DNA of 64,000 nt from assembly GCF_019112545.1 (NCBI RefSeq), contig NW_025064898.1, forward strand, positions 711,993 to 775,992. Direction: 5' to 3'. The position numbers and the translations under genes are program-made. The notes below the pieces were generated by a model, which ran no database searches, was not told where the DNA came from, and was given only the letters and a program-made list of their open reading frames with translations. Positions 1 to 64,000 of this stretch are shown one piece after another (the first letter of the stretch is position 1; the number at the start of each line of letters is the position of its first letter). The DNA comes from Guyanagaster necrorhizus (lineage: Eukaryota > Basidiomycota > Agaricomycetes > Agaricales > Physalacriaceae).

Positions 1-1640
1 TTGAAATATCTGAAGGATATTATGAGATTGAGAACAAAGAACTATTGAAAGTAGAAATACAACATGAGAAGAAGTGAAAGTTCATAAGGTTATATCAGGA
101 GAGGATCATGAAACTCTCTCAGGATGTAGGTTGGAGAATGATGCTGTTGAGAGAAGAATAGTTAACAGTAGACAATACTGAAAGAATGAATATTTTACAG
201 TATACTGTAACTGAGCAGACTATTTTTTTTAATAATAAAGCCTGCTCTGAAGACCTTCTAGTCAAACTCCTAGAATATCAGTCTCAGTTCAAGATCCAAC
301 CAATGCTGAATATGCCATCCACTTTTCTAAAGCAGGCTATGTACTCAGCACCAACTAACCAGACAGCTACCATGATCTCTACATGCTGCTGGCAACTATA
401 GACTCTGCATACCAAGGAACTGATCAGATACTCCTGGAGACTGAGAGAAAGCCAACTAATGAGGAGACAACCTCTTACTGATGAAGCTGAAATCAGCAAT
501 CAGCCAGAAGAGAATGACTCTGAAGCCACTAAACAGGAGTTCACAGTCATCAATGAGAGGATCATCAGAAAACTAGGAGAGAAAATATCTGAAAGCCTAG
601 TCACTTACAATGACTCTCTCCACTCTTTCTCCATGTCACACTAAAAGATACCATCCTTTGGCAACTACCTGAATCTAATAGAACCACTTGCTAATGACTC
701 AGTTCTTATATAATGCAAGCCAGATCTCATACAGAAACCCTATCTCTTTAAAGGGCAATCTGATGACATTAATCACTTTCTGATTGATTGTGAACAATAT
801 TTTGAGGTATATTCCACCTATCTCTCTGCTGACATTTATCAGGTCACCTTTGCCATGTTCTACTTCAAAGACAAAGCAAAGATCTGATGGATCTTAAAAA
901 GCTGAGATCTTTACTCCATGATCAGGGAGCACTATCAACTGTTATCCTGGCTGATATTCAAACAAATAGTATGTGACAAATTCATTGACTCAGCTATTTA
1001 GAAAGTCTACAAACAGAAGATGAAGAATCTTTGAATGAGAGACAAGATAGCCATCAAGTACTTTGATGAGTTCAAATGACTCACCAAACTAGTCAGACTT
1101 GTTGACCACATTGAGAATGATGGATGCCTGATAGAATATCTAAAGAACAGGGTATCTCATTCCTATATTACAATAATCATTGATATTGGTTTCAATATTC
1201 TGAAGGGATACAAAGAGTGGAAGGCATAAATCACTACAATGAACAAAGAGAGACACCAACAGAAGACAGAAAATGCCTACTGGAAGAATGATCAAAAATC
1301 CAGCAATCAAGAGAAGACTAGTATGCTGAACCCTGCTAAGTCCAATATGACTCCTTCAACTTTTACACCCATCTATTCTGCCTAGAAGACTGGGACTGGA
1401 ATCACTTATATCAGACAAGAAAAGTCTATAAAAATTAACAAATTGAAGAAAGAAAGAAAGTGTTTCAACTATAGAGAAGGATCACCTGTCACAGAATTGC
1501 CTAAAGAAAAAGTGAATCTGCAAAGACATATAGGCTCAGATTGCTGAATTGCAAAAGGAAGCCAATGGACTTAAGGAGAATGAGCAGGAGATGAAGATTG
1601 AGGAAGTGAAAGACAGAGCCAACAAGTGAATGATTTCACT
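1..1640 (+). pseudogene. A1 gag remnant
   Basis: A broken gag. The segment around 190-400 (ILQYTVTEQ ... MLNMPSTFLKQAMYSAPT) matches the same gag segment in E (about 20755-20925), A2 and G. The retrotransposon gag core lies at about 700-1250 (HFLI, EQYFEVYSTYLSADIYQ, then a KAKIWWIL-like stretch broken by TGA). The CCHC knuckle near 1461 reads CFNY instead of CFNC, so a zinc ligand is lost by TGT to TAT. There are many stops in every frame. The product would be a nucleocapsid/capsid protein; no function is expected now. Confidence 0.8.
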
Positions 1641-1796
1641 CAGTCAGTCAAAGGATTTAATAGTGTGTCTCAGAATGCTGCTGATCAGACTTATACTAGC
1701 TCTGTAGGAACTTATATACATATGCATTTGAAAATATCTGACTCTGCTATCTCAAACACACTAAAGAAATCACAAACACCTAAGACTCAACTGCCT

Positions 1797-2840
1797 TAGA
1801 TATGATCACAGGTCTTCTGGAGTGTAATGGCTATGATGCTATCATCATCATAGTTGATCAATTTTTCAAGGTGATCATCTCTATTGCATGTTCAACTGAA
1901 CTAACATCAGAAGGATGGGTGAAGATCCTTCATGATGAAGTCTACAGCAAATATGGCATGCCACAAGTGGTTATCTCAGACTGGGGCTCACAATTCATCT
2001 CTAAATTCCTAGATGACTTATACCAGCTCCTAAACATCAAACAGAATGTGTCCACAGCTTATCACCCACAGATAGATAGACAAATAGAACAAGTGAATCA
2101 AGAAGTTGAAAACTACCTTTAACTCTTTACCAATTACTGACAGGACAACTGGATGGAATAGTTGGCCCTTGCAGCTTTCCAATATAATAATCAAGTCCAC
2201 TCAGCAACTGGTAAAACACTATTCTTTATCAACTACAGTTGACACTCAAATATCACCATAACTGAATGAACCCACACCATGATCTCTGCATCCTCTGATT
2301 TTGCCACTGCTATGATAAAAATCCACAATGAAATAAAGGCTGCTCTGAAAAAAGCAGCCTTTACAATGAAAGCCCAATATGACTGTCACTGTCACCCTGC
2401 ACACATGTATGCAGTCCATGACAAGGTCTGGCTAGATACCACCAATCTTCACTTACCTAGATCAAAACATAAACTTGATAATAAATGCACTGGCTTCTTT
2501 CCCATCCTTGCAAAGGTTGGAGCCTCTGCATACCACCTTCACCTTTCAGTGCACTGGCAAATCCATAATATCTTCAATGAGTCACTGCTGACACCCTACA
2601 TTACATCTGTATTCTCAAACTAAGAACAGCCACCACCACTGCTGCTAGATCTGATCAATGATGAAGAACACTATGAAATCAATCAAATATTATACTATAA
2701 ACTTTGAAAAGTCAAAGTGTGCAGAGGTGGTATGACAATGACAGTGGATTATCTGATTAGCTGAAAGAGTTATGGCTCTGAATCTAATCAGTGGATAAAC
2801 AAAAAATGAATGAATGCAGCAGAGGCTATCTAAGACTATA
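1797..2840 (+). pseudogene. A1 integrase and chromodomain remnant
   Basis: The integrase catalytic core starts abruptly at the deletion junction (DMITGLLECNGYDAIIII). The second catalytic Asp lies in VISDWGSQF, where the usual Arg of the DRG motif is Trp (CGG to TGG). The glutamate region is DRQIEQVNQEVENYL, followed by a TAA. The C-terminal integrase region (KAQYDCHCHPAHMYAVHDKVWLD) follows at about 2370-2440. A chromodomain follows at about 2660-2840 (HYEINQILYYKL, then VDYLIS, TGA, KSYGSESNQW). The stop falls at the conserved Trp. The HHCC zinc-binding domain is missing because of the upstream deletion. Confidence 0.8.
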
Positions 2841-2890
2841 AATTATCTCTAAATTAAACTATCAGGACAATAGTCTTAAGGAGGGGGTAA

Positions 2891-3360
2891 TATTATGATT
2901 TCACCTTTATTCTATCACTTTTCCATGATTAACCCCTATTTATACTTAGTCAGGGCACCTACATGAGTGCTTAGGACTGTGAGATCAAGCTTAGTCATCA
3001 CAACTAGGCCAAGTTGGTCATTGTCTTTTGATATAACAGCATTACCTGATGATACACAATCAGTCTTTTATATACAGTAGTGATGCCCAAGGACAATGGG
3101 CACAAAGGACTCAACAACACACAATAGATAGAAGTATCAATAGCCACAGCTTGTATAGTATTTAAGGAGGCTCACTCTTGCTGGTAAAACTCCAGCTTTG
3201 AGCTAAAGTTTACTTTCACACTATTCTATACTCAAGCTGATCCTAAGGCCTTATGACACAACAATCAGAATACACATCAGTGGACTCAGCTGATCCCTCA
3301 AAGTGCAAAGGGATGACTGTTTATCATATGTTTCTGCTCATGTGATGCTTGAGTCTAACA
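2891..3360 (+). repeat. A1 3' LTR (470 bp)
   Basis: It follows the polypurine tract AAGGAGGGGG at about 2878-2887. It starts TATTATGATTTC, a G to A change from the family start TGTTATGATTTT, and ends GTCTAACA. It shares the landmarks of the G LTRs: an early AACCCCTATTTATACTTAGTCA, CTTGCTGGTAAA near the middle, and a TTTATCA(C/T)(A/G)TG motif near the end. Confidence 0.88.
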
Positions 3361-5990
3361 ATTATAGCATGTGGTAATGATCTCATCTTACAGGCCTTGA
3401 TCTCAGAGAATATAGATATGTCTATCATAGCAGATCATCCCTCCTTTCTTTGTCACTTCTTGCTTATGATTTAAAGATGAGGCCATATGTTAGTCTCACT
3501 CGCTGGTATTTCTAGTCATACTTCTGATCCATTTGTGGATCTCTTTCTCTATTAGCATTATCATAGCTCAGAAATGTTCAGTCTTTAGTAGTGTGACTCT
3601 CTTATTATCATTCTCTCCTTGATCATGATCAGCTCACTAGCTAAGAAGATTTATCTTTTTGTTTGCAGTGCCTGTCTTGTGATAAAAAGTGTACCTGTAT
3701 TAGCTTAATTCAGTTACCCACTAAGCCTGTTGGTGATTCAGTTTTTATAATTGCCAGAAGTATTGTAGATTTTAGTGGTTGGTCCATATTTCAAAGGTCT
3801 GGGCTGTGCTGATTAGATAATACCACCACTCTTCTAAGGCAAGTATAATAGCAAGCAACTCTTTATTATATATCTTATAGTTCTATTCCATTACTGTAAG
3901 AGCTTTGGATAAGAAGGCTACCAGTCACCACCTTCCATCTTGTTTCTGAGAGAGTACCACTCTAATGGCCCTCTTGCTTGAGTCAGCCTTCACATAGAAT
4001 TTTTCTTTTTGGATCAGGATGATGAGAACTATGTCTTCAGTGAGTCATTATTTCAGATCATTGAATGCTGCTTGTTGAGATTGCTCCCAAGTCTATGGCA
4101 CATTTCTGGTTAGTTGCATTATTGGTCAGACTATTTTGCTGTAGTCTCAGATGAACTAGTGGTAGAAGTTAGTGAATCTCAGAAAAGACTGGAGTTCTTT
4201 CTTCTTCATTGGTTCTAGCCACTCCATCACTCCTGTGACTTTTACTGAATCTATATGGATACTCCCTTCACTGATGATTACTCCTAAGTATTCCATCTCC
4301 AACACTTCAAATTCACATTTCTCTGCTTTGAGGAAAAGTTTGTGTTTCCTTATCAGGCTGAGGACTTGTCAAACAAGTTGCTGGTGTTCAGCATAGTCTC
4401 TCAACATAATGAGTATATCATCCAAGTAGATGGTGACTTTTCCTGTGGTGATGAGGTTGTTGAATATATCATTCATCATCTACTGGAAGGTTGTGGGAGA
4501 GTTTATTAATCTGAAGAACATGATGGTGGGCTCAAAGAGTCTCTGATTAGTTCTAAATACTGCCTTCTATTTATCTCTCTCCTTAATTTATACATTGTTA
4601 TATCTCCATCAGATATTAAGTTTTGTATAATACTTGGTCTCTCAGAGCTTGTCCATCAACTCCAAGATGAAAGGGAGTGGATGCTAATTCTTGATGGTCA
4701 TTTTGTTAAGCTTCTGATAATCCTGAACCAGTCAGAGTTTGCTATCCTTCTTCTTGATAAAAAAGAAGGAGGATGCCATCAGTGATTTCAACAGTCAGAT
4801 ATGCCCACTGAAGAGGTTCTCTTTTAGAAACTTGTTGAGTTCCTGTTGCTTGTGATGACCAAGTGGGTATATCTTGCAATCAAGATTAGCATTTGTATTG
4901 AGAACTAATTCAATAGCATGGTCCTATAGTTTTGGTTCCAGCAATTCATTGAAGCTTTCCTTTTCAAACAGATCTCAGTAATCTTGTGCCCATTCTGGCA
5001 CCAACTCTTTGAATGTCTTTTCTTCCTTTTTTGTGTTTGCCCTCACCACTAGGTCATTTGTATGGTGCATGGTATGGAGGTGTAATGCCAGCTGGATGTC
5101 AATGGCAAGGATGGTTTCTCTATCTTCTATTTTCTTATCTCATCAATCTTCAGAGTTCTCATCAGATAACTCAAATGAAATTTTCCAGTATTTGCAACAT
5201 GCAAAAGTGATTCTGCCAGTCTTCCTGTTAACTAAGAGATTGTAGTGAATTAATCAGTTATAGTCTAAGAATATCTCTTTGGTTCCTAGATCAGTTACTG
5301 CCAGATCAATCCATTCAGAGTGATCCTCAATCATTAGCCTTAGTTTGATGAATTCAATAATCAAACTGGCTTGATTTTTTGTGCTATCAGCATTGTACAT
5401 GAGGATAGGGGCCATCATGGCTCAAGTGGAAAGTTGGTGCTTGTCAATGAAAGCTCAGTTTATAGAACTGCCAGTACACCCACTGTTGATCAGAGCAGTG
5501 ATAGTATGGGTGGCTCAGTTGATCAAGATCTTGATTTGGGCCTTGGTGATCAAATCTTGTTCCAGAGTTTTGATTCATCAGACATATTATCAGAGTCTGT
5601 GGAGTTCATCAAGTCACTCTAAGGCCTGACATCATTCTGTCTTCTTCATCCTTTTGACTATTTCATCTATAACTTCCTCAGCTCAGATCCTGTATATCCA
5701 ATTTTTGAGTATGGCCTTTGCTGCTTCTTCCATTGGTGCTTTCTTGATGGCTCATCAGGTCCATTCAGTGTTGAATAGCTTGAGCCATTTATTGAGGATC
5801 TCTCCTTCTGTTCAGCCTGTAGGCATTTGAGCTTTTTCTCTAGATGATTCTTTGGCAGGGTACACAGTAGTTGATGCAGGTATATTCAAATGCATGCATA
5901 ATTTAGACATATTTATATCTACAAAGAGGCTATTAGTCCATCCTGCAGCTATGTTTGCTGTCCTGCTAGATTCTTTGGCTGACCCAGTGG
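3361..5990 (-). pseudogene. A2 protease-RT-RNase H-integrase remnant
   Basis: Read on the minus strand, about 5990-5650 is the gag end/protease linker and the protease lies around 5560-5380 (ALINSGCTGSSINWAF-like, active-site Asp changed to Asn). RT runs about 4990-4160 and keeps an intact catalytic YLDDIL (Asp-Asp codons at 4417-4422), followed by the KHKLFLKAEKCEFEVLEMEY motif. RNase H occupies about 4110-3700. The integrase N-terminus (CYDR, IYILxDQG, TCHxHA region) runs to 3361, where A1 cuts it. Stops occur throughout. Plus-strand open frames here at about 4172-4396, 5009-5245 and 5371-5629 are antisense shadows of this pol. Confidence 0.78.
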
Positions 5991-6204
5991 AATTGCTCAC
6001 TGGTTGGCCTCCTCTTTTACCTCTTCAACTTTCATCTCTGCTCCAAGTGCTTTTTCTTTTCTCTGGAGATTGGCAATCTGCATCTGGCTGTCTTCTTATG
6101 TTCTCTTCTTCTTTCAGAAATCCTTCAATATGTGGTCTTTTTGTCTGCAATTAAAACACTTTCCTTTCTTTTTCAGGCAGTTGATGTCTATTGGTTTGCC
6201 AGAC
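5990..6204 (-). pseudogene. A2 gag 3' segment with degenerate CCHC knuckle
   Basis: The minus strand gives a knuckle of the form KCFNCRQKDHILKDF around 6120-6170. The first two Cys and the His are kept, and the last Cys is replaced by Phe. The segment ends at 6204 with CAGAC, directly against the B1 LTR. The rest of gag resumes at 11096 on the far side of B1. Confidence 0.8.
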
Positions 6205-6704
6205 TGTTATGTGCATGCCACCAGCCTCCATATCACCTCAACTAACCACAGATTCAATCATTAAAACCCACTGAACTCTGCCTACTTTCCATTACCTATT
6301 AATTTCATTTTCACTATTATCATTTCACATCTGTATTTCACATTGTAATATCTAGACCCTAAACTCAGTAGTGAATATTGACATCAGAATCCAATAGAAC
6401 TCAACTTAGAATTAGCTACCATTAGTATATAAAGCCATGTATAATCATTGTAACTACTCAGTTCAAATATTAACTTGAATAGTCATCTACACTTTATACT
6501 TGCTTTAACTTCTTCTTACCTCATCCATTAGATTTCACTCTGAAGAATACTCCTCTTTGCTTCTCTGATGGAACTCTATTCTGTCCATTCAAATCCTTAG
6601 ACTCTGACTCAAGAGTGACATTTCCAATAGCTTTGTTGACACCCATGCACTCTGCTGATCTCTACACATGCACTCAAACCCACTTGATTAGCATATTCCT
6701 AACA
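6205..6704 (+). repeat. B1 5' LTR (500 bp)
   Basis: Starts TGTTATGTGCATGCC and ends TTCCTAACA. It has almost no similarity to the family A LTR beyond the TGTTA/TAACA ends. The sequence directly after it (GTATATTTGAACTCAAACCC) is shared with B2 and is the presumed primer-binding region. It does not begin with TGG. Confidence 0.88.
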
Positions 6705-6749
6705 GTATATTTGAACTCAAACCCTTGAGTCAAAAATTTCTATCATGTC

Positions 6750-7799
6750 CACCACATTTATCCAACCCATAGAGACTGATCCCAAAAAAACCTAGCCTAC
6801 TCATCACAATATGTTTTCTATGGAAGACATTCTAGCCTCCATCTCAAAGAAACAATCAGACCTTTTCAGATCAGCTTCCAGTGGAGAACAACCTTCCAAT
6901 AGAGAAACCTACAATCACTTTAGCTTTACTGCTCACCAACCTAATTAGAATGATTTCCCTAACTCTTTTAATGCCACCAGCATTCTAACTAATGGAGGAG
7001 CCTGATGGACCAGCCTGATATATAGTGCTTGAATTGATCCTCTGATAGACTCCTTATTCTTGGGCAACATACATGGGAATTCAGACAGCTCAGACTCAGG
7101 GGGCAAAGATGAAGACACCCCCACCTATACTCCCATCTGATGGGAACCAGATGGGAACCCTCCAAACCCTTTTTCAGGAGAGTCAGGAGGACCAGATAGA
7201 CCAGAAGGACTAGGCAGTCCTAATAGCTCAGGAAGCTCTGACAGCCCTACAGGAAGCAACAATCTAAACCAGCAGGACATGTTCTTAGAGTTCATAAACC
7301 TGTTACAAGAAGTCTCCACTTCTCTCAATAACCCTAAACCAGCCACTATCCACACTAAAGTCAAGGAACTAGAACCATTTGACAGCTCTTACTCTCACAA
7401 ACTGAAGGTCTTCATCATCTCCCTATAGTTAAACTTCAATGACAGATCTACCACATTTGCAACAGATGCTAGCAAGGGCAACTATACCATTTCCTTTTTA
7501 GCCAGCATCACACTTAACTGGTTTGAATCAAGTATTCTTAACTCCAATCCACAGAGTCCACCAGTCTGGCAATTCTCCTGTGGCTTTCTTAGATGAGCTT
7601 CATAGCAACTTCAGCCTTTTTGACACCATCTACCACCCTTAAGCCCTATGCTGACAAGCTAGACAAAGATGGCCATCTTACTCAGGAAGAAAAAGACCAC
7701 TGGCACCAGAACAACCTTTACATATTCTGTGGAGCCAAACACAAGACTGAGGATTGCAACAAGTGGAAGGCAGCAGCCTCTGTCAAAGATCATGCAGCT
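6750..7799 (+). pseudogene. B1 gag remnant
   Basis: Broken gag of family B. The visible order is: a leader (MEDILASISKKQSDLF near 6811), a Gly/Pro/Ser-rich linker (GGPDRPEGLGSPNSSGSS near 7190-7240), a gag core (VKELEPFDSSYSHKLKVFI near 7361-7420, then NYTISFLASITLNWFES), and a knuckle region around 7690-7770 (KDHWHQNNLYIFCGAKHKTEDCNKW). This knuckle is typical of MarY1-like mushroom gypsy elements. Stops and frame changes interrupt it, and it ends at the internal deletion. Confidence 0.8.
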
Positions 7800-9300
7800 G
7801 TCTGTGCAACCTATCTTGAGGGCCCTACCCTATGGGCTAGTGCTATTATGGATATTGACAAACTTCATACTGATATTAAACAAGCACAATTCTCTAATCC
7901 TATATCCTCTAATGGCCTTTATCAGGCCAAGGCCACTTCTGAATTCTCTCCCTCTCAGTAGTCTATTGATGAATCCAACATCCTTCACTTTGAAGGCCAC
8001 ATCTATGTTCTGGACTCTGATGATCTCCATCTTCATATACTTCAAAACAATCATGACCATATCTTGGCAGGCTACTTTGATCAAAACCAGACATCAGAGC
8101 TACTCCAATGGAACTATATCTGGCTAAAGATGCATGAATATGTTTGACACTATATTAAGTTCTGCACAGTTTGTAGATGCAATAAGACACCTACACACTG
8201 CCCCTATGAGTTACTCAAACCTCCACCAGTTTCTGAATAGCTATGAAATTCCATTTCCATGGATTTTATTGAACAACTATCAGACTTCAATAGATTTACC
8301 ACCATTCTAGTAGTTGTTGACTGGGCTAGCAAGCAAGCCATCTTCATTCCCACTTATGACATCATTAACTTTATGAAGCTCACTCAACTTTTTCTTATTC
8401 ATATCTTCTCTAAACATAGAGTACCCAGTCATATCACCTCAGATTGCAGCTCTGACTTTATTTCTCAATTTACTCATGCCTTAGTCATAGCTCTTGATAT
8501 GAAACTCCATCTTACTTCTGGTTACCATCCAGAGGCTGACAGACAAACTGAATGAGCAAACCAAACTCTGAAGCAGTACATCTGCATCTACTGCTCTTAT
8601 CAACAGGACAACTGAGACACCCTTCTATCTATTGCTAAGTTCACCTACAACAATGCTCCTAATGCATCCACCAGAATTTTCCTATTTTTTGCTAACAAGG
8701 GTTATCACCCCAATATCACCATTCACTCTGAAAAGGATATCACCTCTGCTTGGGCCTGAGACTTTGCAGTTAACCTTGACAAACTCCATTAAATATTGAA
8801 GGATAAAATTTCTGAAGCTCAGTCTCATTACAAGGCTCAAATAGACAAGCATTAGATTCCAGTGCCTCTGTTCACAGTGGGCAACAAGATCTACCTCAGT
8901 TCTAAACATATTAAAACCACTCATCCAACCAGAAAATTCTCAGAGAAATACCTTGGTCCTTTCAAAATCATAGCCCAATCTGATTTCCACTCCTTCATGC
9001 TGAGGCTTCTGCTGGATTTCCAGTCCATTCACCTGGTCTTTCATGTGTCACAATTAGAATCTATAGAAGAAAACATCATTTCTAACTGAATTCAACCACC
9101 ACCACCTCCAGTCAAAGTCAATAGAGAAGAACATTTCAAAATAGCCTAAATCCTCAACTCTAAACTGGATCACTGGTTCTGCTGCTTATTGCTGTACAAG
9201 ATCCAGTGGCTAGGCTACAAAGGTACCAATGAAGAATTTGCTTGGCTACCAGCCTCTGAGTTTCCCACTGATGAATTTATCAAAGAATTCCATCATTAAT
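7800..9300 (+). pseudogene. B1 integrase and chromodomain remnant
   Basis: The piece begins just upstream of integrase (IMDIDKLHTDIKQAQ, then LQNNHDHILAGYFDQNQT). The HHCC domain has YIKFCTVCRCNKTP. The core has SMDFIEQLSDFNRFTTILVV (first Asp), HITSDCSSDFISQF (second Asp; DRGS has become DCSS) and GYHPEADRQTE followed by TGA (catalytic Glu region). The C-terminus has VPLFTVGNKIYLSSKHIKT. A degraded chromodomain follows at about 9120-9300 (KIQWLGYKGTNEEFAWLPAS). Chromodomains steer integration towards marked chromatin in this class. Confidence 0.83.
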
Positions 9301-9609
9301 ACTCAGACAAACCAGGGCCCTTATCCAAAGTTACTCAATCATTCTGTTCTTGATACAATGCTATTCTGGATGCCACCAGCACCCCACCTTACTATTTCAA
9401 TTCTAACCACTGACTACTATTTCAATCACTCTTTTTACACTTTCAAAGTCAAAATCTTGTATTTACATTTTTTTTTCTCTACTACCAACATCCAATGCTT
9501 TTTTCTATATACATTCCATACAAAATCTTTACAAGAAAGCAGAATCTGAACTCTCTCTCTGCCTCTTCAACTCCTCTATATCCTTATTCAGCCTCTTCAA
9601 CATCACCTC

Positions 9610-10450
9610 TCACAGATCTTCTACCTTCTGATCCTTCTTGTTCTTGAAAAGCAGATGAGTCTTCTTCCAGACCTCTAATTCAGACTCCAAAAACAACTCT
9701 GAGAGAGACAACATATCATCTGACTCATAATCATCCTGGAGACCTACTACAGTACTATGGACATCTGCTATCTCATCTGCCAACTTATCTATGTGATGCA
9801 TCAATTTGGATATTAACTTTGAAAGTTGGTGAAGACCAGTAGAGACCTTCACACTGCTGATCACCTCACTTTCAGTGACACCTTTGTTGAACAAACAGGC
9901 AGTCTTCATAACCTTGCAACAGGCACAAGTCTGCCCATAGCTGGCACCTTCAGTTACCAGGTATGCATAACAGGGTGCATTATCTTGACAGCAGCATATG
10001 CAACTCTCTGAAAACAGAACTAAGATGAGCCAACCAGAAACAATAAGACACTTACTTTCACTGCTCAATTCCTCCTTGCCCTCAACCAGCTCCACAACCT
10101 CCAACTCCATCCTTTTCTTGAGACTGGCCACTACCTGTGTCTCACTGTTATCCACTATACTCCTTGTGCCTCCTCCACCTCTTTCACTCATCTCTCTGCT
10201 GCCAGACCTCCTCCCTCTTCTTCTCTAACCCCTCTTGCTGCTTCTTTCTCTATGCCTTCCAGGCAATATAGTCCATCTGGACCTTCTCCTCTCTCTCCTG
10301 CTCCTTTTTCCACTCCAAGTGGACTTTCATGGCCTTTATGTACTCTTCCTCCATGGTTTGTCATTCCAGATAGAATAATTCTTTGGCCTCTTCAGGGCCA
10401 TTGGAGGTGGGTTCCCTCACCAAAGGCTCAGGAGTGTATAAGCAATGATA
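9610..10450 (-). pseudogene. Antisense intron-bearing gene carried by B1
   Basis: Opposite to gag-pol, between the chromodomain and the 3' LTR. The minus strand reads first a Lys/Glu/Arg-rich part (10450-10200: EWKKEQEREEKVQMDYIAW, broken by single stops), then GGGTRSIVDNSETQVVASLK and KELSSE-like text. Next is an intron with GTAAGT...TTTTCAG ends (10008-10055, 48 bp, phase 1). After it comes a Cys cluster (SCICCCQDNAPC, then TCACCKVMKTAC) whose spacing can be read as C-x2-C-x6-C ... C-x2-C-x6-C, and then a coiled-coil tail (LHQLSKLISKLMHHIDKLAD). The exon-2 frame is open to 9610. B2 has the same gene with the same intron. Similar K/E-rich plus Cys-cluster proteins occur in mushroom genomes as far as I recall, but I cannot name a function. 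A zinc-binding, possibly DNA-binding, role is inference. Confidence 0.65.
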
Positions 10451-10606
10451 TGCAGTGAGAGGCAACATAGTTGCAAAAGTTTAGACAATAGTGGTAGTAT
10501 CTGATCAAGTTGCAAAATTTTCCATGGCCACCAACAATCTTCCATATGACTCCACTGGCCATCAGGATCTGTGCTCTTGAGGGCAAGAATGCTAACAGGG
10601 AGATAC

Positions 10607-11095
10607 TGTTATGCACATGCTGCTGGCCTCCATGTCACTTTAACCAACTATGAATTCAATCACTAAAACCCACCAGACTCTATTACCTATTAATTTCATT
10701 TTCACTATTATCATTTCACATTTGTATTTCACATTGTAATATCTAGACCCCAAACTCAGTAGTGAATATTAACATCAGAACCTAATGGAACCCAACTTAG
10801 AATTAGCTACCATTAGTATATAAAGCCATGTATAATCATTGTAACTACTCAGTTCAAATATTAACTTGAATAGCCATCTACACTTTATACTTGCTTCAAC
10901 TTCTCCTTACCTCATCTGTTAGATTTCACTCTGAAGAATACTCCTCTTTGCTTCTCTGATGGAACTCCATTCTGTTCATCTAAATCCTTAGGCCCTGACT
11001 CAAGAGTGACATTGCCAATAGCTTTGTTGATGCTTATACACTCTGCTGGTCTTCACACATGCACTCAAATCCACTTGATTAGCATATTTCTAATA
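10607..11095 (+). repeat. B1 3' LTR (489 bp)
   Basis: Starts TGTTATGCACATGC and ends TTTCTAATA (TAACA with one C to T). It is preceded by a short purine tract (AACAGGGAGATA). It aligns along its whole length with 6205-6704 with many transitions, for example GTGCATGCC against GCACATGCT at the start. Confidence 0.87.
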
Positions 11096-14000
11096 CAGTT
11101 CCAGTGTAGGCCATCCTGGTTCCAGTCTTTTATGCCATATAGGAGAGTGTGCTGCTCTTCAGGGTGGTGGTGCTACTCATCTTCTCATTGGGGGAAGGGT
11201 TGGGTTTCTTATCAGGCTGAATTTCTACACTGACTGCCTTCTGCTGAAGTCATTCCTTATTCATTTTGGTGATTTGGTCCTTCCACACATCATACTCTTT
11301 CAGAATGTTGGTTTCTATATTGGAGATCATCTTTATGTATAATGAAAGAATGCCTATCTTGAGATACTTGACTATTCTTCTATCATCATCAATGCTTTTT
11401 CATATGCTGGCCAATATTCCTAGGCATTCTAGTTCATCAAAATACTCACTTGCAATCTTATCATTGCCCATCTATAGCTCTTTCATCTTGTTCTTATGTA
11501 CTTCCTGGACAGCTGAATCAATGAACTTATCATAGACTATTTGTTTAAAGATTGGCCAAGAGGGGAATCAATGATACTGCTTAGTAGAGGAGTAAAATAA
11601 AGAAAATATGAGCATTCACCATTGCTTGGCTTTGCTCTTGAAGTATAAGGCTGTAAATGCTATTTTATTCATGTTGGTTCCAAGATATATAATGTATATC
11701 TCAAAATATTATTCACAGTCAATATCATTAGATGCTCCTTTGAAAAGCTAAGGAGTTCATAAGAGATCTGGCTTGCATTGAAAGATAATAGTATTTTGGA
11801 GTAATATGCCTATTAGATTGGAATAATTGTCAAACAGCAGATAGTGCTATTCAGTCAGAGGTCCAGAGAAAGAATGAAGGGAACTGTCATTGGTGATAGG
11901 GCTTTCTTATAGGATGGCTTTCTTATGCATGATTATCCTGTTTCTGATAGTGAATCCTAGTTGGATGGCCTCAGGGTTATCTTTGACTGGATTTTTTTCT
12001 GTTCCACTTTCTTCAGCTTCATCAGATGGTGGTTGTCTGCTGAAGAGATGGCTTCCCTTGCTGGTCTAGGGATTTTGGAATCTGATAGATTGAGCAGTTG
12101 GCCAAGGTCAGAGATGTGAGAGCCAAGTTGCTAAGGATCAGACTGTCAGCATCAAATATGAGTATCAGCTTTGGTAAGTTCAGACTGAGAGAGCCATATA
12201 CATGGCTTGCTTCAGAACCATGGATGGTGTCTACAGCATTGGTTGGATGTCATATCTGGAGGTATATTGTAGCAGCTTGTTGAGTTGATTCTCCAGATGT
12301 CTTCTGTTATAGGTAGTGACTGTATATTCAGTAGCAGCATACCATAAAATGTCCTCTCTTTCAAGTTCATCTGCTGAAATATACTTCTGTCCTAGGGACA
12401 AGGCTATCCAGGTCCAGTCTCACTATAAGAATGCTACACCATTCTGGTATAGCTGATTATACTCCTCTTTCCATGTGTGTTGAATCTCTTCCAGTAAGAC
12501 TTCTTTGTCTATGTCCTCATTTGTATATTTCTTTAAATCCTTTCAATCAAATGGAACATCATTCTCTCCATTGTCCTTGTTGTTGTTCTTGTCACCCTCT
12601 TTCCTGCTGTTCTCTTTGAGAAAACTGTTACACAGATTATAGGCTGGCAGTGCCAGAGGCTGGATTATTGCAGATGAGCTGGTTGTTGTTGCTGTTACTG
12701 AATCCAGTGAGGTTAGCTGGAGGAGGAGGTTGGAGAGTAGCTCCAAGATCAGGATTATACCAGTGGCCCCCATGCACTCTTGCTACCTCCAGGTCTCAGC
12801 TATAGATGTGGAAGTTAGCATAAAATTGGAGATTAAGAAGCTGCAACTCTTCCTCTCAAGAATCACTGATGATATACAGAGTATATGTCCAGCCCTATAA
12901 TTTGTGAATTCTGCATAACACACTAGAATATGCTAGTAACTGAGGACTATTAGCCAGTAGAGGACTATAGCTGAGGCTCCAAGCTGATAGTCATGCTAGT
13001 CACTAATACTAAGTCCAAAAGAGACTTTGTAAAATAACATGGCCTAAGGATAAAAATCCTAAATCAGGTTTAAACTTAGAAAAGTTTTGCACCACATCTT
13101 GGAAAATATTAAGTCCAAGTTGGACTTAGAAATGGTACCTCAACTAGGGCTAATTCTATATGCCACTAAGACAAGTATATTCTAAGACAGCTAGGGGTAA
13201 TACCATAGCCAGTTATAGAGTATTAAGTAAAGACAGCATCATCCAGGAGTAGTAAGAAGAGAGACCTAATGATCTGTAGCTAGCACTCTAAGTTTTGACT
13301 CAAATTCCTAAGTCCAAATTTTTTAGGTATCAGATGATCTAAAAGACTTAGAATTGAGAGGAATAGAGTGGATAGGACCAGTTGACTGGGCCTGACTGGG
13401 TCTGATTGATTAAGCTACTAAGAATAACTTAGAGGATTAAAACTCTGAGTAGACAAAAAGAAGTTAAGTACCCACAGGCATTGTAGGCTTAAAATAAAGC
13501 CATGCAGTGGTCAGATGAGTCTGGGCAAGCCTAGAGGAGTCCAGAAGTACTGTCATTCTAGAATAATAGTGTGATTCTGCTTTAAACAGGAGAAATACTA
13601 GTTTAAATACTTTATTTATAGATTTTATACTTGTTGTTGATGTATAAAAGAAGAAAATAGGAGAAAATAGGAAGCAAGTGATCCACCCCCACATTCAGGC
13701 CTTCTAGCCCACTGTAGCTAGTTTCTGGAATAATGGATTTTGAGTTTTGCTTCAACTTAGTGATTTATTTAAGTTGCTTTATCATTTAAAGAGGATTAGA
13801 TTAAAATAATAACTATGCTTTGGGTTTCAGATTAATTTAGGTTCCAAACTATAAGGGTTTCAGCATCAGAATAAAAGTTCTTTGGTTTTGAGAACTGCTA
13901 GCCAGCCAAGAGTGCAGCTAGTCAAGTCTAAGTGCTTAATAGACTTAGTATTTGGGTTTTAGAGTTTATTAGATTTTGGAATATTTTAAGTTGATTTGGA

Positions 14001-15473
14001 GCGCAATTTGGCATTGATTCTAAGTCCTAATTATACTTAAATATTGCTATAAACTACTCTCATGAGTATTGCATCTTAGAAAGCAAGATAGAGTTAAATA
14101 ACTGTCTTTATTGACTGTTTCTTTGATTTTACTTAAGACTGTAAGAGTGCTTCTATTATACTTGAAACAACTGACCTCAACTGTATTTGGTGATTGTGTA
14201 TTGAGTGATAGGTGTTGGTGTTTGAGAGTTCATTTCTCATTCACCTTTCTTAGTCACTTAGCTATTACCAAGTATATTATTGGAGCCTTTGGTTAAAGAT
14301 GTGAGCATTGAGAGAAACTCAAAGCCTGTAGGCATTGAGAACAGAGTCAGAGTGAGAGAGAATGGCATTAATATTAGCAATATTATTGTCTCAAGGAGAG
14401 AGATTATCATTTTTCCTTTGAGCTTCACTGGTGGTGACCTCTTTGGTGGACTCTGCTCAGAGGTCAGTTTCTGTTTTTGCAGATGTATTAGGCTCTCTGA
14501 AAGGAGAGCCAGCATAATCTGCTTGATAGTTGTTAATGCTAGACCTTTCTGATCTCCATTCTGCAACTTCAAGCTGTCATTATCTTTGTTTACACTGAGC
14601 ATTGTATAGCTTATCATAATAGAGGGCCTCTTGTCAGGCCTACTTCTGTTCTGCCCAGTTAAGATCCTGGAGAATCTGCTCACTAGCAGCTCAGATTTTC
14701 TCTTTGGTAAAATTCTGAGTGTCTTGCTTTATCTAGTCACCAATAGTGGAGTTCCACTACTTCTCTGGTCTCTCAGAATCTAGATATGAGTCAGTGTATT
14801 CAGTTGGTGGAGAGCTAGACTTGGAGGTCACATAGAGAGAGTTATAGTCAGAGTGTGCAGGTGAAATAGGTTGGAGTCTTAGAGCCATCCTAGTGGCATC
14901 AAGAGAGTCTCTGGCATAGTTTCCAATGTCATGCTCTGTAGGAGCAGAAGTGTTAGAGAGCATGTCATTAAAGAAATTGTTGGGGATATTCTTGTTCTCA
15001 TAGTCAGAGACTGGCAGCAGGATCCATGGGTTTCAGAATCCTATGAGGTGAGAGTGGCTGTTTCTGCTTGCAGATTATTGGAGTTCTGGGGGATACTAGT
15101 GTCCTTCTTCTTGCATAGAATCCTCTGAATTCATTTTTTTAGGCTCAGCTTGGAGTATGGATTCTATCATAGGCTGGTAGGAGGTTCAGGGAGATTCTGA
15201 GATGCTGTGGAGAGAGTGATCAGAGATGATATTTTGAAGAATTTGGTAGATATTCTGAAATTCTTGGTAGTGTCTGACTGCTCAAGTGATGATAAACTGT
15301 CTTCCTTGGCAAAGCTAAATGATTATCAGCAAGTCTAACAGTGTTCTAATAATAGAGGCAAGGAGTTCAAAAAACTCATGATCAAAGTTTGAGGATTCTG
15401 GATTGATAAATGATATTTAGTTTTCTTTACACTATTGTGCATAAGGAAAGAGAAATGAAAGCTTCAAGCTAAC
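11096..15473 (-). pseudogene. A2 gag, N-terminal and central parts
   Basis: Read on the minus strand. The gag N-terminus (HDIGNYARDSLDATRMA at about 14940-14880) matches E (HKIRNYAQDSLDATRIA near 19815-19865) and the SLDA motif of G. The central part at about 12770-12150 (KKYTNEDIDKEVLLEEIQ, DILWYAATEYTVTTYNRRHL, MVLKQAMYMALSV) matches the G gag near 43660-43970. The capsid core and the start of the CCHC region lie at 11900-11100. About 1.3 kb within it has no gag counterpart and is listed separately. There are many stops. Confidence 0.75.
12880..14240. other. Unassigned AT-rich block inside A2 gag
   Basis: The A2 gag N-terminal and central parts are about 1.3 kb further apart than in element G. 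The extra sequence has no coding similarity I recognise. It contains repeated words such as TAAGTCCAA (about 13010, 13110, 13310) and TAAGTCC (about 14020), and long T/A-rich stretches. It may be a further small insertion, such as a solo LTR of another family or a non-autonomous element, but I could not find convincing termini or a duplication. The edges given are approximate. Confidence 0.4.
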
Positions 15474-15933
15474 TGTTAGGCTTAAGCTGCACATGATCTG
15501 GACACATGATAAACTGACATGGTTTCATATTTAAACTTTTGCATCAAAGTCTACTTATTGTGTCTAGTTTGCCAAGTGCTTCAAAGCTTTATAGAATAGT
15601 TTGAGAGTAGAATGAGAATGAATAAACTTTAGCTTAAAGCTGAAAATTACTAGTAAGAGCAAGCTCCTTTATATACTGTATACTTGTGGAACTAAATATA
15701 AAACTACTTATTATACATTTCCAAGTCCTTATGCCTATTGTCCTTAAGCATCACTACTATATACAAAAGATTGATTATATATTATCAAGGGCTGATCACT
15801 ATATTGGAGAACAATAATGGATTGGCTTTATTGTGATGACTAAGCCTTTTTCAAGTCCTAAGCACTAGTCTAAGTGCTCTGACTAAATATAAATAGGAGT
15901 TAATTTATAGAAAAGAAAAAAAAATTGTAACAT
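15474..15933 (-). repeat. A2 5' LTR (460 bp)
   Basis: On the plus strand it runs from TGTTAGGCTTAAG to TTGTAACA. On the minus strand it therefore starts TGTTACAATTTTTTT and ends CCTAACA. The primer-site region GTTAGCTTGAAGCTTTC follows at 15473 and below. This fixes it as the 5' LTR of the minus-strand element to its left. It carries the TATTTATATTTAGTCAGAGCACTTAG block shared with the other family A LTRs. Confidence 0.87.
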
Positions 15934-18599
15934 TATTCTGTCAGATGAAATTTTCATCTACAGAACTTCTCATGCACCCACTGTCTAATAAGGCCTCAAT
16001 GCTCATCACTTGATGGGTGTCCAGTGTTTTTAGTTGGATTCAGAGAACAGTTTCATCTCTATTCTTTTCTCTCCATATATATTTTTTCTCTTGTTGTACT
16101 TCTTCTAGCATCCACAGTGCTTCATCTTCTCCTATACTTTAGAGTATATTGATCAGATTCTGATCAGCTTCAGCCTGCCATTTTGGATGTATCTATTCTT
16201 TCAACACAACTAAGGCTATCAGGTTTGGAGATTCTTTTACAGCCTGTAGTATTTAGGCTGCTGTATCTGGCTTCCTCCATCCTGTTACAGTCTTTGGTTC
16301 AGAGTGCTCTTTCCTTGGGTACTCCACTGTCTGCTCAGGCTGAGACTTTTCTATAGAGGCTCTGTGCTAAATAGCCAGTTCTATCCTTGGTTCTGATAGT
16401 AATATATGTGATTTAGATTTCACTTTTTCCTGTGCTTTTTTTTCAGTTCTTGGCAGAATAATGAAATGCATCTTATAGAGCATTGCTTGCCTAATTCAGC
16501 TCTCAAGAGTATTTGAGTCTTTTTGCATACTTTTTTTCCTTTTTGAGCAGCAAATATTTATTACCAGTTCCTATAGAAAATGTTTTAGTACTAGTAGATA
16601 TAATGTCTGGTTTAAAATGCATTGTTTTAATATCATCTGCTTTAGTTAAGAAAATATTGAAAATCTGCCCATGTATGCATTGAGAGGTTACTTGCCAAAA
16701 TCCTTCTGAGATTTGGTTTCTTCCTTCTTCTGCTTCTCCTTCTCAATGGCCTGGTCCAGTTCTTTCTGGGCTTTTTATCCAGCTATTTCTTCTTGGTATA
16801 CCTGACTTAGCTGTTTCCATTCTTCATCTGAGAATTTCATTTCCTGAATGTTGCCTGAGGCAAGAGGCTGACTGCTCAATGTAGCATTTGAGGTTGATCT
16901 TTGAGGCCAAGGCTTGTGGAGTTTTGAGCAGGCATGAGATAAGTGCCTTTTCTCTCTGCAATTGAAGCACTTTTCTTCTCTTTGGAGTGCATCAATATCT
17001 ATCAGCTGCTTCTGACCACTGTACACAGTTCTAGTTTTCATCTTCTTGTCACTTATAGTCATTCCTTTCAGAGCTGACCTGTCAGTGACAATCTTTTCTC
17101 TACTTGTAGTGGCTTTTGCTTCTCTATGACCAAGAGTGTTGACTCAATAATTATAGTCTATTGATAAAATCCTTCTTTTTCATTCATTATAAGTGGAGGG
17201 AAAATCATTGTCCCTATAGGCAATAGTGTTATGGAGATTGGGTTGGACTGCATTCTTGATCTGCTCCAACATAGCTTCATGATTATGCATCTTCCTGGTC
17301 TGATATACTAACTCTTTAAATTTTTGAAAGAATTTCCTGGCATCAGTGAAGTTGGCCTGTTGTAAGGCCTGCCACTTGACTGCATGAACTTTTTGTTTTG
17401 TGTTTAGCTTAAATTATTATTGTACAGCTTCTTTAAATCATAGATAGGGTGGTAGGACTGACTTTTTGAGCTTAAGCAAGAACTGTAGCCTTCAGTTATA
17501 CTGAGGATGATTCAGTGGATCTTCAGGAGGAAGAAGAAATAGTACTGCTGGCTCTTCTCTTTCTTTTCCTTTGCCAGAGGTCCAGCATTCTCAGGTTCTG
17601 CTCTAGCAAATAGATGGATGGATATAGCTGAGACTTGTCAAAGAGTCTGTCAGAAAGGATTTTGGCTTCCCCAACTGCTTAGACTACTTTCTGCTGATGG
17701 TGGTCATTCAGGCACATAGTAAGGAGAAGAAAATAGGGGCTCCCAGTGCTCTTTGGCATTCTGTATTATTTCAGCTACTCTAGCCTATGCCTATGCTCTA
17801 TCCACCAGATCTCTGATGTGTTCTGGCAGTGCAAGATATCAGAGTCCTTCACTAATGTCTAACCAGTGGGTGTCTGCCATCTGCTACTCTCTAGCTGCTG
17901 GTAGTGTCCAGGCAGATTCTTCTGCCATGCAGGTTCACCAGTTGAGAATATATTCATATCCTCTATCTGGCTTATATGAGTCTACTGTTTCTGATTCAGC
18001 AGACTGAAGCTCACTCTCTTCAAGGCTGTATATATTGACTCCAAGGATAATCTGACTGATATCCTGCTCTTGAATCGAGGGACTTCAGGGTATATGCTCT
18101 CAGTGGTAGTCAGTAGTAGGAGTGGCCACATCTCTGATTGAGGGTTGGCTTATATAGCTATCATCCCCTCATACTGATTCTCTCTCATCAGAGGTGGCCA
18201 GTTGGATAATAAGAGGGAAGAATTCAGATTCTTCTCTTCCACTTCATACACTTTCAGATCCTGGAGATTGGGCAATGTAATTCATACTGCTGATGTTTGT
18301 GGGTTCTGAGGCTGATGGCCAGACAATGATGCTCTTCTGACTCAAGAGTATGTGAGGCACTGGTTGGAGGGCTCAATAAAGAAAATTCACTCTTTGTCAG
18401 TTCTGCTACTCCTCCAGTTCTCTTCTTCTTCTTTATTTCTTCAGTAACCATATGATATAATATCTGATAATTTCTGTTACTATGATAAACAGACAAGCAT
18501 CTGCAATGAAGGTGGCAACAATATTTCTGAGTATGAGTTTTATATGCTAATCTTAGGCAAAGTGCCATTAGACTGGAGCATGTGAAGTCTTGAGCTAAT
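15934..18599 (-). pseudogene. C gag and protease start, broken
   Basis: Minus-strand reading gives an N-terminal segment around 18560-17100. A CCHC knuckle follows near 16990-16930 with all ligands visible (KCFNCREKRHLSHAC), then a Ser/Gln-rich linker and KFSDEEWKQLSQVYQEEI near 16830-16785. Protease begins with an intact active site (EALLDSGCMRSS; the DSG codons are at 15977-15985). The frame is cut directly after ENFI and a TGA. Stops occur elsewhere in gag. The frame around 17062-16775 is the longest clean piece (95 codons). Confidence 0.72.
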
Positions 18600-19173
18600 T
18601 GTTAGGCTTCCACTAACACTCACAAATCTCTAGCACTGCTTTCATCAGAGTCTGATTCTAGATGCTGAGTCTGAGTCTGGTTTCAATATAACAGTATAAT
18701 GAGAATGATGAGATAAGCTATAAGGATTTCATAGAAAGAGATGAAGAGTTGTAGCTAGTAGATATAGTCTGTCATTGTGGCAAGAGTATTTATACTAGGT
18801 AGTCAGAGAGTGTAGTAGGTGTATTAAACCTTAGTTCAAGACTGAAGTATATCAGTGTGTACTACTGCCTTATATACTATCTAAAGAACTCTATGCCCTA
18901 CAGGCAACTATTGTCTGCTTTTTATACTCTCTGCTCATTGTCTGAGATAACAATAACTATGTTCTTACTTTTGTTCATTATTGTCACTCTGCTATACTAT
19001 TATTATAATAAGTTTCCTATATGCTACAGTTTCCATTATGTTCAAGATGTGTGATAATAATAGTTACTTTATTGTTTTTTGTCATCTTATTATGCATTAA
19101 TAAATAAGATGTAGCCATGATGTCATTATATTAAGCATTGACAGATTATGATTTAGAGGCAAAAATCATGACA
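18600..19173 (-). repeat. C 5' LTR (574 bp)
   Basis: On the plus strand it runs from TGTTAGGCTTCC to AATCATGACA. On the minus strand it starts TGTCATGATTTTTGCC and ends CCTAACA, followed by the primer-site region of C. It is closely similar to the solo LTR at 50040-50655, including the palindrome-like TAATAAATAAGATG/CATCTTATTATG area and the CAGGCAACTATTGTCTGC block. Confidence 0.87.
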
Positions 19174-19299
19174 GCTTGTCTCTAACCTTGAAGCACTATA
19201 TCTATCAGAACATATTCAGTGAACCCTAGCATGACTATATAAATATGATACAGTGCTAGTTTATCACATGTTTAGGTCATATACCTGTTAGATCTAACA
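19174..19299 (+). repeat. E 5' LTR, 3' remnant
   Basis: These 126 bp match the end of the E 3' LTR (about 50016-50039 plus 50661-50759), including CTTGAAGCAC, CTATCAGAACA and CTAGTTTATCA. They end GATCTAACA. The primer-site region GTTAGCTTGAAGCTTCC follows. The upstream part of this LTR was separated by the insertion of C and lies left of the window. Confidence 0.85.
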
Positions 19300-22200
19300 G
19301 TTAGCTTGAAGCTTCCTACTTCTCTTTCTTTATGCACATTAGAGATAAAGAAAACTGAATGCTATCAACTCATAACATCACATCTGACTTTTTCAAGCTC
19401 TTGAGCACTATTATTAGCATCCTGCTTGGGCTTTTTATTATTGTATATCTTTGCTAATGAAATCAGTCTGTCACTGCCTGAATAATCAGGTATTACCATG
19501 GCCTCTGAACAATTTACCACCAAACCTGAAATGTCACACCCATTCTTCTCCTCTATGATCTCTCTCCTAAGTCTGCCTAAGCCACCAATAAGCCTGCACA
19601 AGGAACCATATCAGAAACCACTCTCAGGATCACAGATCTGGAAATTCTTCTGATAGAACAAAAAAAACACAGATACTGCTGATGATACTACTAACACATC
19701 CTCTATCATGATCTGCCAAACCTCCCTCTGGTCCCAGACCATAAGGATGAGGATATCTCCAACAACTTCTTTAATGATGAACTATCTCCCACCTCTTCCA
19801 CTGTCTCTCCAGAGCATAAAATTAGAAACTATGCTCAAGACTCTCTTGATGCCACTAGGATAGCTACAGGCTTCAGCTATGACTCTCTCTATGCAATCTC
19901 CAACAGAAACTCTGTGAGTCCCAATCTTAGTGTTCTGAGCAATAAGTATAGTGACTTCAATCCCTACTGACAGGGTGTTGACCAAGAAGTTGCAAGAGCC
20001 TATAGAATACAGGCAGCCAAGACTCAGTCAGAGTCCAAAGTCTAGTATAACACTAAAGAAGCCTACCAATGAAAATAATATAAAGAAAAGAGCAGACAAC
20101 AATAAAGAAGAGACTACTATAAATAAAATAGATACCATAGTGAACTCTAGAGTTCTTTCTGAGAGCCAAGCTTGCAAGGCTCATTGGCAAGCTAGTCTGA
20201 ATCTGAGCCTCCTGATTCTCTTACAGCAGCTTCTCTTCTCTGAACTCTCAACACACCTCTATCCACCTATGGAATCTATTCTCCACTGCTAGTCCATATC
20301 TCTGAGTCAACCATCTAGCAACTCATCTGAAGCAGAGTTGCTGGAGTATTCCTCAATGAGCAAAATACTGATCAACTCTGAGAATATCATGCAGCAGTGG
20401 AGGCAGCAGAAGGCAGAAGAGAGTCTAGCAAGAGACTCCTTCTTCAGCTTGCCTCTCCTACTGACCTCAGACACTATCTATCTTCAATCTGCATGATGAC
20501 TCCTCTGCAGAGGGCAGCAGGAACAGCAAAGACAGCAAGGAAGATGATTGGGATGTGGCATTTTTTGACTGGCCTGAGAGATTTTATGAACTAGAAGATG
20601 AAGAACTATTGGAAGAAGAGACACAATGAGAAAGAGAGAAGGAATTTAGGAGAATATACTAGGAGAGGGTCATAGAGATTCTCTGAGACATAGGATGGAG
20701 CATGACCCTACTGGAAAAGAAGTATCTAATAGCATCTGGCATTGAAAAAATTGATATTTTACAGTATAGCATCACAGAACAGGCTATTTTCCTTTATAAC
20801 CAAGCCCACTCCAAAGACCCTCTGGCCAAACTCTCAGGTTATCAATCCTGGTTCAATATCCAATCAATGCTGAACATGCCACTCATTCTCCTGAAGCAAG
20901 CTGTTTATTTGGCACCAACTATCTGAACTGCCACTATGGCCTCTATACACTGCTGGTGATTACAAACTCTACAAGCTGAGAATCTGATTAGATATCCCTA
21001 GAAGCCAAAGAGAAGCCAATTAATAGGAGGATAATCTTCTGCTGATGAAGCTGAACTCAGTGATTAGATCAAAGAAGATGATTCCAAAGCCACTAAACAA
21101 GGATTTATAGTTGTTAATAGAAGGATCATCAGAAAATCAGAGAACCCAATCACCAGAAGTCCAATTGCTGATGATCATTCTCTTCATTTGTTTTTCATGT
21201 CACACTAGAAGATACCACTCTTTCATGACTATTCAAACCTGATGGGGCCACTTGCCAATGACTTAGTCCTTATATAATGTAAATCTGATCTCATACAAAA
21301 ACCATGGCCCTTTAAGAGGCACTCTGATGGCATTAATCACTTCTTAATCAATTGTGAACAATATTTTGAGATTTATTCTATATACTTATCTGCAGACATC
21401 TATCAAGTTGCCTTTGCTACATTCTACTTTGAGGACAAAGCTAAAGTCTGGTGGACTTTAAAAAGCCAGAACCTCTGTTCTATGACCAGAGAGCATCATT
21501 AACTGCTATCCTGATCAATCTTCAAGCAGATGGTACACAACAAGTTTATTAATCTAGCAGTTCAAGAAGTCCACAAGAAGAAGATAGAGAATCTATAAAT
21601 GAGAGAATAAATAGCCAGCAAATACTTCAACAAGTTTCAGTAACTTGCCAAGCTGGCTGGACTCATTGATAATATCAAAGATGACAGATGCCTAGTAGAG
21701 TACCTGAAGAACAGAGCTCTCTCCTCTTATACTAAAATGATCTCCAACATTAGCTTCAACATCCTGAAGAGATACAAGAAATAAAAGGCACAGATCATTA
21801 CAATGAACAAGAAGCAACACTGACAGAAGACAGAGAGTACCTATAGGCAAAACAACAGAAAGCCTAATCAAGGAAAGACCAATATGTTGATCTCTGCTAA
21901 GTCTAACATATTCTCTTTGACTCTTATACTATCTTATTCCACCTAAAAAACTGATACTAGAATCATCTACACTGAACAAGGAAAGCCCATAGACATTGAC
22001 AGGCTAAGAAAGAAAGAGAAGTGCTTTAATTGTAGAGAGAAGGGTCATCTATCTAGAAACTACCAAAAAAAGAAGAGAATCTGCAAAGAGATTAGAGCAC
22101 AAATAGCTGAGCTGCAAAAGGAGGCAGATGGACTTGAAAAACTTGAAAAGAACATAAAGGTCAAGAAAGTAAAAGACAGGGCCAATGAGTGAGTGATTCC
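19300..22200 (+). pseudogene. E gag remnant
   Basis: Broken gag of the base-layer element. Landmarks in order: RNYAQDSLDATRIA near 19830; ILQYSITEQAIFLYNQ near 20755; HFLINCEQYFEIYSIYLSADIYQVAFATFYF near 21345-21435 (in pieces); KVWWTLKS; the knuckle near 22020-22070 (KCFNCREKGHLSRNY, last Cys to Tyr). The spacing matches G and F. Single-base stops appear about every 50-100 bp. Almost no CG dinucleotide is present. Confidence 0.78.
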
Positions 22201-23188
22201 ACTCAGTTGACCAAAGGACTTAATGGTGTGTCTTGGAATACTGCTGGTCAGACTTATGCTAGTTCTGTAGATATCTATTTACATGTGCATTCAAAAATAT
22301 CTGATCCTATCATCCTGAACACACCTAAAGAATCATAAAAATCTAAAACTCAATTGCCTACAGACTGAACAGAAGAAGAGTCCCCTGATAGCTAGCTAAA
22401 GCTATTTAACATCAAATAGACTTGGCAGGCCATCTGAAATGCTAAGAATGAGGTTGAAGCCAAGACAGTACTTAAGAATTGGATGCATCAAACATGAGCC
22501 AAAAAAGTGATTGACAAAATGATCAAAAGAATGAGAAAAGCAGAAAGGAACCAAGCCTTAGAATGATTGGATGAGTTGAGAGAGCTCAAAAAGTATATCC
22601 AGTGACAAAAGACTACTGGAAAAGACCTCATCATTAAGGCCCAGATTAAAACTCTGATCACCCAATCTGCACATGCTGTTATAGCTCTAGTGGATAGTGG
22701 CTATATCAAACATTCTATCAATCATACTTCTATCACTAAGCATAACCTTTCTATTTGGGCTACTGCAGCCCCAATCCCAGTATACAATGCTGATAGAACA
22801 AAGAATCAAGCTGGGTCAATTATAGAGTTTGTTAAACTCTGATTGACAATCAGAAATCACTCAGAATAGATTGACCTTGCTGTAACCAACCTGGGATCTA
22901 AGAAGATCTTTCTGAGTCATGACTGGCTTATTCAGCATAACCTGCTTATTAATTAGAAGACCAGATAAATCACTTTTGCTTGATGCCAATATCACAAAAT
23001 ACCTTTTGAGTTGTATAATGAAGATCTGGAGGACCACTGAGATGAGGAGATGAAAGACAGAGAAATGATACTGGCTATGGACATGGATCATGCAATCTAT
23101 ATCTGAGCAGTGTATCATGCCAATGACTTGACAGCAAAGGCAAATGAAAAGAAGAAGACTAAAACCTTTGAGAAATTAGTACTCAAAT
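22200..23188 (+). pseudogene. E gag-pol linker and protease remnant
   Basis: After a linker with repeated Lys/Glu (about 22420-22640), the protease has an intact active site in HAVIALVDSGYIKHSIN near 22675-22720. It continues through AGSIIEFVKL, the IDLAVTNLGSKKIFLSHDWL motif and LLIN near 22945. It runs into KTFEKLVLK at about 23165-23188 and is cut there by element F. The frame continues at 31301 after F. Confidence 0.8.
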
Positions 23189-23721
23189 TGTTATGATTTT
23201 TTCTATTCTCTTTTCTTTTTCCTTGATTTATTTGGGATTGACCTCTATTTCTGCTTAGTCAGAGCATTTAGACCTGGCACTTAGAATCATGAGAATGCTT
23301 AGTCATCAGCACTGCCCTGATTCTGATCACTGCTGTGAAGTCACACAACAGCACAATGACAGAGAAGCCTCTCTTATCTCTGCACAGCAAGGTGCAGTAG
23401 TAACAGCACAACAGTAAGACAATACTTTTTGTAGGTATCTTAGCAATACTGAACAATATGCTATGCAAGTGCAGCAAGAACAATTAGGTAGTAATATTCT
23501 TAGAATGATAAGAATTTAGTATTTAAGTAGCATAGCTCTTGCTGTAGTAACCTCAGCTTCAAGCTAAAGTTTATTCTCCATCATCTTATCTCAAGCAACT
23601 TGTAATCACCTTGACTACACAATGCCAATCACACATCAGTGGACTCTGATAGTATAACCCAAAGTGTGAGATTCTATCAGTTTATCACATGTTATTGGTC
23701 ACATGGAATTTAGGCTTAACA
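23189..23721 (+). repeat. F 5' LTR (533 bp)
   Basis: Starts TGTTATGATTTTTTC and ends GGCTTAACA. The primer-site region ATTAGCTCGAAGCTTC follows and here keeps its CG. It is about 70-80 bp longer than the G LTR, with an F-specific AACAATATGCTATGCAAGTGCAGCA area near 23450. Confidence 0.93.
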
Positions 23722-26490
23722 ATTAGCTCGAAGCTTCTAGCTTCCCTTTTTCAAGCCCAATTGTGCTGAGAAACTGAATGCCCTCTGTGCTTAATCCATC
23801 CAACCCAAACTTCACTCATGAGTTCTTCAAACTCTTGGCTTCTATCATCAGAACACTGATCAGTTTATTAGTGATCATACAGCTGTGCTATGGATGCTAA
23901 TCAATAACCACCTGGACTATCCATTATTACTAAGAGTTCCAATATATCCATACTATTCTATGAAATGTCACACCAGACCTCCCCCTCCATGACATCTCTG
24001 CCTCTGCCTGACAGTTCTTTTGACCTGTGGAAGGATCCAGCCCCAAAAATATTCCTGGAAGCTCAACTGAAGAATGTCTTAAAGAAGAAGAGGAGCAGCA
24101 TCAACAGCATGAATACCCTCTATGACCTCTGTCTGCAGTCATCTAAGACTCTGGAAACCCTTGGGCTACAGGGTTTCGATGATCCAGACCCAACACTTCT
24201 ATCCTGTCTTCTGAGCATAGCACTCCAGCAACAAGGACAGCAATCTCTATCTTTAGCACCAGCATTGGATGCTGTGCTAGAGACTCCCTTGATGTCCCAT
24301 AGATGGCTCAAGAGATCAGAAATCTCAGGAGCCATGAGTCCTAAGGAACCACATCAGTATACAGCAAGAGCACTGACCATAGAACAGGAGCCAATAATGA
24401 CCTCTATTTTAATGACAACAGCAATGAGCATCACTAATAGTGAGCCACTGCTGTTGAGGCTGACTGGCTGGAGTGCTGCATAGCTAGTGGTGATACTGGC
24501 TGAACAGAAGATGTATGAATAGTATCAGGAACAGCACAACCAGCCAATGCTACTTCAGTCCTCTCCTGAGAGGACCAAGTTTGACATCCCAGAAACCTTT
24601 CCAAGCACTGACAGGAGCAAGCACATGTCAACAATGAGATCATGAGGGAGAATGCTCTCTTTGGATGGTATCTCTAAGCATAGGCAGCAGAACAGTAAAG
24701 AAGGAATATAGGCAGCAATTAAACCAGTATGCTCATTGGAACCATCACCAACAGCATACTCAACTCTCCATTCTGGAAACCTACCACTTCCACCACTGAG
24801 CCCAATCCCTGGGCAACCTCTGAAGGAGTCAGCCAGGAGGACAACATCTATCAAGAGATGTCCTCTGATCTTGACAATGGCTGTCCACTATCTTATGAGA
24901 CTGACACCATCACAGAAACTGATGATATCTCCATCTGGGGAGATGGGATACCATCAGACAGAGGAATCATCAGAGGAGATGACAAGGATATCGACCCCAT
25001 CAGGGACATTTGAAGGTTCCTTGACAGAAACTTCACTGCTCTTTTCCTTAACCCATAGTTCTACTGAAACTTCTGCCAGTATTGCAGAGCAATGACAGCA
25101 GCAACAGCAAAGACAGATGTTGAGGAGCAGCAGAGGCAGCCTGAGCAGCAGCCTACTCCTCAACCCAGACCCAATGATGCCAGAACTAGCATGCAGCTCC
25201 AGCACAGCTGTCTCAGAGACCTATGACCCATGCAACAGTTTCCTCCTTAAGGGGGATGTGGGCAGTGGTCAGTTTGGAAACCATTTGCTAGACAACCACT
25301 ATCAGACAAAGCCAAAGACAGTGGAGGAAAGGCATCTGAAGAGCCTCTTCTCATGGAGAATGATTCCATAGCAACCACTCAAGGATAGACTGTCAAAAAT
25401 AGACAAATCATATAGAAGGTAGTACTACCATCAGGAAGTCCCATTGCTAATGACAGTTCTCTCCATTCATTCCCAGGGCCTCCAAGTGGCTGGTCAGGAC
25501 TGCCTCTTAATGGACTATCAAATCTGATGCCTGCCCTCAATGTGGAGGCTCAAGTTCTTCAGGTCAAACTGATTCTTATATCTGAGCTCTGCCTCTTTTA
25601 AGGAGCATCCAATGATATTGACCACTTCCTAGTTAATTGCAATCAATATTTCCAGGTGTTTGCCTCATATTTCCTTGCCAACATGTATAAAGTGATATTT
25701 GCAGCAACTCATATGGCTGACAAGGCTAAAACATGGTGGATCTTGATATCTCTAATATTTTAGTCTACTACATGATTCTATCACTGATATCCCTCATGGC
25801 TGGTGTTCAAGCAAATGATCATTGACAAGTTTATGGACTCAGTCATCCAAAAAGTCTATAAACAGAAGATAAAAGACTTCAAGATGGGAGATAAATCAGC
25901 CACCAATTACTTTGATGAACTAGAATGACTTGGCAAGCTCACTGGAGTTTGGGATGACACATCTGATACTGAAAGAATAGTCAAATATATGAAAATAGGA
26001 GCACCAGCCTCTTACCTCAAGATTATCTCAGATATTAGACATAATGTCCCAGTTGAGTATGATGAATGGAAGGCACAAATCATCACAATGTACAGGGAAT
26101 AGTAACAACAGAAGGCAGAATTGGCCACCCTATTGTGGGGTGGTCACAAGAATCAGAGACAGGGCCTGAAGCTCTTCACTCCCAGTATGACCATGTCCAC
26201 TAAATTTGGAGGCTCGACCCCAACTTCCTTATTTGGTGAGAAGCAAACCAGTATAGGCATAATATATACCAGAATGGGTCAGCCAATAGATGTGGATCAC
26301 CTCAAGAAGGAAGAGAAGTGTTTCAATTGTGGCTAAAAGAGCCATATGGTATGAAACTGCCTTTAGAAGAAGAATAAACACATCTGAGAAAATATATGAG
26401 CATAGATTGCCAAGTTGATGAAAGAAGACAAGAACCTCAGGCAAGATGACAAGCCTAAGGAGGTAAAAGGTGAGACCAAGCAGTAAGTGA
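23722..26490 (+). pseudogene. F gag
   Basis: The likely start is ATG 23965 (MSHQTSPSMTSLPLPDSSF), open for 172 codons to a TAG at 24481. Further long pieces lie at 24729-25095 and 25117-25371. The N-terminal half is Ser/Gln/Thr-rich and low in complexity (QQQGQQSLSL). The capsid core is at about 25600-26100 (DHFLVNCNQYFQVFASYFLAN). The knuckle near 26315-26370 reads CFNCG, TGA-type stop, KSHMV, stop, NC. Gag would package RNA; several stops make it non-functional. Confidence 0.82.
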
Positions 26491-26499
26491 TTCTACTGA

Positions 26500-29400
26500 C
26501 TTGGCCAAATTATTAATAAGTGGACTGTCACCTCTAGCTGTTGAATGGACTGACTTTATTTCTGTAGCTTTACCACCTATATTTAAATTATGCATGCATT
26601 TGAATATACCTGACATTACCACTCAGATAATAGAATCACCCAAGGAACCAAAAATGGATACTCAAATGCCAAGAAATGGCCAAACAAAGGCAGAGAGCTC
26701 TAAAAAGAGTAAGTCTTCACTAAAAGTTCATCAAGCTGAAACCTTGGTAGATGCCCAATTGCCATTGGGCCAAACAGAAGTAGAGAACTCCATTGGTTGG
26801 CTAAAACCATTCAACACTGAATGAACCTGGTGAGCCATCAAAGATACCAAGAACAAAGCAGCAGCAAAAGCTGTACTCAAGAATTGGATACACAGGACCT
26901 GAGCTAAGGAAGTAATTGATGAAATGATCACTGAAATGAGAGAGGCAGAATGATGCCAAGCCCTAGAGTGGCTTGACAAGCTACAGAGACTGTGAAAATT
27001 CATCTGATGATCTAAAACTTCAGGCCAAGAATTACTAGCCAAAGCCTGAATCGAAACACTCATGTCTTGAAGCACATACAAAGTCACTACACTAATCAAC
27101 AGTGGGTGCACTAGGAGTTCCATCAATTGCACTTTTGTCATCAAGCACAAACTCCCAACTAGGGCCATGATGGCCCCAATCTCTGTCTACAATACCAATG
27201 AAACTAAGAATCAAGCTGGTTCGATCACCAAGTATGTTGAGCTCAGGCTCACTATTGGGGATCATTCAGAATGGATCAACCTGGCAGTAACAGATTTGAG
27301 AACCAAGGAGATATTCTTTGATCATGATTGGCTGATTTGACATAATCTGCTGATCAATTAGAAAACCAGTTGCATCATTTTTGTCTGATGCTGTTGCTGG
27401 AAAATTTTATTCAAATTATCAGATGAAGATCCTGAGGACTGGTGGAATGAAGAAATGGAGAATAGTGAAATGATTCTTGCCATTGACCTACAAAGGGCCA
27501 TTTACATTCAGGCTGTCCACCATATGAATGACCTAGCAGCAAAAGCTAACACTGACAAGAAGAAAAAGACATTTGAAGAAATGGTATCTGAATGGGCATG
27601 GGACTATTGAGACTTGTTTGAAAAAGAAAGTTTTGATAAATTACCTGAGCCAAAGCCCTGGGACCATACCATAGAACTGATCCCCAATGCAAATGCCAAT
27701 CTGGATTGCAAATATTACCCACTTAGCAATAACAAGCAACAGAAGTTGGACAAGTTTCTCAATGAGAACTTATCTAATGGACAAATTCAGCTATCAAAGT
27801 CACCAATGGCCTCTCCCTTCTTCTTTGTCAAAAAGAAAAATGGCAAACTCTGACTAGTATAGGATTATCAGAAGCTCAATGAGATGATGATCAAAAATTG
27901 TTATCCACTCCCTTTAATTTCAGAGTTAATGGACAAACTCTGAGGCACTAAATACTACACCAAACTGGATATTCAGTGGGGGTATAACAATGTGCACATC
28001 AAAGAAGGCAATGAATGAAAGGCTCCTTTTTGAACAAATCAAGGTTTGTTTAAGCCAACAGTAATTTTCTTCAGACTCACAAATTCACCTGCCACATTTC
28101 AGTGGATAATGAACAACATCTTCAAGAATCTCATTGCCACTGGAAAAGTTATAATTTATTTAGACAACATTCTTATTATGTCCAAAACCAAAGAAGAACA
28201 CCAATAGCTAGTGTGACAGGTACTAGCCCTGATGAGAAAGCACAAACTCTTTCTCAAGGCTGAGAAATGTGAGTTTGAGGTATTAGAAACTGAATATCTT
28301 GGAGTCATTATCAGTGAAGGAAGCATCAGGATGGACCCTGTCAAGATGACAGGAGTAACTGAGTGGCTAAAGCCAATCAAGAAGAAGGAACTGCAATCAT
28401 TCCTTGGATTCACCAACTTCTACTGATGGTTCATCTGGGACTACAGCAAAATAGTCTGACCCATAATGCAATTGACCAGAAATTCCTCATGGACTTAGGG
28501 AATCTCCTAACAAACAGCATTTGACAACCTCAAATGCTGACTGGCTGAAGATGTCATTCTAGCCATACCAAGCCAGAATGGAAAATTCAGGATGGAAGCT
28601 GACTCCAGTGAAGATGCTATTGGAGCAGTTCTTTCACAAGAACAGGATGGCAAATAGTGATCAGTCACCTTTATATCAAAGGTGCTCATTGTTACTAAAT
28701 GCAACTATGAAATCTATGATAAGAAACTTCTTGCTATAATGCTCACCTTTGCTGAATAGCAGCATTATCTCATTGGAGTGGTTCAGACCTTCAAGATCTG
28801 GACAGATCATCAGAACCTCTGATATTTCTGACTCCCACAGAAACCTAACTGCTGACAAGCCCAATGGATCATAAAACTATCACAATACAAATACACACTA
28901 TACTATAAAGCTGGTGCAGCAAACAAAAAGGCTGACTTTCTCAGCCATAGAGCTGACCATGACCAGAGAGGAGATGACAATAAGGAAGTCATACTCTTAC
29001 AACCAGAACACTTCTGTGCCATGATCATGCCTATAGAAGAAGAGATGCATGAACACATCAAGAGTGCCACCAGAGATCTCTACAAGTGGGATCAAAGAAT
29101 AGCCCCATTACTCAACTATGAGTGAAGACTAAAAAAGAAAGGGGGATTGATCTGCTATGATGAGCAAATCTACATCCTAAGGGATCAGGGGCTTTGTGGT
29201 GATATCATTGCCACATGCCATGATCACACAACTGCCAGACACCCCAGAATTGCTAAAACAAAGGAATTAATCTTGAGGGAATATTAGTGGCCCAAAATGG
29301 ACCATGATATCATCCAATATGTTAAGGCTTGTGAGGTTTATCAATGCAGCAAATCCTCAACACAACCTCGAGCAGCTCCACTCCACCCAAATGAGGTCTC

Positions 29401-30480
29401 TTCATCACTATGGACTCATATTTCAGTGGATATGATAACCAGACTTCCCAAAAGTGATGGCTATGATGCAATCATTGTCATAGTCAATTGCTTCTCAAAG
29501 ACAATCATTCTGATTGCCTGTTTGACAGAATTAACATCAGAAGGATGGGTGAAAATTCTATAGGATGAGGTTTATGCAAAGTATGGCATGCCTTAAGTAG
29601 TGATTTCAGACAGAGGACCATAATTCATCTCTAAGTTCTTAGATGACTTGTACCAACTCCTCAACATCAAATAAAATGCCTCAATGGCATATCATCCTCA
29701 GACAGATGGCCAAATGGAGTGGGTGAACTAAAAAATAGAAAAGTATCTCTGACTTTTCATCAATTACCAATAAGATGATTGGACTGAATGGCTAGCTTTA
29801 GCTGCCTTCCAACACAACAACAGAGTTCACTCAGCAACTAGCAAAACACCTTTCTTTGTCAACTATAGGTGAAACCCACCAGTCACACAAAGCAAATGGG
29901 TATACACAATGATACTGGCATTAACAGATTTTGCAATAACAATGGCAAAGATTCATGAAAAAACAAAGACAGCCCTCAAAAAAGCTGTGTCAACCATGAA
30001 GAAACAGTACGATAAGCATCAGTGATCCACCTATAATTATTCAATCAATGACAAGATTTGGCTGGACACAACCAACTTGCACCTTCCATACTCAAAACAG
30101 AAGTTAGCAGACAAGCAAACAGGACCATTCAAAGTCATCACCAAAATTGGCAACTCCACATACAAGTTGCAATTACCAGCAACTTAGAAAGTTTATAATA
30201 TCTTCAATGAGACATTATTAACACCATATATCGCATTGGCCTTTCTAAATCAGAAATGACCACCTCTACCATCACCAGAACTTATCAACAATGAGAAACA
30301 TTATAAAATTAATGAAATACTAAACTACAAAATATAAAAGGTTAAAGCATGAGGCAGAGGCATGACAACAACCATTGACTATCTAGTCAGCTGAAAGGGC
30401 TATGGATCTGAGTCAAACCAATGGGTCAATGAGAAATATATGGATGCCAAGAAAGTGATACACAACTATGAACAGCAAAA
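26500..30480 (+). pseudogene. F pol: protease, RT, RNase H, integrase, chromodomain
   Basis: Protease near 27090-27400 has INSGCTRSSIN, the active Asp changed to Asn. RT runs about 27610-28440: IELIPNANANLDCKYYPLS, KLDIQWGYNNVHIKE, then the catalytic box YLDNIL at 28157-28171, where the second Asp is Asn. RNase H at about 28500-28960 shows EADSSEDAIGAVL, KKLLAIM, TDHQNL and NKKADFLSH. Integrase at about 29000-30240 has HDHTTARHP ... CEVYQCSKS (HHCC), SVDMITRL (first Asp), ISDRGPX (second Asp) and DGQMEWVN (Glu). The chromodomain at about 30290-30480 (HYKINEIL, IDYLVS, TGA, KGYGSESNQW) has a stop at its conserved Trp. Confidence 0.85.
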
Positions 30481-30767
30481 TAACAGATTGCTGATAGGAC
30501 ATACAATAAGAAGCAATGTCTAAGATATTTTCTGACTACTAAAGTGACAAATGATGATAAGGAGGAGCTTCCATCAATATCTGCAATGACAGCAGGATAC
30601 TCTAATAGATCTTTGTTTAACCAAGAGGAGATTATATTCAACATTATAAGACTAGAGCATCCACTATCTAGAGGACTAGAAAGGACTGTGGATGCCAGCA
30701 TCGCAAATGGACTGGAGGACTTATCCCTAAATTAGCCATCAGGATGATAATCTTAAGGAGAGAGTAA
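30480..30767 (+). other. F-specific tail between chromodomain and 3' LTR
   Basis: F has about 200 bp after the chromodomain that G lacks. It holds an open frame at 30544-30735 (63 codons: MTNDDKEELPSISAMTAGYS...) that ends DLSLN, the same end as the chromodomain reading frame in G. It may be an in-frame extension of the chromodomain protein rather than a separate gene. The polypurine tract AAGGAGAGAG precedes the LTR. Confidence 0.55.
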
Positions 30768-31300
30768 TGTTATGATTTTTCCTATTTTCTTTTCTTTTTC
30801 TTTGATTTATTCAGAATTGACCCCTATTTCTGCTTAGTCAGAGCATCTAGACCTGGCACTTAAGATCATGGGAATGCTTAGTCATCAGCACTGCTTTGAT
30901 TCTGGTTGCTGCTGTGAAGTCATGCAACAGCATAATGACAGAGAAGCCTTTCTTATCTCCGTGCAGCAAGGCACAGCAGTAACAGCACAACAGCAAGACA
31001 ATACTTTTTATAGATATCTTAGCAATACTGAACAATATGCTGTGCAAGTGCAGCAAGGACAATTAGATAGTAATATTCTTAGAACGATAAAGATTTAGTA
31101 TTTAAGTAGCATAGCTCTCACTGTAGTAACTCCAGCTTCAAGCTAAAGTTTATTCTCCACCATCTTATCTTGAGTGACTTGTAACTGCCTTGACTATATA
31201 ATGCCAATTACACATCAGTGGACTCTGATAGTATAACTCAAAGTGTGAGGTTCTATCAGTTTATCATGTGTTATTGATCATATGAAATTTGAACTTAATA
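30768..31300 (+). repeat. F 3' LTR (533 bp)
   Basis: Starts TGTTATGATTTTTCC and ends GAACTTAATA (TTAACA with C to T). It has the same length as the 5' LTR and differs mainly by transitions. It is followed by the duplication CAAAT. Confidence 0.93.
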
Positions 31301-33038
31301 CAAATGAGCATGAGACTTTTATAATCTGTTTGCCAAAGAAAACTTTAATGAGCTATCAGAACTGAAGTCTTGGAACCATGCAATCAAACTCATTCCTAAT
31401 GCCAGTGCTAATCTTGATTGTAAGGTGTATAATCTCAGTTTGCCAGAACAGACCAAACTAGACAAGTTTCTAGAGGAAAACCTGTCTAGCAGACAAATCA
31501 GACCATCAAAGTCTTTCATAGCATCACTCTTCTTTTTTATCAAAAAGAAGGATGGTAAACTCTGACCAGTCTAGAACTATTGAAAACTCAATAAGATGAC
31601 AATCAAAAATTATTACCATCTGCTGTTGATTTTTGAATTGATAAACAAGTTGCATGATGCTCAGTATTATTCTAAGCTTGATGTTCAGTGGAGATACAAC
31701 AATGTGCAGATTAAAGAAGAGGATGAGTGAAAGACCATATTTTGAACTAACTACAGACTCTTTGAGTCTATAGTTATGTTCTTTGAATTAACTAATTCAC
31801 CTGCAATCTTTCAATGGATGATGAATAATATCTTCAAAGACCTCATTGCTATAGGAAAGATCACAATCTATCTGAATGACATCTTCATCATATCAAAAGA
31901 TCAAGACAAACACTAACATCTAGTTCACCAAGTATTGGAACTGATGAGGAAACACAAGTTATTCCTCAAAGCTGAGAAGTGTGAGTTCAAGATGCTCAAG
32001 ATTAAATACCTTAGGGTGATTATCAGTGAAGAAAGCATCCAAATGGATCCCATCAAGATGGTGAGAGTGACAGAATGACCAAGGCTGATCAAGAAGAAGG
32101 AATTACAGTTCTTTCTCAGATTTACAAACTTTTATCACTGATTTATCCAAAACTACAGCAAGATCATCCACCCTATAATCCAGCTCATGAGAAATACCTC
32201 CTGAATCTGAGGAATAGCTCAACAATCCATATTTGATAATCTAAAGAGGCAATTAGCTGAGAATGTGATACTTATGATATCAACAGAGGAGAAGTTCTGA
32301 ATTGAGACTAACTCAAGTGAGAGAGTGATAGAAGCAGTACTCTTGCAGGAGCAGGATGAAAAGTGGCAACCTGTTGCATTTCTCTCAAAAGCACTAATCA
32401 CCACCAAACACAATTATAAAATTTATGATAAGGAACTCCTGGGTATTATGCTAGCACTAGCTGAATAGAGACATTATCTGATCAGTGCCATTCACACCTT
32501 CAAGGTCTGGACCAATCATTAAAACCTATGCTACTTTTGATTGCTACAGAAACTCAACTGACAGCAAGTCTGCTGGGTTACTGAACTCATGCAGTATCAA
32601 TACACTTTGCACTATAAAATGGGAATAGCAAACAAGAAGGCAGATCTGTTGAGTCATAGACTTGACCACAACCAAGGGGAGGAAGATAACAAAAAAGTAA
32701 CACTCCTGAAGCTGGAACACTTTCAGACCATACTCATGCTAACAGAAGAGAAAGTCCACAAGCAGATCAAGAGTGTGACATGATGAATGGAACTATGAGA
32801 TCAGCAGATTGCCCTTTCCATCAATTATAAATAGAGCATGACCAAGTCAGGAGACTTGATTTACTATGATAATCAAATCTGTATTCCCTATGACCATGCT
32901 CTCTGAGGGGAGGTTATCACTATGTCTCATGATTATGCCACTGCAAAACACTCAGAGATCATAAAAATGAAGGAGCTGATATTGAGAGAGTATTAGTGGC
33001 TAAAATAGAGTAAGACATCAAGAAGTATGTTAAAGGGT
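31301..33038 (+). pseudogene. E RT, RNase H and integrase N-terminus
   Basis: This continues the E polyprotein after F. RT is visible from FAKENFNELSELKSWNHAIK (about 31345) through KLIPNASANLDCK. Its catalytic box reads YLNDIF at 31869-31886, first Asp to Asn. RNase H at about 32230-32650 has QYQYTLHYKMGIANKKADLLSH. The integrase HHCC region begins near 32900 (CLMIMPLQNTQRS is out of frame; in frame it reads SHDYATAKHSEIIKMKEL). The frame breaks off at 33038 inside the zinc-binding domain (KKYVKG), where B2 was inserted. It resumes at 40476 as the second half of the same zinc-binding domain. Confidence 0.83.
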
Positions 33039-33536
33039 TGTTAGGAACAGGCTAATTGATTAGGTTTGAGTGCATGCATAGAGACCAGCAGAGTGTAGGG
33101 GCATTAACAAAGCTATTAGCAATATCACCCTTGAGTCAAAGTCTAAGGATATGGATTGACAGAATGGAGTTCCATTAGAAAAGTGAAGAGAAATATCCTT
33201 CAGAGTGAAATCCAACAGATGAGGTAGAGAGAAGCTGAAGTGAGCATGAAGTGTAGGTGGCTTATCCAAGTTGATATTTGAACTGAGTAATTATAATGCT
33301 TATATGTGGTTTATATACTATTAATAGTTAATTCTGAGTCAGAGCCTGTTAGATTCTGATGTCAGCTGTTTGCTACTATATTCAAAGTCTAGATACTGGA
33401 ATGTGAAATACAGATGTGAAATGATAATGGTAAAATGAAATTGGTAGATAATAGAAAGTGGTAGAGTCCAGTGAGTCTTGTGATTGACTTTATTATTAGT
33501 TGAAGTGATGCAGAGGCTGGCAGCATGTGCATAACA
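33039..33536 (-). repeat. B2 3' LTR (498 bp)
   Basis: On the plus strand it runs from TGTTAGGAACAGG to GTGCATAACA; the minus-strand start is TGTTATGCACATGC. The minus-strand purine tract AATGGGGGAATA precedes it (33537-33550). It aligns with the B1 LTRs and with 39983-40475. Confidence 0.9.
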
Positions 33537-33789
33537 GTATTCCCCCATTAGCATTCTTGCCATTAAGAGTACAGATTCTGATGCCCAGTGAGAGGCATAT
33601 AGTGAAAAAAATTTTATTCTATGGGAATTTTATCTTTCAGTTTTTAACCACCATCTTCTTCAGCTTGCAACAATATCATCTCTCACCACTTATTGCCATT
33701 CAAAAACTCCTGATCCTTTAGTGCAGAAATTCATCCCTGATGGCCTTTAAGAGACTAAAGAATTATTTCATTTAGAATGTCAAACTGTA

Positions 33790-34990
33790 AAGGATGAGTA
33801 TATAGAAGCTGTGGAGGTTCATTTAGAATAGAAGAGAGAGCAGGAGAAGGAGGAGAAGGCCTAGGCAGACTGTGTAGTCCAGAAGGTACAGAAAAGAGAG
33901 CAGAAGGAGGAATTGGAAAAAAAGAGAGAGAAGGTCTGGCAGACAGCAAAAAAGCATATAAAGAAGGAGAAGAAAGCTTGAAAGGAAGCTATAGAGAGGG
34001 AGGCTGCACAGGAGGTAGCTCAACAAGAGACTTTGGAGAAGGAGACTGTAGAAGCTGCAGTGAGAGAGATGGCAACCAGAGGTGCACCACCAAGAAAGTT
34101 GGTGATAAAGAGTGGGTTGCAAATGATCTCTATAGAGGCTATTGATTTTTAACTGCATCAAGTTCTAGCAGAATAGTTCAGTCCTAGTCTTAGTCTTTAT
34201 TTTAAAAGGGTGACTAGTTGTATGCCTCTGAAGTCTGATGATAAGCAGAACAAGAAGACTAAGAGAGATAAAGTTGGAAGAATCTGAGAGAATCCTAAAG
34301 AGGGAAAAGAGTGTGTGAGAGGGGAAGAGGAGGGCAGCAGATCTAGTGTTAAGAGGTGAGAAGCAGAAGTTCAAATCTCATAGCATGGTGGATGATAGTG
34401 AGGCAGAAATGGTAGTTAGCTCTAAGAAGAGGGCAAAGTTGGAGATTGCAGGACTAGCAGAGAGTGAAGAGGAGTTAATTGGTGAAAGTAAGTGTCTTTT
34501 TGTTTCTGATTGATTCTGACTTAGTTTTGTTTTCAGGAAGTTGCATATGCTGTTGCCAAGATAGCATATATTATTATGTATGCTTGACAACCAAAGATGC
34601 TGGTCATGGATGGACTTGTGCTCATTGCAAGATTAAGAAGACTGTTTGTTCATTTAATAAGGATGTCACTATAAGTGAGGTGGTTAGTAGCATAAAGGTC
34701 TCTGCCAGCCTTCAGAGACTTTTAAAATTAATATGCAAGTTGATGCATTATATAGACAAGTTAGTGGACAAGGTGGTGGATGTCCATAATACTGTAGCAG
34801 ATCTTCAGAATGACTACAGGTCTGATAATATGTCATCTCCTTTGGAGTTGTTTTCAGAGTCTGAGTTAGAGACATGAAGGGAGACTCATCTGATCTTCAA
34901 GGATGAGAAGGATCAGGATCAGGAGAACTTGCAGATGGTGATGCTAAAAAGACTGAATAAGAATGTAGAGAAGTTGAGGAAGTGAGAAGA
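33790..34990 (+). pseudogene. Antisense intron-bearing gene carried by B2
   Basis: Plus strand, opposite to B2 pol, between integrase and the 3' LTR. It has a very Lys/Glu/Arg-rich first part (33830-34080, for example KREQKEELEKKERERR) and a second Arg/Lys/Asp part. Exon 1 ends ELIGE at 34487. An intron follows at 34488-34536 (49 bp, GTAAGTG...TTTTCAG, phase 1). The Cys cluster is SCICCCQDS ... TCAHCKIKKTVC. The tail is heptad-like (LQRLLKLICKLMHYIDKLVDK, then DNMSSPLELFSESELET). Exon order, intron position and intron ends equal those in B1. The first zinc half has lost one Cys (TGT to TAT), while a Cys further along replaces a Tyr of B1. Stops in the first part indicate decay. Function unknown. 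Confidence 0.65.
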
Positions 34991-37990
34991 AGGCTTGAGT
35001 TCTAGTGTGGGTCCATTGAGTGCTGAGCTCTTATGATTGTAGACAAAAATTTCTTGTAGTATAAAGTGTATATAGAAAGTGTTAGAGTGAAGGAGTGGAA
35101 ACCAGGTTGGACTATGATTTCAAAAGGACCAAGGTATTTCTTGGAGAATTTTCTGATCAGACAGATAGTTTTGATATGTTTGGAACTGAGATAAACCTTG
35201 TCACCCACTGTAAATGGAGGCACTGGAATCTAATGCTTGTCTGCTTAGATCTTATAGCAAGTCTGAACTTCAGAAATTTCATCTTTTAATACTTAATAGA
35301 GCTCATCAAGGTTGACTGCAAAGTTTCAGATCTGAGTGGAGACAATGTCTCCTTCAGGATGAATGGTGATATTAAGGTGATAATTCTTGTTAGCAAAGAA
35401 TGGGAAAATTCTAGTAGATGTGTTAGAGGCATTGTTGTAGGCAAATTCAGCAATAAGTAAGAGAGTATCCCAGTTGTCCTGTTGGTAGAAGCAGTAGATG
35501 CAGATGTATTGTTCTAGAGTTTGGTTTACTCATTTAGTTTGTCTATTAGTCTCTGGATGGTAGCTGAAAGTGAGATGGAGTTTTATATCAAGGGCAATAC
35601 CTAGAGTATGAGTGAACTGAGAAACAAATTCAGAGCCATGATTAAAGATGATATGACTGGGTACTCTATGTTTGGAGAAGATATGAGTGAGAAAAAGCTA
35701 GGCAAGCTCTATAGAGTTGATGGTGTCATGAGTGGGAATGAAGATGGCTTGCTTGCTAGTCCAGTCAATAATTACTAAAATAGCAGTAAATCTATTGGAA
35801 TCCAGTAATTGTTCAATAAAATCCATAGAAATAGAGTCCTATGGCCATTCAGAAACTGATAGAGGTTTGAATAGCCTATAGAGGTGGTGTCTGGGTGTCT
35901 TATTGCATTTACAAACTGTGCAGGACTTAATATAGTGTCAAACATATTCATGCATCTTTGGCCAAATGTAATTCCACCAGACTAGCTCTAATGTCTGATT
36001 TTGACCAAAGTAGCCTGCCAAGATATAGTCATGATTGTTCTGTAGTATACAGAGATAGAGATCATCAGAGTCTGGGATATAAATATGGCCTTCAAAGTAA
36101 AGGATGTTATATTCATCAATAGACCACTGAGAGAAAGAGAATTCAAAAGTGGCCTTGGCCTGGCAAAGGCCATTGGAAAATATAGGGCCAGAGGATTATG
36201 CTTGTTTGATATCAGTGTAGAGTTTATCAATATCCATGATGGCACTAGCTCATAGAGTAGAGCCTTTGAGGTAGGTTGCATAGAGTGATGCAGAAAGTTG
36301 TTTTTGGGTAAACACAGGTCAGAAATTGTGGGAATTGACTTGGATGTATTGGCTATCTCTCTCTTTAGGGTAGATATCCTATCATCTAGTGAGTGTATCT
36401 GGTTTTCTGCCAAGTTTTCTAGGGTGGAATCAGATTACTAAGTTGAACTGAGATAGGTATTCAGACTAGCAGACCTGTCAGTGAGTCAGAATCTTGGTGA
36501 TAGCAAAGTATTCAAGATTCTTGTAGTCTGTTATAATATTGATGGAGTCTGTGGAGCCTTCAAAGTAGTGCTGCCAATGTTTGAAAGCTTCAAAAATGGC
36601 CAGAAGCTTCTTGTCATAGGTGTCATAGTTGAGTTTGGCATTATGGAGACTTCAGGAGCAGAAAGCAATAGGATGAATTTTGCCATCTTTGAGATAAATA
36701 GAGAGGATGGCTGCAATAGCATAGTCAGAGGCATTGGTCTCCTCCACTATTCATTGATTAAAGATCCAGTGAGTAAGGATGAAAGTGTGTGTAAAGACCT
36801 GTTTCAACTTGTTGAAGACAGCTAAGCATTTATTATTAAATTTCTATGGAATTCTTTTGTGAGTGAGTCATATAAGGGAAATAATGAGATAGAATATAGC
36901 CTAAGTATTTCACAGAGTCTCAGTTGAATTTGCATTTAGAGCCTTTGCAGTAGAGTTCATTAGCTCTAAGCCTGTGTAGAACTTCACAAACATGTTTCTG
37001 ATGATCTTCTGGATTGTTGGAATATATAAGAATGTCATCAAGATAGACTACTATTGATATGTTGAGCATGTCAGAATATATCATTCACAAAAAGTTGGAA
37101 TACCACTAAAGTATTTGTAAGGCCAAAAGGCATGATATGCCATTCAAAGGAACTATAACAGATTTAGAAGGCTGTTTTCCATTCATTTTCTTTAGCTATG
37201 TGAACAAGATGGTAGACATGTCAAAGGTTGAGCTTAATGTAAATGCATGCAGAGTGAGTGGAGTCAAAGAGATCAGAAATGGGAGAAAGAGGATAGCAGT
37301 TCTTCCTAGAGATTTTATTCAGACTGTGATAGTCAATGCAAAGTCAGAGTTGACTGGTCTTTTTCTTGACAAACAGGACTGGAGCCTCATGCAGAGAGTG
37401 AAATGGAGTAATAAACCTGTTATACAAATTATCATCAATAAACTCTCATAGAGCTTTGAGTTCAGATTCTGAGAGAGAATAAATAGGTCTAAGCAGTAGA
37501 GATGTTCCTTCCTCAAGGTTGATTTTGAGATCATATGGCCTGTGTTTGGATAGCTTTTTAGAGAGGATATTACTGAAGATGTCTGCAAAATTGTGATACT
37601 CTACTGGCACTGATAAAAGATCTGCCAGTTCTATAGATGCAGCTTTAGCTCTAATATTAGGCAAGGAATACTACAGTGTGAACTGCTGAGTGCCTTCTTC
37701 TGCACTGGCTCAGACAAATGCAGCAGCAGATATGATGGAGATCTTTAGATGTGCTTTCATAATAGACTCTGAGAAAGAATAGAAATAAATGGATTCATAT
37801 GGAAATAGAGTCTGCCAGCATCCTGAAGCAGATTTGGAATGGCATGAAGCCTCAGAGATTAAACTGATAGAGTCTAATGGGTACAGAAGTCCCAGAATTG
37901 AGCTAGAAGGCTCAAAGAGGGATGGACTGTTGTTTTATGGGCACAAAAGTCCTAGGGATGCAGTGGAGGCTGCAGAATTAGTTGGAGTGA
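34990..37990 (-). pseudogene. B2 RT, RNase H and integrase
   Basis: Minus-strand reading. RT starts near 37664 with VEYHNFADIFSNILSKKLSK, PYDLKINLEEG and LLRPIYSLSE. Its catalytic box YLDDIL is intact (Asp-Asp codons at 37034-37039). RNase H lies at about 36830-36430. The pre-integrase region (ILINSTLISNKHNPLALYF is out of frame; in frame IMDIDKLYTDIKQA) is near 36240. The HHCC and core regions run 36000-35300. The C-terminal part (PPFTVGDKVYLSSKHIKT at about 35220-35165) ends soon after HSFTLTL. There the sequence jumps to text equal to the post-chromodomain region of B1, so the chromodomain is deleted. Confidence 0.8.
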
Positions 37991-39982
37991 GATTCTGGTA
38001 GCTTGAGTGGAAAGTGATACTGTTTTCAGTCCAGTCAATCAGTGGATTGTAGCAGAAGAGCCAGTTGTATCCTAGGATAAGATTGCAAGATGAATTCAGA
38101 TGAGTGACATAAAAGTTGATGGGAAAGATGTCTCTAGAAGGAAAACAGATAGGGATAATTGCAATTTGAGATATACAGCTTCTGACAAAGCCATCAAATA
38201 ATCAGAGTTGCACACTAGGGATGGTTTTAATAGAAATATCATTGGCAGCTACATACTTAGTGTCAACAAAGCAGTGGCTAGAATCAGAATCAATAAAAGC
38301 AAGAAAACACAGAATGGCAGAAGCTGGGGATCTATCAGACTTCATACTAGTTAGTAATTCTGCTAAAAGTGGAAGATAGAAAGATTGATTGGAAACAGAT
38401 GTTGCATTGAGAGTGATGACCTCTGATGTGCAAATAGAGTCAATGCAATCCTGAACTCACATAGAGAGAACAGAGTTGCTTCCTAGTTTTCCAACTTGGT
38501 TGGAGCCAGTTCCTTGAGAGCAGTGTCTATTTTAGCTGCATGACTCTTGGCAGAGGCTATAGTCTTCTATTTGTTGCAATTCTCAGTCTTGTTCTTGGCT
38601 CTACAGAATATGCAAAGGTTGTTCTGGTGCCAGCAGTCTTTTTCTTTCTGAGTAAGATAGCTATCTTTGCCTAGCATGTTGGTATAAGGCTTAGAGGTGA
38701 TAGATTTCAGTGTGGAGCTGGAGTCTGAGGAAGAAGAGTTAGACCCCTTGGATTTGAGGTTAGAGGATTAGTTGGAGGTCTTATTATCTCAATTTTCACA
38801 GGCAATTTTGGTCTTTCAGGTCCAGTAGTGAGCATCAAGTTCTTAGGCAAGAAAGTGCATATTATAGAGGTTGTTTGGCTTTCTATGGTAGGCCATATTA
38901 TCCTTGATGTGAGTGCAGAGACTATGGTAAAAGGCATAGCAGAGGAAGTTATCTCTATATCCAATTTATGAGGCATACTGATTGAATTAGACCATATACT
39001 TTATGATCTGGTCTCTATCATGCATCTGAATGTGTTCTAATGCATCTTTGGCATCTCCAATGGTGTTGAAGAGGCCAAAGTTGCTACAAAGCTTATTCAA
39101 GAAAGCTATATAGGAGAATTGCCAGGCTGGTGGATTCTGTGGATTGGAGTTAAGAATGTCTGATTCAAACTAGTTAAGTGCAATGCCAGCCAGAAAAGAG
39201 ATGGCATAGTTAATCTTGTTAGTATCCATTGTGAACACAAGGTCTGTCATTGAAGTTTAACTAAAGAGAGATGATGAAGACCTTCAGTTTGTGAGAGTCA
39301 AAGCCATCAAAGGGTTCTGGTTTCTTGACTTTAGTATAGATAGTGGCTGGCTTAGGGTCATTGAGAGAAGCAGAGACTTCTTGTAACAGATTCATAAATT
39401 CTAGAAACATGTCCTGCTAGTTTGGATTGCTGCTTTCTGTGGAGCCACTGGAGTCACCTGAGCTATTGAAACTATCTGATCCTTCTGATTCACCTGGCCC
39501 TCCTGGCCCTTCTAAAAAGGAATTTGATGGGTTACCACCTCCTGTCAGACAGAAGTATGAGTAAGAGTGTCTTTATCTCTGCCCTCTAAGTCTAGGCTGT
39601 CTGAATTCTCATGCATATTGCCTAGGGATAAGGAGTCTATCATAGAGTCACTTTGAATGCTGTATATTATGCTGGCCCATCAGGCTCTGTTGGTTGAGAT
39701 GCTAATAGCATCAAAAGAGTTAAGAGAATTATCATAATTTGGTTGGTAGGCAGTAAAGCTAGAGTGGGTGTAGATTTCCCTATGGGAAGGTTATCCTCCA
39801 CTAGAGGCTGACCTGAAGAGCCCTGGTTGTTCTTTTGAGGTGAAGGCCAGAATGCCTTCTATAGAGAACATGCTGGAATGGCTGGGTTGAGTTTGTTTGG
39901 AGTTGGCTTCTCTGAGTTGAGCAAATGTGGTGGACATAATAAAAAATTTCTTTTTGACTCAAGGGTTTGAGTTTGAATATAC
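37990..39982 (-). pseudogene. B2 gag and protease
   Basis: Minus-strand reading. The gag leader is around 39940-39600, followed by a Gly/Pro/Ser-rich linker (SGDSSGSTESSNPN is approximate, near 39470-39430). The core lies around 39370-39000, and the knuckle near 38640-38580 reads CWHQNNLCIFCRAKNKTENC. Protease near 38330-38240 reads AFIDSDSSHCFVDTKY, where the Gly of DSG is Asp. The spacing equals the B1 gag. Many TGA/TAG/TAA stops. Confidence 0.77.
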
Positions 39983-40475
39983 TATTAGGAACATACTAAT
40001 TGATTGGGTTTGAGTGCATGCACAGAGACTAACAGAGCATATGAGCATCAATGAAGCTATTGGCAATATCATTCTTAGTCAAGGCTCAGGAATATAGATT
40101 GACAAAACAGAGTTTCATTGAGGAAGTGAAGAGAGATATCCGTTAGAGTGGAATCTGACAGACAAGGTAGAGAGAAGCTGAAATAAGCATGAAGTGTAGG
40201 TGGCTTATCTAAGTTGATATTCAAACTGAGTAATTATAATGCTTGTATATGGTTTATATACTATCAGTAGTTAATTCTGAGTTGGAGTCTATTAGATTCC
40301 AGTGTCAGCTGTTCACTACTATATTTAGAGTCTAGATACTAGAATGTGAAATACAGATATGAAATAATAATGATAAAATAAAATTGGTAGGTAATAGGAA
40401 GTGACAGAGTCTGATGAGTCTTATGGCTTCATCATTGGTTGAGGTGACACAGAGACTGATGGCATGCACATAACA
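39983..40475 (-). repeat. B2 5' LTR (493 bp)
   Basis: On the plus strand it runs from TATTAGGAACATAC to GCACATAACA. The minus-strand end TAATA is TAACA with C to T, and the minus-strand start is TGTTATGTGCATGCC. The primer-site region below it (minus strand GTATATTCAAACTCAAACCC) matches that of B1. Confidence 0.9.
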
Positions 40476-41645
40476 AGAGTGTGAAATCTGTCAATGAACC
40501 AAATCAAGCATGCAGATACAAGCCACCCCTTTTTATCCAAACAAGATCCCAACAGAACCATAGACACATATTTCAGTTGACATGATTAGCAGGCTCTCAG
40601 ACTGCAATAGCTATGATATCATTATTGTCATCATTGATCAATTCTCAAAGGCCATCATCTCAGTTGCATGCTCAACTGAACTGTCTTCTAAGGGATAGGC
40701 AAAACTACTACATGATGAAGTCTATGCAAAACACAGGATGCCTCAAGTTATCATCTCAGACTAAAGTCTGCAATTTGTCTTCAAATTTCTTGCTAATCTC
40801 TATCACCTTCTCAACATCCAAAGCAATGCATCAACCACCCATTATCTGTAAACTAATGGGCAGACCAAGCATGTTAATCAAGAAATTGAGAAGTACCTTC
40901 AGATGTTCATCAATCGCAGACAGGATGACTGGACTGAATGGCTTATCTTGGTGGCATTCTAACACAATAACTAAATCTACTCTATGACCAACAAGACCCT
41001 CTTCTTCATTAACTATAGATATCATCCTCACATTATAATCATAAACTAATGCAACACTATGATCCTTGCCTCATCTGACTTCATACAGCTTATAACTGCA
41101 ATACATACTGAAACACACACCACTCTCAAAAAAGCAGCCACTGCCATGAAAACACAATACAATAAACACCAGCAGTCTGCTCATGAATACTCTGTTGATG
41201 ACAAAGTCTGGCTGGATGCCAGCAACCTTCACCTCCTTTATTCAAAATGCAAACTCACTAATAAATGAACTGGGCTCTTTCTCATACTTATGAAAGTTGG
41301 TGCTTTCATATATCACTTGAAACTCTCTGACTCTTGGTGGGTACATCTAGTATTTAACAAAACACTTCTCACCCTCTACATTGCATTGGCCTTTCCCAAC
41401 TAAGAGATTCTGCCTTTCCTAAAACCAATCCTAATTGAAGATAAGGAACATTATAAAATTAAACAGATTCTGAATCACAAACTCCACAAAGTTTGAGCCT
41501 GTAGTGGTGGCAGTCATACTATTGTCTACTATCTAGTCAAATGGAAAGGCTATGGACTTGAATCCAACCAATAGATTCATGAATGGGATCTGAATGCAGA
41601 TGACATCACATATGACTATGAAATTTCTATCAATTAACCCATTAG
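40476..41645 (+). pseudogene. E integrase core and chromodomain
   Basis: This resumes at AGAGT with the second half of the zinc-binding domain (ECEICQ). The core follows: SVDMISRLSDCNSYDIIIVI, PQVIISD then a stop at the DRG position, and TNGQTKHVNQEIEKYL. The C-terminal region has KTQYNKHQQSAHEYSVDDKVWLD near 41145-41215. The chromodomain at about 41450-41640 (HYKIKQILNHKL, VYYLVKWKGYGLESNQ, TAG) keeps the Trp that is TGA in A1, F and G, but loses the next Trp. The piece ends at 41645 with ATTAG, where G was inserted. Confidence 0.83.
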
Positions 41646-42097
41646 TGTTATGATTTTCTCTTCTTTCCTTATTTTTAACCCTTATTTATGCTTAGTCAAG
41701 GCATCAAGAACAAGTGCTTAGAACTGTGAGAAGGCTTAGTCATTATAACAGGCTGACTTTGTTATAGTTCTTTGATGCAACTGATGTCTAATGACAAATG
41801 CACAATCAGCCTTTTAGTAATGACATTCAAGGACAAAGAGCATCCAGAACAGAGAAACACACAATAAGTACAAGTATTAATAGCAAACCATATACTGTAT
41901 TTAAGAAGGCTCGCTCTTGCTGGTAAATCCCCAGCTTTGAGCTAAAGTTTATTCACATCATTCTACTCTTGAGCCAACTCTTTAGCCTTATGACACAATG
42001 ACTGTAAATCACATCAGTGAACTCAGATAACTATCCAAAGTGTGAGGTAGCTTCTGTTTATCATGTGGTTTCACTTACATGATGCTTAGGTCTAACA
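41646..42097 (+). repeat. G 5' LTR (452 bp)
   Basis: Starts TGTTATGATTTTCTC and ends GGTCTAACA, followed by the primer-site region ATTAGCTTGAAGCTTCC. It has a TATTTAAGAAGGCTCGCTCTTGC area near 41898-41920, which is a TATA-like stretch followed by the family-wide block CTTGCTGGTAAA. Confidence 0.93.
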
Positions 42098-42339
42098 ATT
42101 AGCTTGAAGCTTCCTAGTTCTCTTTCTCAAGCCTAATTGTGCTGAGAAACCAAATGCCCCCTCTCAGTAACAACAATCTGAACTTTGACTATAAGTTCTT
42201 TGAACTCATCTCTTCCATCATTAGAACACTGATTGGCCTCTTGATGATCATCCAGCTGTGCAAGGGACACCATTCTATTACCACCTAGGCTATCAGACAC
42301 TATCAAGAATTCCAAAACATCTAATGCATTCTATGAAAC

Positions 42340-45280
42340 ATGATCTCTGACCTCCTCCTCCATGACATCCTTGAATCCCAAAGAATGACCTACCAGCCCT
42401 CAGAGGCTGGGCCTAGCAGCTCACATCAGAGAAATGGTCAAGAAGAAGAGAGAAGACAGTACTCCCTTCAATCTGAAGACTGAGATCATAGCATTCCAAG
42501 AAGATACAGAATCCTTATATCAGGAAACCTTTCTGAAGCTTAGAACCTCTCTGAGGACTTCTTCCAGCAGTTCCTCTCCCCCTCTTCTATCTCCCAGACC
42601 CATGGGATTGCTGACCATGCCCAGGACTCTCTTGATGCCCCTCAGATGGCTTCAAGATCCTATGCACCAACATCTGGCAGCCAGCCTCATGGCTCCCATT
42701 CCCCTGCAGCCAGCAGCACCCAGATGGGAGAAGACCCTGACCAGCATAATGACGAGCAATGATAACAAGAGCGATGAGAGGAAGCCATATCCTGGTACTT
42801 CCCAATCTGAGACTTTACTGTCCCCTTTGATTATGATGAAGCTATCCAACAAGAAGGGCATAGGCAGCAGAATGAGCTGCAGCCAGTACACAGCAAGCCT
42901 GAGGACTGAAATGCAGTGGAGGAGCTTCAAAAGAGGATGGCCACCAAGTACAATGAGCAGAACAGGGACCACCAGCAAGAGGTGGAGAGAAACAGACTGG
43001 CTAGAGCCAATGTCTCCAATTGATATAGACTTCGACCAGAGGTCACCAATGTACTCACACCAGTATGAGTGGATCTCTCTCCCTCCTCCCCTATCTTCAG
43101 AAAACCCAGCACTTCCTAGAGTGGAACCTCTGAGTACTGAGCTGATGGCACCTGAACCAGAAGAAGCCACAGACCCTCCACCCCACAATATCCTCTGGCC
43201 CAACAAACCCCCAGCACTGACTCTGCATTTGGAAGTGACAAATCCTGGAAATACCCACATCTCTACCCATGCACTCTGAGGATTTCTTGGAAGTAGGGTT
43301 ATTGGACAGCTTATTGATGATGACTACCAGCAGAACGTCCACCTCTATCACAAGCAAGTGGAGGTGGTGAGAGCAACTGGGGGAAACCGGTATGACTCCA
43401 GCATTAGCAGTTGACCTGCTGCCACCTATGACAATATACCAGGTCCTTCAACTGTTGGGCTGAGCATCCAGCCAGAGCAGTGAAATGACAATACAGCTAG
43501 AGAAGAGAGAGAATTTCTACAACCCACCTGCTGTTTCTCTCCTTGAGGAGGAAGAGGATGATGAGGACATGGAGGAAGAAACTGAAAGCAGTGATCCACC
43601 TTGCTCTGGTGGAGGATTTGCATATGAAACCACAGATAAAGAAGAACTGGAGCAGAAAATAAAGAAGGTGAGGATGCAGGAGTATCAGGAGTATTACCTG
43701 CAGGGGGTAAAATTTTTATGGTGTGATGCTATCTGGGTAGCATCACAATTAGGACAATTATATCTTCATTCTACAGCTGACGAATGAACAGAAATTCTGA
43801 GGCATGCAGCAACAGACTACACTGCAACTCAATATAACAACAGACATCCTGAAGATCAGGTTCAAAGACCACTGACATATCAGATGCTGACACCCATATG
43901 CCCAATGCTGCTGTTGTCATCTGTAACCCTAAAGCAAGCTGTATACATGGCCCTGTCCCTCTGAAGCACCTTTTCATACTCCATCCCTTTGACCCAATCA
44001 ATGGCAACTCAGCTGTCACAGCTACAGCCAGTGCCAAAAGAAAAACCGACCAGCTACTGAAACCCCTGAGTTGGCACAGAGAGCAGACTCCTAGGGGTGC
44101 AACCTCCACCTGATGAAGCCACAGAAAGTAATCCTGAGAAGAAACCAATCTGGAGTGACCCAGAGGCAATTCAACTGGGCTTCACTATTCAAGATGAGGT
44201 CATTGTCTAAAAAGAAGCATTACCTCATGGAAGTCCCATTGCTGATGATAACTCACTCCATTCTTTCCCTGGGCCCCCACATGAGTGGCAGTGACCCCCA
44301 TTCTCTGATTGGCCCAATCCAATGGATGCTCTACCCCATGACATGGCTGTCCTCTAGTGCTGCCCTAACCTCTTATGAAAGTCTCACCTCTTTAAAGGGG
44401 CATCTGATGACATTGATCAATTTATCATTAATTGCAAATAATATTTTAAGGTCTACATAGGGTACCTGGGAACTAACATGAATAAAGTGATCTTTATGGC
44501 TTCTTATCTTGAGAAAAAAGCCAAGAATTAGTGGATCCTCATCTCTCTGAACTTTCAATCATTGACTCAGGAACACTACCAGTACTCCTCATGGCTGGTA
44601 TTCAAACAGATGCTGCATGACAAATTCATTGATCCAGCAGTACAAAAAGTACACAAATAGAAGATCAAAAAATACAAAATGGGAAACAAGGCTGCCACAG
44701 ACTACTTTGATGAACTAGAATGCTTGGCAAAGCTCACTGGAATCTGGGAGGATGTAGCTAATGACAAGCAGATGGTCGAGGCCCTCAAGCGAGGAGTTCT
44801 CTCTTTGTACATCATGATGATCTCTGCAATCAGCATCAGAATCTTGATGCCAAATGGTTATGATGAATAGAAAGAACAGATCATCGAGATGTACAAAGAA
44901 TGACAAAGGCAGAAAGCAGAATCAATGACACTGCAAGAATACCCCAAGAAGTCAATGCCACCAACCCCAAACAAAGTGATGAGGACAACTGCCAGAAAAT
45001 CACCAGGATCCTCTATAGCTTCCACCTATAGCACTCAGAAGACTGGAACAGGAATAATATATACTGGGGCTGAGAAACCAATGGACATTGACCACATGAA
45101 GAAAGAAGAGAAGTGTTTTAATTGTAGATAGAAGGGCCACATGATAAAGGACTGCCCAAAGAAGAAGAGAACTTGAGAAGACATATGCATACAGATAGCC
45201 AAGTTACAGAAGGAAGATGAAGAACTTGGGAAGAAGACCAAAGTGGAGGAAGTAAAAGATGGGGCTGACCAGTGAGTGAT
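42340..45280 (+). pseudogene. G gag
   Basis: An ATG at 42340 starts the leader (MISDLLLHDI). The best open piece is 42434-43279 in another frame, so it is partly a shadow. The gag frame shows QDSLDAPQMASRSYAP near 42625. The central part, 43485-43787, is clean for 100 codons: it is Glu/Asp-rich (LEEEEDDEDMEEETESS), then KIKKVRMQEYQEYYLQGVKFLW. The capsid core lies at 44390-44870 (DEXQCLAKLTGIWEDVANDKQM region). The CCHC knuckle near 45112-45170 reads KCFNCR, stop, KGHMIKDCPKKKR with all four ligands kept. Confidence 0.8.
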
Positions 45281-45289
45281 TCCACTGAG

Positions 45290-48200
45290 CTGGCCAAGAA
45301 ACTTTATGGTATGCAATCCATAGCTGCTAGTCAGACTAATAGTACCCCTGTAGTTACACCTATGCCTACTCATACTATGCATTTGAATATACTACCAAGT
45401 ACTGTCATGCACACTGAAGAATCACAAGAAAAAACTCAATTGCCTCTGGGCTGAACAAGGATAGAGAACCCTAATACTTGGCTCAAACCATTTGACACTG
45501 AGTGAACCTGGCAAGCCATCAAAGATGCCAAAAACAAAGAAGCCATTAAAGCAGTACTCTAAAACTGGGTCCACTGAATCTGAGCTGAGAAAGTCATCGA
45601 TAAAATAATTGAAGACATTAGGAAAGCCAAATGGTGCTGAGCCTTAAAATGGCTTGACAAACTAAAAGAACCACCAAAGTTCATCTAATGGTTCAAAACA
45701 GCCAGATGGGACTTACTCACCAAGACATAAATCAAGACTTTAATGTCTCATTCTGTTCACACTGTAACTGCATTAATCGATAGTGGGTGCATGGGGAGCT
45801 CCATCAATTGCACTTTTGTCAACAAGCACAAGCTTCCAACCTGAGCTACTGCTGTCCCAATCCCAGTCTATAACACTGATGGGATGAAGAACCAAGCCAG
45901 CTCAATCACTGAATTTATAGAACTCAGACTCACAATCAGTGATCACTCAGAATGAATAGATCTGGCCATCATGGACCTTGGAACAAAGGAAGTCTTCTTG
46001 GGCCATGACTGGCTTATACATCACAATCTGCTGATCAATTGGAAAACTGAGTGAATCACATTCGCAAGGTGCCAATATCAGAAGATCCTATTCAAACTTC
46101 CTGATGAGGATCCTGAGGACCAGTGAGATGAGGAAATAGAGGACAGAGAAACAATCCTTGCTGTAGACCTCCAGCAGGAACTACACATCCAGGTGATGCA
46201 TCACACTAATGACTTGGCCACCAAAGCCAATGAGCAAAAAGTGGAAAAAACCTTTGAAGAAATGGTATCTGACTGGGCACATGACTTTAAAGACCTATTC
46301 AAAAAAGAAAGTTTTGATGAGTTGCCAAAACCAAAACCTTGGGACCATGCTATTGAGCTCATCCCGAATGCAAACACCAACCTGGATTGTAAAACCTACT
46401 CTCTTGGCATCAATGAGCAGTAAGAACTCAACAAGTTTCTAGATGAAAACTTGTCCAATGAGTGTATCAGACTCTCCAATCCCCCATGGCATCATCCTTC
46501 TTCTTCATCAAAAAGAAGGATGGCAAGCTTTGGCCAGTCCAAGACTACTGAAAGCTTAATGAGATGATCATTAAAAACCAATATTCTCTTCTGCTGATTT
46601 TCAAGCTAATGGATAAGCTTCAGGGCACCAAATACCACATGAAACTTGACATCCAGTGGGAGTACAACAATGTCTGCATCAAAGAGAGAGATGAGTGGAA
46701 GGCAGCATTCCAGATGAATCACAGATTATTTAAACCAATAGTCATGTTCTTTGGGCTCACCAACTCCCCAGCCACATTCCAGTGGATGATGAATGACATA
46801 TTTAAAGACCTCATCGCCACTGGAAAAGTCACCATCTATCTTGATGACATCTTAATCATGTCCAAGACAAAAGAGGAACACAGAAAGCTAGTATGACAAG
46901 TACTAGCCCTTATGAGAAAGCACAAATTATTCCTCAAAGCCGAGAAGTGTGAGTTCAAGATACTCAAGATGGAATACCTAGAGGTCATCATCTCAGAGGG
47001 AAGTATTCAAATGAACCCCATCAAAGTTGCAGGAGTGATTGAATGGCTAGAACTGATCAAGAAAAAGGAGTTATAATCATTCCTCAGTTTCACAAACTTC
47101 TACTGATGTTTCATCTGAGATTACAGCAAGATAGTATGCCTAATGACACAGCTGACTGGCAACACCTCCTGGAACTGAGGACCCTCTCAACAAACTATCT
47201 TCAACAACCTAAAAAGGTGATTAGCTGAGGATGTCATACTCACTATCCTAACACAAGGAGGAAAGTTTCGAGTCAAGGCGGACTCAAGTGAGGGGGCCAT
47301 TGGGGCTGTATTATCCCAGGAGCAGAACAGTAAATAGCAATCAGTTGCATTCCTATCAAAGGCACTCACTATAATGGAATGAAATTATGAAATATATGAC
47401 AAAGAGCTTCTTGCCATTATGCTCACCCTTGAAGAATGGTGACATTATCTGATCAGAGCTATCAAGGTCTTTAAAATTTGGACCAACCACCAAAACCTCT
47501 GATACTTCTGGCAGCCTCAGAAGTTAAACCACCAACAAGCTTGATGGGTTATAGAACTAAGCCAATATCAGTACATGCTCTATTATAAAGCAGAAACAGC
47601 TAACAAAAAAGCCAATCTGCTCAGCTGAAGAGCTGATCATGATCAAGAAGAGGCAGATAATAAGAGAGTGACATTACTATACCCTAAGCATTTTAGGGCT
47701 ATGATAATGCCAACAAAAGAGGAGATTCACAAATGTATAAAAAGCATGACTTATGATAGCTACAAGTGGGACCAATGAGTGGACCCCTCTCTTAATCACA
47801 AATGAGGAATGACAAAGGACAGAGGATTAATCTGCTATAATGGATGGATTTACATTCCAAGAGATCAGAGGCTCTGAGGTGAGATCATCACTACTTGCCA
47901 TGATCATGCCATGGCTGGTCATTCCAGAGTAGCTAAGACCAAAGAGTTGGTCCTGCAAAACTATTGATGGCCCAAAATGGGCAATGACATTACTACATAT
48001 ATCAAAGCATGCAAAACCTGTCAATGGGGTAAATCATCAATGCAGGCCCAGGCTGCCCTCCTGCACCCGAATGAGGTCCTGTCATCCCCATGGATCCACA
48101 TTTTGATCGATATGATCACTGGACTATCAGACTGTAATGGGTATGATGCAATCATCATTATAGTCAATCACTTCTCAAAAGTGATCATTCTGATTGTCTA

Positions 48201-49165
48201 TTCGATCGAGTTGACCTTGGAAGGATAGACAAAGATCCTACAAGATGAAGTATATGCAAAGTATGGCATGCCTCAAGTTGTTATTTTGGATAGAGAACCA
48301 CAATTTGTCTCCAAGTTCTTGAATGATCTCTACTGACTTCTGTGTATCAAGCATAATGCATCTACTGTATATCACCCACAAACCAATGGACAAACAGAAT
48401 AAGCAAACCAAGAAGTTGAAAAATATCTTTAACTCTTCATAAACTATCAACAAGATGACTGGGTGAAATGGTTAGCACTCACCACCTTCCAACACAATAA
48501 CCAAGTCCATTCAGCAATAGGGAAAACCCTATTCTTCGTCAATCACGGATGACACCTAAATGTCACCCAAATAGAACAACATCAAACAACTACACCAGCC
48601 TCCTCAGATTTTGCCTCCACAATGATAAAAATTCATATGGAAACAAAGGTAGCACTGGAGAAAGCTGCAACAACCATGAAGGCACAGTACAACAAACACT
48701 ATTGACCAGCTTATAACTACTCCATCAATGATAAAGTATGGCTGGACACCACAAACCTTCATCTGCCACAGCCCAAATAAAAACTCACTGATAAGTGAAC
48801 AGATCTCTTCCAAATCACCTCAAAAGTCGATGCAAGTGCATATAAACTTTGACTACTATCAACCTGAAAAATCCATGATGTCTTCAACAAGACATTGTTG
48901 TCCCTCTATATTATATCAGCCTTTCCCAACCAGGAACGACCTCCTCCACCACCACTGGACCTGATCGATGATGAAGAACACTATGAAATTGACCAAGTCC
49001 TGAATCATAAATTACACAAAATCAAGGCAAGGAGTGGTGGAACAATAACAACAGTGGATTATCTTATCAGCTGAAAGGGTTATAGCCTTGAATCAAATCA
49101 GTGGGTAAATAAGAAACTGATGAATGCTGAGAAAGCAATCTATGATTATGAACTATCTCTAAATT
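45290..49165 (+). pseudogene. G pol: protease, RT, RNase H, integrase, chromodomain
   Basis: Protease has ALIDSGCMGSSINCTFV near 45770-45820 and LGTKEVFLGHDWL near 45975. RT has a clean piece 46193-46423, then 46564-46896 (110 codons) with KLDIQWEYNNVCIKERDEWKA and an intact catalytic YLDDIL (46837-46854). RNase H at about 47260-47640 has KADSSEGAIGAVL, KELLAIM and TNHQNL (Asp of TDHQN changed). Integrase at about 47890-48960 has HDHAMAGHS ... CKTCQWGKS (HHCC complete), IDMITGL (first Asp), VILDREPQF (second Asp) and TNGQTE followed by TAA. The chromodomain at 48975-49165 has TGA at its conserved Trp (LIS, TGA, KGYSLESNQW). Confidence 0.86.
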
Positions 49166-49200
49166 AAGCCATCAGGATAATGGTCTTAAGGAGGGGGTAA

Positions 49201-49658
49201 TGTTATGATTTTCTCTTCTTTCCTTATTTTTAACCCCTATTTATACTTAGTCAAGGCATCAAGAACAAGCACTTAGAACTATGGGAAGACTTAGTCATTA
49301 CAACAGGCTGACTTCATCATGGTTCTTCAATGCAATCGACATCTAACAATAAATGCACAATCAGCCTTTTATGTACAGTAATGATATTCAAGAACAAAGA
49401 GCATCCAGGACAGAAAAACACACAATAAGTACAAGTATTAATAGCAAACTATGTACTGTATTTAAAAAGGCTCACTCTTGCTGGTAAATCTCCAGCTTCA
49501 AGCTAAAGTTTATTCACACTATTCTACTCTTGAGCCAACTCTTTGGCCTTGTGACACAATGACTGTAAATCACATCAGTAAACTCAGATGACTACCCAAA
49601 GTGTGAGGTAGCTTCTGTTTATCATGTGGTTTCACTCATGTGATGCTTGGGTCTAACA
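49201..49658 (+). repeat. G 3' LTR (458 bp)
   Basis: Follows the polypurine tract AAGGAGGGGGTAA. Starts TGTTATGATTTTCTC and ends GGTCTAACA. It differs from the 5' LTR mainly by transitions, for example AACAAGTGCTTAGAACTG against AACAAGCACTTAGAACTA. Confidence 0.93.
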
Positions 49659-50759
49659 ATTAGAATAATGGTCTTAAAGGAGAGGGTGATGTTATAATTT
49701 TTTCCATATTCTTTTCTTTTTCTTATCTTATCAGAGCATCTATCTTATCTTGAGCACTTTCTCAAAGGACATGAAAAGATCAGATAATCATAATAGATGG
49801 GATACCATTGTACTTGGTCATCTTGCCCACAGACAATTCTCTATTGTCTCACTCCCAATAATCAGACAGCATCAGTATCATAGCATAGAATAGCATAATA
49901 GATAGTAGTTATATTTATTACAAGCAAGACAGTATATAAGTAGAATAGCTCTCACTGTAGTAATCCAGCTTTGAGCTATAAGTTTATTTCACACTATCTT
50001 TTTTCAAGTCTAGCTTGTCTCTGGCCTTGAAGCACTTTATGTTAGGTCTCTACTAAACACTCATAAATGTCTCACACTGCTTCTGCTGAAGTCTAATTCT
50101 AGGTTCTGAGTCTGAGTCTGGTTTCAGTATAAAAGTATAATGAGAATAACAAGGTAAGCAATAAGAATTTCACAAAGGAGGATAAAGGATTGTGGCTGAT
50201 AGATATAATCTGCTGTTGTGATAAGAGTATTTGCATCAGATAGTCAGAGAGTATAGTAGGTGTATTAAATCTTAGCTCAAGACTGGAGTACATTAGTGTG
50301 TACTACTGCCTTAAATACTGTCTAAAGGACTCTATGCCCTACAGGCAACTATTGTCTGCTTTCTATGTCCTCCACTCATTGTCTGGAATAACAATAACTG
50401 TGCCCTTACTTTTGTTTGTTATTGTTGCTCTGCTATACCATCACTATAGTGAGTTTTCCATATGCCACAGTTTCTATTGTGTTCAAGATATAGGATAGTG
50501 ATGGTTATTATATTGTTTTTTGTCATCTTATTGTGCATCAATGAATAAGATGTAGCCATAGTGTCATCATATCTTTACCATCTTTTGTAAGGTTGGCCTG
50601 AGGTCAGGATTGGTAAGCATCAGCAGGCCATGATTTAGAGGCAAAAATTGTGACACTTTATCTATCAGAACACATTCAGCAAACTCTAGCATGATTATAC
50701 AAATGTGATACAGCACTAGTTTATCATGTGTTCAGATCACATGCTCATTAGATCTAACA
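49659..50759 (+). repeat. E polypurine tract and 3' LTR, split by a solo LTR
   Basis: The E tail resumes after G with ATTAG, then AAAGGAGAGGGTGA. The LTR starts TGTTATAATTTTTTCC at 49690 and ends GATCTAACA at 50759. With the inserted solo LTR and one CTTTA copy removed it is about 449 bp, as expected for family A. This is the right-hand edge of the whole stack. The host target duplication should be ATTGG (50760-50764). Confidence 0.9.
50040..50655 (-). repeat. Solo LTR of family C (616 bp)
   Basis: On the plus strand it runs from TGTTAGGTCTCTAC to AATTGTGACA, with perfect CTTTA duplications at 50035-50039 and 50656-50660. It has no internal region, so it was left by recombination between the two LTRs of an inserted C-type element. 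It aligns with the C 5' LTR at 18600-19173 and is assigned to the minus strand by that match. It interrupts the E 3' LTR between AAGCACTTTA and CTTTATCTATCAGAACA. Confidence 0.93.
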
Positions 50760-51005
50760 ATTGGTGAGAGATCACATTGCTTGAGTCATCTCCACTTCTC
50801 ATATTGTTCTGCAGGCATTAGCCACCACAAACTGCAATTTAAAATCCACTAATATCAACTGAACCTCTTGACAATACATTGTTTCACAAAAATTGGCCTA
50901 GCAAGTAAACAAGGACTACAGAATACAGGATGGATGAAGAAATGCAAGATAAATACAGTTGCAATATAAAAGAACAGTGCTATACCAAAAATCAAAACAA
51001 AAAGT
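50760..51005. other. CpG-free transition between the stack and the SRA gene
   Basis: No LTR or retroelement coding text is visible here. It is probably host sequence downstream of the SRA gene, including its 3' untranslated region on the minus strand. I saw no CG dinucleotide from the LTR end until 51119, while the host genes further right are rich in CG. Confidence 0.6.
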
Positions 51006-52379
51006 TTAAGATGATAGATCTGCCATGCAGTATCTTCCAAAAAAACTCTGCTTGCCTTTGATCCTGTCATATAGCTCTCTTTCTGTATGTATCCTCTCCT
51101 CTACAGGGGTGGCTGGTACGTTGACATTGATCTGAGGAGAACAATTGGCCGGAACATGTTTGTCGGGTTGTTCCACTTTGAGACATTTTGTGGGTTTGGG
51201 GTTGACCATGATAGGACCACGAAGTGTTCCTTCATATCTGGCATGGATTGGGGGATTGACAGAGCGAGCAGGGGCGATATGGCTTGATGAGGCTACAGGC
51301 TTCTGAGTACTAGATGATCGGCGACGCTTGGCACAGGGACGGCCTTTCGAAGAGCCTGTGGTCACAGCAGATGAGCTTCGACGCATCGAAGATTTCTCGC
51401 TTCCAGAGTCTGAGGCAGTGTCATCATCAAAGCGGAGCAGACCGAGTTCATCTGGGCCGGGCGGTTTGCCGAGATGGGGATTCTCTTCAAGTAACTAGGG
51501 GGAGATCAGTATCCATTAAAAGGGGGGAATGAGTACGAACGACGAATAGAAATCGACATGTTTTGAAACCCGTTCGACCGCGTTGCCTCCAAGCCTATAT
51601 AGGTTAAGATGTGCATCAGATGGGAAGGAATAGAAATGAAGGCACCGACCTTGATGACTTTGTACAGGCCATCATAACGGTACCTATATAATAATAAGAC
51701 ACGAAAAGTGGGATCAGAACGGAGGTGGTACCCTTCACTTGGTGCGTAACGAGAGTTGTTTTGTCCTCGGATAACCCTAACGGGGTTTCCCGTTGTCAGA
51801 GACGCCTTTGTGGATATTTCAGCAATGGGTCTCTTGGTAAAATAGTCAAACACACCTTTAGAGTTTTGTTTCCCAGGTTCCACTCTTGGTCTGCGACTTG
51901 TACTGTATTGTATCCCTGGGTTCTTCCACCTAGTCCAAATATAAGCAGGGCCTTGTTTGATGTCAGGGCTGATAGCAAGTACCTGAACCAGTATACGTGC
52001 TAGACGCGTCGTTGATGAGAGCTTGCTGTGTGTGTAAAAAGGAAGAAGAGCGCACAAATATGTTCCATGGTCTTCATCGTCCTCGTAGCCACCCGACCTG
52101 CGATAATCAGCGCGAGTTGTGGTGAAGAATTCAAAACATACACAACGATAGAGTACGCCCCGCCTTCCTTCGAAGTGCCAAAGATGCCAGAGCGAGGAGG
52201 GTTGTGTAATCCCGCTGCACGAACTTGTAGTCTACCGGGGAATATCGAGCCAATTGGTACGCCCGTGATGTGCCCGTGAACTCGACTGAAAGCTGTGAGC
52301 AAAAAAGAGATGAACAAGTGACAAAAACTCACGAATCACGGGCAGGTTTTGGGAGAGGTCCCGCAGGAAATGGAGGCAT
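51006..52379 (-). CDS. SRA/YDG-domain protein, probable methylated-DNA reader
   Basis: About 325 residues with an SRA (SET- and RING-associated, YDG) domain at residues ~16-165. This fold binds modified cytosine in UHRF1 and in fungal and plant relatives. No RING, PHD or SET domain is visible. The start is ATG 52379 (MPPFPAGPLPKPARDS). Nine exons with 44-56 bp introns were placed by frame and homology: 52379-52333, 52285-52142, 52097-52056, 51999-51983, 51929-51856, 51805-51732, 51683-51650, 51594 to about 51535, and about 51494-51006. The spliced text gives GHITGVPIGSIFPGR, GGAYSIVVSGGYEDDEDHG, FTYTGSGGRTQGYNTVQVAD, EWNLGNKTL, GNPVRVIRGQNNSRYAPSEG, YRYDGLYKVIK and WRQRGRTGFKTCRF, the full SRA signature. 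The last intron is uncertain. The tail (FDDDTASDSGSEKSSMRRSSS, then CAKRRRSSSTQKP) is basic and Ser-rich, likely nuclear. It shares a short divergent promoter with the next gene. Confidence 0.85.
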
Positions 52380-52510
52380 AGAAGAAAACAAAAAAAAGTG
52401 TTGACGTAAAGGTGGTGAGTGGCACGGCACGTGTACGCCGGTCGAAAGTCGTACCTCTTCCAGACTTGAGACGATTTTCTGGAACGAATTATTATCGATT
52501 ATCGCCCACC

Positions 52511-53379
52511 ATGATGAATCTGTACTTGAACCCACAAAATATCAGTCCGGTGCTCCTCAATGCCCAGGGTATCCTGCAGCGGTATCCTCGAGCCATTGCC
52601 TTCACCACCGCAGTCGCACTGTCGACCCCATGGATGATAGACAACTACGCCAAGTATATGAGCCTTGGAGAGGGCGGTTTCCCGTACAACCCTATCGGAT
52701 GGCTCATGGCTCTCGCTATCTGGCCGTTTGGTCGCGAGACCGTGTCGACGAAAGAGTACCAGCAAGACCCGAATAAAGAGGCTTGGCTTGTTGATATTCC
52801 TCAGCGACAGGGCGAGAGGCCGGCTACTGGATGGCATTCCGTTCCCCACAGACAGCTTGTACAGTTGCCTGACGCTGATATGAGAGAAGCAAGTCTTTGT
52901 TTTACCCAATGCTGCTTAATCTGATACCCCATGCAGAAACTGGACAAGCTCTTCGCCAAACTCAGTAAAGACAATTCGTCGTTGGTAGAGCTCCTGACGT
53001 CGCCGCACGAGCGCCATGTCCAAGGAATGCACATCCGTTCTTCCATCCCAGCTCCCCATGAAACTGCCGAGCAGGCCTCGCTCGAGATCGGCCATATTCA
53101 TCCACCAGACCATTCTATGCATTTTGTTCTGTCGCCCCAAGATTGCAAGCTTGGTACGTCTGCCTCGGTGTTCTCTTGATCCTAGCTTGACCATATTCTT
53201 CAGTTATCGAGAAAGGTTGGGGAGAGCGTCACCCATTGAGCGGAGTCAACAAGTACGTTCCCTTGCCAAAGGAATATCTAATGATCTACGGACCTCGCAA
53301 CGACGAAGAGCTAGCCATCATTGAGCATATCCTCAAAGCCAGCATAGGCTTCATGACAAACAGTCGCAGTATCGTTTGA
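52511..53379 (+). CDS. Fungal-luciferase-family membrane protein
   Basis: A 256-residue protein from three exons (52511-52888, 52937-53153, 53204-53379). ATG 52511 is preferred (CCCACC context, MMNLYLNPQNISP); an in-frame ATG at 52412 also exists. A hydrophobic N-terminal part (AIAFTTAVALSTPWMI, then NPIGWLMALAIWPFG) suggests a membrane anchor. From memory, the motifs align in order with the luciferase of bioluminescent mushrooms (nnLuz, 267 aa): WLVDIPQRQGERP, the MRE-KLDKL helix, GHIHPPDHSMHFVLSPQD, KGWGERHPLSG, YGPRNDEEL and ILKASIGFMTN. This family (Pfam 'Luciferase', PF17648) is widespread in non-luminous fungi, so light emission should not be assumed. No hispidin-pathway gene is adjacent. 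Intron 1 has GC-AG ends (GAA|GCAAGT). The stop is 29 bp from the stop of the convergent PPR-like gene. Confidence 0.8.
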
Positions 53380-53408
53380 GAGCAGTGTACAAATATTCAC
53401 TCTTATAC

Positions 53409-56326
53409 TTATGTACGAATGTTACGTCCTTTAGGCGCACGCCTCTTTTCCACCTCCGTCTTTAAAATTCCGACCACCAATCTAGCAGCCTCCGCATCGT
53501 CTCTTTGAAAGAATGCCGTAATGAACATCCTATACATCGGTCTTACATGCCTCTCGAATGAAATCTCTGCATCCAAATCCGGAATCGTGAACCTAATCCT
53601 CGACTGGGATGGCGTTGAAAATGGTACATCCCCCTCTCGTGGGAGCCAGCGCGCGTCGACCGGGTACCCCAGCCTCACCACCTCATCAAACAGCATCCTC
53701 ACCGCGGCAGCATCGACGACTGTCGTCCAACGCAGAACCGCTTTCAAGATGATGTTGAGCGTGACCCGGTCCTCTACGAAGCCATAGCGCTTCACGAAAT
53801 AGTCCCGGTTGGCGATTACCTTCCGTACGAGCTGCGCATTACGCACGCGAAAACTCTGGAATGTGCGGTGCAAGATCATGTTTCCCATATGAGTTCGCGC
53901 CGGAACCTCCAGGTATTGAAGTGATCGGGCGTACAAGTTTCGTGCAGCGACGGGGCGTTTGGCTTTTGTGAGGATGTAGATAGCCAACTTGATGCTTGCA
54001 ACGTCGCTGGGCGTTTCGCGTAGCGTCGAAAACACGTTCATTGCTGTAGAACGAGGGGGATCTCTTAATCTGAATCCAGAGTGCGATGCCATTCGTTCAC
54101 GAATATTGGTCGATGTCGATCTCGCGATGGTCCTCGCAACCAAGGTCCCGCCATTCCGGGCGATGTTGTATACCAGCCGCTGCCGAAGTATTTCAAGCTG
54201 CGCAGCATCACTGACCGTCCCAAGCAATGTCATGTAAAGATCTACTGCGAGTTTGAACCGCCTTCGCCGAACCAACAGTTGGGCAAAACCCGCAAGGAAG
54301 GTCATAGAGAAGAACCCTGGATTTGAACGGTGAATGCGCTGAACCGCGCCAAAGGCCTTCATGCTGTATCCAGATTGACCTATCACAGTAAGGGTGTGCT
54401 GTATATGCCCTTGATTCCGTCTGATAAGAAGAAAGGGATATTCCGAATCTGGCAGATGGAGAAGGTGATCGCCTATGGTACCAGCGGAAGATTCAGATAA
54501 ATGGCACACGCCATGTCGAAAAAGGGACCGACTGATGGCTTCTAGCAGCTGTGTACGCCGCTGACGGAGAAGTCTAGTGTCGTAAAGAAAAAGTATGGAA
54601 CGTTCCGGCTGAATAGGAGCCATCAGGAACCCGAGCGCACATACAATGCTGGGAGCCAAAGTGATATCTGCTTCTTGAGAATGGAGATACAACGCAAAAG
54701 CGCTAAGGGTATCTGAGGTCATGATCATCCGAAAAACCACTTCTAATACATCACTCGCATTCGGTCCGTCAAAGGCCATACTGAGGACACGCAGTGCATC
54801 GTCCCAGCTAGGGCTGATGGACCGAAAGTAGCACACCACAAAGTCCGCTGCGAGGGAGATGATCTGAATCTTTTCAGCTCTAGTGTGATCCTTCCGTGTC
54901 GTCCATAGATCCTCAGACAAGATATAGCGACGACAGATATCAACGAGGCTTCGGTCGGCTGTGTGAGCGCCCAGTCGAAGGAAGGAGGCTACGACTGCCC
55001 GTTCGACGAACTGTGGCCGAGGGCTGTCCTGCACAGACAACTGCCAGAGTCTCCACAACCTACGCACTGTGGATTGTATGACTGGTGAGGACGGCCATTT
55101 CCCATCTTTCACAAGTGTTTCTAGAGAAACCAGCACAAGCACTGTGCTCCAGCCTAGTGCCGGATCGTCGGGCTTATCCGTCAACGGAATCAAGTGCTGG
55201 CCAAGAGTCTTGGCTGATTTAGATGAGTGAACAAGAAAGATTTTCAACTGCCTCCATCTCCATGAAGTGTCGTTGTGGGGGTTAAAAACATTCTGCGCCT
55301 GGACTCTAACCCACTGTTGAACGGAAAGCGGAAGTGACACGTAGAAATGGGGGAGAAATGCCATCCCAAACCCGACGGCGAGGTGCTCAATACTGATTGT
55401 TGCTGGTCCATAACTTTGGGAATGGGCATCCAGGACACGGGTGGTACCCAAAGTCGGTGCACGCTTCAAATGTGAATTGGCTCCCTTGAACTGGGTCAAT
55501 CGAGTCCAAACCATGCTAAGAACATGCTCTCCGGCCACGTCAGGAATATCTTGGTTCAGGATTATCGGCCAGATAAATTCTATGATCTCGGACGCTGGAT
55601 TGGGAAATCTTTCGAATATGATGGATACATGGTGAAGCACTTCCGTTACAGACTGTGGATTTCCAGAGGACATAAGAGTTCTGTAATAGGCGAGATGCAG
55701 GTTAACGTCGATGGGTGACATTCGAAGATGCTCGTAATGGTGTCTTGCAAGCCAAAGAGATGTTGGATCTTCGTGTCGATGGTCAGTCAGAGAATAAGGA
55801 CATGACGAAAGATGATACCTGTCGAGGAAGACGCGAGCAATCCCCGTAATACCCAACACCGATCCTCTTCACCAAGTTCGTACCCCAGCGTCTCCATGTC
55901 CGATGCAACCTCGCGCACGAATTCCCTATGTATGGTTGAAGATGCTCCTTGTTCTGAAGCATCCAAGTCCGTGGAGAGCTTTCCATACAAACGTATGAGC
56001 TTGCTAAGCTGGCTGTGACTGAGAGAGGAAACCTGATGCGCTTGCTTGACTTCACGATATAGTGTAAGCAGAGTACCGCTGGACACAAGAGAGCTCGACG
56101 AAACATCCGACGACAGATGCGTGCTGGGAGTCGAAAGAGAATAATTCCGCTCTGCAAGGGCGCGACGCGAGCCGGCTATAGTCACATTACCGTGACATGC
56201 TCTGCATACAAAATAGCGACTAAAAGACTATCAAAAAGGCTGTAGCATCCAGCAGGGAAGTAAGGTATACCGAAGAATGCCGCAGCCGTCCAAATTTCGG
56301 GCTGTCGACTGAACCCATCTCAACAT
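53409..56326 (-). CDS. Large PPR-like helical-repeat protein, probably mitochondrial
   Basis: Three exons (56326-56271, 56219-55819, 55768-53409) join in frame to 938 residues. Introns are 51 and 50 bp with GT-AG ends. The N-terminus (MLRWVQSTARNLDGCGILRR) has spaced Arg and no acid until Asp, as in a mitochondrial presequence. It is followed by YFVCRACHG. The rest is helical with repeated hydrophobic spacing. Near the C-terminus a pentatricopeptide-like unit is seen (VTLNIILKAVLRW, VRMLFDEVVRLGYPVDARW), a pattern common in large Agaricomycete PPR proteins of organelle RNA metabolism. No catalytic motif was recognised, so the RNA target and exact role are unknown. GC-rich with normal CpG. It starts 430 bp from RPLP0, divergently. 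Confidence 0.72.
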
Positions 56327-56700
56327 TCCATTGCATGTGAGACGATGATGTTGGCGCGGAATACAATAGCTGCGACAACGATTGTCAGCGAGCGAAATCG
56401 TCCCTGCGACTGGAAGGGCCTTGCCGTCGAGCACAGCGGCAGACAACGGCTAGTAGGACTTCGTCGTCGTCGAGTCGTAGGGGAACGGAAAATGCCGCGA
56501 TTCCGCAAACCTTATTCATAATTCCCACGGTATGCGTACACAGAAAGAAAACCCAGCTGCGTTCGTCTTCTTCACCTTAGTCGTCTTGAAAAATCCATTG
56601 GCACTCCGTGGTGAGTATTGTCAAATGTGTCTGTTGGAACCGTTGCTGATGATGAGCAGAGACCAATAGGGAGGCACTATCTCTATAATTCCAACACATT

Positions 56701-56747
56701 GTATGTCCTAATTGATACGAATGCGACGACCTCTCATCTGTCTGTAG
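56701..56747 (+). other. Probable 5' UTR intron of RPLP0
   Basis: GTATGTCCTAATTG ... CTGTAG, 47 bp, directly followed by AACAACAAA and the RPLP0 start codon. Length and ends match the coding introns. Introns in the leader are common in fungal ribosomal-protein genes. This is inferred from sequence only. Confidence 0.45.
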
Positions 56748-56756
56748 AACAACAAA

Positions 56757-57837
56757 ATGGGAGCTTCTCGCGCTGACAAGGAAGTATACTTCCAAAAACT
56801 CAAGGAACTCTTAGCCAAGTACCGTGCGTCTCCACAGACAACAATTTGCATAACGTGCTAACAATCGTGCAGCATCGATTTTCCTGGTCAACGTCGACAA
56901 TGTCGGATCCAACCAGATGCATCAGATCCGTGTCTCTCTCCGAGGCAAGGGTGTTGTTTTGATGGGCAAGAACACTATGGTCCGACGTGCTCTCCGTTCC
57001 ATTCTCTCTGAGTACCCCCAGTTCGAGCGTCTTCTTCCCCACGTCAAGGGCAACATCGGTTTCGTGTTCACCTCTGGAGATCTCAAGGACGTTCGTGACC
57101 TCATCGTTGCCAACAAGGTCGCTGCTCCCGCTCGTGCTGGTGCGTTTGCCCCCAAGGACGTCACTGTTCCTGCTGGAAACACCGGTATGGAACCCGGAAA
57201 GACGTCTTTCTTCCAGGCTCTCGGTATCCCTACCAAGATTGCCCGTGGTACAATTGAAATCGTTTCTGACGTCAAGGTCGTGCAAGCTGGTACTCGTGTA
57301 GGAACTTCAGAGGCAACTCTGTTGAACATGCTTAATATTTCCCCCTTCACCTACGGAATGACGGTTGTCCAGATCTTCGACTCTGGAAACTCGTTCTCGC
57401 CCGAGGTTCTGGATGTTGATGAGCAAGAGCTCGTGGACAGGTTCTTGAGTGGTATCAAGACCATCGCGGCTATTTCCCTTGCTCTCAACTACCCCACCAT
57501 CGTATCGGTTGCTCACTCGCTCGTGAATGCTTACAAGAACGTCCTTGCCGTTTCATTGGCTACCGAGTACACGTTCGATGGATCCGAGAAGGTCTGTTGT
57601 CGGATCTGTATGTTTTCCATGTGCTTATTTGTTCTAGGTCAAAGAGTACCTTGCCAACCCCGATGCATTTGCTGCTGCTGCTGCCCCAGTTGCTGTCGAG
57701 GCTGCTCCTGCCGCTGCTGCTGTTGAGGAGGAGCCAGAGAAGGAGGAAGAATCTGACGAGGACATGGTGAGAATTATTCTTCGGCGTTGATTGTATCTGA
57801 TGCACGTTGGTTGCAGGGCTTCGGTCTGTTCGATTAA
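56757..57837 (+). CDS. RPLP0: 60S acidic ribosomal protein P0
   Basis: 311 residues from four exons (56757-56823, 56873-57591, 57638-57766, 57817-57837), with introns of 46-50 bp. P0 is the stalk base of the large subunit; it binds 25S rRNA and anchors the P1/P2 dimers that recruit elongation factors. The start [19 protein letters not shown] and AACAAAATGG context fit. Family signatures include [42 protein letters not shown] and [17 protein letters not shown]. An Ala-rich hinge precedes the acidic stalk tail EESDEDMGFGLFD. The last exon holds only the six-residue GFGLFD end. A TGCTAAC branch site is visible in intron 1. Length equals the usual 310-320. Confidence 0.97.
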
Positions 57838-58246
57838 ATATATTATGTATCGTAGTCTTTACTCGAATAACCATATTGTGTTTGCCTGAATCTGTCTGGA
57901 AAATGATCGGCATTGGCGGACCGGAAGTTCCCGAAGTCGCGATGGGGTCGTCATAGATGACGACCGGGTCGTGTTTGCTTTCCACTACTATCTTTCTCTA
58001 CAGTATATAATACGCAGCCCAGGTTGCCTAATTTCTTTCTGTCCCCCTGATTTCTCCCTGATACGCGCTAGAATCTAGTAACGGAATAATACGGTATCGC
58101 CAGTATTTCGTACAGAAGCCGGCGTCGGAAACACGTTCTTCGACCAGGACCCAAATCCGATAATTTCCTGATCTGGCGTTTTGCTGGGAATCTTAGGCGT
58201 GTCCAGCCGAGTACGTCCAGAGCATATAACTGTCCTGTCACTACCC
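57838..58246. other. RPLP0-TPS1 intergenic region
   Basis: It holds the RPLP0 3' end (AATATATTATGTATCG just after the stop) and the TPS1 promoter. No other gene is seen. Confidence 0.6.
58004..58048 (+). promoter_or_regulatory. TATA-like box and stress-element-like CCCCT upstream of TPS1
   Basis: TATATAA at 58004-58010 and CCCCT at 58044-58048 lie 200-240 bp before the TPS1 start codon. CCCCT is the yeast stress response element bound by Msn2/4, which acts on TPS1 in yeast. Whether it works in this fungus is unknown, and a pentamer may occur by chance. Confidence 0.35.
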
Positions 58247-60005
58247 ATGTCCAGCTCTCCCATCCACCCAGCCATGGAGGGCGGCCACCTCATCGTCGTT
58301 TCCAACCGTCTTCCTATCACCATTACCAAGGATGCTGCAGGCGAGTACCACTTCAAAATGTCCTCTGGTGGTCTCGTTTCAGCCCTTTCTGGCTTCAAAA
58401 AGTCGCTCAACTTCACCTGGATCGGCTGGCCAGGATTCTTCATTCCCATCCGCGACCGTCCCCACGTCGACAAACGCCTCATGGAAGAGTACTCCTGCCA
58501 GGCTGTGTATCTCGACGATGACGTTGCGGATCGTCACTACAATGGCTTTTCCAACTCCATTCTATGGCCTTTGTTCCATTACCACCCCGGCGAGATGAAC
58601 TTTGAAGAAGAAAACTGGTCAGCGTATCGTCAGGCGAATCTTCAGTTTGCAGAGGCTGTCAGGATGCAGCTCACTCTAGGATCGATGGTGTGGGTGCAAG
58701 ACTATCATCTCATGCTGCTGCCGATGCTCCTACGCGGTCTGATTGACGGCGCACCGACGGGGAGCAATTACACCCAGAAAGAGCTGTCCAAGATTGCAGA
58801 GGGCATTGAAGGCGAAGATGTTACGGTTACCAAGTCAGAGGCTGTTCCGGGAATCAAGATTGGTTTCTTTCTACATACCCCGTTCCCAAGCAGTGAGATA
58901 TACAGGTGAGCCTCAATCGCTCATTCGCTGCGTGCGCTTATACCTTTTAGAATTCTCCCAGTCCGGCGTGAAATCCTTCTTGGGATCCTTTACTGCGACC
59001 TCATCGGCTTCCATACCTACGACTACGCCCGACACTTTCTTTCTTCATGCACACGTATCCTTGGTCTTCCCACCATGCCCAATGGTGTTGAGTTCGAAGG
59101 CCGATTGGCCCACGTCGGTACATTTCCCATCGGTATCGAGCCCGCGTCGTTCATTGATGTGAGTAACCGACTCCAACGCACAGCCGACTCTCTAACGACT
59201 ATTCCAGAATCTCAAAAAAGAATCCGTCAAATCTCGAATTGGTCAGCTGGAACAACGGTTTGGCGGTGTCAAGGTCATTGTGGGCGTCGATCGGCTTGAC
59301 TATATCAAGGGCGTACCGCAAAAATTGCACGGCTTGGAGTTGTTTTTGGCACAGCATCCAGAGTGGATCGGCAAGGTGGTTCTCGTGCAGCTAGCGGTTC
59401 CGTCCAGGCAGGATGTGGAGGAATATCAGAATCTACGGTCGACGGTTAACGAACTCGTTGGTAGGATCAATGGCCGCTTTGGAACCGTCGAGTTCATGCC
59501 GATTCATTTCATGCACAAGAGTTTGCCATTCGATGAGCTATGTGCGCTGTATGCGGTCAGTGACGTGTGCCTAGTGTCAAGTACAAGGGACGGGATGAAC
59601 CTGGTCCGTATTTCCCTCTGTTTTCTTTTTTACAAGACAGTTCTTCATAGCAATTTCCAGGTGTCATATGAATACATTGCCTGTCAGCAGGCAAGACAAG
59701 GAGTCATGATCCTTTCGGAGTTTGCTGGTGCTGCGCAGAGTCTGAACGGGTCAATCGTCATCAACCCGTGGGACTCGCAACAAGTCGCTGACGCGATCCA
59801 TGAGGCTGTTACGATGGATGCGGGCGTCCGAGCGGAAAACCATCGCAAGCTGTTCAAGTACGTGAACAAATATAGTGCATCGTTTTGGGGAAGTAGCTTC
59901 ATCAAGGAGATGAGCAAGATCAAGCTTGAGGATGATGCGGAGACGGTTCAGAAGATTGAGGATGGGATCATTAGGGATGGGCTGGTTACGCCGAACGGCA
60001 ACTGA
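58247..60005 (+). CDS. TPS1: Alpha,alpha-trehalose-phosphate synthase (UDP-forming)
   Basis: 535 residues from four exons (58247-58905, 58951-59158, 59208-59603, 59661-60005), introns 45-57 bp. It makes trehalose-6-phosphate from UDP-glucose and glucose-6-phosphate in the cytosol, the first step of trehalose synthesis in stress tolerance and glycolytic control. It is a GT20 family enzyme. VVSNRLP (residues 17-23) binds sugar phosphate. GGLVSALSG, WIGWPGF, VWVQDYHLMLLP (Asp152), FFLHTPFPSSEIYR, GVDRLDYIKGVP (Arg318, Lys323, the phosphate ligands) and DGMNLVSYEY (417-426) are all intact. ATG 58247 (MSSSPIHPAMEGG) is chosen; 58274 is an alternative and an in-frame ATG at 58181 is less likely. 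No phosphatase (TPS2) domain is fused. Length is near that of fungal Tps1 (495-520). Confidence 0.96.
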
Positions 60006-60259
60006 GCGTCGAGTCTGAGTGTCTAGAGAAAGTTCTTATACAAGATGCAAATACGTCATTATGGTATTCTCTACTGAAATTGATTTGCATGCAGAGACGA
60101 GTATAGAATGACAGGATTCGTGTACCCGTAAGAGCGTCCCAGCCATGATCACAGATACTTGAAACCTACCAGAGATTGTCGCTGATGTAGAATATACCGT
60201 GTACTTGTAGTGGCAACCCGAGCATGAAGCGATGGTGGTTAGGATATGAAACAGATAGA

Positions 60260-60643
60260 TCACATCCTAGGTTTCATGGTATCATGGTCCGTGTTCTCTG
60301 AATTGATGATATTATGTCTTTCAATACGACAAACTGGGCGAACAATCCCTGCATGAACAATGGGGAAGACTATACTCACTCCTTTCTCAAATGGTTTTGG
60401 AATTTGGGAATCTGGCAGCGAGGCTGAGAAAGTTGGTGCCATTCTCCTTGGACCAATAGCGGTAGATGTATATCCCAAAAATTGAAGAAACACACCATAC
60501 TTAAAGTGCTGTTGAGTGATATTTATAAGTGCTGTTAACAAGAAGGCTGAACGGGGAACTGATCTTTCATCCGGGCGTGACACGACGTGAATACCGGAAT
60601 GAGTCTTACATGCGATAATAAATGCTGCGGCAGAGATTGTCAA
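60260..60643 (-). CDS. Possible small unrecognised gene
   Basis: A 127-codon open frame (MTISAAAFIIACKTHSG...), partly hydrophobic (SAFLLTALINI, YGVFLQFLGYTSTAI). GTAAGA and GTGAGT with downstream AG sites could also split it into short exons. I do not recognise it. It may be chance, since no family motif is seen. It sits tail-to-tail with TPS1 at the start of the long gap. Confidence 0.2.
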   Translation of the reverse strand: MTISAAAFIIACKTHSGIHVVSRPDERSVPRSAFLLTALINITQQHFKYGVFLQFLGYTSTAIGPRRMAPTFSASLPDSQIPKPFEKGVSIVFPIVHAGIVRPVCRIERHNIINSENTDHDTMKPRM

Positions 60644-60885
60644 AGGCCATGAGAGATTCAGTAATGTGGAATCTCGGTAGCTATACTACTTAGTCCTTAC
60701 TAAGGAAGTTTGATGAACCGCGGCCCTCAAAGTCAAGCCCAAGGTGTTTAATCTGATTTTATCATCACTATCTCACCAGTTCTAGACTCACACGATTCCG
60801 CTCTGAGAGTGCTCGAGGGCTCTAGTTCTGGGACGGAGCAATTATACTGATTTGGTTATGGCCGCCGATCATTGATCAGTGACGA

Positions 60886-60893
60886 TGACGTCA
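60886..60893. promoter_or_regulatory. CRE-type palindrome TGACGTCA
   Basis: A perfect 8 bp CRE/ATF palindrome, preceded by GACGA and followed by TAAAATATGAGTCAT, which contains a TGAGTCA-like AP-1 half site. bZIP factors such as Atf1/Sko1 bind such sites in fungi. The controlled gene is unclear: it is 0.9 kb after the TPS1 stop and 1.8 kb before the PMC1 start. A CACGTG E-box lies at 61068-61073. Confidence 0.35.
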
Positions 60894-62712
60894 TAAAATA
60901 TGAGTCATACCAGTCTTCGCAGATTACGGGCCGTTTCAAAAGTGAAAAATACAGTGCCAGAAAGTGTCAGTCGTCGACTAGGATTCGGGTCAAAGTGGTT
61001 TTCTCCCTTTCTCTTCCTTAGAGCTCTTCAACGGTGATTTCCACAACTATTTTGATATAGAGTAGAACACGTGGAACAGGCTCGGAAAAGCGGGTGTTAT
61101 TATTGTCCTTAGAGTCCGGTTCCTCCTTCAACGTTTACTGGCCTGGCCATAAACGTGTGTACAACGAGCTTGTTCGGCGTGAAAGAAAACTATGTAAGTT
61201 AGACGCTGCGGTAAGGCCTTTAAACCCAACTGATGCTTTATAAAGGTAGAACTTTGGGTGCGGTGTAGCCAAATGAAAAATTGCTGCGATATAATTATTA
61301 ACGCCGTACCAGTGAAGGTCTTTGTACGGTTTGTCAGGCCGGACGCAGCGAGCTTCGGCCTCGTCGGAAAACGCTGCAGTTTGGTTTTTTTTTTTTTTTT
61401 CGCGAGCGCAGTTTGATCACAATCACGGAAAGGTGATGTTGGCGAATTTAATGTCCGATAGCGCTGTAGTGACTGTCCTCGGTCTTCCCAACCATAGCTG
61501 ACCCTAGTGAGACCTCTGATGTAGTTCAAAAGTGATATATCTCGATTTGCTTATTGCTGACGATATTCCTCTATATATCTGGTGTGCCTGTCATTGTGGC
61601 GGGCAGCGGGGGCTGGCCAGAACCCTGCTAAATAGAACCAGACCAGCTCGGCTGAAGTCTTGAGTTACGAGCCTTGAAGCTTTTGAGTCGCTACGTTACA
61701 TTATGAGGTCATTCACGTATAATATGCACATGCATATAGAAGGCTAAACCAAAACAGATACAACCGTGCGACTTTGTATGGATACCAAAAAGTGGGACGA
61801 GTCGCGGAGGGAGCGAGGCTATGCGCTAACTTGGAAAGATGGAAATTCGAGGAGAACTGTCGTGCTTGTGGACCAATAAATTCGGAACTGAAACATTCGC
61901 TTCGCGAGATCTGGGGACCTAATTGACCTGGATAGTAAAGATGCTATGCGCAAAATTTGGCGCTATATCGGTTGCAAGTGAGAAAAATGTGACAAGATGT
62001 CTCCTTATGGCGTAGAATGAATTCAGAAGCAGTTAGCAGTACAGTAGCCAATACATTGTGTTCCGAGAGGCAGTGCAAGTCCTGGGGGTCCTTCTGAGCC
62101 TTAAAAGGCCCGACGCGTGTAGCACAAGTCGCTCTACAAAGACTCCTAAAGCCGTGGGGGTGCTAAGATTTCTTGAAATTTTTCCATTGGTAACGAGGCA
62201 GTGAACTGACGTACTAGCCCCAACAATGAGCATAGCGTCGCCGTGACTGGCAAAGGCAGCGCCAGTACAGCAGTCCATGGAGAAGGGTTGTCTCCAAATG
62301 CAGAATACTTCCAAGCCGAAAAAAAAAAACCCCCGCAGTGATCACTGGAAAAATGTCTGATGATCCGGAGGCCGCTCCGCATGGGCTTGGCTGCCGAAGA
62401 CAAAAAATGTAGAAATTCGAGCTTTTAGATAATAACTCAGTACAGTACCCGGCCAGATACTCCATCAGTGGTACATGGCGCGAATTGTGATAGACGCCAT
62501 GCAACCGTTGGGGCGCTTAGCATACGATGAGTTTTAAAATGAATTTCCAAAAGGAGGAGATGTGCCGGAGGCAGTGCGCCAAGCCTTCCAGAATATCTCT
62601 TTTCCACAATGACGACCTCCACAGCACAACCACGACTTCCTTCCCGTCCCTTCGCCTCTCCCACAACGCATGAGGACTCTCATTAGCTCCTCTTACAGTC
62701 GAACAACACACA

Positions 62713-64000
62713 ATGGAGTCCCATGATCACTCGACGAGCCCTGCAATCATCATCGAGGATGCTACTTCAACAGGCGAGAGATCCAGCGGCAACGAGGCCG
62801 TCATTTCCACACCTCTTACACCAAACGATGGCAGCAATCGAGGTTTGTTGTCGCCGCTGCATATCCCTAGGCAGACGCGTAATTCCGTCGAGGTTCACTC
62901 GCCAGGGACACCTTCAGATATGTCCGACACATCGTCTGTCCCGCCATCACCCACTCTTTCCAGCTCTTCCGGTCCTTACCCAACAACGCTCGCTTTACGG
63001 GAAAACCAGCCTGAACTTCGTTTCAATTCAAGCCTTCTTTCACCTGACTCGCCCATACACAACCGTAAGGCTAGTGTGGGAACTCTCACAAGCTCGAATG
63101 AAGGAACAGTTGTGGAAGAGCATCGCAGTGAAAAGTCTGCTTCTGGTTCTGATACACACAGTTACACGCAGTACGACGCGTCGCGTTCGCCCTCCCGTGA
63201 AAGGACACAGAGCGCGTCGCCTGAGAGGAGGCCTGAGGTGCAGAAAGAGGAGAAAGATCAGTCAATGGAGAAAGGGAAGAAGAAAACGAAAATGAAAAAA
63301 GACGATGAGGAGGAGGAAGATCCAGCCGGTCATCGAGCAGAACTAAAGCAAGATGCCAATTTTGACCCCACACCTTTCCGTTTCAAGCCTTACCAGCTGG
63401 CTCACATGCTTGACCCCAAGAACTTGGATACCCTACAGGACATAGGTGGAACCTCTGGTCTACTGCGCGGTCTGGGCTCCGATAGCATCCATGGGCTCGG
63501 CTCAGGTCCAGGGCGTGCTGATGGTCGGCCAGGCGCTGGGGATGGTGCTTCCGACCGACATGATCCTGAGAGGGAGGTGCCTGCCATCACTCTCACCGAG
63601 CCTGGCGGGGATGTTCATTCCACCCATGCCTCTGATATTGACGACGAAGCTGCATTCGCGGCTTCGTTCGATGACCGTCGGCGCGTTTACGGGCCCAATG
63701 TATTGCCCGAGCGTCGTAGCAAATCCTTGTTGCAGCTTATGTGGACAGCCCTCAAGGACAAAGTTTTGGTATATTCCTCTCTCGTGTAACACATATCATA
63801 TCGTCTTATCTTTTCCAATCAAGATTTTACTATCTATTGCTGCTGTTGTCTCTCTTGCTCTCGGGTTCTTTCAAGATTTCGGTGTCACTCGAGATGCAAG
63901 CGACGGTCCTCCGGTCGATTGGGTGGAAGGTGTTGCCATTATGGTTGCTATCATCATTGTCGTAAGCATGTCACCTCATCGTTCTCGCACAGCCTTTTCT
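62713..64000 (+). CDS. PMC1: P2B-type Ca2+-transporting ATPase, N-terminal part
   Basis: The first two exons (62713-63768, 63824-63961, 398 codons) of a calcium pump that continues past the window; the next intron starts GTAAGC at 63962. The long cytosolic N-terminus is Ser/Pro-rich with an acidic/basic stretch (KGKKKTKMKKDDEEEEDP). A family segment begins near residue 222 (FRFKPYQLAHMLDPKNLDTL, then GGTSGLLRGLGSD). Next come VYGPNVLPERRSKSLLQLMW and the first membrane helix (LILLSIAAVVSLALGFF, about 352-368), split by the first intron. VDWVEGVAIMVAIIIV leads into helix 2. Fungal PMC1 pumps load Ca2+ into the vacuole. The phosphorylation DKTGT motif lies outside the window. ATG 62713 is the first start in this frame. 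Confidence 0.92.

What the first reader, a model, noticed from the sequence alone, without database searches (positions are those of the whole stretch)
9610..10450. Retrotransposon B1 carries an antisense gene with a spliceosomal intron and a Cys cluster
Between the chromodomain and the 3' LTR, on the strand opposite to gag-pol, is a gene with a K/E-rich segment, a GT-AG intron (10008-10055) and a Cys cluster that can be read as C-x2-C-x6-C ... C-x2-C-x6-C (Zn2Cys6-like, linker 14), plus a coiled-coil tail. A sense intron would be removed during retrotransposition. An antisense intron is invisible in the genomic RNA, so its presence in two copies suggests a true transcription unit with its own promoter, probably captured from the host. 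The product could act on the element (regulation, chromatin) or on the host.
Basis: partly seen in the sequence, partly recalled or inferred. Interest (0 to 1): 0.88.

Follow-up and report, generated by a model that had tools for sequence, protein, structure and literature searches.

The report
Backwards spliced gene inside fungal retrotransposon
A large family of fungal LTR retrotransposons carries an extra protein gene that runs backwards relative to its other genes, keeps a short intron, and shows signs of having been kept by natural selection, which suggests that the element uses the protein.

Summary
On the minus strand, between chromodomain and 3' LTR, the window copy has a two-exon gene: ATG 10466-10468, exon 1 10056-10468, intron 10008-10055, exon 2 9610-10007 with CX2CX6C-X14-CX2CX6C. 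This copy is broken: stops, 374 nt of exon 1 missing, protease-RT-RNase H lost. The family is better preserved.

The host genome has at least 150 matches to exon 2. The intron sits at one place in 79 of 81 copies compared; its length varies, GT/AG hardly; the other two have deletions, none shows clean intron loss. Eleven of 77 copies keep an open spliced frame over 440 codons. In 40 less decayed copies this frame alone of six has a significant excess of silent changes on internal branches (dN/dS 0.50, p 0.0003; terminal 1.03; contrast p 0.05).

Several relatives per species exist in Armillaria; an unnamed relative has a 16-residue insert at the intron site. A divergent chromovirus here has the same arrangement.

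Best reading: a spliced antisense accessory gene of a Ty3 chromovirus, probably for a nuclear zinc-cluster-like DNA-binding protein. Function is inferred; host capture is not shown. Antisense accessory genes are known (Grande, Boty); this is a new variant.

The parts
6203..6702 (+). 5' LTR of the window copy (B1)
   Evidence: 500-nt direct repeat, 88.4% identical to 10605-11093
6703..7798 (+). gag-side remnant of B1; protease, reverse transcriptase and most of RNase H are missing after it
   Evidence: alignment to L049: 6205-7623 matches 638-2016, 7628-7798 matches 2365-2535, then jumps to 4932; frames of L049
7805..9530 (+). integrase and chromodomain part of B1 (SH3/chromodomain piece at 8760-9296); end approximate
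   Evidence: alignment to L049; protein match C19:720752-721288; domains in relatives
9610..10007 (-). antisense gene, exon 2: CX2CX6C-X14-CX2CX6C and coiled-coil tail; ends at a stop at 9610-9612, homology runs on to about 9529
   Evidence: translation; conserved in copies
10008..10055 (-). GT-AG intron, 48 nt, phase 1
   Evidence: same place in 79 of 81 copies
10056..10468 (-). antisense gene, exon 1, K/E-rich, from ATG 10466-10468; in-frame stops and a net 374-nt deletion at 10166/10200 in this copy
   Evidence: spliced frame of relative L072 is 428 codons
10605..11093 (+). 3' LTR of B1, just upstream of the antisense gene
33039..40475 (-). second, near full-length but decayed copy (B2) with LTRs about 33039-33527 and 40042-40475
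   Evidence: alignment to L049
33690..34487 (+). B2 antisense exon 1 (start approximate), decayed
34488..34536 (+). B2 intron, 49 nt
34537..35037 (+). B2 antisense exon 2 (end approximate), with in-frame stops; third Cys position is Tyr

Best explanation
The feature is a decayed copy of a spliced antisense accessory gene that belongs to a Ty3/Gypsy chromovirus-type family. In less decayed copies the gene starts a short way inside the 3' LTR, runs against gag-pol, has two exons and one short intron, and encodes about 428 residues: a K/E-rich part, basic stretches that look like nuclear localisation signals, a six-cysteine cluster and a coiled coil. Shown: position, strand, intron conservation, conserved cysteines, purifying selection in this frame on internal branches, and relatives in Armillaria and in a divergent chromovirus of the same genome. 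Inferred: the gene is transcribed from the 3' LTR region and spliced; the intron persists because the sense genomic RNA carries only its reverse complement, which the spliceosome does not cut; the protein enters the nucleus, pairs through the coiled coil and binds DNA through the zinc cluster, acting in trans on the element's own transcription or silencing.
For: 150 exon-2 matches. 118 of 150 have a listed chromodomain match within 3 kb downstream, all 118 on the opposite strand, median gap 240 nt. 72 of 79 fetched loci contain a chromodomain piece, 71 on the opposite strand; of the 7 others, 3 read N there. Intron at one place in 79 of 81 copies, GT in 80 and 81 of 81, AG in 80 and 78 of 81. 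Open spliced frame over 440 codons, stop to stop, in 11 of 77. In 40 less decayed copies the six Cys are kept in 40, 40, 40, 39, 40, 39. Selection, same 40: without CpG-context changes dN/dS 0.50 on internal branches (silent excess p 0.00026) and 1.03 on terminal ones; transversions only 0.40 (p 0.023) and 0.36 (p 0.0025); no other frame reaches p 0.05 for a silent excess. With 42 copies (two old ones added) 0.60 against 1.08, Fisher p 0.0023, and 0.43 against 0.87, p 0.0017. Relatives: 2 among 7994 scored candidates, then 25 among 2052, the query included; 43% identity over 218 residues; P0017 has 16 extra residues at the junction. L096: chromodomain on +, long-form relative on -, with a 53-nt GT-AG segment, seen by eye, at the same junction.
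Against: No RNA evidence could be had. Three of four chromodomain copies checked that had no listed exon 2 lack the whole gene, and two of these share one deletion junction at different sites, so the gene is probably not needed in cis. Pfam Zn_clus is far below its cut-off (8.6 of 21 bits on the Cys piece, no hit with the whole protein). AlphaFold gave low confidence for the cluster (pLDDT about 36-51). The contrast between internal and terminal branches is weak once L027 and L029, which only look young because of their neighbours, are left out: p 0.05 without CpG-context changes, none with transversions (p 1.0). Frame -1 comes nearest (0.72, p 0.057). In the 42-copy set frame +2 also falls from 1.70 to 0.90 with transversions; exon 1 alone gives p 0.06 and exon-2 transversions p 0.38. 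With all 75 copies and transitions included it is 0.81 against 1.02 and frame -1 is 0.83. Copies were picked by similarity, not at random.
Confidence: 0.6

Rival explanations
1. The antisense transcript itself is what matters: it pairs with the genomic RNA and makes double-stranded RNA for silencing or self-limitation, and the reading frame is secondary.
For: Discussed for plant antisense ORFs in the passages read of PMC7264820. The geometry would give such RNA.
Against: Silent changes are in excess in this one frame and cysteines are kept; 43% protein identity to an Armillaria protein. Does not explain an intron kept at one place.
Confidence: 0.16
2. A host transcription-factor-like gene was captured once and is carried as a passenger.
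For: Intron and zinc-cluster-like protein look like a cellular gene.
Against: No locus inspected was clearly outside an element, though not all matches were inspected; a divergent chromovirus has the gene at the same place; silent excess on internal branches. Ancient capture is not excluded.
Confidence: 0.14
3. The family is a host or domesticated gene family in Armillaria, and the retrotransposon versions are derived from it.
For: Armillaria proteins are annotated as ordinary genes.
Against: A. ostoyae has eight of them in the list, 55-82% identical to P0001, as could be expected of mobile copies; their DNA context could not be read here.
Confidence: 0.06
4. The reading frame and splice sites are chance features of a decayed repeat.
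For: The window copy is broken and its intron is open and a multiple of three.
Against: Conservation across copies and relatives.
Confidence: 0.02

Closest known systems
[quoted passage not shown]
   Same: Same place, same antisense direction, in most copies; Grande's product is nuclear and its transcription has its own promoter (PMC7264820 passages).
   Different: Plant elements; TRP28 and SMC-like domains are named there, and no six-Cys cluster appears in the passages seen; the word intron does not occur in PMC7264820. Retand is not a chromovirus (start of the abstract of PMC11963269 in a listing).
Boty / BcGypsy1 antisense gene brtn (Botrytis cinerea)
   Same: A fungal Gypsy element with an extra antisense gene (cited in PMC7264820 and PMC8365987, passages).
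   Different: Ascomycete; the original paper (Zhao 2011) was not read, so introns and sequence were not compared.
HBZ of HTLV-1
   Same: Antisense-encoded nuclear protein of a retroelement (PMC11963269 passages); its splicing and bZIP nature are recalled.
   Different: Retrovirus; not a zinc cluster. No relationship claimed.
Fungal Zn2Cys6 (Gal4-type) transcription factors, PF00172
   Same: CX2CX6C-X14-CX2CX6C followed by a coiled coil; UniRef names three relatives (P0002, P0005, P0026) Zn(2)-C6 fungal-type.
   Different: Pfam score below cut-off; the basic CSRCKIKK half comes second, whereas it comes first in Gal4-type proteins (recalled).
Armillaria multi-copy proteins (ARMOST_04143 and others)
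   Same: Same six-Cys cluster, coiled coil and K/E-rich start; 43% identity over 218 residues.
   Different: Longer, with an extra C-terminal part of about 150 residues that this family lacks but L096 and L097 have in part.

Membership tests
Ty3/Gypsy chromovirus | LTRs with capsid, protease, RT, RNase H, integrase in Gypsy order | tested here: met
   L049: Ty3_capsid, RVP_2, RVT_1, RT_RNaseH, Integrase_H2C2 above cut-off; rve below it (29.5 of 32.6). No RT tree was made.
Ty3/Gypsy chromovirus | Chromodomain after integrase | tested here: inconclusive
   Pfam Chromo E 0.00023 over 51 of 53 positions, but 21.5 bits is below the cut-off of 25.1; Clr4 and MPP8 chromodomains in the PDB, E 0.0004. 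Taken here as a chromodomain.
[quoted passage not shown]
   118 of 150 and 71 of 79; deletion derivatives exist
Antisense accessory ORF class (aORF-3R) | Antisense transcription | not testable with these tools
   no RNA data held
Spliceosomal intron | GT-AG, branch-like CTNA, pyrimidine tract, fixed position, length free of the frame | tested here: met
   the branch-like motif is by eye
Spliceosomal intron | Spliced RNA | not testable with these tools
   only indirect: 16-residue insert in P0017 at the junction
Fungal Zn2Cys6 binuclear cluster (PF00172) | Six Cys with canonical spacing | tested here: met
Fungal Zn2Cys6 binuclear cluster (PF00172) | Score above the curated cut-off | tested here: not met
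   8.6 of 21 bits; of 8 relatives only P0026 is listed, 12.9 of 21
Fungal Zn2Cys6 binuclear cluster (PF00172) | Folded cluster that binds zinc and DNA | tested here: inconclusive
   AlphaFold low confidence there
Boty brtn | Sequence homology | not tested
   brtn sequence not at hand

The most novel reading that the evidence does not exclude
Chromoviruses of mushroom-forming fungi carry an old, intron-bearing antisense gene whose zinc-cluster protein counters the host's CpG methylation of the element, in the manner of plant transposon anti-silencing proteins (recalled), acting in trans so that deletion derivatives can be helped. The host here has lost CpG from repeats almost completely, and less decayed LTRs hold several CGG/CCG triplets (no control computed, a few loci counted twice), the kind of site Gal4-type clusters bind (recalled).
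Probability: 0.15. Interest if true: 0.82.

Novelty: new variant of a known kind. Interest (0 to 1): 0.57.

Why it matters
Retrotransposons normally lose introns each time they move. An antisense gene escapes this, and here the intron marks a separate transcription unit that has persisted across element families and apparently genera. It gives a clear case for asking what antisense accessory genes do, a question still open for the plant elements, in fungi where RNA-seq and DNA-binding assays are simple. It may also explain a set of multi-copy 'hypothetical' Armillaria proteins.

Tried and rejected
Chance frame: rejected. Read-through of the intron as coding sequence: possible in the 48-nt copies, rejected for the family because lengths of 49, 50, 52, 53 and 56 occur while the 47-nt start of exon 2 keeps its length in 75 of 79 loci. 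Host single-copy source gene: a search with the Armillaria C-terminal part gave 2 matches, a search with a P0026 part 147 matches from 150 scored of 204; only L096 and L097 were read, and they lie by a chromodomain and an LTR-like stretch; several other places that are not were not inspected. Structure: two AlphaFold jobs were uninformative for the cluster, so no fold search was run. A search with the Cys region alone found nothing (0 of 386 candidates); the PDB gave one weak coiled-coil match, E 1.5. NCBIfam gave no match near a cut-off. Antisense TATA: a TTTATATA on the antisense strand of the LTR is more simply the sense TATA box (by eye), so no promoter is claimed. CGG triplets in the LTR were listed without a control. 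Selection test on 42 copies: two of them (L027, L029) had passed the CpG filter through neighbouring sequence; the test was repeated without them and the weaker result is reported. Literature: the listings of searches showed no paper describing this gene; only open PMC papers are held and listings were capped.

Full report
What is in the window. The element called B1 has LTRs at 6203-6702 and 10605-11093, 88.4% identical over the repeat. Compared with a longer copy, L049, it keeps the gag side, lacks protease, RT and most of RNase H, and resumes at integrase and chromodomain. Between chromodomain and 3' LTR, on the minus strand, lies the gene of the finding: ATG at 10466-10468, exon 1 to 10056, intron 10008-10055, exon 2 from 10007 to a stop at 9610-9612. 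This copy has in-frame stops and a net 374-nt deletion in exon 1. The second copy, B2, at about 33039-40475 on the other strand, is near full length but decayed; its intron is 34488-34536.

Decay in this genome. The first 48 kb of the window have CpG observed/expected of 0.00-0.07, the last 12 kb 0.93-1.02. Repeats have therefore lost nearly all CpG, which makes stop codons and biases any rate test; CpG-context changes were left out below.

The family. A protein search with exon 2 scored 150 of 281 candidates and all 150 matched; exon 1 gave 152 matches from 149 scored of 326. 118 of the 150 exon-2 matches have a listed chromodomain match within 3 kb downstream, always on the opposite strand, median gap 240 nt; 32 have none in a list that was itself cut at 150 of 1929 candidates. 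Of 79 fetched loci, 72 contain a chromodomain piece, 71 of them in the opposite direction; of the 7 without, 3 (L060, L061, L072) read N there, and 4 (L022, L028, L031, L059) have other sequence or were not looked at further.

The intron. Anchoring on the exons and not on splice motifs, 79 of 81 copies (79 loci and two window copies) have 45-56 nt between the exons; L031 and L034 have deletions. GT is kept in 80 and 81, AG in 80 and 78 of 81. By motif, lengths 48, 49, 50, 51, 52, 53, 54 and 56 occur, the longer ones through a T run before the acceptor, while the first 47 nt of exon 2 keep their length in 75 of 79 loci. So the segment is free of the frame and bounded by splice signals. No copy of the 81 shows a clean loss, as expected if the element's RNA carries it only as the reverse complement.

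The protein. 11 of 77 loci have a spliced frame over 440 codons, counted from stop to stop. In L072 the frame from ATG is 428 codons, with junction phase 1. It has a K/E-rich part, basic stretches (such as KGRKRKF and PKKRAKLE), the six cysteines and a helical tail; in the exon-2 model residues 51-94 and 107-152 are helices, while the Cys part has low confidence. In 40 less decayed copies the six cysteines are present in 40, 40, 40, 39, 40 and 39. Pfam Zn_clus is not met, although UniRef names three relatives Zn(2)-C6 fungal-type. The half that resembles the start of a Gal4-type cluster (CSRCKIKK) is here the second half; that comparison is from memory.

Selection. 75 of 79 spliced copies covered more than 85% of the frame. 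A first test used the 42 whose locus had CpG observed/expected above 0.35: without CpG-context changes N/S was 203/141 on internal and 563/259 on terminal branches, dN/dS 0.60 and 1.08 against a spectrum-matched expectation, Fisher p 0.0023; transversions only 69/39 and 103/22, 0.43 and 0.87, p 0.0017; 20 bootstrap trees gave 0.55-0.68 and 0.90-1.06. On checking, two of the 42 (L027, L029) are old copies that passed because of their neighbours. Without them, 40 copies give 60/49 internal (0.50, silent excess p 0.00026) and 373/199 terminal (1.03), contrast p 0.05; transversions 16/10 (0.40, p 0.023) and 24/15 (0.36, p 0.0025), no contrast. In that set no other frame has a silent excess at p 0.05; frame -1 comes nearest (0.72, p 0.057). 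So the silent excess in this frame is well supported, and the contrast between internal and terminal branches is weaker than it first looked. Other results that weaken it: with all 75 copies and transitions included, 0.81 against 1.02, and frame -1 is 0.83; all 75 copies by transversions, 0.64 against 1.00, p 0.005; in the 42-copy set frame +2 falls from 1.70 to 0.90 by transversions, exon 1 alone gives p 0.06 (0.006 by transversions), exon 2 0.42 against 1.09, p 0.006, but 0.16 against 0.27, p 0.38 by transversions. The copies were best matches, not a random sample.

Relatives. The full protein found two Armillaria proteins. The part 215-500 of P0001 found 25 including itself; the 23 that carry a name are from Armillaria ostoyae, solidipes, borealis or novae-zelandiae, eight of them from A. 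ostoyae, and P0008 and P0017 carry none. P0001 shares the cluster and coiled coil with this family (43% over 218 residues) and has an extra C-terminal part. P0017 has 16 extra residues exactly at the exon junction, the length of a 48-nt intron read through, and P0006, P0009, P0015 and P0019 miss residues there, as wrongly chosen acceptors would give (inference). In the same genome L096 carries a chromodomain piece on + (60% identical over 106 residues) and, on -, a decayed long-form relative, its Cys cluster largely lost, with a 53-nt GT-AG segment, seen by eye, at the same junction; L097 has a long-form relative beside a stretch 70% like the family's LTR. The antisense gene is therefore probably older than this family. 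Whether the Armillaria genes lie in elements could not be read.

Elements without it. Of four chromodomain copies checked, out of 32 without a listed exon 2, three (L092, L093, L094) have lost the whole gene and L095 has lost exon 2. L092 and L094 share one junction with a short microhomology but sit at different places; L093 has another junction. This suggests loss by template switching and at least one later move without the gene, so the product is probably not needed in cis.

Mechanism. Most likely, by analogy with HBZ and Grande gene23 and from the order cluster-linker-coiled coil, the product is a nuclear dimeric DNA-binding factor that acts in trans on the element. This is inference. An RNA-level role is possible alongside but does not explain the silent excess.

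Known or new. [quoted passage not shown] PMC11963269; PMC8365987). In PMC5408684, on extra ORFs in bdelloid rotifer elements, the passages found hold no antisense gene and the word intron does not occur. What differs here is the conserved intron, the six-Cys protein, the selection evidence and, if the kinship to Armillaria holds, the presence in basidiomycete chromoviruses. No paper on it was seen in the listings of searches. The host species was not identified; kinship to Armillaria is a guess from the hits.

Noticed in passing
window 1-64000: CpG observed/expected is 0.00-0.07 up to about 48 kb and 0.93-1.02 from 52 kb on: a sharp boundary between a repeat block and a part with normal CpG, with near-total CpG loss in repeats.
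   Followed up: partly
L092, L093, L094: Elements with chromodomain and LTR but without the antisense gene; L092 and L094 share one deletion junction with microhomology at two sites.
   Followed up: partly
L096 and L097: Divergent relatives of the antisense gene with the Armillaria-type C-terminal part; L096 lies beside a chromodomain of another family.
   Followed up: partly
window 2062-2679, 3054-3364, 29692-30310, 41801-41977: Stretches that match the flanks of L049 outside its LTRs: other repeats that recur beside these elements.
   Followed up: no
L027 and L029: Old copies whose loci show CpG observed/expected above 0.6 because they lie beside less decayed sequence, including in L029 an integrase frame that runs in the direction of the antisense gene.
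   Followed up: partly
window 53409-55868: 819-codon open frame on the minus strand in the part with normal CpG; not identified.
   Followed up: no
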